Part shown: positions 1 through 64,000 of the stretch, piece by piece
How positions within the stretch are numbered: position 1 is the first letter of the stretch
How the letters are laid out: each line of letters begins with the position of its first letter
Source of the DNA: Mesorhizobium sp.
GTDB taxonomy: Bacteria; Pseudomonadota; Alphaproteobacteria; Rhizobiales; Rhizobiaceae
NCBI RefSeq assembly: GCF_017306545.1
Contig: NZ_JAFKID010000015.1
Span: 62,001 to 126,000 of the forward strand
DNA: 64,000 nt
Direction: 5' to 3'
Position numbers and translations under genes: made by a program
Notes under the pieces: model-generated
Databases searched by the model: none
Seen by the model: only the letters and a program-made list of their open reading frames with translations
What the model was told of the DNA's origin: nothing

Positions 1-1657
1 GCATGGCGGTGAGGCAGAGCGGCACGGACGTATTAAACGGGTACTCCGGCCGGAAGGTCTGAAGCACCGCCCAGGTGCAGGTGAGCGCCATCGTCTCCTT
101 CGCGTCGTCCTTAGCCTCGGAGAGCGTGTTGCGGGTGAGTTCGATCTCCCAGGCGGCGCGCTCCGGAAAGTCGACGCGGATGGCACGGTAGAAGCCGGCG
201 AATTTTTTGGCGGTGAAGTCGATATCGGGCTGCGCGATCCACACGTCCGTCCCCGCCTTGCGGATGCGCATGGAGATGTTGATGCCTTGCGATTTTTTGT
301 TGCCGTTTCCCGAAATCCAGCCGAGGCCCTGCGGAAACTGAAGGATGATGACGGCGTGCGTGGCGTTGTGGCCGGTCGAGCGCTTGACCGGCTTTTTGGG
401 GTCCATCGTGTCGAGCTGATTGCCGGCGTCGTCGCGCTCGTACTGCCAGACGAGTTCGGTGCCGATCGAATCCTCAATAACCTGCTGGGTGTAGAGGCTG
501 AACGGCTCGGAGCTGTCCGGATGGCCGACCGCGCCGCGATGCTCGATCTGGAATTCGTCGTAGTCGTCGATCGACGTATCGCCGATCTTGTGATCCCACA
601 GATCGAGCTGGCCGAGGCCGTGGCAGAAGACGGCGCGGTTATAAAGGATGTCTCCGACCACCTCTATGTAGGAGGCTGCGGCGAACGGCGGCGAGTGGCG
701 GATTTCGCCGAACGGGACCGGCACCGGTTCGTCCTGACGGTACTCGTTCTGCCAGCCGTCGATGACGAAGCTGTCCTTTTCCTGTTTTTGCTTTTTGGGC
801 TGAAACAGGGCGTTGATGAGCACCCCGCCGATCGCGGTGATGCCGAAGCCAATGATGGTGGACCAGGCGCCGGCCGAGAGGCCGAGCGTGCCGGCGAGCG
901 CGCCGCCGAGGCTGTTGGAGATCGCGGTCGCCGCCATCTGTACAAGCAGGGTCAGCGCCCCGGCACCGTGACCGATGGTGATGACGACGCTGGTCGACGG
1001 ATACGGGCGGACCAACCGCCAATTCCACAGTGGAATGACGGCCGTCCCTTTAACCGAGACAAGCGTCACCCGCACGCGCGGCAGCGCCGTCTCAGGCAAG
1101 TCCGGCAGCACCATGGCGACGATCTCGGCGACGGTCAGGCCAGCCGGAACGATGATCTCCTCGCGGCGCCGGTCGATGTCCATCGCATAGGGCGCTACGA
1201 CGACGCGCGAGCCGGCGACCGGCGGCGGTGCCGGCTCCGCCGAAACTCTAACGCTGTCGTCGCCGACCCAGCGGTAGGCGCCGACGAAGCGGCCGCGCCA
1301 GGGCGCGATATCGTAGCGGCCGATCTTGGCGTAATCGCCCTTGATGGTGTGCAACATCTGGCCGGGGGCGACATAGATGCCGACGTGGCTGTCATGGCCG
1401 CCGACTGTGAACAGCAGGAGGTCGAAGAGGCGCGGCTCCTCTACTTTTTGCCAACGCCCCGCCACCTTCTCGCGGCCGGCGATCGCGGCGATCTCGGCGG
1501 CGTCGCGATCGTCCAGGTACTCGGCCGCATGGTCCGGCAGATCGATGCCGAGCTCCTCGCGATAGACCAGCATGGCCAGTCCCCAGCAATCGGCGCCGTC
1601 ACGCGTGCGGCCCTTGGCGAGATCGGGGATGCCGACGTATGGAGCCACCCACCTCAT
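1..1657 (-). CDS. NlpC/P60 peptidase fused to tail tip protein (gpJ-like), 3' end outside window
   Basis: An open frame of 552 codons runs from ATG 1657 off the window edge. Residues 1-125 look like an NlpC/P60 cysteine peptidase: Cys24 in GADCWGLAML, His91 in HDSHVGIYV and His103. Residues about 130-225 are a small beta-rich segment resembling lambda gpI or a MoaD-like fold. A Gly/Ala-rich hydrophobic stretch follows, then the start of a tail tip protein (VPFGEIRHSPPFAAASYIEV...GDILYNRAVF). Lambda encodes these functions as separate genes K, I and J. The start overlaps the upstream stop as ATGA. The role in tail tip assembly and cell wall digestion at DNA entry is inferred from family. Confidence 0.85.
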   Translation of the reverse strand, partial: MRWVAPYVGIPDLAKGRTRDGADCWGLAMLVYREELGIDLPDHAAEYLDDRDAAEIAAIAGREKVAGRWQKVEEPRLFDLLLFTVGGHDSHVGIYVAPGQMLHTIKGDYAKIGRYDIAPWRGRFVGAYRWVGDDSVRVSAEPAPPPVAGSRVVVAPYAMDIDRRREEIIVPAGLTVAEIVAMVLPDLPETALPRVRVTLVSVKGTAVIPLWNWRLVRPYPSTSVVITIGHGAGALTLLVQMAATAISNSLGGALAGTLGLSAGAWSTIIGFGITAIGGVLINALFQPKKQKQEKDSFVIDGWQNEYRQDEPVPVPFGEIRHSPPFAAASYIEVVGDILYNRAVFCHGLGQLDLWDHKIGDTSIDDYDEFQIEHRGAVGHPDSSEPFSLYTQQVIEDSIGTELVWQYERDDAGNQLDTMDPKKPVKRSTGHNATHAVIILQFPQGLGWISGNGNKKSQGINISMRIRKAGTDVWIAQPDIDFTAKKFAGFYRAIRVDFPERAAWEIELTRNTLSEAKDDAKETMALTCTWAVLQTFRPEYPFNTSVPLCLTAM

Positions 1658-2205
1658 CGATGCAGCCCCGGAAAGCGCTCTTTGGTCATCCTGACGGCCG
1701 GAAACGGCTCGTCGTAGAGGTCCTCCATGCTGAATTGCAGGACGATCTGGCCCCAATCGCCGCTTGTGTTCTTCAGCTGAAGGCCGGACGTTTCCAATTC
1801 CACAAGGTCAGGAGTCGACGCCTTGACGACGGCGATGCGGGCTTTTGCGGGCACCGTGGTCGACGTCAGGACGCCGACGATGTCACTGTCCAGGACATCG
1901 AGAACCAACCGCGACGTCGGTTCGGTATCTTCCTCGTCGTCCGGCGGGATGACCAGCATGCCGGTGTAATAGAAGCGCTTCGGCGTTACCTTTTCAGGTC
2001 CGGCCGGTAGATCATCGTTGCCGAAGCGGGAGAGCGTGCCATACGTCAGCGGCTCCGCGCTCAATCGGACGGCCAGATCGGACGATATCCGTAGCGGCCC
2101 ATCCACCAGGTCAGGGTGATCGAGGATGACCAGGAACACGTCGACGTCGTCGGATGCCAGCGCATCGACCTGCCGAAGCGCATTGAGCGAGATCGGCCGG
2201 CTCAT
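1654..2205 (-). CDS. Phage tail protein, DUF1833-like
   Basis: 183-residue protein between the tape-measure side of the tail operon and the NlpC/tip gene, the place lambda L-type minor tail proteins occupy. Start ATG 2205 (MSRPISLNALRQVDAL) overlaps the upstream stop as ATGA, and its own stop overlaps the next ATG the same way. The sequence is beta-rich with VFLVILDHPDLVDGPLRISSD near the N terminus, resembling DUF1833 tail proteins. A role as distal tail/tip component is inferred from position and family resemblance only. Confidence 0.75.
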   Translation of the reverse strand: MSRPISLNALRQVDALASDDVDVFLVILDHPDLVDGPLRISSDLAVRLSAEPLTYGTLSRFGNDDLPAGPEKVTPKRFYYTGMLVIPPDDEEDTEPTSRLVLDVLDSDIVGVLTSTTVPAKARIAVVKASTPDLVELETSGLQLKNTSGDWGQIVLQFSMEDLYDEPFPAVRMTKERFPGLHR

Positions 2206-2621
2206 GGCATCACCGACAACGTAAAGGTGACGGTCCAGTCGATCGCGCGCGGCGTGATGACCGGCAACCCGTCGAAAAGCACCAGCCACGTTTCCGTGGC
2301 CGCGATCGGCGCGCCGTCCTCGAACAGCAGTATATCTTCATTCTCGTCGAGCCAAACCAGCCCGTCTTCGCCCCAGTTGGTCATCAGGAAGGGCAGCGCA
2401 CCGCGCTTGGTCTCCTGACTATGGAACCACTGGAACCGGCCGAGCTGGGTCGTTCGCAAGATCGTCGAATAGCTCACCGTGTCGACGACGGATGAAAACC
2501 GGCCGCGCACATTGCCTGGGCCTGCGTCGTTCTTCGACCGATAGCGTCCCTCGCCGTGCGCAATTTTGTAAGGATCGCGCAATGGCCGCGGCAGTTCGGA
2601 GGGGTAAACGGGAATGGCCAT
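2202..2621 (-). CDS. Phage minor tail protein (lambda gpM-like position)
   Basis: 139-residue protein starting MAIPVYPSELPRPLRDPYKI and ending TFTLSVMP. It is encoded directly after the tape measure, with TGATG overlap at 2619-2623 and an AAGGTG ribosome site just upstream. Lambda gpM and HK97-type distal tail proteins sit in the same position. No catalytic motif is visible. An alternative TTG start one codon upstream is possible. Tail identity rests on synteny. Confidence 0.7.
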   Translation of the reverse strand: MAIPVYPSELPRPLRDPYKIAHGEGRYRSKNDAGPGNVRGRFSSVVDTVSYSTILRTTQLGRFQWFHSQETKRGALPFLMTNWGEDGLVWLDENEDILLFEDGAPIAATETWLVLFDGLPVITPRAIDWTVTFTLSVMP

Positions 2622-5600
2622 CAACGCACCTTTTGGGGCCGATTAACGCCCATGGCGACGAGCGCCTTGTTGGCGGCGCTGCCGCGCCTGGTCGTAGCCG
2701 CGGCCACACGCCGCTCGATGTAGATGTCCTCCCGCATGCCACCGGTGCCGTCGTCGGACTGCTCCTCGCGGATATCGATGCCGGCCATGTCGTGATAATG
2801 CCGCTCGATCTTTGGGGACGACGTCCAGGCCGCGCCCGGCGAGCCGGCCGGGGCACTGCCGCCCCCATAACCGCCGACGGCGAAGCCGCGCCCGCTCTTT
2901 GCCGCCGCCCGCATGCGGTCCAGGAACGGCACGCCGAGCGCGCGAACGACCGGTTCGTCGAGAACGTACTCTTTCTCGTGAACGAGGCCGGCGACGCGCC
3001 GTGGATCGCTGCCGCCGGTGGCACCACCGACGTCGAAGAGGCCGACGCGGGCTCCCGACAGGATATCGCCGGCAAACCTGGTCTGTCCGCCGCCGAACGG
3101 ACTGGCAAGCATGCCGAAGAAGCCACCACCCGAACTGCCGCCGCCCGATGCCTGGGAAACCGATTTGGCGAGGTTCTGGCCGAACTGGCCCAATCCGGAG
3201 CCGAACTGTCCTAGGTTCTGCGTCGCGGCCGTCGTTGTGACATCGAGGCGACCGAGGGCAGCGACCGCCTTATTGGCGCCCATGCCGAGGCTTTCGACGC
3301 CGGGAAACAGTGCCCGCTGGGCGGGCGTGAGCCCGTTGGCCCACGAGCCACCAGCCATGCCGACCTTGCCGCCGCCGAGGTCGAAATGCATCTGATCCAT
3401 GGCGCCGTACTTACCGCGTCCGCCGGAAAAGTAGCCGCCCCAGCGAAACTGGTCCGCCAGCTCCGGGTATTTCTCCATCTGGACCTGCCGAGCGACCTGG
3501 GCGAACTGCTCATAGGTCCTGAAGGTCGACGGGTCCTGGTAATTGGCAAGCGCCTTGCCGCTGGCGAGATCGGTAAGCCGGACGTCGGTGGCGAGGCCCT
3601 GGCCGTGGAATCGCGGATCGCCGGGGCGGCGACCGGAAAATGCGGAAACGCCGAAGCCACCGAACCGCTGCGAGGCTTCCGACAGGATATCGGTAAGGCG
3701 ATTATCGACGCCCTGCTTGTAGTTGCCGACGAAGGACAGCGCCTGACCGGCGGCGGACGCCAGGGCGCCGCCGCCCGGAACCAGCGACGCTACCGTCTTG
3801 GCCGCAGTCCCGGCGCCATTGTCGTTCGCCCCGGACAACAGCCGGGTGACATCACCTACGATACCCCCATCGCCGCCAAGGCCGCCGACAGGCACCACAT
3901 ACATCGGGTTCGCCATGGTGCCGAGCTGGCCAAGCCCGGCGGCTGGGTTCGGGGAACCCCCGAGTAAGGTATTGATCCAGCCGCCGAGGCCGCCAGCCTG
4001 ATCGAGCGTCGGAAGGTCGGCGCCGTACTGGCGGTTCAAAAACGGGTTCTTGACCGACATGTCAAAGAGGTTCTTCGCCATGTCTTTAGCGATATCGCTG
4101 AGCCGATCCTTCCAGTTGTCGAAGCCGTCGAAGGCAAGGTCGAAAATGTCGCTGTAGGCGTCCATTCCCGACTTGCGGATATCCTTCCAGATATCGACCT
4201 GCTGCTTCAGCCGCTCGTTCGTGCGGATGATCGCCGCATCGGGACCGTTAAGATCGTTGCCCAAGCCATACTGGCGCATGGTGCTGGCCACGCGCTGCTC
4301 GATCGGCGAGCGGCCGAGCTGCGCGGCGTCGAAGCCGAGATCGTCCTTCAGGTGCGCGCGCGCCGATGCCTCGGCATACTCCTTCACCTTGGCGGCAGCC
4401 TCCCCGATCAGGGCGATCTCCTTGCCGAAGACCCGCTGGAATTCCTGCTCGTTGGTGATGCCGTTGCGGATAGCCTCGTCGCGGATCTCCATGAGCCGCT
4501 GGTGGGCAAATTGCGCGGCTGCGACCTCGCCGGCGTTTTTGCCGATCAGGTCGTTTTCGCGGCGCATCTGGTCGAGCAACGTTACCGTCGAACGCACGCG
4601 ATCGTTCTGCGCCTCCACGATCTGATGCTGTGACTGCAGGTATGCGAGCTGTCCAGCCTGGTCGATGCGGCGGGTTCGGGCGTCGGGGTCCTCATCATTA
4701 TTATACTGTGACGCGGCAGCGGCACGGGCGGCGGCCGCGATCTGCGACGGCGAGCGAGCGTAGATCGCCATCCGCTGCGCGTCGAAAGCCTGCTGCTGAC
4801 GTGCGATCTCGACCTTCTGCGCAGCCAGATACTGGCTGTAGGAGCCGGTGTCTTCGGTGCTGAGCTCGCCGCGCCGAAGCGGGATACCGCCCGGACCAAG
4901 GCTATTGGCCAACTGATCCTGTGCGATCTTCAGCTGCCCCAACGCGATGGCGCCAGCCTGTGCGTCCTTCGTCAGCTCAAGCAGTTTTCCCGCTGCTATG
5001 GTCAGCGCTGAATTATTCGGATCGAGCGACCAACGGTCCTCGACCATTTTCCGGAATCCCAGAATATCCGGTGTTCCCTTGGCCGCCGTTTCCCGGAGAT
5101 AGGTAATCGCGTCGGAGAACGGCGCAAACTGCCTTCTGATGTCAAATCGGCTACCCGTCCCGCGACCGATTCCGCTTTGGAAACCCATGGCGCCGACAAG
5201 GTCCGGCATCTGGTTCGCCATCTGAATCTGAAGCTCGGCGCGCGTGGCAGACGACTGCAGGCGCAACGAAGTCGCGGTCGGCGAAAAGGCATTCTTGGCT
5301 TTGCCAGCGATGCCGTCGTATATCTCGCCGATGCCTTTAAGAATATCCGCGTGCTCTTGCAGCAGAGCATCCAAACTCTTCACTTGCTGGCGGGTGGACA
5401 CAAAGTAAGTGACGATGCCTGCGACGGCAGCCGCAGCCGCGCCAACGATCATGCCGGGCGGCGTCACGGCGAAGGCCAACAATGCCGATAGCGCATTGCG
5501 GCCGGCAACAGCGATCGCCGCCAACGACCCCCGCAACCCCTTCGGCCCGCTTTCGAGCGCGTCGTAAATCTGGCCGGCCTGGCTGGCGAAGATCTGCATT

Positions 5601-6163
5601 GGCGAAATGCCGAGCGCAAACATGGTGACGACGTCATTGCCCTGGCGGGAGAGGTTCAACAGCTGGAAGGATGTCAGCCGCGCCGCGCCGCCCACCTCAC
5701 TGAGGCCTCGGACCTGCCGCTGGTAAGCGAAGCCGGCCGCGTTCACGGCCGCCGCATGCTCTGCCTCGCTGATCGCGCCGACCTTAAGCGCCTGGTCGAT
5801 CTCGCGGAGCGTCTCCGCACGCTGTTGCTCGACTGCAAAGAGCGGGTTGTATTTGGCCCGCAGGCGATCGAGCTCAGACCCATACGAGGCGACCTGCGCC
5901 GCCCGCTGACTGTACTGCTCATCGTTCGCCGCCGGCTGGACGCCGACCGCGCTATTGATGCGCTTCTGGATTTCCGACTGCTGGGTGAGCGCCTGGATGA
6001 CGCGCTGGGTCGAAGCGACGGCCTGGTCATTGGCCGCGGCGAGCGTGCGCGACGTGGCGGCAGCGTCCGTGCCGAGCTGCTTCACCTCGGCGCGCGTGCC
6101 TTGGATGGCCTCCTTCGCGCCGCTGGCCTGACCGGAAATGACGAGGGCGAGATTAAGCGTCAT
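2621..6163 (-). CDS. Tail tape measure protein with M15-type peptidase motif
   Basis: 1180 residues, the longest phage gene. It sets tail length and lies in the tail lumen. The N-terminal 250 residues are Ala/Gln-rich coiled coil (MTLNLALVISGQASGAKEAI). A hydrophobic segment lies around residues 210-255 (ALLAFAVTPPGMIVGAAAAA), as in most tape measures. Residues about 835-935 carry an M15 D,D-carboxypeptidase/endolysin-like zinc pattern: His853 and Asp860 in FHGQGLATDV, then His926 in DQMHFDLG. The following region is Gly-rich. It is preceded by the frameshifting chaperone gene, the standard siphovirus order. The peptidase would digest the wall as the tape is ejected (inference). Confidence 0.92.
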   Translation of the reverse strand: MTLNLALVISGQASGAKEAIQGTRAEVKQLGTDAAATSRTLAAANDQAVASTQRVIQALTQQSEIQKRINSAVGVQPAANDEQYSQRAAQVASYGSELDRLRAKYNPLFAVEQQRAETLREIDQALKVGAISEAEHAAAVNAAGFAYQRQVRGLSEVGGAARLTSFQLLNLSRQGNDVVTMFALGISPMQIFASQAGQIYDALESGPKGLRGSLAAIAVAGRNALSALLAFAVTPPGMIVGAAAAAVAGIVTYFVSTRQQVKSLDALLQEHADILKGIGEIYDGIAGKAKNAFSPTATSLRLQSSATRAELQIQMANQMPDLVGAMGFQSGIGRGTGSRFDIRRQFAPFSDAITYLRETAAKGTPDILGFRKMVEDRWSLDPNNSALTIAAGKLLELTKDAQAGAIALGQLKIAQDQLANSLGPGGIPLRRGELSTEDTGSYSQYLAAQKVEIARQQQAFDAQRMAIYARSPSQIAAAARAAAASQYNNDEDPDARTRRIDQAGQLAYLQSQHQIVEAQNDRVRSTVTLLDQMRRENDLIGKNAGEVAAAQFAHQRLMEIRDEAIRNGITNEQEFQRVFGKEIALIGEAAAKVKEYAEASARAHLKDDLGFDAAQLGRSPIEQRVASTMRQYGLGNDLNGPDAAIIRTNERLKQQVDIWKDIRKSGMDAYSDIFDLAFDGFDNWKDRLSDIAKDMAKNLFDMSVKNPFLNRQYGADLPTLDQAGGLGGWINTLLGGSPNPAAGLGQLGTMANPMYVVPVGGLGGDGGIVGDVTRLLSGANDNGAGTAAKTVASLVPGGGALASAAGQALSFVGNYKQGVDNRLTDILSEASQRFGGFGVSAFSGRRPGDPRFHGQGLATDVRLTDLASGKALANYQDPSTFRTYEQFAQVARQVQMEKYPELADQFRWGGYFSGGRGKYGAMDQMHFDLGGGKVGMAGGSWANGLTPAQRALFPGVESLGMGANKAVAALGRLDVTTTAATQNLGQFGSGLGQFGQNLAKSVSQASGGGSSGGGFFGMLASPFGGGQTRFAGDILSGARVGLFDVGGATGGSDPRRVAGLVHEKEYVLDEPVVRALGVPFLDRMRAAAKSGRGFAVGGYGGGSAPAGSPGAAWTSSPKIERHYHDMAGIDIREEQSDDGTGGMREDIYIERRVAAATTRRGSAANKALVAMGVNRPQKVR

Positions 6164-6566
6164 CGCGCGCCTCGTTGAGCAACGGCAGCGCGGCCCGTTC
6201 CATCGCCGCGAGATCCACGAGCAGTTCCGCCGCCGGGATCGAGCGCCGTTCTTCCAGCGGCCGGTGGCGCATGATCACGTCGGCCGCGATGTAATCCACC
6301 CCGAGCCAGATCAGGCCAACCATGGTCGCAACCGTCCGCCACTGCGTTTCCAGCGACAGGAACAGCATGACCGATTGCCAGTTGCCGCGCCAAACCTCGA
6401 CCATGGGGCCGTCTTCGTCCTCGTCATCTTCCTCGGGCGGCAGGCATTCGTCGGGGACGCCGAGCGCCTCGGCCTGCCGCCTGATTTCGGCGTCGGGTCG
6501 CTGCGGCCTGGTGTCGTCTGCGCGGCCGACATGCGCCCGCGCCCAGGCCTCGGCGACCTCGATCAG
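6153..6566 (-). CDS. Tail assembly chaperone, -1 frameshift extension (lambda gpT-like)
   Basis: This 137-codon frame (LIEVAEAWARAHVGRADD... to LLNEARDDA) has no start codon or ribosome site near its 5' end and joins the upstream chaperone through the heptamer at 6566-6572. The predicted fusion is 262 residues: 125 from the upstream frame plus 137. The middle is acidic (PPEEDDEDEDGP) and is followed by a DUF1799-like segment (EVWRGNWQSVMLFLSLETQW). In lambda the gpG-T fusion recruits tape measure to tail tube protein. Its end overlaps the tape measure start by 11 bases. Confidence 0.85.
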   Translation of the reverse strand: MIEVAEAWARAHVGRADDTRPQRPDAEIRRQAEALGVPDECLPPEEDDEDEDGPMVEVWRGNWQSVMLFLSLETQWRTVATMVGLIWLGVDYIAADVIMRHRPLEERRSIPAAELLVDLAAMERAALPLLNEARDDA

Positions 6567-6940
6567 TTTCCCCGGCGGGCGGCGTCCGAAACGAGCGAGC
6601 GGTGGTAGCTGTCGTAGACACCGCTCCGATACCAGACGGCGGCGCGAAGCATCGCAAGCAACATCTCCTGGGAGAACGGAACCGGCTCCTTCTCGTCGTC
6701 GACAACACCGCGCCAGTCCACCGCCGCCGCGAAGAGCTGATCGTCCTGGTGCGCGAGACGCTCGGCCTCGTTCTTCAGGGCGGCGTACTCTTCCTGGAGT
6801 TCGCGGATGCGGTCTTCGTCGACGGCGCGGAACTGCATCTCGAACGTCTCGGTCTTCCACTGGCCGGGGCGGTCAGGATGCGGCACCGGGATCTTGATCG
6901 GCCACCAGTAGAGCAGTTCATCGGTCGGGACGAATTTCAT
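6563..6940 (-). CDS. Tail assembly chaperone (lambda gpG-like)
   Basis: 125 residues, MKFVPTDELLYWWPIKIPVPH..., between the tail tube and tape measure genes, exactly where siphoviruses place the first tail chaperone. The frame ends at TGA 6563-6565, immediately after the slippery heptamer. Most ribosomes would make this short form and a minority the 262-residue fusion. Composition is charged and helical in the middle (RIRELQEEYAALKNEAERLAH), as in lambda gpG. Function is by family position. Confidence 0.85.
   Translation of the reverse strand: MKFVPTDELLYWWPIKIPVPHPDRPGQWKTETFEMQFRAVDEDRIRELQEEYAALKNEAERLAHQDDQLFAAAVDWRGVVDDEKEPVPFSQEMLLAMLRAAVWYRSGVYDSYHRSLVSDAARRGN
6566..6572 (-). promoter_or_regulatory. 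Programmed -1 ribosomal frameshift site GGGAAAC
   Basis: In the chaperone frame the sequence reads CG G GGA AAC TGA, a canonical X XXY YYZ heptamer directly followed by the stop. Slipping back one base gives GGG AAA and continues CTG ATC GAG into the long downstream frame. Lambda G-T uses GGGAAAG at the equivalent place. Heptamer phase, stop position and frame of the extension all agree. Confidence 0.9.
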
Positions 6941-6991
6941 AGGTCGTTTTCCTACGTTTGAAAGGATGTTGAAGGCGGCTCGAAAGCCGCC

Positions 6992-7918
6992 TCAGGTGAA
7001 GCTCATGGTGAGTTCGTTGGCGCCGAGGCTGGTCAGCATCAACGGCAGCGAATAGTTGCTGATGTTGTTCGTCTGACCCATCGTCGGCCGGCCGATCTGG
7101 ACGGCGTCGGCCGTCAGCCCGAAGATGTTGCCGGCGACGGTGCCGTGAGTGAGCGACAACGCCCCCTTGGTGTGGGCACGGGCGATGCCGAACCAGTCGA
7201 TCGTGGCGAGCGACGTCGCCTTGACGACAGCGGTGCCGGTCGCCTGCCGGTCCGTGATCTCGATGCTTTCCTCGCCGATCAGATGGCGAGGGTCCACCTG
7301 GTTGCCGAGAGCGATGTTGAGGCTCTCGGCGATCGCGGTCCAGCCATGCAAGGACATCGTCGTGTTGGCCTTGTTGGCCACGACGGCGTCCTTCCACATC
7401 GTCTTGGTGACGGCCGGATTGGGCTGGTCGGAAATCTCCCCAAGCAGGCCCTTCATCGTGAAGGTGAAGCGAGGAATGCGCTTCGGCGTGATGGCGAGCG
7501 AGATATCGCCGCGGGTGCCAAGGAAGACGTGACGCACACCGTCAGGGACAATGTACATGGAGACCGCGTCGTTCGCTTCGTCGACGGGCGTGTATTCGAC
7601 CGACGTGACGGCCGTAATCGTCTCGGCAAAGCCGCAGGCGCGAAGCAATGGGCCAACGGCCGGCGCAGTGCCAGCGACTCCCGAACCGGCGATCTCGACG
7701 GAGAACTGGAACTGGCCGTAGTCGCCGGTCAGGTAGACGCCCTGGTGACCGAGGTGCGGCTGCAGCAGGTTGCGCTGTTCTTCGTCGCCGGCGAGCGGCG
7801 TGAAGGTGACGTCGGACAGCTGGATGAAGTTGGCGGCGCCGGTCGGCGCGGCATCCGTGCCATAGACGGTTTCGAGTTTCGCCAGGGCGGCGAGCTTCTT
7901 CCAACGGCGAACGGCCAT
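6992..7918 (-). CDS. Major tail tube protein
   Basis: 308 residues, MAVRRWKKLAALAKLETVYG..., ending NYSLPLMLTSLGANELTMSFT. The opening 'LAKLETVYGTDAAPTGAANFI' pattern and the beta-rich body are typical of tail tube proteins of transposable siphoviruses. It is encoded just before the tail chaperones and after the tail terminator-like gene, the usual order. It would polymerise into the non-contractile tube. No sign of truncation. About 50 noncoding bases separate it from the chaperone gene. Confidence 0.85.
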   Translation of the reverse strand: MAVRRWKKLAALAKLETVYGTDAAPTGAANFIQLSDVTFTPLAGDEEQRNLLQPHLGHQGVYLTGDYGQFQFSVEIAGSGVAGTAPAVGPLLRACGFAETITAVTSVEYTPVDEANDAVSMYIVPDGVRHVFLGTRGDISLAITPKRIPRFTFTMKGLLGEISDQPNPAVTKTMWKDAVVANKANTTMSLHGWTAIAESLNIALGNQVDPRHLIGEESIEITDRQATGTAVVKATSLATIDWFGIARAHTKGALSLTHGTVAGNIFGLTADAVQIGRPTMGQTNNISNYSLPLMLTSLGANELTMSFT

Positions 7919-7921
7919 GGG

Positions 7922-8095
7922 TTATTTCCCCTTCTTCGAGGTTTCCGGCTGGTCGGCCGGGATGGGAGTTTCGGAAATGGCCGGCTCGGCCGGCGTGGCA
8001 GGCGGGGTTTCCTCGGTCCCGCCGGTGCGCGTCAGGCTGCCGTCCTTGTTGCGGATGTAGCTGCCGCCGGTAAGCGGCCGTTCGATCTTGGCCAT
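7922..8095 (-). CDS. Small phage structural-region protein, unknown
   Basis: 57 residues from ATG 8095 (MAKIERPLTGGSYIRNKDGSL), with a Pro/Glu/Thr-rich C terminus (PPATPAEPAISETPIP). It sits between the tail terminator-like and tail tube genes with only a few bases on each side. The N-terminal 'GGSYIRNKDGSL' resembles short head-tail-region proteins seen in Mu-like phages, but I cannot assign a function. The tail is likely disordered. Confidence 0.65.
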   Translation of the reverse strand: MAKIERPLTGGSYIRNKDGSLTRTGGTEETPPATPAEPAISETPIPADQPETSKKGK

Positions 8096-8097
8096 GG

Positions 8098-8526
8098 TCA
8101 GTCCTCTTCCTCGATGTAGCGGCTGGTCCGCCAAGTCTGGACGTAGACGGTGACGCCGTTGCCCATCGACGCGGATCGGCCGGCGGCGAGTTCGAATTCG
8201 TCGTTCTTCTCGGGATCGGGCGCCCAGCCCGCCAACGCCGCTTCGATCTCGCCCTTGAACAGATCGAAGCTGCCGGCGCGCTGCGCGCCCCTGGCGTCGT
8301 CGGCGCGACGAAGGACGAAGGCAACCAGCAGCAGCACCTCGACGCGCTGGCTGAAGCCGCCGGTCATGTACTCGTTCGGCGACGGCCGATCCTGAAACGG
8401 CAGCACGAAGGCTGCGCCGTTCGCCGGCGCGGTGCCGCGGCTGATCGCCTCCAGATCCTCGGCCGCGCCGATCGACGTGAGCGACGGCGCCTTTGCCTCG
8501 AGGCGGGCCATGACTTCGGCGATCAC
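8098..8526 (-). CDS. Tail terminator / neck protein (Mu gp37-like position)
   Basis: 142 residues, MIAEVMARLEAKAPSLTSIG... to TWRTSRYIEEED. The protein overlaps the upstream DUF1320 gene by ATGA. Pattern 'FVLPFQDRPSPNEYMTGGFSQRVEVLLLV' and the final 'VYVQTWRTSRYI' fit the tail terminator/minor tail family that follows gp36 in Mu-like phages. It would cap the tail tube and join it to the neck. Assignment is by order and general resemblance. Confidence 0.7.
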   Translation of the reverse strand: MIAEVMARLEAKAPSLTSIGAAEDLEAISRGTAPANGAAFVLPFQDRPSPNEYMTGGFSQRVEVLLLVAFVLRRADDARGAQRAGSFDLFKGEIEAALAGWAPDPEKNDEFELAAGRSASMGNGVTVYVQTWRTSRYIEEED

Positions 8527-8948
8527 AGCCAGCCTCCGAGCTTGTCCCTGGTGAACGCCGGCTCCGGCCCTTCGGACACGGTTGCGCCGCCGGACGAGGC
8601 CGCCGGCGTCGTACCGTCGGCGCCGGGAACGTTCAGCTTGCCGGCGACGGCCTTCTCCAGCTCGGCGAACGCATCGCGATAGTCGCGCACGACATAGTCC
8701 GGTGGCCCGTTGCGGTGCAGGTGGTAGCGCGCGATCGACACGGCCCAGCGCTGCACGACGGGCGCGACCGTGGTCAGCGGGAGCCGGAAACGCACGGCCA
8801 GATAGCCGTTGATCGCCTCGTCGGCCGCCTCGAGCGCCGCCTGGATGACGTCGGCGTCGGCGATGCCGTCATGGTCGCGATCGGCGGTGTCGAGGATCTC
8901 GATCTCGCCGGCTCGTTCGACCAGGTCGGAGAGGGACGCATAAGTCAT
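8523..8948 (-). CDS. DUF1320 family protein (Mu gp36-like)
   Basis: 141 residues from ATG 8948 (MTYASLSDLVERAGEIEILD). The 'LVERAGEIEILDTADRDHDGIADADVIQAALEAADEAI' layout, reading as an Asp-rich loop and helices, followed by 'NGYLAVRFRLPL', is characteristic of DUF1320. These head-completion proteins are encoded after gp35 in Mu. The start overlaps the stop of the Acb2-like gene as ATGA, and the stop overlaps the next gene. Frames further upstream in the same phase are not coding because they run through the Acb2-like gene. Confidence 0.85.
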   Translation of the reverse strand: MTYASLSDLVERAGEIEILDTADRDHDGIADADVIQAALEAADEAINGYLAVRFRLPLTTVAPVVQRWAVSIARYHLHRNGPPDYVVRDYRDAFAELEKAVAGKLNVPGADGTTPAASSGGATVSEGPEPAFTRDKLGGWL

Positions 8949-9214
8949 AGGACGATTCGGCCCGGCTTGAAGATCGAGCGGTTGACCGCCATGAAGCCCT
9001 TCTCGATGTCGGTGCGCCCGGTGGCGAGCCAGCGCTTGTCGACAGCGAGAGCGGCGTCTGCGGCGACTTCGTCGAGCAGGCGCAGAACGTGCTCTTCGAT
9101 CTCCTTCGGCGTGTTCACGCTGGCGATGGCCTCCGGCGACTGCGGACGATAGCCGGCGACAGGCAGGCCGGAGATCGGCCGAGGCATTTCGCCGTTGTCG
9201 CTCGAATGGTCCAC
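8945..9214 (-). CDS. acb2: Acb2/Tad1-hairpin family protein, putative anti-CBASS cyclic nucleotide sponge
   Basis: 89 residues from GTG 9214, preceded by GGAG six bases upstream (ATG starts at 9220 and 9187 are alternatives). The protein matches the Acb2 layout: PVAGYRPQSPEAIASVN, then K-EIEEHVLRLLDE, then DKRWLATGRTDIEKGFMAVN and RSIFKPGRI. Acb2 of Pseudomonas phages and T4 Vs.4 bind CBASS cyclic di- and trinucleotides. As I recall, Tyr11 and Lys26 contact the ligand; here Tyr22 and Lys37 have the same 15-residue spacing. It lies in the structural operon between the tRNA and gp36 genes. Family call is strong; ligand and activity are inferred. Confidence 0.78.
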   Translation of the reverse strand: MDHSSDNGEMPRPISGLPVAGYRPQSPEAIASVNTPKEIEEHVLRLLDEVAADAALAVDKRWLATGRTDIEKGFMAVNRSIFKPGRIVL

Positions 9215-9429
9215 CTTCATCTCCAAAAGCGTTCGGCGGCCGGGCTGAACCCCCACACGGCACCGTCGTGCCGGTCCCCAAAGGGTGCTGGGAGCCTCGC
9301 GAGCCGTACCAGGGCCGCCCCTCGGGTAATTCGAATGCCCGGCCTCCCAGCCGGGCTGTCCACCGGAAGGTCCCATCTCGCGACGGACCTCATGACATGG
9401 CGGGGCGCGGTGGCTTCCCCTGGGTATTC
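9215..9429 (-). other. Structured noncoding spacer between tRNA and acb2-like gene
   Basis: About 215 bases without a convincing reading frame. On the transcribed strand there are several GC-rich hairpins, including GCCCGGC...GCCGGGC (7-bp stem near 9337-9356) and GGCAC...GTGCC. It may be a processed tRNA trailer, an unidentified small RNA or decayed tRNA sequence. I see no promoter or terminator. Confidence 0.5.
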
Positions 9430-9506
9430 TGGTTGCGGGGGCCGGATTTGAACCGGCAACGTCGCGGTTATGAGCCGCGTGCTCTACCTGGTTGAGCTAC
9501 CCCGCG
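9430..9506 (-). tRNA. tRNA-Met(CAU), initiator-like, phage-encoded
   Basis: The reverse strand folds into a full 77-base cloverleaf with encoded CCA. Acceptor CGCGGGG pairs with CCCCGCA, leaving a C1.A72 mismatch, the hallmark of bacterial initiator tRNA. The anticodon arm is CGCGG-CTCATAA-CCGCG (anticodon CAU). T arm is GCCGG-TTCAAAT-CCGGC. Unlike a standard initiator, pair 11:24 is C:G and only two of the three G:C pairs at 29-31:39-41 are kept. It lies between structural genes of the late operon, so it is co-transcribed with them. A lysidine-modified Ile tRNA is less likely because of C1.A72. Confidence 0.88.
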
Positions 9507-9513
9507 GAAACTG

Positions 9514-9909
9514 TCAGGCCTCGCCGGCCAGCACCTTGAGCGGAGCGAGCTGCTCCCACTCGGGCTTCGTCAGCGCGATCGTGTCGCCCTCGGCGTAATC
9601 GCGGCCGTTGTGGCGGATGACGCCGTTGCCGCCGACGATGAAATCGCGCGTCGTCGGACCGTCCTCGTCGTCAGCGCCGGACGCGCCGGGATCCTTGAGC
9701 AGAGCATCGATCACTGCGGCGAGCCGGTCGCGTTCGGCGGTGGCGGCGTTGATCTTGACCTGGGCGGCAGCTTTGCCGTCGCTGTTGTCGGCGGCCGCGA
9801 ACTCCTGCTGGGCGGCGTCCAGGGCTTCCTCGGCCGCCGCGAACTTCGCCTTCGCGTCGTCGATCAGTTTCTGGCGGGTGTCGCCGGTGCCTTGCGTCTT
9901 CTTAGCCAT
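9514..9909 (-). CDS. Mu gp35-like protein
   Basis: 131 residues from ATG 9909 (MAKKTQGTGDTRQKLIDDAK). The N-terminal half is Ala/Asp/Gln-rich coiled coil. The C-terminal part 'GVIRHNGRDYAEGDTIALTKPEWEQL' is the conserved motif of Mu gp35/DUF7210-type proteins, small proteins encoded right after the major capsid gene. Probably a head or neck accessory protein; the exact role is unknown. The gene stops eight bases before the tRNA. Confidence 0.8.
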   Translation of the reverse strand: MAKKTQGTGDTRQKLIDDAKAKFAAAEEALDAAQQEFAAADNSDGKAAAQVKINAATAERDRLAAVIDALLKDPGASGADDEDGPTTRDFIVGGNGVIRHNGRDYAEGDTIALTKPEWEQLAPLKVLAGEA

Positions 9910-10012
9910 GTTTGTCTCCTGGGCCTTTGAGAAGGGAGCCGCGGCGGCTCGCTTCCGAAAGGCCCGGCGGCGGCTGTCCCCCACCGCCGCCGGACATCTC
10001 ACCAAACGCCGA

Positions 10013-10948
10013 TCAAGCGACCGCGTTGGTGAACAGGTAGCCGAGGTCTGGCGCCGAAATGACCTCCTCGACGCTCTCGCCGGAGCGGACGCGCACGGCG
10101 CCGCGCAGGCCGACTTTCGGTTCGGGGATGTCGCCGGAAACGCGGGTGCCGTACTGCGCCGTCCAGCCGAACGTCGGGATCTGACCCATGGAGCTGGCGG
10201 TCGCCTCGCGGCGCAGCAGCGCGCAGTGATTGCCCCAGACGCGGGTCCGCGTCGGCGCTTGACCGGGCTTGGCGCTGTTCAGCCAGCTGGCGCCGACGAT
10301 GATGTCGTCGAGCTCGAACAGGTCGGCCACGGCGCGCTTGTTCGCGATGCCCTTATCGGTGCCGGACGCGCTGAGCGAGGCTATGATCTTCGGGTTCATG
10401 CTCAGCTTGGCCCAGGTCTTGCGGCCCATGACGGCGATGTTCGGACGCACGATCATGCTATCGGCCGCATTGGTGATGTCGCCGATCGGATCGCTGGCGG
10501 CATCGGACCACTGCGAGGTGCCCGAAAGCGTCGTCTTGTTGCCGGTCGGATAGGTGCCGGCGGAGAAGACCTTGCCCGAGACGCGCACCTCGCGATCGAG
10601 CAAGACGAGGTTCATGAGGTTCTGCGCCGCGAAGGCCTTCGGGTCGTAGCCCTTCGGCGCGTTGTTGATGTCGTCGATCGGGATGACGTCGTCCAGGCCG
10701 TAGTCTTTCGTCGAGCTCTCGACTTCCGTTCCGTTGAACTCGACGGTGCCAGGTTCACCCTTGCGGCCGACCTTGGTGTCGGGGACAGTGATCGTCTGCG
10801 CGAAATCGAAGGTCATGTACTGGAAGACCTGCCTCGGCAGAGGCGGTCCGAGGCGCGGCAGCACCTGGTCGGCGATCAGGTCTGCATTCCGGAAGGCGAC
10901 GACGATCCCGGTCAGGACGGGATTGAGGGGAAACGGAAATCCGGGCAT
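10013..10948 (-). CDS. Major capsid protein
   Basis: 311 residues, MPGFPFPLNPVLTGIVVAFR. The N-terminal 'NADLIADQVLPRLGPPLPRQVFQY' and later 'PIAVMGRKTWAKLS'-like stretch fit the capsid proteins of transposable siphoviruses (HK97 fold expected). It follows protease/scaffold and decoration genes and precedes gp35, the standard head order. It would assemble with the nested scaffold and be matured by the protease. Length is normal for the group. Confidence 0.85.
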   Translation of the reverse strand: MPGFPFPLNPVLTGIVVAFRNADLIADQVLPRLGPPLPRQVFQYMTFDFAQTITVPDTKVGRKGEPGTVEFNGTEVESSTKDYGLDDVIPIDDINNAPKGYDPKAFAAQNLMNLVLLDREVRVSGKVFSAGTYPTGNKTTLSGTSQWSDAASDPIGDITNAADSMIVRPNIAVMGRKTWAKLSMNPKIIASLSASGTDKGIANKRAVADLFELDDIIVGASWLNSAKPGQAPTRTRVWGNHCALLRREATASSMGQIPTFGWTAQYGTRVSGDIPEPKVGLRGAVRVRSGESVEEVISAPDLGYLFTNAVA

Positions 10949-10996
10949 GGGGTGGTTCCTTGGGATCGAAGAGGGCGAAGGCGGTCAGGCGGCGCG

Positions 10997-11374
10997 CTAT
11001 GCGGCGCCCTGGACGCTGCCGGGGTTGATGAAGGCCTTGACGATGTCGCCGTCGACCGCCTTGGCGAGCGTGCGGCCGGCGACGACGTTGTTCACGGCAG
11101 CGGCGGGCGCTGCGACGACGGCGTTGCCGTCCGCGTCCGCCGTGATGAAATCGCCCGCGGCGATCGTGCCGCCGGCGACGACCTCGGCCGGGCCGAACAG
11201 CACCACATCGACACGCCCTCCGGATGCCGCCCCCCCGGGCTGATCGACGACGCCGGCGATCTTGCCGGTGGCGCTTGCGGCCGGCGCGACCTCGCCGTCG
11301 TTGGCGGTGAACACGACAAGCTGGCGGTGCACGAGCGCGGCGCTGGCGAGGAAGGTTTTCACGAAGGGGTTCAT
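10997..11374 (-). CDS. Capsid decoration protein (DUF2190/gpD-like)
   Basis: 125 residues, MNPFVKTFLASAALVHRQLV, Gly/Ala/Val-rich with repeated beta-strand signatures (GKIAGVVDQPGG, GRVDVVLFGPAEVVAGGTIAAGD, ITADADGNAV). This composition and the position between scaffold/protease and capsid genes match DUF2190 decoration proteins that stabilise capsids in the manner of lambda gpD. No catalytic residues expected. Confidence 0.78.
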   Translation of the reverse strand: MNPFVKTFLASAALVHRQLVVFTANDGEVAPAASATGKIAGVVDQPGGAASGGRVDVVLFGPAEVVAGGTIAAGDFITADADGNAVVAAPAAAVNNVVAGRTLAKAVDGDIVKAFINPGSVQGAA

Positions 11375-11407
11375 CGAAGATGTCTCCGGTTGCGGGAAGG
11401 CGGCGCG

Positions 11408-11869
11408 CTACTTGGCGCGCGCCTGGATGCGGGCGGCGGCCGCCGCCGGCGAGAGCGCCTCGCCCCTGGCCTTGGCGGTCGCGATTTCGGTTTCGATCGC
11501 CGCGGTGACCTGCTCGGGGTCGGCGAAATCGACCGCATCGCCGGTGGCGAGCTCACCGGTGACGACGGGGATCGGCAGCTTTTCGAGGAGGTCGCGGAAG
11601 GCCGCGCGCGAAGACATCTTCTTCGTCTCGTCCCCATCGGCGAAGGTCAGCTCATCATCGCCGAGATCCGAGAACAGCGCGGTGGCGGCGGCCTGCAGGC
11701 CGATCGGCAGGCGGCCGGCCTTGACGATCGTGTCGACGAAGGCGGCGTCGGCGGTGGAACGCGCCTTGCGCTCGACCTCGGCAAAGGTCGCCTCGCGGGC
11801 GGCGAGCTGCTGTTCGCGGGCCGTGAGATCGGCATTGCGCTCCGCTTCGGTCTTGGCCGGCTGGGTCAT
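11408..11869 (-). CDS. Nested scaffold protein (Mu gpZ-like), internal in-frame start
   Basis: An internal ATG at 11869 (MTQPAKTEAERNADLTAREQ), in frame with the protease, is preceded by AAGGAAG five bases upstream, a much better ribosome site than the protease itself has. The 153-residue product is the charged helical C-terminal region. Mu makes its scaffold gpZ from an internal start of gene I in exactly this way. Expression from this start is inferred from the ribosome site and family precedent. Confidence 0.75.
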   Translation of the reverse strand: MTQPAKTEAERNADLTAREQQLAAREATFAEVERKARSTADAAFVDTIVKAGRLPIGLQAAATALFSDLGDDELTFADGDETKKMSSRAAFRDLLEKLPIPVVTGELATGDAVDFADPEQVTAAIETEIATAKARGEALSPAAAAARIQARAK

Positions 11870-12523
11870 GGTGTCTTCCTTCGGGGTCGGTTGTTCGGAA
11901 TAAGCGGGCTGCTCGCGCTCGGCCGAGGCGCGCAGCTCGGCAGCGGCCTGCGTGATCTGGTCGACGTCCCACTGGGAAACGACCTTGTCGGCGGTCTCGA
12001 CGTCTTTCTCCTGGATGACGAAATCGCGAATGCCGCGGAACAGCCGGGCGACGGCGTCGAGCGACCAGATCTGGCGCCAGTCGTCGAAATGCGCGTCCTC
12101 GAACTCGACGACCATGGTGTCGTCGCCGAACTCGACCGGCTTCAGGCCCTTCACGGCCGGCGCCTGGGCGCCGAGGAAGCCGACATGGCGCAGGTAGTAG
12201 CTGCCGGGCGTCGGGTTGTTGGCCGCGTCCGGCGAATAGAAGGCCGCCGAGCGGGCGCGGAACTTGCCGTCCTTGACCAGGTCGGAGAACGCGGAGTCCA
12301 GCGACGACGGGGTTGCGACCAGGCGATCGTCCTTGATCGAGAGGCTGGCGACCCAGCCGTAGGCCGGATCGTCCGTCTTCGGATGACCGACGACGATCGG
12401 CGCCTGATGCAGCGCCGGATCGTAGCCGTCGACGATCGTCTTCAGGTCGGCCGCGCTGAAGGTCAGCGCTGCCCCTTGCGACGACGTATGGCGACCGGTG
12501 CGGAAGATTTCGAACGGCTTCAT
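11408..12523 (-). CDS. Capsid maturation protease (Mu gpI-like)
   Basis: 371 residues from ATG 12523 (MKPFEIFRTGRHTSSQGAAL); ATG 12535 is an alternative. The opening 'FRTGRHTSSQGAALTFSAADL' and 'APIVVGHPKTDDPAYGWVASL' are hallmarks of Mu-type protease I. The C-terminal third is a helical scaffold region (ERNADLTAREQQLAAREATF). It processes the scaffold and portal during head maturation. A 22-bp dyad lies 18 bases upstream of the longer start. Neither start has a strong ribosome site. Confidence 0.88.
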   Translation of the reverse strand: MKPFEIFRTGRHTSSQGAALTFSAADLKTIVDGYDPALHQAPIVVGHPKTDDPAYGWVASLSIKDDRLVATPSSLDSAFSDLVKDGKFRARSAAFYSPDAANNPTPGSYYLRHVGFLGAQAPAVKGLKPVEFGDDTMVVEFEDAHFDDWRQIWSLDAVARLFRGIRDFVIQEKDVETADKVVSQWDVDQITQAAAELRASAEREQPAYSEQPTPKEDTMTQPAKTEAERNADLTAREQQLAAREATFAEVERKARSTADAAFVDTIVKAGRLPIGLQAAATALFSDLGDDELTFADGDETKKMSSRAAFRDLLEKLPIPVVTGELATGDAVDFADPEQVTAAIETEIATAKARGEALSPAAAAARIQARAK

Positions 12524-12535
12524 GGCGCCGAACAT

Positions 12536-12850
12536 GCAGATCGGCGGCCGGCCGGCCTAGTCACAACGGTTTGTTGCTATGGGAGGAGAGTGGCGACGAA
12601 CACTCCCGGAGCGAGGCGGATGGAGCGAGTGCCCGCGCCATGCCCGCTAAAGGCTTTTCAAGGCCCTTCGAAGCGCTCTAACACATGCGGAGGCTAGTTC
12701 GGGACCTCTCGCCCGTAAAGAGGCATTCCTGGCGCCCCGCGTCATCGTCTCCAAATCGCCGTTGAACGGGTTTTGAAAGGGGCTGGAGCCCCTTTGAGTG
12801 TTTTTCCGACCCGGTGGACCGCTGAGGCTCTTGCGTGCACCCCTGGCGGC
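12536..12850. other. Noncoding spacer between protease and gpG genes (putative late promoter region)
   Basis: About 315 bases with no credible gene inside an otherwise tightly packed operon. It holds the dyad at 12558-12579 and a perfect hairpin AAAGGGGCT/AGCCCCTTT (about 12775-12795), followed on the plus strand by GAGTGTTTTT, which would be a terminator for rightward transcription. Mu has its P_I late promoter at this position. Confidence 0.6.
12558..12579 (-). promoter_or_regulatory. 22-bp dyad, putative late-activator site upstream of protease gene
   Basis: Plus strand halves TAGTCACAA and TTGTTGCTA flank CGGT. The site matches the perfect dyad at 20883-20904 at 20 of 22 positions. Position corresponds to Mu P_I, which is activated by C. 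I see no clear shared -10 element, and the site is close to the start codon, so promoter function is inferred. Confidence 0.6.
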
Positions 12851-13360
12851 TCATTCCAGCGCCCTGCCGGCGGCCTGTTGGAAATGGTCCGCGACGATCG
12901 CCAGGACCTCCTCCTCGTCCTGCTTGCTGAGGCCGAGGAACGGGCGGGCCGGAATGGTGACGTTGTCGACGGTAAAGCTCTCGCCCCCCATCGAGAAGAA
13001 CAGCGCAGCGGCGTTCCTGGCCTTGATGACGCCGCCGAACTGATGAATGGCGCCGTAAATAGCATTCGTTCCGACCTCGACGGTGTCGTCGCCGGCAAGC
13101 TGCCAGACGATGTTCGCAAGGTCGCCGCTCTCGCCACGCAGGATGCCGGGACCTTTCTTCGTCTTGGCATAGAGCGGATTGAGCGGGGCGAAATGGCTGC
13201 CGTCAGGCGATTCCTCGCGGGCGATGCGTTCCTTCGTCGAACGCTCGAGCTCGACGCCGATGTTCTTCAGGGCGGGCTTCAGGTCGCTGGCCGCTTCCAG
13301 GAGGCGGGCCAGCGCATCGTCGGTGTTCCTGATGTCGAGCGTCAGCACGGCGCCGGTCAT
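12851..13360 (-). CDS. Phage virion morphogenesis protein (Mu gpG-like)
   Basis: 169 residues, MTGAVLTLDIRNTDDALARL. It contains 'STKERIAREESPDGSHFAPLNPLYAKTK' and 'VEVGTNAIYGAIHQFGG', the conserved pattern of the Mu gpG/P2 gpS tail-completion family. These proteins join the head and tail. Gene order between MuF-type protein and protease matches Mu (F, G, I). The C terminus is helical (LSKQDEEEVLAIVADHFQQA). Confidence 0.88.
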   Translation of the reverse strand: MTGAVLTLDIRNTDDALARLLEAASDLKPALKNIGVELERSTKERIAREESPDGSHFAPLNPLYAKTKKGPGILRGESGDLANIVWQLAGDDTVEVGTNAIYGAIHQFGGVIKARNAAALFFSMGGESFTVDNVTIPARPFLGLSKQDEEEVLAIVADHFQQAAGRALE

Positions 13361-13364
13361 GTCG

Positions 13365-13484
13365 TCATCCTTGCTTCATCGGCCCTGCTGGCCTATATTC
13401 TGCCTGTCGCCTTATTGCCCCGGCCGGGCTCCAAATAGGGCGACCGCCAGAGCGCAGCTCGCCGGAGTGTGCGCTCTTTTTCAT
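13365..13484 (-). CDS. Possible 39-residue phage protein
   Basis: A short frame starting at ATG 13484 (MKKSAHSGELRSGGRPIWSP) overlaps the upstream stop as ATGA, the coupling style of this operon, and stops four bases before the next gene. The product is basic, with no known motif. The same DNA forms an 8-bp hairpin AGAGCGCA/TGCGCTCT with five T residues on the plus-strand side, so the sequence may be structural rather than coding. Confidence 0.35.
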   Translation of the reverse strand: MKKSAHSGELRSGGRPIWSPAGAIRRQAEYRPAGPMKQG

Positions 13485-14731
13485 GGGCGGCGATAAAGCA
13501 GGGCGCCGGTGCGCAGGCGCTGCAGATACGTCGCGCTGCCGTCGAAGCCGGTAACGGCTATCCAGCCCTTCGACGTCCACTCGAAACGGGCGAGCAGGTT
13601 GACGCCGCCCGGCAGCACGAAACGCTTGAGATAGGAGCGCATCAGCACCACGCCCGACGTCACCGCGCGCCAGTCCGCCCAGATCTCGTCCGGATCGATG
13701 ATGGTGTCGGCGATCAGGCGCATGTAGGGGCCGCGGCCGTTCTTGCCGGCCTTGCCTGCCACGACGTTACCGGCGATGTCGCGCTCCTCGAGGAGACGCT
13801 GGCTGATGGCGATGACGGCGCCGGACGCATCGCGGTGCAGCTTGCTCTCCCCTGGCTTGAGGCCGAACTCGCCCAGGAAGGCGGAGACGAAATCGGCGTC
13901 CGGAGCGACTTTCGGCAACAGGCGTTCCGCAGCGACAGGGGTCGGCGCCGGCAGCGCCGGCAAGGTGGCGGCCGGCGCCGGCGGCGACCCGAACGGTTTT
14001 AGCGGCTCGCGCAGTTCGGGCGGCACGATGCCGTCCAGCCACGACTGCCCGACGTTGTACTCCCAGCCCCGATCGATGCCGGGGTAGCGGATTTCCGGCT
14101 CGCCGGTGCGCGGGTCGCGGCCTTCGTATTGCTCGCCGAGCGGCCAAGGATCGGGTCCGGACTTGCCCAGCGCATGCAGTTGCCGATCGCTGAGCGCCTC
14201 GACGTCGCAGCCGCAACCCCAGCCGTTCGGCGGGAAGTAGACCTTCCAGATCGGATCGGTGGCGGCAAACACCTTGCCGTCGAGCGCCAGGTGCGTCAGG
14301 CGCGGATGGACGGCGTTGCTGTGCCGGTACCGCCACCACGGCCGATAGCGCAGCACGTCCGGATCGGTCATCTGCTTATAGCGGCCGGCCATGTAGGACG
14401 TGCGCATGTTCGTCTTGTAGATGATGCGGGCGCGCCAGGCGCGCCGCTCCTCGTCCGTCGAGCCGCGCGCGTTGAACTTCCAACCTGTCCGGTCGACGAT
14501 CGCGTCGAAGTCCTTGCGAAATTCCTGAAGCCCGGTTCCCGACGTCTGGGCTTTCGCCATGGCGGCCCGGAAATCCGCCAGCATGTCGTCACGCTCGACG
14601 CCGGCGACGGAAAAGCCGCGGACATGACCGTCGTGCCGGAGATCGTCCGATTTCTTCGTCGGCAGGTTGACCTTGCCGTTGAAGAAGTCGATCGCCTCGG
14701 CGAACGGAAGCTGCCTGCCCTCAATCGCCAC
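13481..14731 (-). CDS. MuF-type head morphogenesis protein with C-terminal PBECR2-like nuclease domain
   Basis: 416 residues. Residues about 30-230 are the Mu gpF/SPP1 gp7 domain (YKTNMRTSYMAGRYKQM, HPRLTHLALDGKVF, FPPNGWGCGCDVEALS). A Pro/Ala-rich linker (PPAPAATLPALPAPTPVAAE) follows. Residues about 295-416 resemble the PBECR2 toxin-like nuclease domain (EIWADWRAVTSG, LMRSYLKRFVLPGG, ARFEWTSKGWIAVTGFD, LRTGALLYRR). MuF proteins are packaged minor head proteins, and fused C-terminal toxin domains may enter the host with DNA. Overlaps the portal gene by 11 bases. Nuclease activity is inferred from family only. Confidence 0.85.
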   Translation of the reverse strand: MAIEGRQLPFAEAIDFFNGKVNLPTKKSDDLRHDGHVRGFSVAGVERDDMLADFRAAMAKAQTSGTGLQEFRKDFDAIVDRTGWKFNARGSTDEERRAWRARIIYKTNMRTSYMAGRYKQMTDPDVLRYRPWWRYRHSNAVHPRLTHLALDGKVFAATDPIWKVYFPPNGWGCGCDVEALSDRQLHALGKSGPDPWPLGEQYEGRDPRTGEPEIRYPGIDRGWEYNVGQSWLDGIVPPELREPLKPFGSPPAPAATLPALPAPTPVAAERLLPKVAPDADFVSAFLGEFGLKPGESKLHRDASGAVIAISQRLLEERDIAGNVVAGKAGKNGRGPYMRLIADTIIDPDEIWADWRAVTSGVVLMRSYLKRFVLPGGVNLLARFEWTSKGWIAVTGFDGSATYLQRLRTGALLYRRP

Positions 14732-16244
14732 GGGCGCCGCCTTCGTCGATCACGCTGGCCCGGCCAGAAAGCTCGGCCGCGATCGACGCCTGTTCCATGA
14801 GCATGCCGAGATCGTCGACGCCGATCTCCGACCCGAGACGCAGCAACCGGGCCGACAGGTCGTCGTACGAAACCGCGGCATCGACCTCGGCGCGGATCGC
14901 CTCGATCATCTTGTCGACGTCCGTCGCCGCCATCACCTCCAGCTGGTCGGCAAGGCTATCGGGATCGTCGCCGGCGGGCGCCTGCCGATCGGCGAACAGC
15001 TTGTCGAGCGCCGATGTCTCGCCGGCCGTGGCGCCGGGCGCGTCCGTGGGAGCCGCGGCGTTCGGATCGGTGCCTGCCGGCGTCGCGGTGGTTTTCTTGA
15101 CCCATTCGCCGCCATAGGTGTCATCGAGATACTTGGTGTCCTTGGGCTCGTAGCCCATGTCGGAAATGCGCTTGTCGCGCTCCGAGCGCTTGTCGATATC
15201 CTCTGCCTCGGCGAAGTCGCGCCAGACATCGGGCACCTGGGCGCCGGGCATGTTCAGCTCGACGATCCATTGCACGAGCGTCTTCTTCAGGGTGTAGCTG
15301 ATCAGGTCGGCGTCCGCCTTGGCGATGGCGATGCGCACCTGGTTGTGGATCTCGCCGAGCGACCGCGCGCCCCGCTCGCCGGAATTGGTCGATAAGGTCT
15401 CGCCGAGCACCGCCTCCGACATGAGTTCGTCGAGGTAGCGGGACATGGCCTCCAGGACGTCGCCACCGCCGCCGGCCTTCGCCTCGAGCAGTTGCACGAC
15501 GACGTTGTCGGGATGTGCGATGGCACCGTCCACGCCAAGACTGCGCGCGGCGGCGAGCGCCTGCTTCTGCTTCGTCTCGTCAAACTCGCCCTGATAGCTC
15601 ATGTCGACAGTCGGCGACGCGAACCGCTCGGTGGCACGCAACCAGTTCGCCAGCACCTGCCGCTTGAACCATGCCGGCCAATACAGGACCGAGCCGACGC
15701 CGATGCCGTAGGGATCGTCGTCGTCATCGTCGATCGAATGGCGGTGGACGATGAACTTCCGATCCGGAACCGGTATGCCCTCGTAGGTCGTATCCTTCGT
15801 CAAAAGGCGCAGCTCGCCGTCGACGGTGAAGCGGAAGCGGCCCTGGCGGCGGACCTTGACGGCAATCACCGTCCAGACGCCGTCGATGTTGGCCCACATG
15901 ACTTCGGCGACGGCATAGCCCTTCAGCACCGCACCCATGAGGCCGCGGGTCAGCATGTCGAAGTTGATGCTCTTGAGCTGGGTGCTGACCAGCAGCGCGG
16001 CCTTCTTGTCGATCAGCCGCTTCCCCGCCTCAAAGACGTTCCACTCGCGCGAGCAGACTTCCAGCTTGCGTTTCTGCAGCACGGAAAAGGCATGCGGGTC
16101 GCGCCGGATTTCGTCGTAGAGCTCGATGCCCTTGCCGCCCCCGCGCGCCTTCAGGGTTTCGTCGGTCGGCTCCAGCACGTCCTGGAAGGCCGACACGATC
16201 GGGTCGGTCTTGATCGTCGCGATTTCGCGGACTTCGACGCCCAT
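14721..16244 (-). CDS. Portal protein (DUF935, Mu gp29-like)
   Basis: 507 residues from ATG 16244 (MGVEVREIATIKTDPIVSAF). DUF935 signatures are visible: 'PHAFSVLQKRKLEVCSREWNV', 'GYAVAEVMW', 'KFIVHRHSIDDDDDDPYGIG', 'LYWPAWFKRQVLANW', and 'LGETLSTNSGERGARSLGEI'. It forms the dodecameric DNA gate at the head vertex. A frame extending upstream of 16244 overlaps the terminase and is not coding. The C-terminal 100 residues are acidic and helical. Placed directly after the large terminase, as in Mu. Confidence 0.93.
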   Translation of the reverse strand: MGVEVREIATIKTDPIVSAFQDVLEPTDETLKARGGGKGIELYDEIRRDPHAFSVLQKRKLEVCSREWNVFEAGKRLIDKKAALLVSTQLKSINFDMLTRGLMGAVLKGYAVAEVMWANIDGVWTVIAVKVRRQGRFRFTVDGELRLLTKDTTYEGIPVPDRKFIVHRHSIDDDDDDPYGIGVGSVLYWPAWFKRQVLANWLRATERFASPTVDMSYQGEFDETKQKQALAAARSLGVDGAIAHPDNVVVQLLEAKAGGGGDVLEAMSRYLDELMSEAVLGETLSTNSGERGARSLGEIHNQVRIAIAKADADLISYTLKKTLVQWIVELNMPGAQVPDVWRDFAEAEDIDKRSERDKRISDMGYEPKDTKYLDDTYGGEWVKKTTATPAGTDPNAAAPTDAPGATAGETSALDKLFADRQAPAGDDPDSLADQLEVMAATDVDKMIEAIRAEVDAAVSYDDLSARLLRLGSEIGVDDLGMLMEQASIAAELSGRASVIDEGGARGD

Positions 16245-16246
16245 GG

Positions 16247-17692
16247 TCACATCCTCATAAAGTCGGAAAGGTCGGCTCGGCCGGTTTCGGTCTGACTGCC
16301 GGCGCCGGCGAACTCGGCTGCCGTCTCCGCCGTCTGCCTCTGCACGCCGGTCCCGACGCCGAACTCGGCCGCGACGCCGCCGGCCGCCTCGATCGCGAGC
16401 GCGAGCGCCCAGAAGCGGTCGGCATGGCCGTCGGCCGTGCGCTCGGCCGTGAAGCGTATATTGCCCGCAGCCGACACCTGCTTGGTGACGGACCTGAGAT
16501 CGGAGCGAATTTCCTTCCTGAAGGGGATACGAAGCCGGCGCTCCTCCATGCGCGAACGCACCGGATAGGCCAGCGCCTCCTTGACGGCCGGCGTGAAGGT
16601 GACGCCCTCGACCTTGTACTTGCCGTATTTGCGCTGCGCGTCGTCGTTCCAGCCGATACCGAGGCCGGTGGCGTCCAGGCAACTGCGCCGGCAGCGCTCC
16701 AGCCACGGCCACAGGATTTTCTCCTGGTCCGGCTTCGACATGTTCTTCAGCTCTTCGACATGGCGGGTGTAGAGGACGTCGCCGAGCTTCTCGACGACCC
16801 AGATGACCGTCAGGTCATGCTTGCGGCCAATATCGATACCGGCATAGAGCCGGCCGCCCTCGATCGTGGTCCAGTCGCCAAAGGTCGCCGGATACTCGCA
16901 AGCGGCGATCAGGTCGTATTCCAGGAAGGCTGCGTCGTCGTCGGCCGGCTGGCACATGTATTCCTGGAGAAAGCTTTCTTCGTCGGCGCATCCGGCCTTC
17001 ACCCACTCGAAATATTGCGCCTCGTCCATCTCCTGCCGCTCGTCGTCGGCCGGCAGCGTCTGCTGTAGCTTCCATAGGAATCCGTCATCGAGGGCGTTCT
17101 GGAGCGTGACGCGATGCAGGCTGAGCTTCTTGGGGTTGCCGCCTTCGCGCGCCTCACGGACCAGCTGGTTGAAGAAATTGTGCGAGCCGCGGTGCGTGGA
17201 TATGACCTCCATCGATCCGCCCCAGGTGATGCCGGGATAGGCGATCGACCAGAGCTTGCGCGGATCGGGATGCAGGGCGAATTCGTCGAGTACGCGACCG
17301 CCGCGCTTGCCGGCCTGGGCGTCGGGGTTGGAGCTCATGGAGTTGATGCGGCGTTCGTTGGCGAAGCGCAGGACGTAGGCGGTGTCCTTGTTCTTCGGGT
17401 CGATCACCTGCTCGCCGAGATCCTGCGCGGCAATGTCGAGGATGCCGGACCAAAGCTTGCAATCCTCGAGGAAGAGACGCGCCTGGATATCGTCGCGAGA
17501 GGAAACCCACTGGTCGCGCTTGGCGTCGATCATCGCCGTGCGCGAGACGGTGGCGTAGGCCGTGGACCAGGACAGGCCGATCTGGCGGCCCTTTTCCATC
17601 AGCTTCAGCCGCGAATCGTCCAGCACCCACCGTGACTGGTACGGCAGGAAGATCGCGTCTCGGTTCGCGGGAATACGAAGGGCGCGGCCCAT
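16247..17692 (-). CDS. Terminase large subunit (Mu gp28-like)
   Basis: 481 residues. The ATPase domain has a Walker A-like 'MEKGRQIGLSWST' (about residues 33-45) and Walker B 'GGRVLDEFAL' (about 132). The nuclease domain begins with 'LYAGIDIGRKHD' (about 280), with catalytic Asp. It packages phage DNA by headful and, in Mu relatives, cuts host flanks. It follows the DUF3486 small subunit with a one-base stop/start overlap and precedes the portal. Confidence 0.94.
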   Translation of the reverse strand: MGRALRIPANRDAIFLPYQSRWVLDDSRLKLMEKGRQIGLSWSTAYATVSRTAMIDAKRDQWVSSRDDIQARLFLEDCKLWSGILDIAAQDLGEQVIDPKNKDTAYVLRFANERRINSMSSNPDAQAGKRGGRVLDEFALHPDPRKLWSIAYPGITWGGSMEVISTHRGSHNFFNQLVREAREGGNPKKLSLHRVTLQNALDDGFLWKLQQTLPADDERQEMDEAQYFEWVKAGCADEESFLQEYMCQPADDDAAFLEYDLIAACEYPATFGDWTTIEGGRLYAGIDIGRKHDLTVIWVVEKLGDVLYTRHVEELKNMSKPDQEKILWPWLERCRRSCLDATGLGIGWNDDAQRKYGKYKVEGVTFTPAVKEALAYPVRSRMEERRLRIPFRKEIRSDLRSVTKQVSAAGNIRFTAERTADGHADRFWALALAIEAAGGVAAEFGVGTGVQRQTAETAAEFAGAGSQTETGRADLSDFMRM

Positions 17693-18246
17693 TACAGGAC
17701 CCCGAGGCGCCGGTTGATCTCGTCCATCGTCTCCTGGGTGACGCCGGCCTTGCGGGCGACCTGGGCGACCTCGGCGACGGCCTGCTCCAGCTTCTTGTTG
17801 GCTTCCGCAAGTACCTTGGCCTTCAGGTTCGCGGACACCTGCTGCGCCGACACGGTCTGCCGATAGGCGGAGGCAAGCTCCTTCACGTCCTCGGCCGTCG
17901 TGGCGTCGTCGATCATCTCGTCGATCAACGCCTTCAGGAGCTCGCCCAGCACGCGATCCTGATCGGCCATCTTCTCCGGCGTGATCTTATCAGCTATGCC
18001 GGCGTAGAGCGCATCCCGTTCCGCCAGCCGGTCGGCTCGGCGCTTCAGCCGCACGCTGCGGCGGCTGAAGGCGGATTTCGAAATCGGCCCGTAACCCTTG
18101 ACGGCAAGCCTGTCGTTCAGCTCGAACAGGATATCCGACTGCGAGCGCGCACGTTCGTTCAGCCGCGCGAGGGCCCAGACGACATCGTCCTGGCACTCCT
18201 CGGGCAACAGGTCGAGCGACGACAGGACCCGGCGTTCGTGCGCCAT
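17692..18246 (-). CDS. Terminase small subunit (DUF3486, Mu gp27-like)
   Basis: 184 residues, MAHERRVLSSLDLLPEECQD. DUF3486 hallmarks are 'SSLDLLPEECQDDVVWALARL', the helix-turn-helix-like 'YGPISKSAFSRRSVRLKRRA' and the long C-terminal helix. It recognises the packaging site and recruits the large subunit. It abuts the large terminase gene directly. Confidence 0.9.
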   Translation of the reverse strand: MAHERRVLSSLDLLPEECQDDVVWALARLNERARSQSDILFELNDRLAVKGYGPISKSAFSRRSVRLKRRADRLAERDALYAGIADKITPEKMADQDRVLGELLKALIDEMIDDATTAEDVKELASAYRQTVSAQQVSANLKAKVLAEANKKLEQAVAEVAQVARKAGVTQETMDEINRRLGVL

Positions 18247-18247
18247 G

Positions 18248-18550
18248 TCACAACACCGGCTCGCTCGGACTGTCGACGTCCGAGATGAAGGCTTTCAGCG
18301 CCAGGTGCTCGATGCCCTTCGGTGCCAGCGTCGCTATCTTGACGGTTCCGGCCGAGGTCAACCGTACGGCTCCGCGCTCGGCCAGGAATTCGAATTGATC
18401 CTCGACCCAACCGCGAGACTTGTTGATCAGGAAATCGTCGAGCAGGAAATTGCGCATGGCCGAAGAGGTCATCGACCGGTTCGACTGCGCGTGCAGTTCG
18501 CGCAGCATGATCAGGCGCGCTTCCCTCTCGATCGAAGTGCTGCTGCTCAT
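18248..18550 (-). CDS. Mu gp26-like protein
   Basis: 100 residues, MSSSTSIEREARLIMLRELH. The sequence reads as a small winged-helix protein (SSAMRNFLLDDFLINKSRGW, VEDQFEFLAERGAVRLT). It matches the short protein that sits between gp25 and the small terminase in Mu-type phages (annotated elsewhere as VpaChn25_0724-type). The function is unknown, possibly terminase-associated. It ends one base before the terminase start. Confidence 0.8.
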   Translation of the reverse strand: MSSSTSIEREARLIMLRELHAQSNRSMTSSAMRNFLLDDFLINKSRGWVEDQFEFLAERGAVRLTSAGTVKIATLAPKGIEHLALKAFISDVDSPSEPVL

Positions 18551-18552
18551 CG

Positions 18553-19002
18553 CTATTTCTCTACCCCCTGTTCCATCAGATAGTTCTGCAGCCGCGCCGT
18601 CGTGGCGACGACCGGCCTGATCCGCTCGTCCAACGTGTCCATGCGGCCGGTCATGCGTTCATCGAGCGTTTCCAGTCGACCCGTAAGCTTCTCGATCGCC
18701 AGTTCCAGGCGGTGCGCCTGCTGTTGCGCCTGCTGCGCCTGGTCGCGATCCGGCATGTGCTCGATGTCCGCCTCGATCTTGAGGAGACGGCTTTCGACGA
18801 TCTGGAACCGCTCGCCGACCGCATCGCTCGCCTTCTGCCGCTCGTCGGCTAGTTTGCCGATCCGCTCCGACAGGCCCTCGATCGCCTTCAGCGCCTTCGT
18901 GGCGCGCGTGGACATGACGTTGTAGAAGGTCGTGGCAAAGGTGATGATCGTATTGAGAGCGACGATCCAGCCGACGATCTCCGTGAGGCCAAATTCGGTC
19001 AT
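18553..19002 (-). CDS. DUF2730 membrane protein (Mu gp25-like)
   Basis: 149 residues from ATG 19002 (MTEFGLTEIVGWIVALNTII). One N-terminal membrane segment (about residues 8-28) is followed by a long coiled coil (RQKASDAVGERFQIVESRLL to RMTGRMDTLDERI). This is the layout of DUF2730 proteins, found between the lysis and terminase genes of Mu-like phages. A role in lysis, possibly as a spanin-like or anti-holin component, is speculative. Confidence 0.8.
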   Translation of the reverse strand: MTEFGLTEIVGWIVALNTIITFATTFYNVMSTRATKALKAIEGLSERIGKLADERQKASDAVGERFQIVESRLLKIEADIEHMPDRDQAQQAQQQAHRLELAIEKLTGRLETLDERMTGRMDTLDERIRPVVATTARLQNYLMEQGVEK

Positions 19003-19229
19003 GCCCTGCGCCTCCTGCGCCCTTCGGACAACATTGCGCACTGCACGCATTTGCGCGTGTTCGGCACCGCCTGTCGGCGCGCCTCGCTGATCGGCTCGCC
19101 GCAGTCGCAGACGATCGGTCCGGTCAGCGGCGGGTTGCGGCGCAGCGTCGCTCTGGCGCGATCGATGCCGGCCTGCCGCTGCCGCTCCGCGATATCGTTC
19201 GCCAGCTCGAAATCCCGCTCGCCGGTCAT
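18999..19229 (-). CDS. DksA/TraR-type zinc-finger protein
   Basis: 76 residues from ATG 19229 (MTGERDFELANDIAERQRQA). A DksA/TraR-like helix is followed by a four-Cys zinc site: CDCGEPISEARR and then KCVQCAMLSEGRR. Phage TraR homologues bind the RNA polymerase secondary channel and mimic DksA/ppGpp. Both ends overlap neighbours by ATGA. Expressed with the lysis genes, so the target may be late transcription (inference). Confidence 0.85.
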   Translation of the reverse strand: MTGERDFELANDIAERQRQAGIDRARATLRRNPPLTGPIVCDCGEPISEARRQAVPNTRKCVQCAMLSEGRRRRRA

Positions 19230-19780
19230 GAACCGCGCCTCATGGCGTCGCGCAGCTTGCCGGCGATGTCCTGGGCAGCGTGGCCGCCCATGTAGAACCC
19301 GCTGAAGAACATGAACATCGTGGTCAGCGTGCCGACGTCGACGACCAGCCCGAGGCGTTCGCCGGCGCCGATCAGGCCGAGGATCAGGTTGAGCAGCGGC
19401 AGGCCCGCTGCATACCAGCCGAATAGGCCGATGAAGGTCCACATGCCGGCGGGCCGCCACGCCCAGGTCCAGGCCGGGCCGCCCTTGTCCATTTCGGCGC
19501 GCATCAGGTCGATGGCCTGTTTCTGCTGGACGTTCCACTGGATGAGCAGTTCGGGCGTCCGCTCCTCGACGCTGCGCACGGCCTCCTGCACCTGGCCGGC
19601 CGGTGTTGACGGCAGCGCGGCAGGCTCGACGCCGGCGGCCTCGGCCACCATGTCGATGATCTGACCGCCGATGTCCGCCGCGGTGCCGCCGACATATTGC
19701 TCAAGCAACCCCTTGACGATCGGGGCGCCGACCTTCGCGGCCGCGTCGATCAGCACGCCTGCGATGGCGGTTTCCAGCAT
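19226..19780 (-). CDS. Holin, GTA/3TM type
   Basis: 184 residues, MLETAIAGVLIDAAAKVGAP. The C-terminal half holds membrane segments: 'WTFIGLFGWYAAGLPLLNLI' and 'GTLTTMFMFFSGFYMGG', preceded by the Trp-rich 'PAWTWAWRPAG' typical of the 3TM holin family of gene transfer agents and alphaproteobacterial phages. It would form the membrane lesion that triggers lysis. Located next to the endolysin. Confidence 0.85.
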   Translation of the reverse strand: MLETAIAGVLIDAAAKVGAPIVKGLLEQYVGGTAADIGGQIIDMVAEAAGVEPAALPSTPAGQVQEAVRSVEERTPELLIQWNVQQKQAIDLMRAEMDKGGPAWTWAWRPAGMWTFIGLFGWYAAGLPLLNLILGLIGAGERLGLVVDVGTLTTMFMFFSGFYMGGHAAQDIAGKLRDAMRRGS

Positions 19781-19789
19781 GGCGGCCTC

Positions 19790-20038
19790 CTAGACCAGGG
19801 CGACGGGCGAGACGACGGGCGCTATGGCGGCGTCCGGCGGATCGGGCCAGAGCGTCAGCGCCAGCAGCGCCAAACCAAGCGCAAGCAGCACCGTGCCGAC
19901 GACGGCGACACCGGTGACCTTGGCCTGCCCCGGAATGGGCGTCATGGCGTCAGCAAAAGCCGCCAGCACCATCAACCCGAAACCGAACAAGATCAGCGCC
20001 GCCGAGACGGCGATAGCGAGGATGATCGCGCCGAGCAT
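19790..20038 (-). CDS. Small two-segment membrane protein of the lysis cassette
   Basis: 82 residues, MLGAIILAIAVSAALILFGF, with two membrane segments (about residues 3-28 and 42-64) and a Pro-rich C terminus (WPDPPDAAIAPVV). It is sandwiched between endolysin and the 3TM holin and shares its first base with the endolysin stop. Could be a second holin or antiholin. No family recognised. Confidence 0.7.
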   Translation of the reverse strand: MLGAIILAIAVSAALILFGFGLMVLAAFADAMTPIPGQAKVTGVAVVGTVLLALGLALLALTLWPDPPDAAIAPVVSPVALV

Positions 20039-20802
20039 TATACGCCTCCGATCGTTGCGGCTTCGGCCTCATAAGCTGCGGCGCGCCGCTCATGGATGTG
20101 CGCCCGCAGAATCAGCAGCGCGATCACCACGACGGCCAGCACGACGATGCCGGCGAGCCCCCAGCCGGTGATGAGGTCGACATGTCGCGGGTTGGCCACC
20201 GCGTCGGCGCCGCCGGCGCTGGTGGCGCCGCCGACGCCGCTTGCCGCGATCGCGTTGCGGCCGGCGGATTTCTTCGCTGCGGCGCCTTCGGAAACGAGCT
20301 TGGCCTTGACTGCCGTTGCCGGCAGCGCCGCCAGCGCCCACGCCACGCCCTTCGCCTCGACGGACGCGACGCGGTTCACCAAACCCTTCTTGTAGGATTT
20401 CCAGATCGCCAGCGTCTGGAAAAATCCGAGCCGCTTGGCGCAGATCTTCTTCACCGTCTGACTGTCCGGACCGCCGGCCGAGGCGAGCAGCCATTTCAGC
20501 GCGCGTGACGGACCGGACTGGACGCCGGCGTCCCAGGTCGCGAGATCCACGCCGGCGGCCAGCCGGTCGCCCGAAACCTTGTCCCAATATTCCGGCTTGT
20601 AGATCTTGGCGGCGTCGTCAACCGTGAGGTTGCGGATATCGAGGTCGGGATGGCTCGACGCGGCGATGCCGTATTTCGTGCCCTTCAGCTGCCCCTTGCC
20701 GACCTTGCCCCCCGTCCAGTTGCCGGGGTCGCGCCGGTCGTTCGAATAGCCGCCCTCATAGGCCAGCGTAACCTGGAGGCATTTTTGGAAATTGCTGAGC
20801 AT
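20038..20802 (-). CDS. Endolysin, GH108 N-acetylmuramidase with C-terminal membrane anchor
   Basis: 254 residues, MLSNFQKCLQVTLAYEGGYS. The GH108 catalytic glutamate is Glu16 in AYEGGYSND, followed by DPGNWTGG, GTKYGIAASS and 'KIYKPEYWDKVSGDRLAAGV'. A peptidoglycan-binding-like region covers about 90-165. A Gly/Ala linker leads to a strong membrane segment at about 212-235 (LAGIVVLAVVVIALLILRAH), unusual for cytosolic endolysins and suggesting membrane tethering before holin action. First gene of the lysis cassette, with the dyad 80 bases upstream. Confidence 0.88.
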   Translation of the reverse strand: MLSNFQKCLQVTLAYEGGYSNDRRDPGNWTGGKVGKGQLKGTKYGIAASSHPDLDIRNLTVDDAAKIYKPEYWDKVSGDRLAAGVDLATWDAGVQSGPSRALKWLLASAGGPDSQTVKKICAKRLGFFQTLAIWKSYKKGLVNRVASVEAKGVAWALAALPATAVKAKLVSEGAAAKKSAGRNAIAASGVGGATSAGGADAVANPRHVDLITGWGLAGIVVLAVVVIALLILRAHIHERRAAAYEAEAATIGGV

Positions 20803-20822
20803 GACCGACGATCCTGAACATG

Positions 20823-20843
20823 CGGCCGGCGCGAAGCCGGCCG
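20823..20843 (-). other. GC hairpin in endolysin leader
   Basis: Perfect 8-bp inverted repeat CGGCCGGC/GCCGGCCG with a five-base loop, between the dyad and the endolysin start. There is no T-run after it on either strand, so it is not a classic terminator. It may affect endolysin translation timing. Confidence 0.5.
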
Positions 20844-20882
20844 GAAATCAGGATCAAAGTCGCAAAGGCTCGCGGTGGATGA

Positions 20883-20904
20883 TAGCAACAACGGTTTGTT
20901 GCTA
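20883..20904 (-). promoter_or_regulatory. 22-bp perfect dyad, putative Mor/C-type activator site for the late operon
   Basis: Plus strand TAGCAACAA-CGGT-TTGTTGCTA, a perfect 9-bp inverted repeat with a four-base centre. It overlaps the stop codon of the Mor-like gene and lies 80 bases upstream of the endolysin, the location of C-activated P_lys in Mu. A 20/22 copy lies upstream of the protease (12558-12579). No T-run follows on either strand, so a terminator is unlikely. Confidence 0.7.
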
Positions 20905-21279
20905 GTCGCCGTCCGTGGGTTCGAAGAGCTTGAGCTGACGGGGATCGTCGGCGAACCAGCGGCGCACCGCAACCTCGCTCATATGGAGCTTGCGCGCAAT
21001 GGCCGACGTTCCCAGACCTCGTTCGCGCAGGACTCCGGCGATGAAGGGTTTCGCGGTGGGCACCCGCATCGTGCCTCCGCCGGTAGAGCGGCCGAGCGCC
21101 GCGGCGTGCTCAACACCGATGACCGCGGCGATCGGCGATTGCGGCTCCGGGTTTCGCGAGAAATAGGCGTAGCCGCCACCGAACGCCAAGAAGAACTCAA
21201 CGGCAGCATCTACGCCGAGCACGTCGACATAGGGCCGAAGATGAGCAGGCACGCGGATGGCGTTGGCCTGGTTCTTCAT
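20902..21279 (-). CDS. mor: Mor/C-family transcription activator
   Basis: 125 residues, MKNQANAIRVPAHLRPYVDV. The N-terminal dimerisation part (VLGVDAAVEFFLAFGGGYAYF) and C-terminal helix-turn-helix 'GTSAIARKLHMSEVAVRRWF' fit the Mor transcription activator family. In Mu, Mor turns on C and C turns on four late promoters. Only one such gene is visible here, at the early/late border immediately before the dyad and lysis genes, so it probably acts as the late activator. Overlaps the upstream gene by ATGA. Confidence 0.9.
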   Translation of the reverse strand: MKNQANAIRVPAHLRPYVDVLGVDAAVEFFLAFGGGYAYFSRNPEPQSPIAAVIGVEHAAALGRSTGGGTMRVPTAKPFIAGVLRERGLGTSAIARKLHMSEVAVRRWFADDPRQLKLFEPTDGD

Positions 21280-21524
21280 CGGCCGAGCGCCTCACGCTGG
21301 ATGCGGCGCAGGAACTCCCAGCCGGGGATGGTTTCGCCGTCGAGCACGGTGACGACCCTGTCGCCGCGCACGATGTAGCGGGCGATGCCGACGTTGACGG
21401 AAGGCGCGCCCTGGGCGCGGCGGCAATCGGCACCGATCGTCGCGCGCAGCGCCTCGACGTCGAGGCCGACGACACGCTCCAGATAACGCAGGACCGCGTG
21501 ATCGTTGACGCGGATATCGCTCAT
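21276..21524 (-). CDS. Small phage protein, unknown (toxin/DUF4258-like fold possible)
   Basis: 82 residues from ATG 21524 (MSDIRVNDHAVLRYLERVVG). 'NDHAVLRYLERVVGLDVEALRATIG' followed by short strands (GIARYIVRGDRVVTVLDGET) resembles small RelE/BrnT-like or DUF4258 proteins, but key toxin residues cannot be confirmed. It immediately precedes the activator gene, with ATGA overlaps on both sides. Confidence 0.6.
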   Translation of the reverse strand: MSDIRVNDHAVLRYLERVVGLDVEALRATIGADCRRAQGAPSVNVGIARYIVRGDRVVTVLDGETIPGWEFLRRIQREALGR

Positions 21525-21769
21525 CTGGCCCTCCGCACGACGTCGCGCCAATGTCGGCGCACCGCCTCGTCCTGCGCCGCCCGCCCGGCATGCGACCAGG
21601 ACTTGACGCTCATCCAGCCGCAGCAGGTGCAGGTGGCGACGCTGTCGGCCGTGATCGCAGCGCGAGTCATGGAGACGACGTGCTCGCGCGCGGCCGCGCA
21701 AGTCTCGCAGACGGCATGGTGCGGATCGTCGACCGTCCCGGCCTCGCAAACGACGCAACGCCTCGTCAT
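21521..21769 (-). CDS. Small zinc-ribbon protein, unknown
   Basis: 82 residues from ATG 21769. Three Cys pairs are visible: RRCVVCEAG, AVCETCAAAR and ATCTCCGWMS, consistent with one or two zinc sites. The C terminus is basic and helical (DEAVRRHWRDVVRRAR). It sits at the end of the early operon and may bind nucleic acid. ATGA overlaps on both sides support translation. Confidence 0.65.
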   Translation of the reverse strand: MTRRCVVCEAGTVDDPHHAVCETCAAAREHVVSMTRAAITADSVATCTCCGWMSVKSWSHAGRAAQDEAVRRHWRDVVRRAR

Positions 21770-22110
21770 GCAGCACCGCCGATCTGCGCGGCCAGATAGC
21801 GCTCGCGCAGCGTGACGACGACCGGCGCGCCCTCGCGGGCGAGGTCCGGCCACCAGTCGCCGGGGCCGAGTACCCAAAGATGGCGCATCGCGATGTTGTT
21901 CACGACGCGATCGGCCGGCGGGTAGACCTCGATGGCGACGGCCTGCGCACCGGCAACATGATCCTTGATCGCCTGCAGTTCCTCCCAGCCGATCGAGCCA
22001 TCATGCTCGACCGAGAGCAAGCCGAGCTCGGCATCGAACCAGATGCCGAGCGTGGCGGTGAGCTTTACCGGATAGTCGGATCGGCGAGACCCTACGGGGC
22101 GGCTGGTCAT
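21766..22110 (-). CDS. Phage protein of unknown function (DUF7694-like)
   Basis: 114 residues from ATG 22110 (MTSRPVGSRRSDYPVKLTAT). The C-terminal 'RHLWVLGPGDWWPDLAREGA' and 'VVVTLRERYLA' are striking and seem family-specific; I associate them with a small phage domain without known function. Overlaps gemA and the zinc-ribbon gene by ATGA. Confidence 0.6.
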   Translation of the reverse strand: MTSRPVGSRRSDYPVKLTATLGIWFDAELGLLSVEHDGSIGWEELQAIKDHVAGAQAVAIEVYPPADRVVNNIAMRHLWVLGPGDWWPDLAREGAPVVVTLRERYLAAQIGGAA

Positions 22111-22733
22111 GCCCGGACCTCCCGAACACGCACGCCGAGCGCATTCATGACCGGCACCCAGTCCCGGTCCTCCATCTGGTCGACAGGCTTGGCCTTCGCG
22201 GCCACGAAATTCCGGAAGCCGCGTATGCTGGCCTCCTTCATCTCGGCGCCAACCAGGATGTTCCACTGCGCGACGGCGATCTGGGCGCCTGGCTTGCGCA
22301 ACCACTCCGGACGATCGAAGCCAGCCGACCAGTCGACGCCGGCGGCGCGCTCCATCCAGCCCTTCAGCGCCTCGATCGCCTTCCGGCTGTCGGCCGGATC
22401 GTGCAGAAACCGCACATGCGACAGGCCGGTCTGGCGCTCGACGAACGAGATGAGCGCCTTGTCGTCGCGATCACGCACGACGCCGAGGTTCCAGCCGGCG
22501 ATCCAGAGCGCCTGAAGCTTGCGGGCGAACTTGCCTTCAAGCGGCTTTCGAGCGCCGTTTGAAGACCGTGTGAAACCCTGTTTCCGCAGCTCCTGGACAA
22601 CGCGGTCCTGCTCGCCTGGCGACATGTCGCGCAGCGAGCGCTTGCCGGTCACGCGGGCATAGAGATCGCGGGCGGTGTCATCGTCCAGGCCGAGCTGCTT
22701 CCTGGCGACGTGGATGGCGGCGAGCGCGTTCAT
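22107..22733 (-). CDS. gemA: GemA regulatory protein (DUF1018, Mu gp16-like)
   Basis: 208 residues from ATG 22733 (MNALAAIHVARKQLGLDDDT). The opening 'IHVARKQLGLDDDTARDLYARVTGKRSLRDMSPGEQDRVVQEL' is the DUF1018 signature. 'GKFARKLQALWIAGWNLGVV' follows, as in GemA proteins. In Mu, GemA (gp16) affects host gene expression and DNA supercoiling. Conserved in transposable phages between transposition genes and mor. Confidence 0.9.
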   Translation of the reverse strand: MNALAAIHVARKQLGLDDDTARDLYARVTGKRSLRDMSPGEQDRVVQELRKQGFTRSSNGARKPLEGKFARKLQALWIAGWNLGVVRDRDDKALISFVERQTGLSHVRFLHDPADSRKAIEALKGWMERAAGVDWSAGFDRPEWLRKPGAQIAVAQWNILVGAEMKEASIRGFRNFVAAKAKPVDQMEDRDWVPVMNALGVRVREVRA

Positions 22734-23233
22734 CGGATGATCTCCCTGCGCCAGTCGACAAGAGGAGTGTCGTAGCCAAGCATGAGGGGGTGGAGCGGAT
22801 CGCCACCCTTCGTAAAGCCGAATACCTTGACCGGCTTCCCGGCAGCAAAGATGAGGTCGAGCAGCGCCGTGACATGATGACGGAGGCGCTGCGGCACCTT
22901 CCGGGTATTCCCCCAGCACGGAACAAGGATATCGGCCTCTGCGATGATCTCGCGGAGATAGAGTTCGTTGTCAGGGCTGACGGGCGCAGGATGGCGCGCA
23001 AGCTCCCGAACGTCTTTCGTGCGGAGATCGAGTGGGTTGCCTATGATGAAGCGCGAGCCACCGGCGCGGGAGGTGAAGCCTATCAACTTCGTGACTGTAT
23101 GATCGTTCTCGACAGGTCCGGCCGTCGAACCGTTGATGCCGAAGAAGGCATACACCGGGCCTCCGAACATACTGTCCACGACACGGTCGAGCCGCTGGCG
23201 ATAGGTCCCGCAAGTCGAGATCACAGCGCTCAT
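22730..23233 (-). CDS. DUF1643 family protein
   Basis: 167 residues from ATG 23233. 'PVYAFFGINGSTAGPVENDHTVTKLIGF' near the N terminus and 'ADILVPCWGN' in the middle match DUF1643, a small family widespread in phages and mobile elements and of unknown biochemical role. Start and stop overlap neighbours. Could act on host metabolism or DNA modification; nothing in the sequence decides. Confidence 0.8.
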   Translation of the reverse strand: MSAVISTCGTYRQRLDRVVDSMFGGPVYAFFGINGSTAGPVENDHTVTKLIGFTSRAGGSRFIIGNPLDLRTKDVRELARHPAPVSPDNELYLREIIAEADILVPCWGNTRKVPQRLRHHVTALLDLIFAAGKPVKVFGFTKGGDPLHPLMLGYDTPLVDWRREIIR

Positions 23234-23517
23234 TTCTCGCCCCCGTAGTATGGCAGGCCGAGCAGCACCTGGTGGCCGATCGCGGCGGGCTTGGCCACCG
23301 CCGCCTTCTTCTCGGCGCGTGCCCTCTCTGCCTCGGCGGCGCGACGGGTGGCGGCCTCCTTCTGGGCGCCGGCCAGCTCCTCCAGGAGCCAGCCGAGTTC
23401 GTGCGGGTCCGTCACCTCGATCTTGATGGTGACGACCGTCTTGGCGCCGGTGCCGGAGTAGCTGTAGCCGCGGAGTGCCATACCTTTGCGGTCGAGGCTG
23501 ATGTAGCCGAAGCTCAT
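23230..23517 (-). CDS. Small early phage protein with basic coiled coil
   Basis: 95 residues from ATG 23517 (MSFGYISLDRKGMALRGYSY). A short beta-rich N-terminal part (GAKTVVTIKIEVTDPHELGW) is followed by an Ala/Glu/Arg/Lys-rich helix (KEAATRRAAEAERARAEKKA). No family recognised. Coupled to its neighbours by ATGA overlaps. Confidence 0.6.
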   Translation of the reverse strand: MSFGYISLDRKGMALRGYSYSGTGAKTVVTIKIEVTDPHELGWLLEELAGAQKEAATRRAAEAERARAEKKAAVAKPAAIGHQVLLGLPYYGGEK

Positions 23518-24173
23518 GACGCACCGCCGATCCGCTTGCCCTTCCTGCGGGCAGCGTGCTGAAGCTTGGCGACCGTCATGATGACCGGCTTCAGCTCGGC
23601 CGGCGCATGGTCGTAATCGCGGCCGAAGCGGCCGCTCAAGCGAGGCAGAAGGCCTCGCTCGATAAGCTCCCAGTTCGACGGATCGCAGTTGGTCTTGTCG
23701 CCGTCTCTGCACTTCAGAACGAAGCCATTGGGGATCGGGCCGTTGGCCTTTTCCCAGAGCCAGCGATGCTTGTGGACCGGACGCGTCGCCGCGCCCGTCC
23801 AGGGGTTCGTCTCATCGACGATGATGATGACGTAGCCGTCTTTGCTGTCGATCCGCTCGTGGCCGGCCCCGTGATAGTTGTGCGGGAGCCCGCCCTTTCT
23901 GAATTGGGTGGCGCGGGAATTCGGATGACGGCCGCCGACGCCGGGCGGACACTTCTGGCCTTTGTTGACGGGTGCAGCACCCTTCTCGAACTGGCCGGTG
24001 CGGCCGGTTTTCCAGCCCTTGCGCTTGCGGAGCGAGTGCAGGTTGATGGCCGTCACGTCGTCGCGGCCGAAGGCCTCGACGAAGGCATGATGGTAGTCGC
24101 TGATCACCATCATGCGGTTGGCTTCGAGCCAGCGCATTTCCTCCGCACTGTAGGAGATCGCGTGCCCCTTCAT
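23514..24173 (-). CDS. HNH endonuclease
   Basis: 219 residues from ATG 24173 (MKGHAISYSAEEMRWLEANR). The N-terminal part resembles a helix-turn-helix/NUMOD-like segment ('WLEANR...INLHSLRKRKGW'). The HNH_3 motif is at about residues 130-165: VHKHRWLWEKANGPIPNGF, followed by LKCRDGDKTNCDPSNWELI. Such free-standing nucleases home within phage genomes or help packaging. The start overlaps the end of the small upstream gene as ATGA, if that gene's G-tract is read with one more base. Confidence 0.85.
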   Translation of the reverse strand: MKGHAISYSAEEMRWLEANRMMVISDYHHAFVEAFGRDDVTAINLHSLRKRKGWKTGRTGQFEKGAAPVNKGQKCPPGVGGRHPNSRATQFRKGGLPHNYHGAGHERIDSKDGYVIIIVDETNPWTGAATRPVHKHRWLWEKANGPIPNGFVLKCRDGDKTNCDPSNWELIERGLLPRLSGRFGRDYDHAPAELKPVIMTVAKLQHAARRKGKRIGGAS

Positions 24174-24423
24174 TTCCCGTCGATCTCCTTCGGGGGGGGG
24201 CGAGCATGGGCAGATCGCGGCGGAAGCGGTCGCCGTGGTTTGCCACCAGCGTCGCAGCGGCAATGCCGAGGCGGGCGTTATCGACGATCTTGTCGGCGAT
24301 CTTCACCATCGCCTCGGTGCGCTGGACCTCGGCTTCCAGCTTCTCGCCGGACAGATTGTCGTCGGCCAGGCGCTCCATCTGCGCGAAGAGGTGATCGTTC
24401 AGATCGGTGATGCGGTTCTTCAT
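24170..24423 (-). pseudogene. Small early gene with apparent frameshift at a nine-base homopolymer
   Basis: Frame from ATG 24423 (MKNRITDLNDHLFAQMERLA) is clearly coding (EAEVQRTEAMVKIADKIVDN). At the G9 tract 24192-24200 it leaves its natural frame and would run deep into the HNH gene. With ten bases it would end ...PKEIDGK at TGA 24170-24172, overlapping the HNH start as ATGA, like nearly every junction here. So a one-base deletion, phase variation or sequencing error is likely. The intact product would be about 84 residues, helical, of unknown function. Confidence 0.7.
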
Positions 24424-24427
24424 CGCT

Positions 24428-24838
24428 TCAGTCCTCCGCCTTGGCGCGGTTCTTCGCATCGACGGACTTCGCCCACGCAACCACCAAATCGGCGATGGCA
24501 TCTTCCGTGGGTGCGTAGATCCACGCGCGCCGGTAGTAGCCCCACGAATACGTTTCGGCGGGGCCGTCGAACTTCTTGTTCGGCGTCTCCGCGCGCACCA
24601 GGAAGCCGCGCCGATCGCGCAGCGCGTCGGCCACTGCCTCCGGGTCGGGATACTTGCCCGCAAACTGCGCCAACACCGGCAGCTGCGCGTAGAGCACATA
24701 TTCCGCCGTTTCAGGGAGGTCCTCGCAGAACTCTTCGAAGTTTTCCGGCAGGGCCTCTTCGTCGCCGACAGCGCCCGGTATCCAGATCATGGAGCCAACG
24801 CGGGCCGGCTGTTCGAATAGCTTTGCAGCGTCGTTCAT
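24428..24838 (-). CDS. Early phage protein, unknown
   Basis: 136 residues from ATG 24838 (MNDAAKLFEQPARVGSMIWI). Acidic N-terminal half (EEALPENFEEFCEDLPETAE) and an aromatic C-terminal half (KKFDGPAETYSWGYYRRAWIY). I do not recognise a family. Located between two small helical proteins in the middle of the early operon, a spacing of four bases from the next gene. Confidence 0.65.
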   Translation of the reverse strand: MNDAAKLFEQPARVGSMIWIPGAVGDEEALPENFEEFCEDLPETAEYVLYAQLPVLAQFAGKYPDPEAVADALRDRRGFLVRAETPNKKFDGPAETYSWGYYRRAWIYAPTEDAIADLVVAWAKSVDAKNRAKAED

Positions 24839-24842
24839 CGCC

Positions 24843-25217
24843 TCAACCCTCCCTCGGCTCGATCGGCACCGGTCCGGAGCCGGCGAGATTGATCGGATCG
24901 TCCTGGCCGACGCCGGCGGGGACATCGAGCTTGATTTCCGCCGCACGGAGCCAGTTCCGCAGCGCCTGCGCGGTTCCCATGGTGGAGTTGGCGCGGATGC
25001 CCGCCATGCGCACGGCGACGGAAACGCCGGACATGGTGAAGCGCGCCTCGTAGCGCTCGACGAAAAACTCTATGAGGCGCCCGATGGCCGCTTGGTTCCG
25101 TGCTCTCCACGACCCGCCGTTGCGCGGGTCGAAATCGCCGGCTTCGACGGTGGCCTGTTCGAGCTTCATGCCGACAACCTCGACCAGCTCGGCGAGCAGT
25201 TCCTGATTGAGCGTCAT
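24843..25217 (-). CDS. Early phage protein, unknown
   Basis: 124 residues, MTLNQELLAELVEVVGMKLE. Mostly helical with 'GRLIEFFVERYEARFTMSGVSVAVRMAG'. No catalytic motif seen. Overlaps the next upstream gene by ATGA, so it belongs to the same translationally coupled operon. Function unknown. Confidence 0.65.
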   Translation of the reverse strand: MTLNQELLAELVEVVGMKLEQATVEAGDFDPRNGGSWRARNQAAIGRLIEFFVERYEARFTMSGVSVAVRMAGIRANSTMGTAQALRNWLRAAEIKLDVPAGVGQDDPINLAGSGPVPIEPREG

Positions 25218-25597
25218 GCCAGCAGCTCCAGCAAGGAACTGCGACCGGCAGCGATATAGCGCTGCCAGACTTCGGTCTCCCGGCGCTCATAATCCCGGAT
25301 CGCCGCGATCTCGGCGTCGATCTTGGCGATACGCCGGATATGCTCCTGTTCTTCCCGTTGACGGTCTTCCAGCAGGTCGGCAACATCTCTGGCGCAGCGG
25401 TCCTGCAGATCGGCTAGGCTGGCCTTGTTCTCGGCTATCGTCTGGCAGGTCTTTTCCGCCGTGCCGATCAGCCCGGTAAATGACGAAGCCGGTGCCTTGC
25501 TTTCGGTACCAGGCAGTTCCAGTTCCTTCTCCAGGACGTCGCCCAGTGTTGAGGTGATGTCAGCAACAGCATTCAGCCGCTCGATGTTCATGTCCAT
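25214..25597 (-). CDS. Early phage coiled-coil protein
   Basis: 127 residues from ATG 25597 (MDMNIERLNAVADITSTLGD), preceded by a strong GGAGGAAACC ribosome site. Residues 50-115 are a continuous charged helix (KASLADLQDRCARDVADLLEDRQREEQEHIRRIAKIDAE in part). No family recognised. The strong ribosome site suggests higher expression than its coupled neighbours. Confidence 0.7.
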   Translation of the reverse strand: MDMNIERLNAVADITSTLGDVLEKELELPGTESKAPASSFTGLIGTAEKTCQTIAENKASLADLQDRCARDVADLLEDRQREEQEHIRRIAKIDAEIAAIRDYERRETEVWQRYIAAGRSSLLELLA

Positions 25598-25607
25598 GGT
25601 TTCCTCC

Positions 25608-26261
25608 TCAAGCCTTGGCGAGATCGATGGTGACGGCGCGCCACGGCGCGTCCGGCCGGTCGCGCTCGTAGAAGCGGATGTATTCTTTCGATCCGACGAC
25701 GCGCATCGCATCACGGATGGCGTCTTGCGCCCGCTTCCAGCGGGTGTCCTGGCTGTCGAGCCGAAGCAGCATGAAGACGTCGGCGCGATTGATCTGGCCG
25801 GGCCGGTCGGTGTTGAACGCCCTGGTGACGACGGCGCGGATCTCCGGCATGGCGTCGACGGCCCACTCGTTGAGGCATTCGTCGATCAGTTCCTTCGCGA
25901 TCTGCAGCTCGGGGCCGAAGTCGATCAGGTCGGCGACCTGCACCTGTATCTTCATCAGCCCGTCGATGGTCTGATAGGTGCGGTTGCCCTTAACGGCGCC
26001 GCGCGGGCGGCCGCCGTATTCCTGGTCAAGGATGGCGTCGAACTCGCCGAGATCGGTGGCGGTGTGGCCGCGGAAGCGCCCGACCTGGGCGGAGAGCGCG
26101 CGGGCATGGCCCATGATCTTGCGGACGGTTTCGTCTTCCAGCTTGTGCTGCGGCTTTATGAGCTCGAGCGGCGTCCAGCGGCCCTTGGCGTCGCGCATGC
26201 AGGGCTGGCCGTTGACCAAGGTGACGCCGTCCATGGCGCCGGTTTCGGTTGCGGTTTCCAT
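25608..26261 (-). CDS. DUF3164 family protein
   Basis: 217 residues from ATG 26261, with AGGAG eight bases upstream. 'MRDAKGRWTPLELIKPQHKL' and 'NRTYQTIDGLMKIQVQVADLIDFGPELQIAKEL' are typical of DUF3164, a protein conserved in the early region of Mu-like phages. It ends with 'YIRFYERDRPDAPWRAVTIDL'. The function is unknown; the family is sometimes described as DNA-ejection or sulfate-related without proof. Confidence 0.85.
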   Translation of the reverse strand: METATETGAMDGVTLVNGQPCMRDAKGRWTPLELIKPQHKLEDETVRKIMGHARALSAQVGRFRGHTATDLGEFDAILDQEYGGRPRGAVKGNRTYQTIDGLMKIQVQVADLIDFGPELQIAKELIDECLNEWAVDAMPEIRAVVTRAFNTDRPGQINRADVFMLLRLDSQDTRWKRAQDAIRDAMRVVGSKEYIRFYERDRPDAPWRAVTIDLAKA

Positions 26262-26262
26262 T

Positions 26263-26568
26263 TCAGGCTCCTTTCGTGTCGCCGAACAGGGCGGCAAATT
26301 GCTGGTTGAGGGTGGCCGTCTGCGTCTGGACGGCATGGTCGCGGGCCCCGTCCGAGGCATCGTTGCCGGTGATCGGCAGTTCCAGGGCGCGCACAAGCAG
26401 TTCCGCCTCGATGACGGCGGCGGTGAGGTGCTCGACGGCGTAAGCCAGCGCCAGCACCTCGCCGGCGGCGACGCGCTGCGCGTTGCGCGCCGGGTTGGCG
26501 ATGACCCGGCCGGCGACGTCGATCGCGTCGACGGCAGCGGCGGCGGCCAGGAGCTTATCTGCGGGCAT
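26263..26568 (-). CDS. Early phage helical protein, unknown
   Basis: 101 residues from ATG 26568 (MPADKLLAAAAAVDAIDVAG), with GGGAG nine bases upstream; ATG 26583 is an alternative. Ala/Leu-rich helix pattern (AGEVLALAYAVEHLTAAVIE) without a clear membrane segment. It stops one base before the DUF3164 start. No family recognised. Confidence 0.65.
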   Translation of the reverse strand: MPADKLLAAAAAVDAIDVAGRVIANPARNAQRVAAGEVLALAYAVEHLTAAVIEAELLVRALELPITGNDASDGARDHAVQTQTATLNQQFAALFGDTKGA

Positions 26569-26860
26569 AGCGCTTGCTCCCATCCATTTTGTTGCGGAGG
26601 TTTCGGGCGGCCTTTTCGAGCGCGCGGCGAGCCGGGATTTCCTCGGCGGTTCCGCAGGCCGCCTCCCAGCGGTCGACGGCGTCGCCCAGCCTGTGGCACG
26701 CGTCCATCACGGTCTTGTCGCGGATGGCCTGTACCATCGCGGCCTGCGCTGCGGTGATTTCCTCGGCGAGAACCGCCTCGAAGCGCGCGGCGATCAACCT
26801 GGCGCGCGCCTTCGGGTCGGCGCCGTCGAGGGCGGCCCGGCCTGTTTCGAGATGGTCCAT
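26555..26860 (-). CDS. Early phage protein, unknown
   Basis: 101 residues from ATG 26860 (MDHLETGRAALDGADPKARA). A helical, basic protein (ALEKAARNLRNKMDGSKRYA at the C terminus). TGATG overlap with the regulator gene upstream. A frame continuing upstream of 26860 is not coding. Function unknown. Confidence 0.6.
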   Translation of the reverse strand: MDHLETGRAALDGADPKARARLIAARFEAVLAEEITAAQAAMVQAIRDKTVMDACHRLGDAVDRWEAACGTAEEIPARRALEKAARNLRNKMDGSKRYARR

Positions 26861-27261
26861 CAGCTGTCCTCCCGCAGCGATCGCGAGTGCGGGCAGACCC
26901 GACAGGACCGGTACATGCGGATGTGCAGGGCCGAAATGTCGGTGTACGGGCGCTTCTGCCATTCAAGGCAGATGTTGCGGGTCATGGAGCCAAGGATCGG
27001 ACACTCGACGGTTTCCGCCATCAGCGAACCGCGTACCATTTCCTCGACGCGGCCGAGATCGCCGCCGTATTTGCCGGCGATGATGGTCGAGATCGCCGAG
27101 CGGCTATAGCCGATCCGCTTCTCCGCGCCGCCGAGGCCCTCGGCTTCCGCGAGCGTGACGAGCTCGCCGATCCAGTCGGGCAGCGGATCGCCCCAGAAGG
27201 CCAGAGCCTTGCCCCGGAAATCCGCCGTCGAGCGGCTGTTTCTCGCGGGACCGCGGTTCAT
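26860..27261 (-). CDS. Early DNA-binding protein with Cys-rich C terminus
   Basis: 133 residues from ATG 27261 (MNRGPARNSRSTADFRGKAL). Helix-turn-helix-like 'AEKRIGYSRSAISTIIAGKY' (about residues 46-65). The C-terminal part has Cys at 'ECPILGS', 'RNICLEW' and 'RSCRVCPHSR', which could bind a metal. Probably a regulator or accessory to transposition in the early operon. Resembles small regulators of alphaproteobacterial Mu-like phages. Confidence 0.7.
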   Translation of the reverse strand: MNRGPARNSRSTADFRGKALAFWGDPLPDWIGELVTLAEAEGLGGAEKRIGYSRSAISTIIAGKYGGDLGRVEEMVRGSLMAETVECPILGSMTRNICLEWQKRPYTDISALHIRMYRSCRVCPHSRSLREDS

Positions 27262-27890
27262 GGCCGATCCTCCTCGGCCAGCGGCTCGCCCATGACTTTT
27301 CCGGCGTTCTGGTCGTAAACCAGCTTCGAGCGCAGGATCATGGGGGGCTTGGGGCCTGTATCCATGGAAGGCCGCAGGCGCCAGACCGCGAGCTTGCGCG
27401 GGCCGCCCTCGACCATGCAGGACAGGTAGCCGGCGGCGGCGAGCAGCTTGAGGTAGGATTTCGCGGTCTCGAGCGGTACGGGCAGGGCTTCGGTCGAGGC
27501 GTAGGCGGAGAGGTCGCGCGCGGTGATGCCGTCGCGGCCGAGCGGGCCGCGCAGCACGTTCCACATATTGCGCTGGCCGGAGCCCTGTGCATGCGATTGC
27601 GCGAGCCGCGGGCATTCGGCCTGGTTGCGGACGATGCGATAGCGTTTGATGGGGCTGCCGCCGGTCGGCCCGACGACGGCATCGTCGATGCGCTCGACGA
27701 AACCGGCGGCGATCAGGGAGCGGACGAACTTGCGGATGTCGCCGGCGTCGGCGTTCGACGCCAGATCGATCGCCGAGACGGTGAATTCTCCATGGTCGGC
27801 CTGGAGTGTGCGCATGACGCTCCAGAAGTGGGCGCCGCCGCGCAGGATGCGCTCGGCCTTGCCGACCTGAAGCTTGAGGACGATGCACAT
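27258..27890 (-). CDS. Winged-helix DNA-binding protein, early region
   Basis: 210 residues, MCIVLKLQVGKAERILRGGA. Two winged-helix-like units are visible: residues 20-85 (SVMRTLQADHGEFTVSAIDL, KFVRSLIAAGFVER) and 105-175 (MWNVLRGPLGRDGITARDLS, AKSYLKLLAAAGYLS). It lies just downstream of the MuB-like gene. May assist replicative transposition or regulation. No named family recognised. Confidence 0.7.
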   Translation of the reverse strand: MCIVLKLQVGKAERILRGGAHFWSVMRTLQADHGEFTVSAIDLASNADAGDIRKFVRSLIAAGFVERIDDAVVGPTGGSPIKRYRIVRNQAECPRLAQSHAQGSGQRNMWNVLRGPLGRDGITARDLSAYASTEALPVPLETAKSYLKLLAAAGYLSCMVEGGPRKLAVWRLRPSMDTGPKPPMILRSKLVYDQNAGKVMGEPLAEEDRP

Positions 27891-28660
27891 CAGGCAGCCC
27901 TCGCGACCGGACGGCGGCGCTGCGTCAGCCCGTCGTGGATGCGGCCCTCGTAGCCGGCAAGATCGATCTCGTTGCGGCCCCGGTTGCGGGCGAAGGTGGC
28001 GATCGACGACAGGGTGGAGGCGACCCGCCGCGTACAGCCGCGCGTCTCGGCGCAGACCGCGTCAAGCAGGTCGTCGGCGACGGCGATCTGAGGATAGAGC
28101 AGCTTCGCCAGCACGCGGGCGTCGGCGAGATCGCACGGCTGCGCGGCGAGGCGCGCTTCGTCGAGCACCAGGTTGTCGACGTTGTCATGCAACGCGATCT
28201 GCGCCGGCAGCTTCTCCTCACCCACCAGAAGCATCGGGCTGCCGGCACGCTTGTTGACCTCGCGGGCCAGCTGCAGCATGCCGCGATTTATCAGCATGTG
28301 GGCTTCGTCGATGATGACGGCTTTCGAAGGATCGTCGCCGAGTATCCTGACGACCTCGTCCATCATTTCGGAGACGCCGCCGCGCGGCGTGAACACGCCG
28401 AGGCTCTTCAGCAGGGCCTCGCAGAACTTCCGGCGCCCCCAGCTCTCGAAGACCTCGATGTAGGCGGAATTAGTGACATTCTGGGCATAGACCGACGCGA
28501 CGGTCTTGCCGACGCCCGAGGCGCCGGAGAAAATCCCCATGTTCGGAATACCGGGAGGCGAGCGGCGCAGCGTCTCCAGCACCGCCAGGCAGGCCGACAC
28601 GTTCTTGATTGCGGCCGGGCTCCTGACGGCGGGATTGACGTTGGGCTGTGTATGCGTCAT
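27890..28660 (-). CDS. MuB-like transposition ATPase
   Basis: 256 residues from ATG 28660 (MTHTQPNVNPAVRSPAAIKN), preceded by GGAG six bases upstream; ATGs at 28672 and 28678 are alternatives. AAA+ features: Walker A GASGVGKT (about residue 46), Walker B 'KAVIIDEAHML' (about 115), arginine-rich C-terminal helices. MuB binds target DNA in an ATP-dependent filament, delivers it to the MuA transpososome and gives target immunity. Encoded directly after the transposase, as in Mu. Confidence 0.92.
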   Translation of the reverse strand: MTHTQPNVNPAVRSPAAIKNVSACLAVLETLRRSPPGIPNMGIFSGASGVGKTVASVYAQNVTNSAYIEVFESWGRRKFCEALLKSLGVFTPRGGVSEMMDEVVRILGDDPSKAVIIDEAHMLINRGMLQLAREVNKRAGSPMLLVGEEKLPAQIALHDNVDNLVLDEARLAAQPCDLADARVLAKLLYPQIAVADDLLDAVCAETRGCTRRVASTLSSIATFARNRGRNEIDLAGYEGRIHDGLTQRRRPVARAA

Positions 28661-28714
28661 CAAGATCTCCATTCTCAATTTCCGGCCGCGCGAGCGGCCT
28701 TTTTCTTGTGATCC

Positions 28715-30913
28715 TCAAAGGCCGATTGCTTCGTCGAAGCCGGCCGGCATCAAACTCAACGCGGAATACTCGGGACCCTCGCGGTAGCCTGTTAGCCACC
28801 GCGCATCTTGTTCGCCGATCGGCTGGCCGCCGGCCTGAAGCCGCTCCAGCTGCTTCGCCCGCCGGAAGCGGCCGTAAGCCTCCTCGACCGGATTGATCGG
28901 AGTGACGTTGGCCGGCCGCAGCGCCTGCGCGTCGGCGCCGGCGAGCAGCTGCGCATGGATTTCGGCGGCCCGCCCTTCGAGCGGGACCGTCGGCGCCGGT
29001 GAGGCCGCCGCGATCGCCGCGGCGATCTGCGGAGTGGTGTGAACTTCCTCGCGCGGCGGGAACCGGATGACGTTGGAGCGCTCGGCCTCGCGAGCGGCGG
29101 CGTCGGCCTCCAGCACGGCCAAATGCCGGTCGATGCGCTCGGTGCCCGTCAGGTGCCGGACCGCCTTCCTGGCTGGATCGACGATCTGCCGGATTTTCTG
29201 CTCGCGCTCGGCCCGGCCGGCCTTGACCGCCTGTACCGGATCGATGCCGGCGAGTTCGTAGCAGACGGCCTCGTCGATATAGACCTCGCCGTCCTCGGAG
29301 AAGACATACGCGCGACCGGCGTCGAGAGGGTCCATGCGGAGCAGGCAGCGCGTGCGCGGCAGAACGGCAGGACAGCTGAAATAGTGCTTGTCGGCGCCGA
29401 TCTTGATCCCGAAGCCGCGCTTCGTCATCACGCGGGTGTTGACCGAGAGCAGGAGCACATCGAGGGCGCGCTCGTCGACGCGCCGGATCGTCGTAACCGA
29501 CGCCTCGGCGACCTGGGCGGGCGTGCGGCCGCCAAGGCCGCCATGCTCGTGCTGCTCGTAATCGGCAGCGATCCAGCGATCGAAGTAGACCTGCAGTTCG
29601 GCGGCGGTCAGTTGGACCGCGAAAGCGTCGGCATCGTCGCAGCCGAGACGCTGCGCAAACGATTTACGGCTCTCTATCGCCGAACGGTCGGCGACGTTGT
29701 GGCCGATGAAGCCCGGCAGTTTTGGCCCCATCTGGTGCTGGAACGTCTTGATGACGCGCTCGACGTGGCCCTTTTCCTGCGGCGTGTATTTCTGCGAGCG
29801 CAGGACATCGATGCCGAGGGAACGAAACAGACGGTCGGTGTCTTTCGCCACGAAATCCGAGCCGTTGTCGGTCTTGATCATCCGTGAAACGCCGAGCTTC
29901 AGGATGGCCTTGCGCGCCAAAAGCCCCACAGCCGACGCCCTCGGCGTCTTCGACGTGGTGATGACGATGCGGCGGGTCGCCAGATCGATGCACATGTAGA
30001 TCGAGTGCCGGCCGTCGACACACAGGACGTCGATAGGGGAGGCGTCGATCTGCCAGAGCTGGTTGGGTTCAGTGACCCAGGCGAAGGCGTTGGTGCCGCT
30101 GAAGGCGAAATGGCTCCGGTACTTGTCTGGATTGGAAACCTTGGTGATTGCCACGTCGTTCTCAGCCTTCAGCGCCTTGATGAAGTGCTGGAAGGTCCGC
30201 TCGGGCGGCATTGGCTTGAACTCGCCGTACCGGTCGACCAGCTCGTCGCCGAATTCGGCGCGGCATTGGATCTTGATGTCCCGCGCCGTGGTGTGCTTCG
30301 GGTTGAGCATGACGAGGCCGAGGATGAAGTTGCGGACGGCGCCGTCGTTGGCGGTGTCGAGCAAGCCGGTACCCTTGCGGGCTGTCGCCGGGTCAAAGGC
30401 GAGACGGGCGGTGTCTTGCCGGGCGCCACTGCGCCAGCGGGCGAGTGAGCGGACCGACAATGCGTCCAGATTCTCACGCAACCAGTCTGGAACGTCGATT
30501 GAACCGGCGTTGAAGAGCCTGCAAAAATAATCGTCCGCCGACTTGGCGCCGAGGCCCGTAGACCGGCGGAAGGCATCGGCCAGCCGCAATGCGACGATCT
30601 TCGCATCGCGAGCCTCGCGGCCGCGGGCTGACGTGACGTCGTCGCCGGAAAGCGGCGCGATCAGGTCTTCGGGGTCGATCCGGAAGGACTTGGCGACATA
30701 GGTCAGGCGCGTCGGCAGCGGCAGAAGGTCGAGGTGGTACTCATAGCCGCCGCCGCCTTCGCGGCCGCCGCGGGGACGCGCGAGGGCGTGATAGCGGCGC
30801 CAGTTTTCGCGCTCGGCGAGATCGTTCACCCCTCGCTTCGAGGCGGGCAGGCCAGGCAACATCCCGGTCTCAGAGTGATCCGCAATCTCTTGCGCCGTAA
30901 ACCAGACCTGCAT
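28715..30913 (-). CDS. MuA-like DDE transposase
   Basis: 732 residues from ATG 30913 (MQVWFTAQEIADHSETGMLP); TGATG overlap with the upstream gene. N terminus is a Mu-type winged helix (ASKRGVNDLAERENWRRYHA). The catalytic core has Asp about 288 in WQIDASPIDV, Asp about 348 in IKTDNGSDF and Glu about 384 in EKGHVERVIKTF. The C-terminal beta-barrel and tail include 'KHYFSCPAVLPRTRCLLRMD'. It cuts and joins phage ends for lysogenisation and replicative transposition. Confidence 0.96.
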   Translation of the reverse strand: MQVWFTAQEIADHSETGMLPGLPASKRGVNDLAERENWRRYHALARPRGGREGGGGYEYHLDLLPLPTRLTYVAKSFRIDPEDLIAPLSGDDVTSARGREARDAKIVALRLADAFRRSTGLGAKSADDYFCRLFNAGSIDVPDWLRENLDALSVRSLARWRSGARQDTARLAFDPATARKGTGLLDTANDGAVRNFILGLVMLNPKHTTARDIKIQCRAEFGDELVDRYGEFKPMPPERTFQHFIKALKAENDVAITKVSNPDKYRSHFAFSGTNAFAWVTEPNQLWQIDASPIDVLCVDGRHSIYMCIDLATRRIVITTSKTPRASAVGLLARKAILKLGVSRMIKTDNGSDFVAKDTDRLFRSLGIDVLRSQKYTPQEKGHVERVIKTFQHQMGPKLPGFIGHNVADRSAIESRKSFAQRLGCDDADAFAVQLTAAELQVYFDRWIAADYEQHEHGGLGGRTPAQVAEASVTTIRRVDERALDVLLLSVNTRVMTKRGFGIKIGADKHYFSCPAVLPRTRCLLRMDPLDAGRAYVFSEDGEVYIDEAVCYELAGIDPVQAVKAGRAEREQKIRQIVDPARKAVRHLTGTERIDRHLAVLEADAAAREAERSNVIRFPPREEVHTTPQIAAAIAAASPAPTVPLEGRAAEIHAQLLAGADAQALRPANVTPINPVEEAYGRFRRAKQLERLQAGGQPIGEQDARWLTGYREGPEYSALSLMPAGFDEAIGL

Positions 30914-31365
30914 CAGCGCCCTCCCTTCATCTTTGCGAAGGCGGCCTGCTTGCGGCGCGTGACTTCCTGCTCGTGCTCGTCGAGCAGGTGGTATTCGACG
31001 ATCGCCGCGTATTTCGACGGCACGACCACGTGATCGAAGCGCTCGGCGACGAACGCGAGGGCGTCGACGCATCCGGTGGCCTCGATCAGCGCGATGAAGC
31101 GCTCCAGCGTGATCTTGTGCGCCTCCGCGCCTTCTGAGGCGTAGTGGTCGAGCAAGTCGCGCGAGACGGTGTAGCCGAGCTCGCCGCTCATGCGCTCGGC
31201 GACCTTGCCGCGGTCCTGGTCCTCCAGGGCGAGCCTGACGACCTGCGATATCTGGTTGGCGATGCGGCTGCCGCGCACGGCCCCCTCGGCAAACCCGGCA
31301 ACCACCTTCGGCGGCTCCCATGTCAGCAGATCGCCCGTCAGACTATCGCCACGCGCCCGCGCCAT
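30913..31365 (-). CDS. Early phage protein upstream of transposase, unknown
   Basis: 150 residues, MARARGDSLTGDLLTWEPPK. Contains 'IANQISQVVRLALEDQDRGKVAERMSGELG' with a helix-turn-helix-like pattern and 'MLDHYASEGAEAHKITLERF'-type helices. Homologous positions in RcapMu/B3-like phages carry small conserved proteins without known function. Overlaps both neighbours by a few bases, so is co-translated with MuA. Confidence 0.75.
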   Translation of the reverse strand: MARARGDSLTGDLLTWEPPKVVAGFAEGAVRGSRIANQISQVVRLALEDQDRGKVAERMSGELGYTVSRDLLDHYASEGAEAHKITLERFIALIEATGCVDALAFVAERFDHVVVPSKYAAIVEYHLLDEHEQEVTRRKQAAFAKMKGGR

Positions 31366-32216
31366 CAGATCCAGCCCCTGTCCTTCGCATAGGCGCGGAT
31401 TTCGGCCTCATAGGCATTGAAGATGGCGCACCGGTCGCGCGGCGACAGCCTTGAGAGGTTGCTTGAAGTGCTGTCGAACAGTTTTTCCTGGGCGGTCTTC
31501 AGTCGCGTTCCATTCGCCAGGGTGATGGCATCGGCGACGGTGGCGGCTTCTGGCGGAGCGGCGAAAAGCAGATCGAGCGCCCTGGCGCGGATTTCAACGT
31601 CGACGCAGGCGAGGGCATACAAATCGGCCTGACTGTCCGCGATTGCCGTCGTAACCACGCGATCGCGCGTCACCTCATCCAAACCGGCTATCTTCAAGAA
31701 GCGGTAGACCGTGGGGCGCGTTAAACCAAGCGCACGCTGTGCGGCCTCCGAGAAATATGCGGAAAACATCGCCGCCGCACGCGCGTTCGGGTCGGTATCG
31801 GAAATCGTCTCACGTTGAGACGATTTCTTCCGACCCGGCTTCACCTCGCCCTGCGCCGCCTCGTAGATCGCGCGCCAGTCAGCCACATAAAGAGCCCGTT
31901 CAAGAACCGTCAGGTTACGGCGAATGAAATTTTCGGCGATCTCAGCCAGTCGCTCCTGCGCCACGTCGGTGAACGAGCCTTCGGGATGCACGGCGGCGGT
32001 TATCTCGGCGATTTTGGCGCGCGCGCAAGCCGCCAGGCGGCTGGCGCCGATCACCAGCCGGAACCGGTTGCCGCAGGCGACAACTTCTATCGGCGTCCGC
32101 TGACCATGACGGTTGATGCTTTCCGCCAGGGCTGCGACCCAGTCCGGGTCGGGAGCGCGCCTGCCTTCTGGCACATCGATCAGGTCGAGGGGGATGGGTC
32201 GATACAGGGAGGCCAT
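31365..32216 (-). CDS. ParB-like nuclease domain protein
   Basis: 283 residues, MASLYRPIPLDLIDVPEGRR. The ParB N-terminal domain shows 'WVAALAESINRHGQRTPIEV' and 'FRLVIGASRLAACARAKIAE', then 'ERLAEIAENFIRRNLTVLER'. A helix-turn-helix follows at about 160-185 (EAAQRALGLTRPTVYRFLKI). Phage ParB-like proteins of this position are common in alphaproteobacterial Mu-like phages; no parA is next to it, so a role in plasmid-type partition is unlikely. Confidence 0.88.
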   Translation of the reverse strand: MASLYRPIPLDLIDVPEGRRAPDPDWVAALAESINRHGQRTPIEVVACGNRFRLVIGASRLAACARAKIAEITAAVHPEGSFTDVAQERLAEIAENFIRRNLTVLERALYVADWRAIYEAAQGEVKPGRKKSSQRETISDTDPNARAAAMFSAYFSEAAQRALGLTRPTVYRFLKIAGLDEVTRDRVVTTAIADSQADLYALACVDVEIRARALDLLFAAPPEAATVADAITLANGTRLKTAQEKLFDSTSSNLSRLSPRDRCAIFNAYEAEIRAYAKDRGWI

Positions 32217-32218
32217 TT

Positions 32219-32485
32219 CTACTCGCGCCCCGCCTTCTCGGCCACGACGGCGAGTTTCCCGGCAAGTTCCAGTGCGATCGCAAGATCCTCAAGCATCGCG
32301 GCCGTCATCCGCCACTTATGCCCGTCAGTGAGTCGGAAGAGCGCCTCACTCAGTCGCCGATTGGGGCCATCGCCAAATATGGACGCCAGCCCGTAGACGG
32401 CTTTGTCGACTTTGCTGATAGCTTCCTCACGCTCGGTGAGCTGCCAACCGTTCGGTTTCCTCGGGCGAAAATCAATCGGGCTCAT
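32219..32485 (-). CDS. Small early phage protein, unknown
   Basis: 88 residues from ATG 32485 (MSPIDFRPRKPNGWQLTERE), with AGAGGAA nine bases upstream. Helical, with 'LSEALFRLTDGHKWRMTAAMLEDLAIALELAGKL'. Stops two bases before the ParB-like gene. No family recognised. This appears to start a new translational block after a 400-base gap. Confidence 0.7.
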   Translation of the reverse strand: MSPIDFRPRKPNGWQLTEREEAISKVDKAVYGLASIFGDGPNRRLSEALFRLTDGHKWRMTAAMLEDLAIALELAGKLAVVAEKAGRE

Positions 32486-32890
32486 GCCGTTCCTCTCTTC
32501 AAACAATCGAACGCGCCCGCCGCCTGCGGGAGGGGACTTGGGGACTGGCAGCGGGCGCGCATCCCGCCGTCTCGACGCGAGACCGGCAGAAGCTGGCGGG
32601 AATTCGGATTTGAATAAAATTTGATACATTGGCGGCGCCGACCCGCGCGGGAACGCGCGTCGGCGCCTGGCATCCCCAGGCACCCAACTGCATGGAGACG
32701 ATCTTGGAAGGCGGAGGAAGCGATACCGAGTGGAAGCTCGAAATGCTCGTGCGGCGCGTCGTAATATTGGAAGAACTTGTCGACGTACTGATGGGAAAGG
32801 CGCTGGCCGATAGCGGCGCGATGAGCCTGCGGCTCGAAGAGATCGAGGCGGACAACGCAGAGATCCCAGAGCGGCACGTCGGCAATCCGG
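32486..32890. other. Gap in the early operon with hairpins; no leftward gene
   Basis: No convincing minus-strand gene. Inverted repeats: CGCGCCCGC/GCGGGCGCG (about 32511-32567) and GGCGCCGAC/GTCGGCGCC (about 32633-32667). An AT-rich stretch at 32609-32631 (TTTGAATAAAATTTGATACA) stands out and may hold a promoter. A plus-strand frame begins at 32692. Confidence 0.5.
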
Positions 32891-33027
32891 TCAACGAAGC
32901 TCTCCATCGAGATTTGAATGAGCGGTTTCGTGAGCGGAAAAGCCGTGCCCTGCGAGAGTCGCTGAGTTTCCCGAAGCGTTGGCAACGGGCGCGGCGACCG
33001 AAACACGCGGGCGATCGCGATCTCTGA
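32692..33027 (+). CDS. Possible plus-strand accessory gene (moron candidate)
   Basis: 111 codons from ATG 32692 (METILEGGGSDTEWKLEMLV) on the strand opposite to the early operon. The first 85 residues are charged and helical (EELVDVLMGKALADSGAMSL, EEIEADNAEIPERHV), with protein-like composition; the last 25 are very basic. An AT-rich possible promoter lies about 65 bases upstream. It overlaps the leftward zinc-knuckle gene by 137 bases and has no strong ribosome site, so this is uncertain. Confidence 0.45.
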   Translation: METILEGGGSDTEWKLEMLVRRVVILEELVDVLMGKALADSGAMSLRLEEIEADNAEIPERHVGNPVNEALHRDLNERFRERKSRALRESLSFPKRWQRARRPKHAGDRDL

Positions 33028-33283
33028 TCCCCAGGTGCCGTTCGATCAATGTCTCACGGACCTCCGTCTGGGCGGTCAGTGTCCGAACGGCCTGCTGCGT
33101 GTAGCCGTGCAGCTGCTCGCGCAGATGGCCCTTCAGTTCCGCGTCGTCGCTACGCGCGATCATGATCTGCAGGCGGACCAGCCACCTCGCGTCCTTCGCG
33201 GGCAGGCTGAAGTAGTGGTCGGCGCAGAAGATGCCGGTGGCGTCGTTGCAGCAGTCCGGCATGGCGCAGCGGTGTGGCGTCAT
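32891..33283 (-). CDS. Small zinc-knuckle early protein
   Basis: 130 residues from ATG 33283. The N terminus carries a Cys/His zinc site: RCAMPDCCNDATGIFCADHYF. A helical middle (ARWLVRLQIMIARSDDAELK) and a low-complexity C terminus follow. It starts three bases after the stop of the preceding tiny membrane gene. May bind nucleic acid; no named family. Confidence 0.7.
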   Translation of the reverse strand: MTPHRCAMPDCCNDATGIFCADHYFSLPAKDARWLVRLQIMIARSDDAELKGHLREQLHGYTQQAVRTLTAQTEVRETLIERHLGIRDRDRPRVSVAAPVANASGNSATLAGHGFSAHETAHSNLDGELR

Positions 33284-33285
33284 TG

Positions 33286-33450
33286 TCAGAAACTCCGGCG
33301 ATAGACGTGCCTGTTGAGGCGCGCGCGGTAGACCGCGCCGGCGGCCAGGCGCCGCCGCTCCAGGCGGGTGAACAGCAGGTGCAGAGCGAGATGGAGGCCG
33401 GTCCAGACGGCGGCACCGGAAAGCGCACATATAATAAAGAGTGTGGTCAC
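33286..33450 (-). CDS. Tiny membrane protein, GTG start
   Basis: 54 residues from GTG 33450 (TTLFIICALSGAAVWTGLHL after the start residue), preceded by GGAGG eight bases upstream. One membrane segment (residues 3-26) and a very basic C-terminal tail (RLERRRLAAGAVYRARLNRH). GTGA overlap with the upstream tiny gene. Could be an early phage exclusion or inhibitor peptide; no family recognised. Confidence 0.65.
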   Translation of the reverse strand: MTTLFIICALSGAAVWTGLHLALHLLFTRLERRRLAAGAVYRARLNRHVYRRSF

Positions 33451-33602
33451 TGCCTGAGCCTCCAGGCGGAGACGGCGTTCGACAACTCGGTGAGATAGCC
33501 GAATGCGACGGTCAGGAAGACGACCATCACGACGAAGGACACGACGTCGAGGACCAGATCGTTGTCAGAGACGCGGCGGATTGCTGACAGGAAGCGGCTC
33601 AT
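33447..33602 (-). CDS. Tiny membrane protein directly after ner
   Basis: 51 residues from ATG 33602 (MSRFLSAIRRVSDNDLVLDV). One membrane segment (about residues 19-40, VVSFVVMVVFLTVAFGYL) with a short charged head. ATGA overlap with the Ner-like gene and GTGA overlap with the next tiny membrane gene, so the three are co-translated. Function unknown; superinfection exclusion is a possibility from position only. Confidence 0.65.
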   Translation of the reverse strand: MSRFLSAIRRVSDNDLVLDVVSFVVMVVFLTVAFGYLTELSNAVSAWRLRQ

Positions 33603-33892
33603 GCTGCAGCCCTCGTGTCAGACGGCGCCAGTGATTTCTGACTCGCAACCGCGTCGTCGTATTTGCTAGAGAGGATACGAGCTGTCCTGATAGGGTAGCG
33701 ATCGGGAAAGAGCTTCTCGACCGGAACGCCGAGGAAGTCCGCTATGGCGGCCTCGGCTTTTCGGTGAGTGCGGGATTTGGCCACCCTGCACGCAGAGGGG
33801 TCGAGGCCATACATCGGTGCGAGCTTCGTGAAGGTCATCCCTCGACGATGCAGCGCAGCCTTGATGTCCTCCCAGTCGCGGAAGATCTCCAT
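33599..33892 (-). CDS. ner: Ner-like early regulator (Nlp family)
   Basis: 97 residues from ATG 33892 (MEIFRDWEDIKAALHRRGMT). The helix-turn-helix 'MTFTKLAPMYGLDPSACRVA' and 'KAEAAIADFLGVPVEKLFPD' are the Ner/Nlp signature. In Mu, Ner represses both the early and repressor promoters to time the lytic programme. First gene of the leftward early operon, divergent from the repressor across the 33893-34053 switch region. Upstream codons in the same frame lie in the operator region. Confidence 0.9.
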   Translation of the reverse strand: MEIFRDWEDIKAALHRRGMTFTKLAPMYGLDPSACRVAKSRTHRKAEAAIADFLGVPVEKLFPDRYPIRTARILSSKYDDAVASQKSLAPSDTRAAA

Positions 33893-34053
33893 TGAGGCAA
33901 CTCCGGCGTGAAGCGGATTGTTGGCGCAGCCCGCTTTTTGTTGAGACGCTATGCACAATCGCGAAGCACCAATGCGCTTCGCAAACACAGGCATAACCTT
34001 AAATTGGGGTTCCAGTAAACCTCTAATTTAAGGTGCTACGGAGTTTTATTCGG
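33893..34053. promoter_or_regulatory. Divergent early/repressor promoter region
   Basis: 161 bases between ner (leftward) and the repressor (rightward). Contains the inverted repeats GCGAAGC (33961-33967)/GCTTCGC (33976-33982) and the AT-rich dyad at 33996-34034. These are expected sites for repressor and Ner binding. Exact promoters are not assigned. Confidence 0.7.
33996..34034. promoter_or_regulatory. Operator dyad for prophage repressor/Ner
   Basis: Perfect 10-bp inverted repeat: ACCTTAAATT at 33996-34005 and AATTTAAGGT at 34025-34034. The match continues inward (GGGGTT against AACCTC, with one extra base on one side). It is far more AT-rich than its surroundings and ends 20 bases before the repressor ATG. 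Confidence 0.75.
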
Positions 34054-34551
34054 ATGGGAGCGGCGTCGGATGACGACGAGGTGCGGCAACGCGTCCGTGA
34101 CGCAATCCTGAAGGCTGGCGGCGTCCCGCGAACGGCGGCGCAGACCGGCATTCCGGCAAAGACACTGGAAAACTATCTGGCGAAACGTTCGATGCCGTCG
34201 CTCGCGAACGCGCACCGGATCGCGCATGCGGCCGGGATCAAGCTGGAAGCGTTAGTGGGAGAGGTGGGCAAAAGAGCCGCTACTGAGACGACACCTCAGG
34301 ACGCTGTCAACATATTTACTGAGATTTTCTTGGTCGTGGATAGGGTGCACCGCGAATTCGGTGCACGCTTGACGCCATCTGCGGCCGTCAAAGAGGCGCA
34401 GCGTCATTTTTCCGACCTGCAGGCGAGGCTAATGGATCCCGGCGACCCTGAAGAGGCCAGATCGCTCCTTCCATGGGTTGAAAACCGGGTACGAGCCCAG
34501 ATGACGGGCGCCCACGCCGAGCCGGGTTCCGGCAAACGCGAGGCTTCATGA
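34054..34551 (+). CDS. Prophage repressor, XRE-type helix-turn-helix
   Basis: 165 residues from ATG 34054 (MGAASDDDEVRQRVRDAILK), GGAG ten bases upstream; GTG 34033 is an alternative. HTH at about residues 20-55: 'GGVPRTAAQTGIPAKTLENY' and 'RSMPSLANAHRIAHAAGIKL'. C-terminal half is probably an oligomerisation domain without an obvious LexA-type protease. It is divergent from ner and next to the phage end, like Mu c. Maintains lysogeny by repressing the early operon (inference from position). Confidence 0.85.
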   Translation: MGAASDDDEVRQRVRDAILKAGGVPRTAAQTGIPAKTLENYLAKRSMPSLANAHRIAHAAGIKLEALVGEVGKRAATETTPQDAVNIFTEIFLVVDRVHREFGARLTPSAAVKEAQRHFSDLQARLMDPGDPEEARSLLPWVENRVRAQMTGAHAEPGSGKREAS

Positions 34552-34709
34552 TCGTACGCTAACGCGCAAGGGCGCCTCGGGTGTGACGGCGCGCGTCATC
34601 GTTGCCCGCGAGCCCCCTCACGTAACCGAAACCGATCTGGAGCCGTTCGCTTCTCTGCCCCCGCCGAGGCGCAGCCCGCCGTCTTGGCCCTTATTGTCCG
34701 ACAAAAACA
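34552..34709. repeat. Early (left) terminal region of the prophage, attL side
   Basis: Noncoding DNA between the repressor stop and the putative phage terminus. The plus strand ends ...TTGTCCGACAAAAACA at 34709, so the phage would read inward as TGTTTTTGTCGGACAATAAG. TTGTC/GACAA forms a small dyad (34695-34705). MuA-type binding sites are expected here but I could not define repeats with confidence. No second terminus is available for comparison. Confidence 0.6.
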
Positions 34710-34838
34710 CCAGACGAAGCCCGTAGATCAACTACGTGATATGTCGCGACGGCCGCCGATCATTGTGCCAAGCCCGATTTTCGGTTGCTCGCATTCCCTC
34801 GCCTTGCGATAGTTTTCGCGGGCTTGGGAGGCACCAAA

Positions 34839-35216
34839 ATGAAGAGAGCGTTTTTCGCGCTGGGCGCCACTGTTTTGCTGGCGGGGTGCCAGACGAACTA
34901 TCAGTATGTGCGCATGGGGCCGGGGCCTGAACTGCCATACGCGCAGGCGCAATGCGAGATCATGTCGAACGGAGTTCAGCAGGGCGTGATTGCGTGGGGC
35001 TCGCCCGGTTATGTAGCGGGGGCGCAACTCGGCAACGCGATCGGGAACGCAATCCGCGTCGACCAGTTCATGAAGAACTGCATGATCATGCAGGGCTGGC
35101 AACGAGTGCCTGTCAAAACGTCGACGCCAGGCGCGGCCAAGCCGACATACACTCCCGCTCCGCCCCTCAAGTCCGCGGGTAAATTCCCGCCACCGCCCAA
35201 GCTGCCAGGCGCTTAA
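34839..35216 (+). CDS. Small lipoprotein, unknown
   Basis: 125 residues from ATG 34839 (MKRAFFALGATVLLAGCQTN), GGGAGG eight bases upstream. Lipobox LLAGC gives lipidated Cys17. The mature part contains 'YAQAQCEIMSNGVQQGVIAW' and a Gly/Ala-rich hydrophobic 'GSPGYVAGAQLGNAIGNAI', then a Pro-rich C terminus. Looks like a host envelope protein. It is the first gene outside the prophage, which inserted about 130 bases upstream and may have displaced its promoter. Confidence 0.8.
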   Translation: MKRAFFALGATVLLAGCQTNYQYVRMGPGPELPYAQAQCEIMSNGVQQGVIAWGSPGYVAGAQLGNAIGNAIRVDQFMKNCMIMQGWQRVPVKTSTPGAAKPTYTPAPPLKSAGKFPPPPKLPGA

Positions 35217-35663
35217 CGTCTGCCCATCGAATTCCCACCTCGTACAGTGTACGGAACAGGCCGAAACTGCGGGAGGCCTTATTTCCCAAGGGATTCAGCG
35301 AGGTGGGAACCGCAGGCGCATATCTGCGATTTACTTCCCACCTCAGCGACACCCCTCCATTGATTTCTCTAGCTTTTCCGGCCGGCGCCGAGACTGAGCG
35401 CGTTATCTCTCGCCGGCTCTGCGCCAACTGATCTTGCGCCGCCCGTTCTGGCGTTCCGGCTTCACAGCTTGTTCAATGCGCCTTCAAAGCCTTGCAATCC
35501 GGGCCTCTCTCGCCTTTTCCCGCCCAATCCCGGCTATTCCCGGAAGACCCCTTCCAGTGCCAAGTGTTCTTGCGGGGTACACCTGGCCGGCCGACTGGAG
35601 CGCCATGCCGGCGGTGCGGTTTCGCTGGTTTTTGCCGACTGAAGATCGACGGCTTGCCAAAGG
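35217..35663. other. Intergenic region with an 11-bp inverted repeat present three times
   Basis: About 450 bases without a credible gene. TTCCCACCTCG (35232-35242) is matched by its exact complement CGAGGTGGGAA (35299-35309) and a third partial copy TTCCCACCTC (35335-35344). A short palindrome GTACA-G-TGTAC lies at about 35243-35253. May be remnant mobile DNA or a structured RNA. Confidence 0.55.
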
Positions 35664-35738
35664 TGGTGAGCCGGGAGGGAATCGAACCCTCGACCACATG
35701 ATTAAAAGTCACGTGCTCTACCGCTGAGCTACCGGCCC
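35664..35738 (-). tRNA. tRNA-Lys(UUU)
   Basis: Reverse-strand cloverleaf of 75 bases including encoded CCA. Acceptor GGGCCGG/CCGGCTC, D arm GCTCAGCGGTAGAGC, anticodon arm CGTGA-CTTTTAA-TCATG (anticodon UUU), T arm GAGGG-TTCGATT-CCCTC. All standard features are present, so it is functional. It is not the prophage insertion site. Confidence 0.95.
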
Positions 35739-35947
35739 ACTCGGCGCTTCCATAGAAAGCGCGCCGGATGCGGTCAACCGGAAAAACGCCGGTACCGCAT
35801 CGCGGGAGGATGCCGGAGGTCATGGAACCTGCTGCATCGAGGTCTGTCGTAGCCCGGCGACGGCATGTTCTGCGGCCTTTTCGCCGGGAACCATAGCCAT
35901 ACCCCGACGTTCACGTCGCAAAGGGACGCAACTTCGAGGAGAAAACG

Positions 35948-36391
35948 ATGAACAAATTCGCATCAGGCTTCCTGGCAACCATGCTCGCCACTTCGTTCGC
36001 CGTGGCCTCGATCATGCCGGCCAACGCGGCGTCGATCTACGTGCCGCAAAACACCGATCTGTCGTCGAATGTTCAGCAGGTTCAGTGGCGCGGGCGCGAC
36101 CGTGTCGTCATTCGCGAAGGCCACGGCTACTGGCGCGGTCACCGCGGTTCCCGCCATTGGCGGCATGGCTATCGCCGTCACGGCGATTTCTGGTTTCCGC
36201 TCGCAGCTTTCGCGACAGGCGCCATCATAAGCGGTGCGATCGCCAACGACCGGCCGCCTCCGCGTGTCTATCGGGGCGGCGGCAGCGCTCACGTCCAGTG
36301 GTGTTACAACCGCTACCGGTCATACCGGGCCTACGACAACACCTATCAACCGTATAACGGGCCGCGCCGCCAGTGCGTATCGCCCTATTGA
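35948..36391 (+). CDS. BA14K family protein
   Basis: 147 residues with a signal peptide ([20 protein letters not shown], cleavage near ANAAS), preceded by GAGGAG. A His/Arg/Gly-rich middle ([18 protein letters not shown]), a hydrophobic segment, and a C-terminal BA14K motif '[20 protein letters not shown]' with two Cys. The family is named for the Brucella 14-kDa immunoreactive lectin-like protein and is common in Hyphomicrobiales. Envelope or secreted location. Confidence 0.9.
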
Positions 36392-36421
36392 ACAGGATCG
36401 CTCCCTGAGCCGTCGAAGTGG

Positions 36422-36456
36422 AAAGCCCGGTGCTGTTCTCCCGGCGTCGGGCTTTT
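36422..36456 (+). terminator. Rho-independent terminator
   Basis: AAAGCCCG (36422-36429) pairs with CGGGCTTT (36448-36455), with a TTTT-containing 3' side on the plus strand. It lies between the BA14K gene and the convergent glpK, and could serve both. Confidence 0.75.
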
Positions 36457-36468
36457 ATGCCACTGGAA

Positions 36469-37962
36469 TCAAGTCATGCTCAGCGTTCGCCTGACAGCGT
36501 CGCGCCAACCTCTCAGTTTGGCCGTGCGCTCCTTGGCGTCCATGTCCGGCTTGAAGCGGCGGTCCAGCGCCCAGGCCTTGGCGAAGGCCGGTGCCTTGGG
36601 CCAGACGCCGGCCCTGGAGCCGGCAAGCCAGGCGGCCCCCAGCGCGGTGGTTTCCAGGATGGTCGGCCGGTCCACCGGCGCGTCGAGGATGTCGGCCAGC
36701 CGCTGCATCGTCCAATCCGACGCCACCATGCCGCCGTCGACGCGCAGCACCGTCTTGCCTGAACCGCCCTTCCAGTCCTTCTTCATGGCGTCGAGCAGGT
36801 CGCGCGTCTGGTAGGCGACCGCTTCCAGCGCCGCGCGGGCGAACTCCGCCGGACCGGAATTGCGCGTCAGGCCGAAGATGGCGCCCCGCGCCTCGGCATC
36901 CCAGTATGGTGCGCCGAGCCCGACGAAGGCCGGTACGAGATAGACGTTCTGTGTCGGGTCGGCCTCGGCGGCCAATTCTCCGCTCTTTGCCGCCCGATCG
37001 ATCATCTTCGCGCCGTCGCGCAGCCATTGCACGGCAGCACCGGCGATGAAGATCGAGCCTTCCAGCGCGTAGGTCGTCTTGCCATTCAGGCGGTAGGCGA
37101 TCGTCGTCAGCAGGCGGTTCTTCGAGCGCACCATGTCGCCGCCGGTGTTGAGCAACGCGAAACAGCCGGTGCCGTAGGTGGATTTCATCATGCCCGGCTG
37201 GAAACATGCCTGGCCGATGGTCGCCGCCTGCTGGTCGCCGGCAACGCCAAGGATTTTCAGTTCCGCGCCGAACAGCTTTTTGTCCGTAATTCCAAATTCA
37301 TCGGCGCAATCCTTCACTTCAGGCAATAGAGCGCGAGGAACGCCAAGGATGCCGAGAAGCTCTTCGTCCCATTCGTTCGTTCCGATGTTGTAGAGCAGCG
37401 TGCGCGAGGCGTTGGTGGCGTCCGTGGCGTGAACCTTGCCGCCGGTCAGCCGCCAGATGAGAAAACTGTCGATGGTGCCGGCGATGAGTTCGCCCTTCCC
37501 CGCGCGCCGGCGAGCGCCCTTCACCTTGTCGAGAAGCCAGGCGATCTTGGTGCCGGAGAAATAAGGATCGAGCAGCAGGCCGGTCTTTTTGGTGAATTTC
37601 GGTTCCAACCCCTGCTTCTTGAGTTTCGTGCAGAGCGGCGCGGTGCGCCGGTCCTGCCAGACGATGGCATTGTGGATCGGCTTGCCGGTCGCCTTGTCCC
37701 AGATCACCACCGTCTCGCGCTGGTTGGTGATGCCGACGGCGGCAATGTCGGATGCGGCGACGCCGGCCTTCTTCAATGCCGTCTTCACCGCCCACAACAC
37801 GCTCGACCAGATTTCTTCGGGATCGTGCTCGACCCAGCCGGAGGCCGGATAGTGCTGCGCAAATTCCTTCTGGCCGACGCCGGCGACCTTCATGGCGCCG
37901 TCGAAGACGATGGCGCGGCTCGACGTGGTGCCCTGGTCGATGGCGAGGATATATCCCGACAC
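36469..37962 (-). CDS. glpK: Glycerol kinase
   Basis: 497 residues, [20 protein letters not shown], full length. Phosphorylates glycerol to glycerol-3-phosphate with ATP in the cytosol. FGGY kinase motifs: DQGTTSSRA (phosphate 1), '[19 protein letters not shown]' and '[14 protein letters not shown]', then '[20 protein letters not shown]'. Third gene of the glp set, 190 bases after glpD. No glpF is in the window, so uptake is encoded elsewhere. Confidence 0.97.
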
Positions 37963-38154
37963 GCAGCTTCTCCGTTGTCGTCGATTGCGATGCGAAAAAG
38001 GAGGCGGCGCGATGCCGCCTCCCCAGAAGTCATGATGCGGGCGCGGACGCCCGCGTCAACGTATTCACTTCTGCCGGCTCCTCGGCGAGCTTCCGGCCTG
38101 TATCGCCCTGCACGCCCGACTTCTCGATGCGGGCCATCGCCTCTCCGTTACGGC

Positions 38155-39681
38155 CTATTCCGCCGCCGTACTGTGCCTCGTGTCCAGTTCTCGCATGAAA
38201 CTCTCCAGCGCCGCCGCCTGCTCCTGGTCGAAGTGCAGGCCGCGCTTGGTGCGCCGCCACAGCACGTCTTCGGCGGTGACGGCCCATTCATGCTCGGCCA
38301 GATAGCGCACTTCCGCCTCATAAAGCTCGGCGCCGAAGTTGTGGCCGAGATCGGCATAGGATTTCGCGGACCCGAGCAGCACCTTCGCGTGCGTGCCGTA
38401 GAGCCGGACGAGGCGGCGGGCGTGGCGGGCGTCGAGAAAAGGATAGGCGCTGTTGAGCTTGGCGACTTCCGCGTCGAAGCCGGTGGCCGGAAAATCGCCG
38501 CCGGGCAGCGGCGCGTTCGCCGTCCAGGCCGGGCCACGCTTGCCCAGAAAGCCTTCGATCTTCTCCAGCATCGATTCCGACAGCCGGCGATAGGTGGTGA
38601 TCTTGCCGCCGAAGGCGTTGACGAGCGGCGCCATGCCCTCGCCGCCCTCGGCTTTCAACACGTAGTCGCGCGTCGCTTCCTGCGCCTTAGAAGCGCCGTC
38701 GTCATAAAGCGGGCGCACCGCGGAATAGGTCCAGACGATGTCGGCACGCTCGACCGGTTCGGCGAAATACTCGCTCGCCGCCGCGCAGAGATAGTCGATC
38801 TCGGTGTCGGAAATTCTCACGTCATGCGGATCGCCGCCATTGTCGCGATCGGTGGTGCCGATCAGCGTGAAGTCTTCCTCGTAGGGAATGGCGAAGATGA
38901 TGCGCCCGTCCTTGTTCTGGAAGAAATAAGCGCGCGGATCGTCGAATTTCTTGCGCACGACAATATGGCTGCCTTGGACCAGGCGCACATTATGGGCGTT
39001 ATAGCCCACGACTTCGGCGAGCACATGGTCTACCCACGGTCCGGCGGCGTTGACCAGCAGGCGCGCCTTTATCTCCTCCGTCCGGTGGTTGCGCAGATCC
39101 TCGACCGTGATCGTCCAGCCGTCGGCCTCGCGCCGTGCGCCGGTCACTTTGGTGCGGGTGCGAATGGTCGCGCCGCGGTCGGCGGCATCGCGCGCGTTCA
39201 GCGCCACCAGGCGAGCATCGTTCACCCAGCCGTCGGAATATTCAAACGCCTTGGAAAACAAAGGCTTCAGTGGTTTTCCTGCGAGATTGGTACGCATGTC
39301 CAGCGTGCGGGTCGCCGGCAGAAGCTTGCGGCCGCCGATATGGTCGTAGAGGAACAGGCCGAGCCGGAGCATCCAGGCCGGACGCGGCCCGCCTCTGAAA
39401 TAAGGCAGGACGAAGCGCATCGGCCAGATGATGTGCGGCGCGTTTCTCCACAGCACCTCGCGTTCCATCAGCGCTTCGCGCACCAGCCGGAATTCATAGA
39501 ATTCGAGATAGCGCAGGCCGCCGTGGATCAGCTTGGTGGAACCGGAGGAGGTGCCGCTGGCGAGGTCGCCCATCTCGGCCAGGAACACCGAAAAACCCCG
39601 GCCGATAGCGTCGCGCGCGATGCCGCAGCCGTTGATGCCGCCGCCGATGACGAAAATGTCGTGGATCGGGGATGCGTCCAC
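38155..39681 (-). CDS. glpD: Aerobic glycerol-3-phosphate dehydrogenase
   Basis: About 508 residues from GTG 39681, which has GGGAGAG nine bases upstream; ATG 39714 would add 11 residues but lacks a ribosome site. Membrane-associated FAD enzyme that oxidises glycerol-3-phosphate to DHAP and passes electrons to quinone. FAD motif 'DIFVIGGGINGCGIARDAIG' at the N terminus, 'SGTSSGSTKLIHGGLRYLE' and 'AFGGKITTYRRLSESM' further on. Lies between glpR and glpK, all leftward. Confidence 0.95.
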   Translation of the reverse strand: MDASPIHDIFVIGGGINGCGIARDAIGRGFSVFLAEMGDLASGTSSGSTKLIHGGLRYLEFYEFRLVREALMEREVLWRNAPHIIWPMRFVLPYFRGGPRPAWMLRLGLFLYDHIGGRKLLPATRTLDMRTNLAGKPLKPLFSKAFEYSDGWVNDARLVALNARDAADRGATIRTRTKVTGARREADGWTITVEDLRNHRTEEIKARLLVNAAGPWVDHVLAEVVGYNAHNVRLVQGSHIVVRKKFDDPRAYFFQNKDGRIIFAIPYEEDFTLIGTTDRDNGGDPHDVRISDTEIDYLCAAASEYFAEPVERADIVWTYSAVRPLYDDGASKAQEATRDYVLKAEGGEGMAPLVNAFGGKITTYRRLSESMLEKIEGFLGKRGPAWTANAPLPGGDFPATGFDAEVAKLNSAYPFLDARHARRLVRLYGTHAKVLLGSAKSYADLGHNFGAELYEAEVRYLAEHEWAVTAEDVLWRRTKRGLHFDQEQAAALESFMRELDTRHSTAAE

Positions 39682-39810
39682 CAAGCTCTCTCCCGTGATT
39701 TCGCAATGCAGCATTTGCTGTCTTTATGAAATCCATTCGCGATTATTTCGAACTAATAACGAATGTCAAACGAAATTATCACAGGAAAATGCCTGCCGCG
39801 CCCGGCTGGG

Positions 39811-40578
39811 TCAGGGGCGCGACGTCTCGATGAGCTGGACTTCCGAATCCTGGCAGACCTTGCGCACGGAGGCGATGTCGCAGAGATCGGTGATGAAGGT
39901 GTTGACCTGGCTGAGATGGCCGATGCGCACCGGCGCGGTGCGCTCGAACTTGGTCTGGTCTGCAACCAGGATGACATGGCGCGTGTTGGCGATGATCGCC
40001 TGCGCCACCTTCACTTCGCGAAAGTCGAAGTCGAGCAGCGCACCGTCATGGTCGATGGCCGAGGCGCCGATGACGGCGTAGTCGACCTTGAACTGCTTGA
40101 TGAAATCGACCGCCGCCTCGCCGACGATACCGCCGTCAGAGCCACGCACGACGCCGCCCGCAATCACCACTTCGATGGAAGGATAGACACGCATCCTGTT
40201 GGCAACATTGATGTTATTGGTGATGACCATAAGACCGCTGTGGTCCAGAAGCGCCTTGCTGACGGCCTCGGTCGTGGTGCCGATGTTGATGAACAGCGAG
40301 GCGCTGTCAGGGATCAGGCGGGCGGCGGCGCGGCCGATGGCTTCCTTCTCGTCGGCGGCGATCTTGCGGCGCGCCTCGTATTCGACGTTCTCGATGCCGG
40401 AGGGAAACAGCGCGCCGCCGTGGATGCGGGTGAGCAGCCGCTGCTCGCACAGGTCGTTCAGGTCCTTGCGGATCGTCTGCGGGGTGACCTCGAAATGCAC
40501 CGCCAGTTCCTCGACCAGCACGCGGCCGTTGTCCTTGGCCATCTGGATGATCTCGGCATGGCGCGGCGGCAGATACAT
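39811..40578 (-). CDS. glpR: Glycerol-3-phosphate regulon repressor, DeoR family
   Basis: 255 residues, MYLPPRHAEIIQMAKDNGRV. DeoR-type HTH at residues 20-57 (VEELAVHFEVTPQTIRKDLN, LCEQRLLTRIHGGA). C-terminal sugar-phosphate sensor domain with 'DSASLFINIGTTTEAVSKAL' and 'AVIGASAIDHDGALLDFDFR'. It represses glpD/glpK and is released by glycerol-3-phosphate. A likely autoregulatory operator lies just upstream (40593-40626). Confidence 0.93.
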   Translation of the reverse strand: MYLPPRHAEIIQMAKDNGRVLVEELAVHFEVTPQTIRKDLNDLCEQRLLTRIHGGALFPSGIENVEYEARRKIAADEKEAIGRAAARLIPDSASLFINIGTTTEAVSKALLDHSGLMVITNNINVANRMRVYPSIEVVIAGGVVRGSDGGIVGEAAVDFIKQFKVDYAVIGASAIDHDGALLDFDFREVKVAQAIIANTRHVILVADQTKFERTAPVRIGHLSQVNTFITDLCDIASVRKVCQDSEVQLIETSRP

Positions 40579-40592
40579 TGAAAACCCTCCCG

Positions 40593-40626
40593 TTTTCGTT
40601 TTCCGGTTTTGTAGCCTAAAACGAAA
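40593..40626. promoter_or_regulatory. GlpR-like operator upstream of glpR
   Basis: Inverted repeat TTTTCGTTTT (40593-40602) and AAAACGAAA (40618-40626), 9 bp perfect, 15 bases apart, directly upstream of the glpR start at 40578. Similar TTTCG/CGAAA half-sites occur in the glpR-glpD spacer at about 39750-39775, consistent with GlpR acting at both. Confidence 0.7.
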
Positions 40627-40707
40627 GCGTTGGGAAGGCGTGAGCCGGCTAATGGAAAATGGTTAAACAACAAGGGGAATGTCGCCGTCCAGAGGCTAGT
40701 CGCCTGT

Positions 40708-42120
40708 TCAGGCGGTCTGCCGGGCGATTTCGGTGATGACGTCGAAGGCCCCTGTCACGTCCGTTTCGGTCGCCTCGAACTGCCCTGTCTGGAAGCGTAT
40801 GGCCACGCGCCCGTCCACGCCGGTTTGCGTGAGGTAGATGCGGCCGTCGTCGTTGATGGCGTTGACGAGGGCGAGATTGTGGGCGTCCCCGTCGGCGTTC
40901 CCCGGCCGGCGGTGACGGAAGGAGAACAGCGACAGCATCGGCTCGGTGACGATCTCGAAATCCGGTTCGCGCGCCAGCCGGACGGCCAGCGCCTGGCTCC
41001 AGTTCACGTGGTTTCGGATCATCTGCCTGAGGTTTTCCAGTCCGTGCGCACGCAGCAGGAACCACAGCTTCAGCGCCCGGAAGCGGCGCCCGAGCGGCAC
41101 CGACCATTCGGAATAATTGACGATGCCGTCATGGCCGTGCGTCTTCAGGTAATCGGGTTTGATCGCCAGCGTACGCACATGGCTTGCCGGGTCGCGCAGG
41201 AACTGGATCGAGCAGTCGAACTGCGCGCCCAGCCATTTGTGCGGGTTGAAGACGATGGAATCGGCGCCTTCGATACCGGTCCAGAAATGCCGGTATTCCG
41301 GGCAGATCATCGCCGATCCGGCCCACGCGGCATCGACATGCAGGTAGAGGCCGTGCCGCCGCGCCACTTCCGCGGTCGCGGCGATGTCATCGGTACCGCC
41401 GGTGCTGGTGCCGCCGACGCAGGCGACGATACCGGACGGCAGGAGCCCGGCCGCTTTGTCTGCGAGGATCGCCGCCTCCAGCGCGCCGACATCCATCGCC
41501 CGCCAGCGCCCGCTTGTCGGAATGCGGACCAGATTGTCCTCGCCGATGCCGGCGACCCATATGGCGCGGTCGATCGAGGTATGGACCTGGTTGGAGGCGT
41601 AGACACGCACCGCCGCCTGCCCCGCCAGCCCCTTGCGATTGCCCTGCCAGTCGAGCGCCTTTTCGCGCATGGTGAGCACGGCGGCGAGTGTCGCCGAAGA
41701 CGCGGAATCCTGGATGACGCCGGCGAATCCGTCCGGCAGGCCGAGCGCCTGGCGCATCCAGTCCACGGTGCGCGTTTCCAGTTCGGTCGCCGCCGGCGAG
41801 GTCTGCCACAGCATGCATTGCGCGGCCATCGCCGAGACGAGATATTCGGCCACCACGGAGACGGGCGCCGCATTGGCCGGGAAATAGGCGAAGAAACGCG
41901 GATGCTGCCAATGCGTCATTCCCGGCACGATCTTTTTCTCGAAGTCGGCGAAAATCGCCTCCATCGGTTCCGCCTGTTCCGGCGGCGACGGCTCTATCGA
42001 CTGGAAAACCGCGCCGGGTTCCATCGGCGGGCGCACCGGTCTGTCCCGCAGGGAGGCGCGATAATCGGCGCCCCACTCGGCCGCCCGCCGGGACCAGTCG
42101 CGAAATTCCCTGCCGTCCAT
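40708..42120 (-). CDS. PLP-dependent amino acid decarboxylase (group II)
   Basis: 470 residues from ATG 42120 (MDGREFRDWSRRAAEWGADY), which has GGAGG six bases upstream. Aromatic-L-amino-acid decarboxylase-like fold: 'GVIQDSASSATLAAVLTMRE' and 'YLHVDAAWAGSAMICPEYRH', PLP lysine in FNPHKWLGAQFDCS (about residue 295). Substrate is unclear: tryptophan, phenylalanine/tyrosine or dopa-type are possible. It lies immediately downstream of the Anbu island on the same strand, but not overlapped. Confidence 0.9.
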   Translation of the reverse strand: MDGREFRDWSRRAAEWGADYRASLRDRPVRPPMEPGAVFQSIEPSPPEQAEPMEAIFADFEKKIVPGMTHWQHPRFFAYFPANAAPVSVVAEYLVSAMAAQCMLWQTSPAATELETRTVDWMRQALGLPDGFAGVIQDSASSATLAAVLTMREKALDWQGNRKGLAGQAAVRVYASNQVHTSIDRAIWVAGIGEDNLVRIPTSGRWRAMDVGALEAAILADKAAGLLPSGIVACVGGTSTGGTDDIAATAEVARRHGLYLHVDAAWAGSAMICPEYRHFWTGIEGADSIVFNPHKWLGAQFDCSIQFLRDPASHVRTLAIKPDYLKTHGHDGIVNYSEWSVPLGRRFRALKLWFLLRAHGLENLRQMIRNHVNWSQALAVRLAREPDFEIVTEPMLSLFSFRHRRPGNADGDAHNLALVNAINDDGRIYLTQTGVDGRVAIRFQTGQFEATETDVTGAFDVITEIARQTA

Positions 42121-42213
42121 CGCTGTCCTCCGCCGCTCCGTCACTCGCGCAGTCTTATACTAATTAACATGTAAAATACAATCGAGTCAGCCGCTCCGGT
42201 GACGCCTCGCCAT

Positions 42214-42945
42214 TCAGCCCGGAAAGTCCGGCAATTGCTGGAACGCCGCCTTGAGCGCTTCGGACCAGCCTTCCGAAATCGTGCGGTAATAAGGATCGTC
42301 CTGGCCGATGCGCCGCTTCGCCCCCGTCTTGAAGCTGTCGTGTTCATAGAGCAGCAGGTCGAGCGGCAATCCGACCGACAGGTTGGATTTCAGCGTCGAA
42401 TCGAAAGACACCAGCATCAGCTTTACCGCTTCGGCGAAACTCGCGGCCCGGTCATAGGCGCGGATGATGATCGGCTTGCCGTACTTCGTCTCGCCGATCT
42501 GGAAAAAGGGCGTGTCCTCGGTCGATTCGATGAAATTGCCTTCGGGATAGATCATGAACAGGCGCGGCTCGCTGCCCTTGATCTGGCCGCCGAGGATGAA
42601 GGATGCGTTGAAATAGGAATCCGCCTTCTCGCCGACTGGTGCCGACGAGGCGATCACCTCCTTCACCGTATCGCCGATCATGCGCGCGGTCTGGTACATC
42701 GACGGCGTTTCCATCACCGTCTGGTGGCGTTCGGAAACCGCCTTGGAGCGCTCGTCGAGCAGGCTCACCACCGCTTGGGTCGTTGCCAGGTTGCCCGCCG
42801 ACATCAGCACGATCACGCGCTCGCCTGGCTGCTCCCACACATGCATCTTGCGAAAAGTGGAGATCGAATCCATGCCGGCATTGGTGCGCGTGTCGGACAT
42901 GAACACGAGCCCGCGATCGATCTTCAACCCGACGCAATAGGTCAT
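42214..42945 (-). CDS. Anbu proteasome-like peptidase (ancestral beta subunit)
   Basis: 243 residues, MTYCVGLKIDRGLVFMSDTR, with GAGAGGG upstream. Removal of Met would expose Thr as N-terminal nucleophile, as in proteasome/HslV Ntn hydrolases; 'FMSDTRTNAGMD' and 'IVLMSAGNLATTQAVVS' match the Anbu/COG3484 family. Anbu forms helical or ring assemblies; its substrate is unknown. Last gene of a cluster with transglutaminase-like, alpha-E and ATP-grasp proteins, a partnership seen across proteobacteria. Confidence 0.92.
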   Translation of the reverse strand: MTYCVGLKIDRGLVFMSDTRTNAGMDSISTFRKMHVWEQPGERVIVLMSAGNLATTQAVVSLLDERSKAVSERHQTVMETPSMYQTARMIGDTVKEVIASSAPVGEKADSYFNASFILGGQIKGSEPRLFMIYPEGNFIESTEDTPFFQIGETKYGKPIIIRAYDRAASFAEAVKLMLVSFDSTLKSNLSVGLPLDLLLYEHDSFKTGAKRRIGQDDPYYRTISEGWSEALKAAFQQLPDFPG

Positions 42946-42975
42946 CGAATCCCTCTCGGCGTTCTTCGGTGGGGA

Positions 42976-43770
42976 TTACTGCTCTACGGTGATCGCGACC
43001 GCAAGCTGTTCCTGAGCCTGCCCGAGCCTGATCCCGGAGACGGGCATGGCGTCGCGATAGTCGCGGCCGGTCGCCACCCGCACATAGCGCTCGTCGGGCG
43101 AAATGCCGTTGGCCGCGTCGAACGCCACCCAGCCGAGCCCTGGCACATGCGCTTCCGCCCAGGCATGGCTGGCGGCCTGGGTCGTCGTTCCGTCCATCAT
43201 CAGGTAGCCGCTGACGTAGCGGGCTGGAAGGCCCATCGCCCGGCTGGCGGTGATGAAGACATGGCTGTGATCCTGGCAGACCCCTGCCCCCAGCGACAGT
43301 GCCTCCTCGGCCGACGTCTCGGTGCTGGTGGTGCCCGGCCTGTAATGCACCCGTGCGCCAACGGCTTGCATCAGGCAATGCAGCCGCTCGAGATCGGAGC
43401 CGCTCGGCAGGCCGGCGACAAGATCGCGCACGCCGTCGCCGACCGTGGTCAGGGGAGTCTCGCGGTTGAACAGCCACAGCGGCGCAAAGCCGCGATGCGG
43501 ACCGACGACGCCGGCCTTGTCCCGCGTCTCGACCTCGCCGCTCGCCTCGATGGCGATGGTGTGCGGCGTGCCCTCGACGCTGAGCAGCCTTGTGTCGTTG
43601 CCGAAATGGTCCTGGAAGCGCAGTTCCTCGCCGGCGCCGCCGATGCTCAGGGCCCAGGAGCGCACTGTCTGGGTCTGCCCGTCGACCGGCACCAGCCGCA
43701 GTCTTTGCAAGGCGTAGGCCACCGGCGCGTCGTAGCTGTATTCGGTGCGGTGGGTGATCCTCAGGCGCAT
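42976..43770 (-). CDS. Transglutaminase-like cysteine peptidase
   Basis: 264 residues from ATG 43770 (MRLRITHRTEYSYDAPVAYA). N-terminal beta domain (bacterial transglutaminase-like N), then the catalytic triad: Cys in LGAGVCQDHSHVF, His in AASHAWAEAHVPG and Asp in LGWVAFDAANG. May cleave or ligate isopeptide bonds made by the neighbouring ATP-grasp enzyme. Starts two bases after the alpha-E gene. Confidence 0.92.
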   Translation of the reverse strand: MRLRITHRTEYSYDAPVAYALQRLRLVPVDGQTQTVRSWALSIGGAGEELRFQDHFGNDTRLLSVEGTPHTIAIEASGEVETRDKAGVVGPHRGFAPLWLFNRETPLTTVGDGVRDLVAGLPSGSDLERLHCLMQAVGARVHYRPGTTSTETSAEEALSLGAGVCQDHSHVFITASRAMGLPARYVSGYLMMDGTTTQAASHAWAEAHVPGLGWVAFDAANGISPDERYVRVATGRDYRDAMPVSGIRLGQAQEQLAVAITVEQ

Positions 43771-43771
43771 C

Positions 43772-44713
43772 TCAGTGGAACCGGTAATCCAGCGCGATCT
43801 CGTCGCCGAGCCGCGTGTTCTCGCGAATGAAATTGCCGAGGAATTCGTGCAGGCCGGCGTCGAAAATGTCCTTGATCGAACCGACCTTGAGCATCGCGTG
43901 AATGCTTTCGGCGGTGGCGTGGCAGGTGTGGCGAGCACCGTAATCGCGCGCCAGGAATTCAAGGTGCTCCAGCACGAAGCGATAGCAGAAGGTCAACGAG
44001 CGCGGCATGCGCGCGTTGAGGATCAGATAATCGGCGATGTTGGTGGGCTTGTATTCGGCCTCGTAGACCCAACGGTAGGAGCGGTGCGCCGAGACGGAGC
44101 GCAGGATGGATTCCCACTGGTAGTTGTCGAGCGAGGAACCGACCCAGGAGATCGACGGCAGGAGCACGTAGTATTTGACGTCGAGGATGCGGGCGGTATT
44201 GTCGGCGCGCTCGACATAGGTGCCGAGGTTCGAAAAATCGAAAATCTCGTTGCGCAGCATGGTGCCGTAGAAGGCGCCGCGGATCAGCGCCGTTTCGCGC
44301 TTGATGGCGTCGAGCACCGCGGGCAGTTCGCGCTCGTCGATCGGCTTGGCCAGCATGCGTTTCAACGACATCCAGGCTTCGTTGATCGATTCCCACGTCT
44401 CGCGCGTCAGCGCGGTGCGAACCATGCGCGCGTTGAAGCGGGCCGTTTCGATCGACGCCATGACGCTCGACGGGTTGGACGTGTCGCGCAGCAGGAAATC
44501 GGAGACGTTGGCCGCCGAGTGCTCCTGGTATTTCTGGCCGTAGGCGACGTCGGAACCGGCGCTGATGACGACGGAGGCCCATTCCTCGGCCGCCCCCTGC
44601 GTGCTGGTCAACGCCATGCGCAGGCCCGCATCGACCAGCCGCGCCATGTTCTCCGCCCGCTCGATGTAGCGGTTCATCCAGTAAAGACCGTTGGCGGTGC
44701 GGCCGAGAAGCAT
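43772..44713 (-). CDS. Alpha-E domain protein (DUF403)
   Basis: 313 residues from ATG 44713 (MLLGRTANGLYWMNRYIERA). The opening 'LGRTANGLYWMNRYIERAEN' is the alpha-E signature, all-helical throughout with 'GTYVERADNTARILDVKYYV'. Usually paired or fused with circularly permuted ATP-grasp enzymes and thought to take part in peptide or tag synthesis. The frame upstream of 44713 passes through repeated DNA and is not coding. Confidence 0.92.
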   Translation of the reverse strand: MLLGRTANGLYWMNRYIERAENMARLVDAGLRMALTSTQGAAEEWASVVISAGSDVAYGQKYQEHSAANVSDFLLRDTSNPSSVMASIETARFNARMVRTALTRETWESINEAWMSLKRMLAKPIDERELPAVLDAIKRETALIRGAFYGTMLRNEIFDFSNLGTYVERADNTARILDVKYYVLLPSISWVGSSLDNYQWESILRSVSAHRSYRWVYEAEYKPTNIADYLILNARMPRSLTFCYRFVLEHLEFLARDYGARHTCHATAESIHAMLKVGSIKDIFDAGLHEFLGNFIRENTRLGDEIALDYRFH

Positions 44714-44740
44714 GGTCAGGCGGCTCCGCCAAAGACGGAG

Positions 44741-44885
44741 GTAAGGCAGTAAGGCAGCAGGGCAGTAGGACAAGAAAATACCGATTGAAGAAGCGGCCAC
44801 GGACTGCCTTTCCCTGCGGTTTGCAGCGCTACCTTCCTCAGCCCTTCGAAGAGATCCATTGCCCTACTGCCTTACTGCCCTAATC
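44741..44885. repeat. GGCAGTA repeat cluster, inverted around the alpha-E/ATP-grasp junction
   Basis: GTAAGGCAGTAAGGCAGCAG and GGCAGTAGG at 44741-44769 face the complementary GCCCTACTGCCTTACTGCCC at about 44861-44880. Two arms about 90 bases apart could form a long stem in the mRNA between the two genes, or be degenerate REP elements. Confidence 0.65.
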
Positions 44886-46292
44886 ATCCAGCACCCACGT
44901 ATCCTTCGTCCCGCCGCCCTGCGACGAGTTCACCACCAGCGATCCTTCCTTCAGCGCAACACGTGTCAGCCCTCCCGGCACGATCTGGATGCGGTCCGAA
45001 ACAAGCACGTAGGGGCGCAGGTCGACGTGGCGGGGCGCCAGGCCCTTCTCGGTCAGGATCGGGCAGGTCGAGAGCGCCAGCGTCGGCTGGGCGATGTAGT
45101 TGGAGGGCTTTGCCTTGAGTTTCTCGGCAAAGGCCTCGCACTCCTTCTTCGAAGCGGCCGGGCCGACAAGCATGCCGTAGCCGCCGGAACCGTGCACCTC
45201 CTTCACCACCAGTTCGGCGATGTGTTCCAGCACGTATTTAAGGCTGTCCGGCTCCGAACAGCGCCAGGTCGGGATGTTGCCGAGGATCGCCTTGCGGCCG
45301 GTGTAGAACTCGACGATCTCGGGCATGTAGGAATAGATCGCCTTGTCGTCGGCGATACCGGTGCCGGGTGCGTTGGCGATGGTGATGTTGCCGGCGCGGT
45401 AGACGTCCATGATCCCCGGCACGCCGAGCGCCGAATCCGGACGGAACGTCAGCGGATCGAGGAAGGCGTCGTCGACGCGGCGGTAAAGCACGTCGATCTG
45501 CTTGTAGCCTTCGGTGGTGCGCATGGCGATGTGGCCGTCGACGACGCGCAGGTCCTGACCTTCAACCAGTTGCACGCCCATCTGGTCGGCCAGGAAGGCA
45601 TGCTCGAAATAGGCGGAGTTGTAGCTGCCGGGCGTCAGCACTGCGATCGTCGGCGTGCCAGGCGCGCTCTCCGGCTTCACCGCCGCCAGCGAGCGGCGCA
45701 GCAGCGCCGGATAGTTCTCAACCGGCCGCACCTTGATCTTCTGGAACAGCTCGGGGAAGAGCTGCATCATCGTCTCGCGGTTCTCCAGCATGTAGGAGAC
45801 GCCGGAGGGGGTGCGGGCATTGTCCTCAAGCACGAAGAAATCGTTCTCGCCGGTGCGCACGATGTCGACGCCGATGATGTGGGTGTAGACGCCGGCCGGC
45901 GGCCTTACCCCGATCATTTCCGGCAGGAACGCCTCGTTGGCGGCGATCAGGTCCTTCGGCACACGGCCGGCGCGCAGGATTTCCTGGCGGTGGTAGATAT
46001 CGTCGAGGAAGGCGTTCAGCGCCTGTACGCGCTGCTCGATGCCCTGCGTCAGCCGCCGCCACTCCTGGCCGGAAATGATGCGCGGCACGATGTCGAAGGG
46101 GATGAGGCGCTCGGACGCTTCCTGTTCGCCGTAGACGGCGAAGGTAATGCCCGTCTTGCGGAAGACGCGCTCGGCATCCTGCGTCTTCTGGGTGAGTCTG
46201 GCGGGGTCCTGTTCTTTCAGCCAACGGTCGTAGGCCGTGTATGGCCGCCTTGGTCCGGACGATTCCGGAAGCATTTCGTCGAATGCCGCCAA
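44880..46292 (-). CDS. Circularly permuted ATP-grasp type 2 protein (DUF404/DUF407)
   Basis: About 470 residues from TTG 46292 (LAAFDEMLPESSGPRRPYTA), with AGGGGAG seven bases upstream; ATG 46343 and ATG 46274 are alternatives. Family motifs: 'GITFAVYGEQEASERLIPFD', 'GVDIVRTGENDFFVLEDNAR', 'LTPGSYNSAYFEHAFLADQM', 'VVKEVHGSGGYGMLVGP'. Ends ...SSQGGGTKDTWVLDD. Likely forms amide or isopeptide bonds with ATP. First gene of the Anbu island. Confidence 0.93.
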   Translation of the reverse strand: MAAFDEMLPESSGPRRPYTAYDRWLKEQDPARLTQKTQDAERVFRKTGITFAVYGEQEASERLIPFDIVPRIISGQEWRRLTQGIEQRVQALNAFLDDIYHRQEILRAGRVPKDLIAANEAFLPEMIGVRPPAGVYTHIIGVDIVRTGENDFFVLEDNARTPSGVSYMLENRETMMQLFPELFQKIKVRPVENYPALLRRSLAAVKPESAPGTPTIAVLTPGSYNSAYFEHAFLADQMGVQLVEGQDLRVVDGHIAMRTTEGYKQIDVLYRRVDDAFLDPLTFRPDSALGVPGIMDVYRAGNITIANAPGTGIADDKAIYSYMPEIVEFYTGRKAILGNIPTWRCSEPDSLKYVLEHIAELVVKEVHGSGGYGMLVGPAASKKECEAFAEKLKAKPSNYIAQPTLALSTCPILTEKGLAPRHVDLRPYVLVSDRIQIVPGGLTRVALKEGSLVVNSSQGGGTKDTWVLDD

Positions 46293-46383
46293 TCGCGCAC
46301 TCCCCTCTTCTCCATTTGAAGGGCCGGAGCGTGGAAAAATCAAGCGTATTCTATGATTTGCCGGACAAAGGCGCGGCGTCCGC

Positions 46384-46620
46384 CTAGAACGCCCGGAACG
46401 TCACCGTGGTGAAGGTGTCCTTGATGCCGGGGATGACCTGCACCTTCTCGTTGACGAAATGGCCGACGTCTTCGTCGTCACCGATGTAGAACTTGGCCAT
46501 CAGGTCGAAATTGCCGGCGGTCGAATAGATCTCGGAGGCGATCTCGGCATCGGCGAGCGCGCTGGCGACCTCGTAAGCCTTGCCGAGCTCGCATTTGAAC
46601 TGCACGAAAAACGTTTTCAT
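46384..46620 (-). CDS. Stand-alone Lrp/AsnC ligand-binding (RAM) domain protein
   Basis: 78 residues, MKTFFVQFKCELGKAYEVAS. Whole protein is the RAM/AsnC ligand-binding fold ('EIYSTAGNFDLMAKFYIGDDED' then 'QVIPGIKDTFTTVTFRAF'), with no DNA-binding domain. Such single-domain proteins bind amino acids or similar small molecules. Transcribed leftward, 90 bases upstream of the ATP-grasp gene, so could be co-transcribed with the Anbu island. Confidence 0.88.
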   Translation of the reverse strand: MKTFFVQFKCELGKAYEVASALADAEIASEIYSTAGNFDLMAKFYIGDDEDVGHFVNEKVQVIPGIKDTFTTVTFRAF

Positions 46621-46722
46621 CCGTTGCCTCGCTGGCTGCCGGCCTCGCCTTCATGCGGCCGCAAGGGCCTTGTGGCAGACGGGCGCCGGCCTTTCAAGCG
46701 CCAGTATCGAGCGTCGGGCGTT

Positions 46723-47127
46723 TCACCTGCCTGATCGGCGTGCCGCATCCATGCTCCACGATCCGGCGCCCGCCACGGCCAGATAGAGGAAGATGAAGCA
46801 GAACAGGACGGCGCTTTCGCCGCCGTTCTTGATCGGAAAGAAATTCTGCGGCGCATGTGCCATGAAATAGGCAAACGCCATCTCGCCCGCGAGAATGAAG
46901 GCCACCGGCCGGGTGAACAGGCCGAGCACAAGCAGGATGCCGCCGACGATTTCCAGCGTTCCGGCGAGCCCCATCAGGGAAAACAGTTCCGGGCCGGGCT
47001 TGCCCGTGTCGGGGAAGCCGAGCAGCTTCATGGTGCCGTGCGCCATGAACAGAAGGGCGGCCATGATGCGCAGAACCGACAGTAATCTTGGCGCCCAAAC
47101 GGTGCCGAGCTGGTTTTCCGAAATCAT
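46723..47127 (-). CDS. DoxX family membrane protein
   Basis: 134 residues from ATG 47127 (MISENQLGTVWAPRLLSVLR). Four membrane segments: 'ILRIMAALLFMAHG'-like at 20-40, 'MGLAGTLEIVGGILLVLGLF', 'AFILAGEMAFAYFMAHAPQN', and 'AVLFCFIFLYLAVAGAGSWS'. DoxX-family proteins are linked to thiosulfate oxidation or oxidative stress complexes, but the substrate here is unknown. Confidence 0.88.
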   Translation of the reverse strand: MISENQLGTVWAPRLLSVLRIMAALLFMAHGTMKLLGFPDTGKPGPELFSLMGLAGTLEIVGGILLVLGLFTRPVAFILAGEMAFAYFMAHAPQNFFPIKNGGESAVLFCFIFLYLAVAGAGSWSMDAARRSGR

Positions 47128-47232
47128 GTGTCCTCGCTTACTGCCGATCCGCTTTTCTCCGCCGACCATGGGTCTCCGCGATTTGCACGAGGCAGGCAAT
47201 TCACGAAGACGGTTTCGATCTTCAACTTACCG

Positions 47233-48366
47233 TCAGGCATATAGGGCGATGTCGCCGCGCGCCCAGCCTTCGGTGATCTCGGCTGCGCGCGCCTCGAAGC
47301 GTTTCGCCTCGATGGCGGCGCGGATGTCTTGCATCAGGCTCTGGTAGTAGGCGAGGTTGTTCCAGGTCAGCAGCATGGCGCCCAGCGCCTCCTGCGAGCG
47401 CACCAGATGATGCAGGTAGGCGCGCGAATAGTCGCGCGCCGCCGGACAAGTGCTCTCCTCGTCCAGCGGACGCGGGTCGTCGGCATGGCGGGCATTGCGC
47501 AGGTTGACCTTGCCGCGCCGCGTATAGGCGAGGCCGTGGCGCCCTGCCCTTGTCGGCATCACGCAGTCGAACATGTCGATGCCGCGCGCCACCGATTTCA
47601 GGATATCGTCCGGCGTGCCGACGCCCATCAGGTAGCGCGGCTTGGCCGCCGGCAATTCGGGACAGGTTACATCCAGCATTTCCAGCATCACCGCCTGCGG
47701 CTCGCCGACGGCAAGGCCGCCGACGGCATAGCCCTTGAGGTCCATGGCGGCCAGCGCCTGCGCCGACCGGACCCGGAGCGCCGCGTCGTCGCCGCCCTGC
47801 ACGATGCCGAACATCGCCTTGCCGGGCTGGTCGCCGAAGGCGATCTTGCAGCGTTCGGCCCAGCGCAGCGACATTTCCATCGCGCGCTCGATTTCCTTCT
47901 TCTCAGCCGGCAGCCCCACGCATTCGTCGAGCTGCATCTGGATATCGGAATCGAGCAGGCCCTGGATCTCGATGGAGCGTTCCGGCGTCAGTTCGTAGCG
48001 CACGCCGTCGATATGCGAGCGGAAGGTGACGCCGCTTTCGGTGAGTTTTCTCAGTTTCGACAGCGACATGACCTGGAAACCGCCGGAATCGGTCAGGATC
48101 GGCCACGGCCAGCGGGCGAAGTCGTGCAGGCCGCCGAGCCGCGCCACGCGCTCGGCGCCCGGCCGCAGCATCAGGTGGTAGGTGTTGCCAAGGATGATGT
48201 CGGCGCCGACGCCGCGCACCTGCTCCATATACATGGCCTTGACGGTGCCGCCGGTACCGACGGGCATGAAGGCCGGCGTGCGGATCGTGCCGCGCGGCAT
48301 GGAGATTTCACCGCGCCGGGCCTTGCCGTCGGTGGCGAGAACGGAAAATGTGAAGGATTGGCTCAT
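47233..48366 (-). CDS. tgt: Queuine tRNA-ribosyltransferase
   Basis: 377 residues, [20 protein letters not shown]. Exchanges G34 in tRNA(GUN) for preQ1. Catalytic and substrate motifs: '[20 protein letters not shown]', '[20 protein letters not shown]' (Asp nucleophile region), '[17 protein letters not shown]'. The zinc site appears as [15 protein letters not shown]. It acts before QueA, whose gene lies 500 bases upstream on the same strand, with the GFA gene on the opposite strand between. Confidence 0.97.
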
Positions 48367-48488
48367 GTCCTGCCCTTAGCGGCGATGGCGTTCCAAGACA
48401 ATCGGCAGGCTGCGGGCCAGGGCGCATCGCCGCACGCCTTGCCCGGTCGGGTCCACCGGCATTCGCTGCCGCTGCGAGACGATGAGCC

Positions 48489-48884
48489 ATGATTGAGGGT
48501 TCCTGCCATTGCGGCGCTGTGCGCTGGCGCTTCGAGGCGACGCCGGAAGGCGCAACGGCCTGCAACTGCACGGTCTGCCGCCGCTACGGCGTGTTGTGGA
48601 TCTACGGTCATGAAGGCGAGGACGTCTTCGTATCCGGCCCGACAAGAGCCTATGCACGCGGCGAAAAGAACCTGAATTTCAATTTCTGCCCCGAATGCGG
48701 CTGCGTCGTCTCGTGGCGGGCGAACCGGGTGGGCAGGAAAAGCGGCCGGCGGCGGATGGCGGTCAATGTCAGGCTGGCCGAACCGGAAGCCGTCGCTGCC
48801 ATCCCCATCGATCATTTCGACGGGCTGCACAGTTTCGAGGACCTGCCGCGCGACGGCAGGTGCGTCGCCGACTACTGGTTCTGA
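48489..48884 (+). CDS. GFA family glutathione-dependent formaldehyde-activating-like protein
   Basis: 131 residues, [23 protein letters not shown] fold zinc ligands: [30 protein letters not shown]. Enzymes of this fold bind glutathione/formaldehyde adducts, but many members are uncharacterised. Sole plus-strand gene between tgt and queA, and overlaps the queA 3' end by 13 bases convergently. Confidence 0.9.
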
Positions 48885-49972
48885 ACGCCGAATGGCCCTG
48901 CATTATCACGGAACAGCAGGCTCGCGTCGCCATAGGAATAAAAGCGGTAGCCGGCCTCAATGGCGTGGCGGTAGGCTCCGCGCATCGTCTCTAGTCCCGA
49001 AAACGCCGACACCAGCATGAACAGTGTCGAGCGCGGCAGGTGGAAGTTGGTCATCAGCATGTCCGCCGTGCGGAACCGGTAGCCCGGCGTGATGAAAATG
49101 TCGGTCGGACCGGACCATGGCTCGATCGTGCCGTCTTCTTTCGCCGCACTCTCCAGCAGGCGCAGCGAGGTGGTGCCGACCGCGACGATGCGCCCTCCTC
49201 TCGCCTTTGCCGCGTTCAACGCCGCCGCTGTTTGCGGCGAGACGAAACCGATCTCGGAATGCATCTTGTGGTCGGCGGTATCGTCGGCCTTGACCGGCAG
49301 GAAGGTGCCGGCGCCGACATGCAGGGTCACGAACCGGCGCTCGATGCCGGCGGCATCCAGTGCGGCGAACAGGTCCGGCGTGAAATGGAGCCCGGCGGTC
49401 GGGGCTGCTACTGCCCCTTCCTCCCGCGCATAAACGGTCTGGTAATCCTTAAGGTCGCGTGCGTCGTCGTCGCGCTTGGAGGCGATGTAGGGTGGCAGCG
49501 GAATGTGGCCGACGGCGTGCAGCGCTTCATCCAGGAAAGCGCCCGAGACGTCGAAGCCGAGCAGCGCTTCGCCGCCGTCGTGCTTTTCCAGCACCGTGGC
49601 ATCGAGTTGGCCGAGGAAGCAGGAATTGCCGTCATGGCCGAAATGGATACGGTCGCCGGCGGCGATCCGCTTGCCCGGCCGCATGAAGGCGAGCCACCGG
49701 TCCGGTGCGGTGCGCATGTGCAGCGTCGCCTCGACCTGCGAAACGTTCTCGCCGCGCCGGCGCAGGCCGCGCAACTGTGCCGGGATCACCTTGGTGTCGT
49801 TGAACACCAGCACATCGCCGGCCCTGAGCACCGATGGAAGGTCACGCACGGTGCGGTCAGCCAGTTTCTCGCCCGGCTTTACGACCAGCAGCCGCGCCGT
49901 GTCGCGCGGTTCAGCCGGACGCAACGCAATACGGTCTTCCGGCAGGTCGAAATCGAACAGGTCCACTTTCAT
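48872..49972 (-). CDS. queA: S-adenosylmethionine:tRNA ribosyltransferase-isomerase
   Basis: 366 residues from ATG 49972 ([20 protein letters not shown]). Transfers and isomerises ribose from SAM to preQ1-tRNA to give epoxyqueuosine. Motifs: '[19 protein letters not shown]', '[17 protein letters not shown]', '[17 protein letters not shown]', '[13 protein letters not shown]', '[19 protein letters not shown]'. Upstream codons in the frame are outside the family and not coding. Confidence 0.97.
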
Positions 49973-50140
49973 GGCCGTGGCAATAGCCCGATCCGCGCCC
50001 TCCTGCCACCGTCTTGTTGCCGCGCGTCCAGGGCCGGTGGCAGGAGGCGAAGCGGATTGCCGGAGAACTACTTGCAAAATGCAATCAGATTGGTACCTTC
50101 AAGCCGCATTCGAAAGCCATCGGTCCGAGGAGAGAGTGGC

Positions 50141-50794
50141 ATGGGAAAAGTGCGCGTCGCCGGTTTCGGCGTTTCGCTCGACGGCTTTTCGGCCGGAACA
50201 GACCAGAGCCTCGAATTCCCGCTCGGCAAGCGAGGGCCGGAGATTTTCCAGTGGTTCTTTCCCACCAGGACGTTTCGTGCCATGCACGCCGAACCGGGCG
50301 GCCCGGAAGGAACAGAGGGCGTCGACAACGAATACGCCTTTCGCTCCATGGACGGCTTCGGCGCCTTCATTCTAGGTCGCAACATGTTTGGCCCGATCCG
50401 CGGCGAATGGCCGGACGATCAATGGAAGGGCTGGTGGGGTGACAACCCGCCCTATCATGCCCCGACTTTTATCCTCACGCATTACCCGCGCGATCCGATC
50501 GTCATGGACGGCGGCACGACGTTCTATTTCGTCACCGGCGGCATCCGGTCGGCGCTCGATCAGGCCACGGCGGCGGCGGGCGATCGCGACGTGAAGATCG
50601 GCGGCGGCGTTTCGACCGTGCGACAGTATTTGCAAGAGCGGCTGGTCGATGAGATGCACTTGGCCGTCAGCCCTGTCCTGCTGGGACAAGGCGAAAGCCT
50701 GTTCGCCGGTCTGGACCTTCGTGCGCTCGGCTATGCGGTCGCGTCGAAAGAGGCGTCCGACTACGCGACGCACGTCATGGTGACGAAGCAGTAG
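50141..50794 (+). CDS. Dihydrofolate reductase/RibD C-terminal family reductase
   Basis: 217 residues from ATG 50141 (MGKVRVAGFGVSLDGFSAGT), with AGGAGAGAG upstream. RibD C-domain/DHFR-like fold: 'GFGVSLDGFSAG' at the N terminus, 'FGAFILGRNMFGPIRG', 'TFYFVTGGIRSAL', 'IGGGVSTVRQYLQERLVDEM'. An NADPH-dependent reductase of unknown substrate; not the housekeeping folA. Plus-strand insert within a leftward gene group. Confidence 0.88.
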   Translation: MGKVRVAGFGVSLDGFSAGTDQSLEFPLGKRGPEIFQWFFPTRTFRAMHAEPGGPEGTEGVDNEYAFRSMDGFGAFILGRNMFGPIRGEWPDDQWKGWWGDNPPYHAPTFILTHYPRDPIVMDGGTTFYFVTGGIRSALDQATAAAGDRDVKIGGGVSTVRQYLQERLVDEMHLAVSPVLLGQGESLFAGLDLRALGYAVASKEASDYATHVMVTKQ

Positions 50795-50803
50795 CGGCGC
50801 GCC

Positions 50804-51250
50804 TCAGGTAAACCGCACCAGCAGCGCGCCGACCAGCAACAGCGCCGCACCGGCTACGCGGCCGAGCGAAATTTCGCGCACGGCGAAACCGAGGAACCCG
50901 ATGCGGTCCAGCAACATGCCGGCAATCAACTGGCCTGCGACGAGGAACGCCATCAGCGCGGCGGCGCCGATGCGCGGAATCAGGACGGTCGAGAGCGTGA
51001 CGTAGAAGCCGCCCAATATGCCGCCGATCACGAACAGCCATGGCGCGGGCGCCTTCCAATCGAGCGAAACGCCCTGGATGCGCGTCATGGCGACGGTGAC
51101 GATGCCGAGCACCACGGTGCCGGAGAGGAAAGAGAAGAAGGCGGCAGCCACAGGCAGGCCGAGCCCGCGCGCCAACTGCGCGTTGATCGGCGCCTGCACG
51201 GCAATGAAGGCGCCCGACAGAATGCCGAGCAGCGACCAGACCAGCGCCAT
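50804..51250 (-). CDS. DMT-type membrane protein (DUF606/YdcZ)
   Basis: 148 residues, MALVWSLLGILSGAFIAVQA. Five membrane segments; DUF606 pattern 'GAFIAVQAPINAQLARGLGLPVAAAFFSFLSGTVVL' partly visible and 'MAFLVAGQLIAGMLLDRIG'. Half-size relatives of the drug/metabolite transporter group; substrate unknown. Just downstream of ppiB. Confidence 0.85.
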   Translation of the reverse strand: MALVWSLLGILSGAFIAVQAPINAQLARGLGLPVAAAFFSFLSGTVVLGIVTVAMTRIQGVSLDWKAPAPWLFVIGGILGGFYVTLSTVLIPRIGAAALMAFLVAGQLIAGMLLDRIGFLGFAVREISLGRVAGAALLLVGALLVRFT

Positions 51251-51277
51251 CGCCGCCGTTCTCCCGTTTCGGCGGCG

Positions 51278-51793
51278 TCAGGCCGCGACGTCGGCCGCGA
51301 CCTTCAGCGACACGATCTTGTCGGGATTCTTGACCGGCTCGCCGCGTTCGATCTTGTCGACGTTCTCCATGCCTTCGATAACCTGACCCCAGACCGTGTA
51401 CTGCCGGTTCAGGAAGGCGGCGTCGTCGAAGCAGATGAAGAACTGCGAGTTGGCCGAATTCGGGTTCTGGGCGCGCGCCATCGAACAGGTGCCGCGGCCG
51501 TGATTGGCGTTGGAGAATTCGGCTTTCAGGTCCGGCTTGTCCGAGCCGCCCATGCCCGCGCGTGACGGTGCGAAAGACGGCTTGGACGAATTGCCGAACT
51601 TGACGTCGCCGGTCTGCGCCATGAAGCCGTCGATGACGCGGTGGAAGACCACGCCGTCATAAGCGCCTTCGCGCGCCAGTTCCTTGATGCGGGCGACATG
51701 GCCCGGCGCCAGATCGGGAAACATTTCGATGACGACCTTACCCTTGGTCGTCTCCATGACGAGCGCGTTCTTGCGGTCCTTGATTTCAGCCAT
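51278..51793 (-). CDS. ppiB: Cytosolic cyclophilin, peptidyl-prolyl cis-trans isomerase B
   Basis: 171 residues, MAEIKDRKNALVMETTKGKV, no signal peptide. Cyclophilin core: 'YDGVVFHRVIDGFMAQTGDV', 'GRGTCSMARAQNPNSANSQF', 'FFICFDDAAFLNRQYTVWGQ'. Catalyses proline isomerisation in folding. Tandem with the secreted paralogue upstream and likely one transcript. Confidence 0.94.
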   Translation of the reverse strand: MAEIKDRKNALVMETTKGKVVIEMFPDLAPGHVARIKELAREGAYDGVVFHRVIDGFMAQTGDVKFGNSSKPSFAPSRAGMGGSDKPDLKAEFSNANHGRGTCSMARAQNPNSANSQFFICFDDAAFLNRQYTVWGQVIEGMENVDKIERGEPVKNPDKIVSLKVAADVAA

Positions 51794-51820
51794 ATGAAAA
51801 TCCTTTCGTGATTGGATGAA

Positions 51821-52405
51821 TTACTTGTCCGACGCGATGCGGACCTTGAGCATGCGGTCCGGGTCGGTCACGGCGCCGTTCTGCGCGTCGTCGCCCTTCT
51901 TGATCTTGTCGACGGCTTCCATGCCGCTCTCGACCTCGCCGACGATGGTGTACTGGCCGTCGAGCGGCGGCGCCGGCGCGAACATGATGAAGAACTGCGA
52001 ATTGGCCGAGTTCGGGTCCTGCGCGCGCGCCATGCCGACGACGCCGCGCACGAAATGCGCCTTGGTGGTGAATTCGGCCGGCAGGTCCGGCAGGTCAGAT
52101 CCGCCGGTGCCGGCACGGCTCGGATCATAGCCCTTCTTCATGTTGCCGAATTTGACGTCGCCGGTCTGAGCCATGAAGCCGTCGATGACACGGTGGAAGG
52201 CGACGTTGTCGTAAGCGTGCTCGCGCACCAGCTTCTTGATCTGGGCGACATGCTTGGGGGCGAGGTCGGGCCGCAGCGCGACCGTCACGTCGCCGTCCTT
52301 CAGCGTGATGACCATGGTGTTTTCCGCATCGGCGGCGAGAGCCGAAATGGAGCCGGCGGCAAGGCCGGCGAGAACGACGAAGGCGGCGAGGCCCTTGAAC
52401 TTCAT
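51821..52405 (-). CDS. ppiA: Periplasmic cyclophilin, peptidyl-prolyl cis-trans isomerase A
   Basis: 194 residues from ATG 52405 (MKFKGLAAFVVLAGLAAGSI) with a cleavable signal peptide ending ALAADA. Cyclophilin core: 'YDNVAFHRVIDGFMAQTGDV', 'RGVVGMARAQDPNSANSQFF'. Assists folding in the periplasm. Lies between coaD and ppiB with 19- and 27-base gaps, in one operon. Confidence 0.94.
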   Translation of the reverse strand: MKFKGLAAFVVLAGLAAGSISALAADAENTMVITLKDGDVTVALRPDLAPKHVAQIKKLVREHAYDNVAFHRVIDGFMAQTGDVKFGNMKKGYDPSRAGTGGSDLPDLPAEFTTKAHFVRGVVGMARAQDPNSANSQFFIMFAPAPPLDGQYTIVGEVESGMEAVDKIKKGDDAQNGAVTDPDRMLKVRIASDK

Positions 52406-52424
52406 GGAGTGTCTCCGAGAGATC

Positions 52425-52925
52425 CTATTTCGCGAATTTGGCGACGAGCGCCGGCGCGACAGCAACCGGCACGAAGGGGCGGATGTCGCCGCCCATCGAA
52501 GCAATCTGGCGCACGAGTGTGGCGGTAATGGTGCGCACCGAGGGGCTTGCCGGCAAAAACACCGTTTGCAGATCCGGCGCCATCGTCTCGTTCATGCCGG
52601 CCATCTGCATCTCGTAGTCGAGGTCGGTGCCGTCGCGCAGGCCGCGGATCATGATGGAGCAGCCGTGCTTGCGCGCCGCGTCCACCACCAGTCCGTCGAA
52701 GGCGACGACCTTGATGCGGCCGCGGTCGGCGCCCAACTCCGCTTTCGAGACGGCTTCGATCAGCGCCACGCGCTCCTCGAACGAAAACAGCGGCTTCTTG
52801 CCCGGATGGATGCCGATGGCGGCATAGACGGTATCGGCCACCGCCAATGAGGCCTTGAGCACGTCGAGGTGCCCGTTGGTCAGCGGGTCGAAGGAGCCGG
52901 CGTAAATGGCGGTGCGTTCGCTCAT
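52425..52925 (-). CDS. coaD: Phosphopantetheine adenylyltransferase
   Basis: 166 residues, [20 protein letters not shown]. Makes dephospho-CoA from phosphopantetheine and ATP. Nucleotidyltransferase motif [12 protein letters not shown] (His19), '[20 protein letters not shown]' and '[20 protein letters not shown]' (ISSTxxR-like). Full length. First gene of the coaD-ppiA-ppiB run. Confidence 0.97.
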
Positions 52926-52998
52926 GGCAGGCTTCTAGCCGGGCGATCTTTCAAAGGCAATTCGCCTTGCCAGGGTTTGTTGGCAAGGCAGCATAGAC

Positions 52999-54051
52999 TC
53001 ACGGCACGCGGCTGCCTGCATATTCATCCGCCGTCGCCGGCTGGACCAGAACTGTGGCCGCCGGCGCCTGGAGTTCCCACCGTATGTGTCCCGGCTCCCG
53101 CGTAATCGCGCTTGTGCCGCTCATCGACTGAGGGGCTATGCGCTGGAGCACGACGTTTCCGAAGCCGCGCCGCGCCATGTCGGCCTCTGTCTGCCTCGGC
53201 ACCGACGTTTCCTCCCAGACGAGATGGAATTCGTCTCCTTGCTCCCCACGCTTCACCACCTGCCACGCGATCGATATGAGCCCGGTCGTGTCGGTCAGCG
53301 CGCCGTATTTGGCAGCGTTGGTCCCCAGTTCATGGATGGCCATGCCGAGATATTGCACGGCGTTCGGCGTCAGCATGACGAGGGGGCCGGAAAGCGTGAC
53401 GCGCTCCTCATGGCCGAACGGCCGCAAATGCTCCTGCACCAGTTCGAACAGGCTGGCGCCCGACCAATCCGACGACACGAGCAGATCGTGCGACCGCGAC
53501 AGGCCGGTGATGCGCTCGCGAACATGCTCGATGAATTCGTCCTTGTCGGCCGTCCTGTTCGCCGTTTCCCGAATGACCGAAAGAATGACCGCGAATTGAT
53601 TCTTCACCCGGTGGTTGACCTCGCGAAGCAGCGTGCGAATGCGCCGTTCGTTCTCCCTTTTCTCGGTAATGTCGCGGGCGATCTTCGACGCCCCGACAAT
53701 TCGTCCCGCTGAGTCCTTGATCGGCGATATGGTCAGGGAGACGAAGACGAGCGTGCCGTCCTTGCGCTGACGCACGGTATCGAAGCTGGTGACCGGCTCG
53801 CCCCGCTTGATTCGCTCGATGATGTCGATTTCTTCGCTGCGCAGCCCGTCGGGAATGAGCATCAGCACCGACTGGCCGATCGCTTCCTCCGCCGTGTAGC
53901 CGAACATTCTCTGGGCGGCAGGGTTCCAGTCCGTGATGATGCTGTCCAGGTCCTTGCCGACGATGGCGTCGAACGAGGAATCGACGATCGCCACCAACCG
54001 GGCTTCCGCCGTCAGGCTGGCCTTTGGATGAAGTCCGGGAATCTCTGCCAT
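52999..54051 (-). CDS. PAS-domain sensor histidine kinase, HWE/HisKA_2 type
   Basis: 350 residues from ATG 54051 (MAEIPGLHPKASLTAEARLV). PAS/PAC domain at about 20-140 (DSSFDAIVGKDLDSIITDWN, FGYTAEEAIGQSVLMLIPDG, ASKIARDITEKRENERRIR). Then the HWE/HisKA_2-type dimerisation box 'LLREVNHRVKNQFAVILSVI' with the phospho-acceptor His, and an ATPase region with 'GMAIHELGTNAAKYGAL'. No membrane segment, so a soluble sensor. No response regulator adjacent. Confidence 0.9.
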   Translation of the reverse strand: MAEIPGLHPKASLTAEARLVAIVDSSFDAIVGKDLDSIITDWNPAAQRMFGYTAEEAIGQSVLMLIPDGLRSEEIDIIERIKRGEPVTSFDTVRQRKDGTLVFVSLTISPIKDSAGRIVGASKIARDITEKRENERRIRTLLREVNHRVKNQFAVILSVIRETANRTADKDEFIEHVRERITGLSRSHDLLVSSDWSGASLFELVQEHLRPFGHEERVTLSGPLVMLTPNAVQYLGMAIHELGTNAAKYGALTDTTGLISIAWQVVKRGEQGDEFHLVWEETSVPRQTEADMARRGFGNVVLQRIAPQSMSGTSAITREPGHIRWELQAPAATVLVQPATADEYAGSRVP

Positions 54052-54282
54052 CCGGCTAAAATATTGCGCCGCAGCGAAAAGAAAAGCTGTCTCCCCGCTC
54101 GATCGAACCCGTCCGCCGTGAACCATTCGGAAACCATGAACCACAGATGAACGGCTTGGTCAGAACCGGTTAAACCATCGGCGTGTACACATGATCGTGT
54201 GGGTGAAACCAATTCGCGGCGTGGCCGTTATTGGGGAAACCAAAGGCAGAATGCTGATTGGCAACCATGAAAGGCTCCAGCC

Positions 54283-54417
54283 ATGATGATCTTCATGCTC
54301 GCCGCCGCAATGACCGTCGCCATGCTGATTGCCACCGTATTCGGCATGCATCAGGAAGCGCAGCGCCTCAAATATGAGCCCCGGCGCATCGACCGCTTCG
54401 GCCACCGCCGTTTCTGA
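54283..54417 (+). CDS. Small membrane protein, 44 residues
   Basis: Frame from ATG 54283 (MMIFMLAAAMTVAMLIATVF) with AAAGG about ten bases upstream. One N-terminal membrane segment and a basic C-terminal tail (LKYEPRRIDRFGHRRF). It lies alone on the plus strand between the kinase and acetyltransferase genes. Composition and start look real, but no family is recognised. Confidence 0.5.
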   Translation: MMIFMLAAAMTVAMLIATVFGMHQEAQRLKYEPRRIDRFGHRRF

Positions 54418-54444
54418 GCCGGACAGGATTGCCAGTGTCGCCGG

Positions 54445-54935
54445 CTACGGCCGCGCGTCCACCCGTTTGGCCATGTCCACAAGCGTCCACCCAGGACGCA
54501 CCGGATTGGGGCGCCGTCCCGTCTCCGTGAAGCCGAAGGCGCCGTAGAGCGCGATGTTCTTTTCCATGCGCGCATTGGTGTAAAGCCGGACTTCCGGCAG
54601 GTGCGCCGCCCTGGCACGGTTTTCGGCCCATCGCAGCAGCCGGACGCCGAACCCCCTGCCCTGAAAGCGCGGCGATACCGCCACGCTGAAAATCATCATG
54701 TGATCGGCCTCGGTTTCCAGCACGATCACGCCGGCTAGCTCGCCGCCGCTCTCCAGCAGCCACACGCCATCGGCGGCGATATGCGGCCGATAATCTTCCG
54801 TCACCGGGATCGGCGGCGCGTCGAACAGTTGCGTATAGGGCCGATAGGCTTCTTCGGTCAGCGCCTCGATGGCCGTGCGGTCATCCGGCGCGGCGAGCCG
54901 AATGACGGCGTCCTGATGCGCCTCTGAAGACGGGC

Positions 54936-54939
<4 letters not shown>
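54445..54939 (-). CDS. GNAT family N-acetyltransferase
   Basis: 164 residues, [24 protein letters not shown] core: '[20 protein letters not shown]' (acetyl-CoA loop) and '[20 protein letters not shown]'. Substrate unknown. ATGA overlap with gyrA at 54936-54939, so it is translationally coupled downstream of gyrase A. Confidence 0.9.
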
Positions 54940-57716
<2,777 letters not shown>

Positions 57717-58101
57717 AACAGATCACGCGGAAAAGGAATCACTGACCGTTTATATAGGATCGCCGCCCGTTTCTCCAATGCTGCGAGGGTTTTTACGGGG
57801 CGAAAAGCGCGGTTTTCCAACGCTCATTTCGCCTTTTCTTTCAACGGGATATCAAATGCACTCGAAAAGCCTCCGCAACTGCCAAAATGCCGGCTGGAAA
57901 GGTAGAGGAAATAGCCCGGAGACCAGCCGGGAGAGGAATGCCAGGCGGCGGGCGCGAACACCATCGGAAGATTTGGCGGCTGGCTTCCGCAGGTTCCGCG
58001 ACCCGCTGCCGGCGGCGGCCGGAATTCGAGACCTTGCCCCGTTTCCATCGGCCGCGCTTTGCTCTACGAATAGGATGCGTAAAAGGTCCGGCGGGGCGGC
58101 C
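57717..58101. other. Divergent promoter region between gyrA and marC
   Basis: 385 bases without a credible gene. The part next to gyrA is AT-rich (TTTATATAGGATC on the plus strand) and may hold its promoter. The rest is GC-rich, with a small inverted repeat around 57916-57932 (GGAGACCAGCCGGGAG region). Nothing else recognised. Confidence 0.5.
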
Positions 58102-58731
58102 ATGCCGAATTTCGATAGTCTCTTCAACGCCTTCGTCACCATACTGGTGACGATCGACCCGCCCGGTCTGGCACCGCTGTTCCTGGCCGTGACGCGCGGC
58201 ATGAACCGCGACCAGCGCCGTCAGGTTTCGGTGCGCGCCTCGGTCATCGGCTTTTCGGTGATGGCTCTGTTTGCCATTGCCGGCGCTTCGATCCTGTCGG
58301 TGTTCGGCATCACGCTGCCGGCCTTCCGGGTGGCCGGCGGATTCTTGCTGTTCTTCATCGCCTTCGAAATGGTGTTTGAGCGCCGCCAGGACCGCAAAGA
58401 GAAGATCTCCGACGTGGCGATCACCCGCGACCACATCCACAACATCGCCGCCTTCCCGCTGGCGATCCCGTTGATCGCCGGACCGGGTGCGATTTCAGCC
58501 ACCGTACTTCTCTCCGGATCGTTTCAGGGCATCGTGGCGCAGGCGGCCCTGGTCGGCATCATCTTCCTGTGCCTGGTCATCACCTACCTGGTGTTCGTTC
58601 TATCCGAGCGCATCGACCGCGTGCTCGGCCAGACCGGCCGCTCGATCCTGACCCGCCTGCTCGGCGTCATCCTGGCGGCGTTGGCCGTGCAGTTCGTCGC
58701 CGACGGCATCAAGGCGCTGGCCGCGGGATAA
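58102..58731 (+). CDS. marC: MarC family membrane protein
   Basis: 209 residues from ATG 58102 (MPNFDSLFNAFVTILVTIDP). Six membrane segments; signature 'FVTILVTIDPPGLAPLFLAV' and 'AFPLAIPLIAGPGAISATVL' as in MarC/YchE. Function uncertain; despite the name the family is not a proven antibiotic resistance factor. Divergent from gyrA. Confidence 0.92.
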   Translation: MPNFDSLFNAFVTILVTIDPPGLAPLFLAVTRGMNRDQRRQVSVRASVIGFSVMALFAIAGASILSVFGITLPAFRVAGGFLLFFIAFEMVFERRQDRKEKISDVAITRDHIHNIAAFPLAIPLIAGPGAISATVLLSGSFQGIVAQAALVGIIFLCLVITYLVFVLSERIDRVLGQTGRSILTRLLGVILAALAVQFVADGIKALAAG

Positions 58732-58766
58732 CGGCGTTCCGACGCTTCTCGCTCCGGTCGGCCGCG

Positions 58767-59192
58767 CTACTTCGCAGCGGTGTCGATCACCTCGAAATCG
58801 TGCGTGAGCGTCGCTGTCTTCGCCATCATCGCAGAGGCCGAGCAGTATTTGCCGATGGACAGGTCGATCGCCCGCTTCACCTTGTCATGCGAGAGCGCCC
58901 GGCCCTTGACCACGAAATGCATATGGATGCGGGTAAACACCCGCGGCTCCGTTTCAGCCCGATCGGCATCCAGCTCGACGACGCAATCCTCGATCGCCTC
59001 CCGCCCCTTTTCGAGAATATGGACGACATCGTAGGCGGAGCATCCGCCGGTGCCGATAAGCACCAGTTCCATCGGGCTCGGTCCGGGCGTGCGGCCCTCG
59101 GGGCCGGGTGCGGTTCCCAGCACCAGCTTGTGGCCGCTACCGGATTCACCGACGAAGGTTCTTTCTTCAACCCACTTGACCCGTGCCTTCAC
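58767..59192 (-). CDS. OsmC family protein (YhfA-like)
   Basis: 141 residues, MKARVKWVEERTFVGESGSG. OsmC fold: 'GPSPMELVLIGTGGCSAYDV' with catalytic-type Cys, and 'KYCSASAMMAKTATLTHDF' with the second Cys. Resembles the YhfA-type branch more than peroxidase Ohr. May reduce organic hydroperoxides; activity inferred from the two Cys. Confidence 0.88.
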   Translation of the reverse strand: MKARVKWVEERTFVGESGSGHKLVLGTAPGPEGRTPGPSPMELVLIGTGGCSAYDVVHILEKGREAIEDCVVELDADRAETEPRVFTRIHMHFVVKGRALSHDKVKRAIDLSIGKYCSASAMMAKTATLTHDFEVIDTAAK

Positions 59193-59237
59193 AGGACCGT
59201 CCCCTAGCCGAAACGCTCTCTACCAACCGTCCTGCGC

Positions 59238-59765
59238 TCAGAACGGAATCTCGTCGTCCAGTTCGCGCGAAGCGCCGCCGCCACCACCCCGGCTGCCGCC
59301 GGCGGGCGCACGGCTGGCGCCGTAATCGCTCGGCCCGGACTGGCCGAAATTGTCACGGTTGCCGCCCGAATAACCGACCTGGCCGCCGCTCTGCCCGCCT
59401 TCGCCGCCTTGCCCGCGCGCGTCGAGCATCTGCAATTCGCCGCGGAACTTTTGCAGCACCACCTCGGTCGTGTAGCGCTCCTGGCCGCTCTGGTCCTGCC
59501 ATTTGCGGGTCTGCAACTGACCCTCGACATAGACCTTCATGCCCTTCTTCAGATATTGCTCGGCGACCTTGGCCAACTGGTCGTTGAAGACCACGACGTT
59601 ATGCCATTCGGTCTTTTCCCTGCGTTCGCCGGAATTCTTGTCCCGCCATGTCTCCGACGTGGCGATGCGGAAATTAACGACTGGATCGCCGGAGTTCAGC
59701 CGGCGGATTTCCGGATCGGCACCCAGGTTGCCCACCAGGATGACCTTGTTGACGCTGCCAGCCAT
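59238..59765 (-). CDS. ssb: Single-stranded DNA-binding protein
   Basis: 175 residues from ATG 59765 ([20 protein letters not shown]). OB fold at 5-110 ('[20 protein letters not shown]', '[20 protein letters not shown]'), then Gly/Gln-rich linker and the acidic tip ELDDEIPF that recruits replication and repair partners. An SOS box lies 100 bases upstream (59866-59880). Upstream in-frame codons are not coding. Confidence 0.97.
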
Positions 59766-59865
59766 GAACTTTCTCCACGCTCGTCCGAAACCAGTTTGTT
59801 CTAGCCACCTTACAGCCTGCACGGCCACGATGCCCGTCCCGCAGCCGCTTTCCCACAGTGTTTTT

Positions 59866-59880
59866 GTTCTCTTTATGTTC
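59866..59880 (-). promoter_or_regulatory. LexA/SOS box upstream of ssb
   Basis: GTTCTCTTTATGTTC, i.e. GTTC-N7-GTTC, the LexA-binding motif of alphaproteobacteria, in the promoter region of ssb (start 59765). The divergent secreted-protein gene begins about 150 bases away. Confidence 0.85.
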
Positions 59881-60033
59881 TAGCCATCGAATTCTCCCCC
59901 GTCAAGGATGGATGGCATCGATCGAAGCGAGGCCGGCCTTCGGCCGGATGCGGGCGGTGCCGCATAACGACCGGCATCCCGTTTTGGATGCAGCATGCTG
60001 GAACATTTCCGCCCCCGCTATTATGGTATGGCC

Positions 60034-60312
60034 ATGAACCGCAGGATCATAGTCCTTCCCCAGATCGCCGCAGCGGGTTGCATCCTAGTCATGACCGGTG
60101 CCGTTTTGGCGAAAGATACGGCGAATGCCGCTCCCCGGCCAACCCTGCCGGGCGTCGATGGCGACTACCGCATCGTCCGCCCGATGCCGGAGCCCGTGGA
60201 ACCCGATCCGCAAGCTGAAAGCCAATTCAAGATCGGCGATATGAACGTCCGGATCGGCGGTAGCGTAACGGTGGATATCGGGGCCGGCGCCCACGGGCGA
60301 TCGGATCGCTAA
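60034..60312 (+). CDS. Secreted hypothetical protein
   Basis: 92 residues from ATG 60034 (MNRRIIVLPQIAAAGCILVM) with a signal peptide ending VLAKD; starts at 60028 and 59995 are alternatives. Mature part is short: a Pro-rich acidic stretch (MPEPVEPDPQAESQFKIGDM) followed by 'NVRIGGSVTVDIGAGAHG'. No family recognised. Plus strand between ssb and uvrA. Confidence 0.65.
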   Translation: MNRRIIVLPQIAAAGCILVMTGAVLAKDTANAAPRPTLPGVDGDYRIVRPMPEPVEPDPQAESQFKIGDMNVRIGGSVTVDIGAGAHGRSDR

Positions 60313-60363
60313 GGCGTGTCGCGATCTTTCATATCCGCTCCGTACGCTTTGGATTTTTGATTT

Positions 60364-60402
60364 CATGCATGTCTTTGTCCCGAAACCGGGACCATTTTCG
60401 GG
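60364..60402. repeat. REP-like intergenic hairpin element
   Basis: CATGCATGTCTTTGTCCCG plus an inverted repeat CCCGAAA/TTTCGGG. Resembles the short 'GCATGTC...CCCGAAA' palindromic units scattered in Mesorhizobium-type genomes. Only one copy in this window. Confidence 0.5.
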
Positions 60403-60984
60403 AGCCCCGCTTTAAGCGCCGGACCGGCTACCTTCCGATAGACCTTAGCGGCGCTCAAAAGAATTGGCCCCGCCGCTGCCTTTGCACGCGGACGGGGCCT
60501 CTCTGGGGTCAACCCAATCGTCTCGCCGGGAAGGTTTTACCGGCTTTGGAACTCGGATGCTTCGCGGCTTTCAGCCGACGATCCGACAAGAGTCTCTGAT
60601 TGTAGGGAAACGGCAGTCGAACCATGCCGCCGCCATCAAGGTGACGACACTTGCGTCCGCCGCGGCTCCGGCTAGGCGCGGAGCCTCACGGGACTGTCCG
60701 GTGGAGTCATGCCTCCCTCCTGTGTCCGTTGATCCAGGTGCCGCTCGAAGCGCCCGTTCGTGGCTTGCGGCGTCTCGCAAACCGCCTTTCGGCTCGAAGT
60801 GCACTCTCCATGAAAGTGGCCGGCTTCGACGACTGATGCAGTGTGATACCGTGGTTCCGCGGCGTCAACAGTGGCGCGGCCGATCCCCAAAAATGTGATC
60901 GAAACGGGGCGTTTCAAGGATTTGGAGTTCCGGCCTGCCGCTTTCCCGCAAGAGCGCTTCCTGCCGCGACGGTGTCAGGATGTC

Positions 60985-60999
60985 GTTCGGTTTTTGTTC
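60985..60999 (+). promoter_or_regulatory. LexA/SOS box upstream of uvrA
   Basis: GTTCGGTTTTTGTTC, i.e. GTTC-N7-GTTC, about 145 bases before the uvrA ATG. uvrA is a classic SOS gene in alphaproteobacteria. Confidence 0.85.
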
Positions 61000-61143
61000 T
61001 TTATGCTTGCCGGGGCGCGTCAAAGGCGGTTAAACCCTGCCGGGCGCGGGCGTCTCTCGACGTTGCGGCGAGAATACCTACATGAAGGATCGGCTGGGCT
61101 GACCCGCCATCCCGACAGTGCAGAACCGAGGCGGCGGAGCGGC

Positions 61144-64000
61144 TATGGCCGACCACAAATTCATTTCCATTCGCGGTGCGCGCGAGCACAATCTCAAGAA
61201 CGTCGATCTCGACCTGCCGCGGGACTCGCTGGTGGTGATGACCGGCCTGTCCGGCTCGGGCAAGTCGTCGCTCGCCTTCGACACCATCTATGCCGAGGGC
61301 CAGCGGCGCTACGTCGAAAGCCTGTCGGCCTATGCCCGTCAGTTCCTCGAGATGATGCAGAAGCCGGACGTCGACCAGATCGACGGCCTGTCGCCGGCCA
61401 TTTCCATCGAGCAGAAGACGACCAGCCGCAATCCGCGCTCGACGGTCGGCACCGTCACGGAAATCTACGATTACATGCGCCTCCTGTTCGCGCGCGTCGG
61501 CGTTCCCTATTCGCCGGCGACCGGACTGCCGATCGAGAGCCAAACGGTTTCGCAGATGGTCGACCGTGTGCTGGCGCTGGACGAAGGCACGCGCCTCTAC
61601 ATCATGGCGCCGATCGTGCGCGGCCGCAAAGGCGAGTACCGGAAGGAACTGCTGGAGCTTCAGAAGAAGGGATTCCAGCGCGTCAAGGTCGACGGCACCT
61701 TCTACGAGGTCGCCGACGTGCCGGCGCTGGACAAGAAGTACAAGCACGACATCGACGTCGTGGTCGACCGCATCGCGGTGCGGCCGGATCTGGGCAGCCG
61801 CCTGGCCGATTCCGTCGAGACGGCGCTGAAACTCGCGGACGGCCTCGCCGTGGCCGAATTTGCCGACAGGCCGCTGCCGAAGGAGGAGACGGCGGAAGGC
61901 GGCGCGGCCAACAAGTCCGCCAACGACACGCATGAGCGTATCCTGTTCTCGGAAAAGTTCGCCTGCCCGGTTTCGGGCTTCACCATTCCCGAGATCGAGC
62001 CGCGCCTGTTTTCCTTCAACAATCCCTTTGGCGCCTGCCCGACCTGCGACGGGCTGGGCAGCCAGCGCGCCATCGACCCGCATCTGGTGGTGCCGGACGA
62101 GAACGCAACACTGCGCAACGGCGCCATCGCGCCATGGGCGAAGTCGACCTCGCCTTACTACGTGCAGACGCTGGAAGCGCTGGGCAAGATCTACGGCTTC
62201 AAGCTCGGGGACAAGTTCAGCGATCTGCCGAAGGATGCGCAGGACGCCATCCTGCGCGGCACCGGCGAGCGCGAGGTGACGTTCAATTACGACGACGGCC
62301 TGCGCTCCTATAAGACGACGAAAACCTTCGAGGGCGTCATCCCGAACCTCGAGCGCCGCTGGAAGGAAACGGAATCGGCCTGGATGCGCGAGGAGATCGA
62401 GCGCTTCATGTCGGCCACCCCCTGCCCCGCCTGCAACGGCTACCGGCTGAAACCCGAGGCGCTGGCGGTGAAGATCGCCGGCAAGCACATCGGCGAGGTG
62501 ACAGAACAGTCGATCCGCAAGGCTGACCAGTGGTTCACCGATCTGCCGGGACAGCTCAACGAAAAGCAGAACGAAATCGCCGTGCGCGTGCTCAAGGAAA
62601 TCCGCGAGCGGCTGCGCTTCTTGAACGACGTCGGCCTCGACTATCTGACGCTGGCGCGAAATTCCGGCACGCTGTCAGGCGGCGAGAGCCAGCGTATCCG
62701 TCTCGCCTCGCAGATCGGCTCCGGCCTGACCGGAGTGCTCTATGTGCTGGACGAGCCGTCCATCGGCCTGCACCAGCGCGACAACGCCCGTTTGCTCGAT
62801 ACGCTGAAGCACCTGCGCGACATCGGCAATACGGTCATCGTGGTGGAGCATGACGAGGACGCGATCCTGCATGCGGACTATGTGGTGGACATCGGCCCAG
62901 CCGCCGGCGTCCATGGCGGGCGCGTGATTGCCCAGGGCACGCCGCACGAGATCATGGCCAACCCGAATTCCATCACCGGCCGCTATCTGTCCGGCGAGTT
63001 GGAGATCGCGGTGCCGGATCAGCGCCGGGCCGGCAAGAAGGGCAAGCGCATCAAGGTGGTGGGCGCGCGCGGCAACAACCTCAAGAACGTGACGGCGGAA
63101 ATTCCGCTCGGCACCTTCACGGCGATCACCGGCGTTTCGGGCGGCGGCAAGTCCACCTTCCTCATCGAGACACTATTCAAAGCGGCCTCGCGCCGCATCA
63201 TGGGTTCGCGCGAGCATCCGGCCGAGCACGACCGCATCGAGGGGCTGGAATTTCTCGACAAGGTCATCGACATCGACCAGTCGCCCATCGGTCGCACGCC
63301 GAGGTCGAATCCTGCCACCTATACGGGTGCCTTCACGCCGATCCGCGACTGGTTCGCGGGCTTGCCGGAAGCGAAAGCGCGCGGCTACCAGCCCGGCCGC
63401 TTTTCTTTCAACGTCAAGGGCGGGCGCTGCGAAGCCTGCCAGGGCGACGGCGTGATCAAGATCGAGATGCACTTCCTGCCGGACGTCTATGTCACCTGCG
63501 ACGTCTGCCATGGCAAGCGCTACAATCGCGAGACGCTCGACGTCACCTTCAAGGGCAAGTCGATCGCCGACGTGCTCGACATGACGGTGGAGGAAGGCGT
63601 CGACTTCTTCTCGGCCGTGCCTGCGGTGCGCGACAAGCTGGAAACGCTGAAGCAGGTCGGCCTCGGCTATATCCACATCGGCCAGCAGGCGACGACGCTG
63701 TCGGGCGGCGAGGCGCAGCGGATCAAGCTCGCCAAGGAACTGTCGCGCAAGGCGACGGGCAAGACGCTCTATATCCTCGACGAGCCGACGACAGGCTTGC
63801 ATTTCCATGACGTGGCTAAGCTTCTTGAAGTGCTGCACGAGCTGGTCGAGCAGGGCAACACGGTTGTGGTGATCGAGCACAATCTGGAGGTCATCAAGAC
63901 CGCCGACTGGGTGCTGGATCTCGGGCCCGAAGGCGGCGACGGCGGCGGCGAACTGGTTGCATCCGGCACGCCGGAAGACATCGTCGCCGAGCCGCGCAGC
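61144..64000 (+). CDS. uvrA: UvrABC system protein A (3' end outside window)
   Basis: 952 codons visible from ATG 61144 ([20 protein letters not shown]); only about 20 residues are missing. Damage-recognition ATPase of nucleotide excision repair. Two ABC units: Walker [10 protein letters not shown] (N) and GVSGGGKST (C); signatures '[20 protein letters not shown]' and '[20 protein letters not shown]'; zinc modules [18 protein letters not shown] and [21 protein letters not shown] box upstream. Confidence 0.97.

What the first reader, a model, noticed from the sequence alone, without database searches (positions are those of the whole stretch)
8945..9214. Acb2-type anti-CBASS sponge embedded in the structural operon of a transposable prophage
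The 89-residue product has the Acb2/Tad1 hairpin pattern (GYRPQSPEAI, K-EIEEHVLRLL, DKRWLATGRTDIEKGFMAVNR) and keeps the Tyr-Lys spacing reported for ligand contacts. It would counter CBASS in Hyphomicrobiales. Because it is expressed from a late operon, the protection would be timed to virion production unless another promoter exists.
Basis: partly seen in the sequence, partly recalled or inferred. Interest (0 to 1): 0.75.

Follow-up and report, generated by a model that had tools for sequence, protein, structure and literature searches.

The report
Prophage sponge protein against bacterial immunity
A prophage carries, among its virion genes, a small protein of a known family that soaks up the alarm molecules bacteria use to trigger anti-phage defence; it is an ordinary new member of that family, with a tRNA gene beside it that may or may not be part of the story.

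Summary
Minus strand 9214-8945 (89 aa, GTG) scores 61.5 bits for Pfam Acb2_Tad1_hairpin (cut-off 27) and falls in PHROG 717, the family used in print for T4 Vs.4. The nine best PDB fold hits of its AlphaFold model are Acb2 or Vs.4. Y22, K37, R79 and F82 match four of five residues reported to contact cGAMP in Vs.4; the fifth, H11, is Q25. Best reading: an Acb2-type sponge; hexamer, binding and benefit untested. It lies in the late operon of a Mu-like prophage, its stop overlapping the gp36 start. That place is known: JBD67, whose acb2 has been tested, and RcapMu have it there too. The host genome has no SMODS match, so a CBASS target in this host is not shown. A lead: a tRNA(CAU) gene lies within 300 bp on the same strand in 6 of 160 distinct acb2 loci, four clearly with the unpaired 1-72 end of initiator tRNAs; 4 of 75 capsid-gp36 slots with acb2 have one, 0 of 86 without (one-sided p 0.045; 0.097 without the window). 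Suggestive only.

The parts
8945..9214 (-). acb2-type gene, 89 aa, GTG start (alternative starts: ATG at 9220, or the internal ATG before PRPISG)
   Evidence: PF24729 61.5 bits, cut-off 27; PHROG 717; PDB profile match; fold
8523..8948 (-). Mu gp36-like head-tail adaptor; its ATG overlaps the acb2 stop (ATGA)
   Evidence: PF07030 E 5.4e-31; sequence
9430..9506 (-). tRNA gene, anticodon CAU, C1.A72 mismatch, CCA encoded; begins 7 nt after the stop codon of the gene upstream
   Evidence: ARAGORN, Rfam RF00005 63.7 bits, sequence
9514..10005 (-). small gene after the capsid gene (ORF as listed; a later ATG start is likelier); weak DUF7210 match below cut-off
10013..10948 (-). major capsid protein
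   Evidence: phrog_1005 E 1.9e-88; 49.5% identical to that of JBD67
8098..8526 (-). tail terminator
   Evidence: PF23840 E 1.4e-21
6992..7918 (-). tail tube protein
   Evidence: PF18906 E 2.3e-13
14721..16262 (-). Mu-type portal protein
   Evidence: PF06074 E 1.5e-96
28715..31321 (-). Mu-type transposase
   Evidence: rve 3.3e-12 and HTH_Tnp_Mu_1 1.3e-7

Best explanation
The gene encodes an Acb2-family cyclic-oligonucleotide sponge. The helical hairpin would assemble into a hexamer whose inter-subunit pockets (Y22, K37, R79, F82) hold cyclic dinucleotides, so that CBASS-type effectors stay off while the phage matures. It is made with the late virion genes, its stop overlapping the gp36 start, so it would act after induction or late in infection rather than in the resting lysogen. 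Shown here: family, fold, residue conservation, gene order. Inferred: hexamer, ligand binding, which ligands, timing, benefit to the phage.
Confidence: 0.88

Rival explanations
1. It is an Acb2-fold sponge whose main target is not CBASS but another cyclic-nucleotide defence, for example type III CRISPR cA3 signalling (this overlaps with the best explanation: same protein, other alarm).
For: The host has no SMODS match. The review passages say Acb2 binds cyclic trinucleotides in an independent site and could affect type III CRISPR. R61, aligned with R67 of 8h2j (its role in the cA3 site is recalled, from no call), is in 42 of 43 rows.
Against: SMODS matches occur in 28 of 199 genomes of the host's family, so CBASS is there to meet. 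The cGAMP residues are conserved.
Confidence: 0.2
2. It is a virion or assembly protein of the head-tail region that merely shares the hairpin.
For: It sits between capsid and adaptor genes and overlaps gp36.
Against: 86 of 161 distinct capsid-gp36 slots lack a detected acb2. The same protein sits elsewhere in other phages: terL lies within 3 kb downstream in 12 of 87 loci (not deduplicated), and in Caulobacter phage Jess A it lies among hypothetical genes near DNA polymerase I. Y22 and K37 are two of the five invariant columns.
Confidence: 0.04
3. It is a Tad1 and targets gcADPR of Thoeris.
For: The Pfam family covers both Acb2 and Tad1 hairpins.
Against: The model has no strand of 3 or more residues, whereas the review passages describe an N-terminal beta-sheet in Tad1; the PDB profile hits are Acb2 and Vs.4 only.
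Confidence: 0.03

Closest known systems
Acb2 of Pseudomonas phages (PDB 8h2j, 8h2x, 8ixz; JBD67 gp34)
   Same: Family, hairpin fold, Tyr-Lys spacing, and in JBD67 the same place between major capsid and head-tail adaptor.
   Different: 31% identical to JBD67 gp34; shorter hairpin turn; F82 aligns with Ala and Q25 with Leu in JBD67.
T4 Vs.4 (PDB 7uq2)
   Same: Four of five reported cGAMP-contact residues; PHROG 717.
   Different: H11 is Q25; a lytic T4-type phage, not a transposing prophage.
RcapMu44 and RcWaterboi_42 (Rhodobacter phages)
   Same: 58-66% identical by the alignments; same neighbours on both sides; RcapMu44 is annotated 'similar to cyclic-nucleotide binding domain'.
   Different: No tRNA found in the stretches fetched.
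Tad1
   Same: Shares the Pfam hairpin family.
   Different: No beta-sheet domain in the model.

Membership tests
Acb2 | Sequence profile of the family (PF24729, PHROG 717) | tested here: met
   61.5 bits against cut-off 27; PHROG 717 E 2.6e-13
Acb2 | Two long antiparallel helices as in solved Acb2 | tested here: met
   H27-52, H60-82; the nine best PDB hits are Acb2 or Vs.4. The short N-terminal helix of solved Acb2 is not seen in the low-confidence N-terminus.
Acb2 | cGAMP-contact residues (Vs.4 Y8, H11, K23, R79, F82) | tested here: met
   Four of five identical; H11 is Q25
Acb2 | Homo-hexamer | not testable with these tools
   Only the monomer was modelled; positions aligned to hexamer residues L29, A66, A73, A77 of Vs.4 are V43, G66, G73, V77
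Acb2 | Binds cyclic nucleotides and protects phage from CBASS | not testable with these tools
   Needs protein and phage
Tad1 | N-terminal antiparallel beta-sheet before the hairpin | tested here: not met
   No strand of 3 or more residues in the model, though the N-terminal 20 residues are of low confidence
Initiator tRNA (for 9430-9506) | Unpaired 1-72, GGG:CCC in the anticodon stem, A11-U24 (criteria recalled) | tested here: inconclusive
   C1.A72 unpaired; anticodon stem CGG:CCG; 11-24 is C-G

The most novel reading that the evidence does not exclude
acb2 and a phage initiator-like tRNA(CAU) form a recurrent late-operon counter-defence cassette in phages of alphaproteobacteria: the sponge silences cyclic-nucleotide alarms while the tRNA refills an initiator pool that host anticodon nucleases would deplete (the host has 16 PIN-domain matches, the domain of VapC toxins), or the tRNA, by its processing, sets the 5' end of the acb2 message.
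Probability: 0.1. Interest if true: 0.6.

Novelty: new member of a known kind. Interest (0 to 1): 0.3.

Why it matters
It adds a Mu-like prophage to a tested anti-CBASS family and shows that the place between major capsid and head-tail adaptor genes is used for it from Pseudomonas phage JBD67 to Rhodobacter phages, which points to a standing accessory site for counter-defence genes. If the link with an initiator-like tRNA is real, it gives a testable second function to look for beside known sponges.

Tried and rejected
Exact-pattern scans of viral contigs for the tRNA found nothing. A recalled initiator-tRNA pattern found no match in the host, so the host initiator was not compared; the two other host tRNAs matched are 77% over 57 nt and 68% identical. 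A covariance model built from five of the tRNAs was run over 250 of the 342 loci then held: beside acb2 it found only four of its own training rows (4 of 66 loci; 0 of 84; 0 of 100, whose hits lie elsewhere in L028, L032, L034 and, at E 0.75, L091). ARAGORN was run over all 371 loci. The SAVED search in the host rang nowhere, controls included, so it says nothing. TAL effector matches (E about 1e-3 to 4e-2) are short repeat matches and are absent from the profile search. I rejected an attachment-site reading of the tRNA: the phage has a Mu-type transposase and the tRNA lies mid-operon (inference).

Rows dropped: A1 used 38 of the 42 loci (L015, L029 and L042 repeat others, L041 is a fragment), four phage loci and the window. 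Counts are not deduplicated and leave out the two loci of the window itself. Counts are on distinct DNA and count the window once. L361 and L369 carry PF24729 matches near the cut-off (28.1 bits; 26.9 bits) that the A1 profile did not detect, so a few slots called empty may hold a diverged copy. In one search a fixed-offset script read 1-72 of L098 as G-C; by eye, with a 6-pair T stem, it is G.A, so I call L098 unclear. The paper library holds only open-licence papers; Huiting et al. 2023 was not seen.

Full report
What is there. The named stretch is an 89-codon ORF on the minus strand, GTG at 9214, stop at 8945. A GGAG lies 6 nt before the GTG. Pfam PF24729 (Acb2_Tad1_hairpin) scores 61.5 bits against a cut-off of 27. 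PHROG 717 also matches; the Vs.4 paper (PMC10097602, passages) took this same PHROG as the Vs.4 family. phmmer finds the solved 'p26' Acb2 chains at E 2.8e-6; a profile of 43 sequences finds them at 3.1e-18 and Vs.4 at 3.7e-11, and nothing else to E 0.01.

Ligand residues. Vs.4 contacts cGAMP through Y8, H11, K23, R79 and F82. By the profile alignment these fall on Y22, Q25, K37, R79 and F82 here: four of five identical. Y22 and K37 are in 43 of 43 rows, R79 in 42, F82 and Q25 in 41. Y22 and K37 are two of the five invariant columns; the others are G21, M75 and P84.

Context. Along the minus strand, downstream: terminase, Mu portal, a MuF-type protein (by tblastn to RcapMu), a virion morphogenesis protein, protease, scaffold- or cement-like protein, major capsid, a small gene, tRNA(CAU), acb2, gp36, tail terminator, an unnamed small ORF, tail tube, and a long ORF weakly similar to the RcapMu tape measure. 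GemA and a Mu-type transposase lie at 22107-22919 and 28715-31321. acb2 and gp36 overlap as ATGA, so acb2 reads as part of the late operon. No sigma-70-like promoter was found in 8000-13600, where shuffles average 0.3.

The arrangement is known in nature. The capsid protein is 49.5% identical to that of JBD67, a phage whose acb2 deletion has been tested (PMC13083879 citing Huiting et al. 2023; passages). In JBD67 the PF24729 match at 23012-23296 lies in gp34, between the major head protein gp32 and head-tail adaptor gp35. RcapMu44 and RcWaterboi_42 occupy the same place. tblastn with the window protein finds 14 of 50,697 phage records (RcapMu twice), all of Rhizobium, Rhodobacter, Caulobacter or Brevundimonas phages; it does not reach JBD67, so more distant members are missed. 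Of 87 loci with a tblastn acb2 match, not deduplicated, 17 have capsid upstream and gp36 downstream, 8 the capsid only, 6 gp36 only, 12 terL within 3 kb downstream, and the rest none of these. P. aeruginosa Mu-like phages carry accessory genes, anti-CRISPRs among them, in regions of genomic plasticity (PMC4378225, passages).

Target. The host genome (99.99% complete) has one PF24729 match, this one, and no SMODS match. In its family 28 of 199 genomes have SMODS (24 over the cut-off) and 10 of 199 PF24729 (9 over the cut-off); in its order 22 of 397 and in its class 7 of 385 have PF24729, the window's genome included in each PF24729 tally. A CBASS target is plausible for the phage's host range and not shown for this host.

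The tRNA. A tRNA with anticodon CAU lies at 9430-9506 (Rfam 63.7 bits), 7 nt after the upstream stop codon, with C1.A72 unpaired, a GC-rich anticodon stem and encoded CCA. Its best match elsewhere in the host is 77% over 57 nt. A tRNA(CAU) also lies beside acb2, same strand and within 300 bp, in five other distinct loci: L003, L087 (Pleomorphomonas koreensis), L098 (Devosia MAG), L130 and L349; in L098 it is downstream. That is 6 of 160 distinct acb2 loci. L354 repeats the L087 tRNA exactly. Reading the printed sequences, 1-72 is unpaired in the window (C.A), L087 (G.A), L130 (G.A) and L349 (A.A), unclear in L098, whose T stem is unusual, and paired G-C in L003, whose anticodon stem has mismatches; some may be decayed. 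GGG:CCC in the anticodon stem is complete in L087, L098 and L130 only; A11-U24 in L087 only. The six are 60-85% identical to each other. In 161 distinct capsid-gp36 slots, 4 of 75 with acb2 and 0 of 86 without have such a tRNA: one-sided Fisher p 0.045, or 0.097 without the window, which prompted the question. Loci are related, so even these values are generous. A study of phage tRNAs (PMC10264068, abstract and passages) argues that they resist host anticodon nucleases and notes that phages generally avoided tRNA-fMet where VapC-LT2 targets its anticodon; that speaks in part against the refill idea. In the listings I saw no report that links an initiator-like tRNA with acb2. I keep this as a lead and, on recounting the initiator features, lowered its odds from 0.12 to 0.10.

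Verdict. A sound new member of the Acb2 family in a known kind of place; binding, ligand and benefit are untested. The tRNA neighbour is the only part that may be new, and its evidence is thin.

Noticed in passing
window 9430-9506 (-); L003 4438-4511; L087 4897-4972; L098 2037-2110; L130 2654-2730; L349 1392-1467: tRNA(CAU) genes within 300 bp of acb2 on the same strand, four of six clearly with an unpaired 1-72 end as in initiator tRNAs.
   Followed up: partly
window 9224-9429: About 200 nt between the tRNA and acb2 without a convincing gene; may hold regulatory sequence. In L087, L130 and L349 the tRNA ends much closer to acb2 (25-41 nt to the matched part).
   Followed up: no
window 33599-33994 (-): Winged helix-turn-helix protein (HTH_35, E 1.8e-24) upstream of the transposase; perhaps a phage regulator.
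   Followed up: no
window 20038-20802 (-): Glycosyl hydrolase 108 (E 4.7e-18), perhaps the phage endolysin.
   Followed up: no
JN190960.1 RcapMu44 (L044 5986-6276): Annotated at deposition as 'similar to cyclic-nucleotide binding domain'.
   Followed up: no
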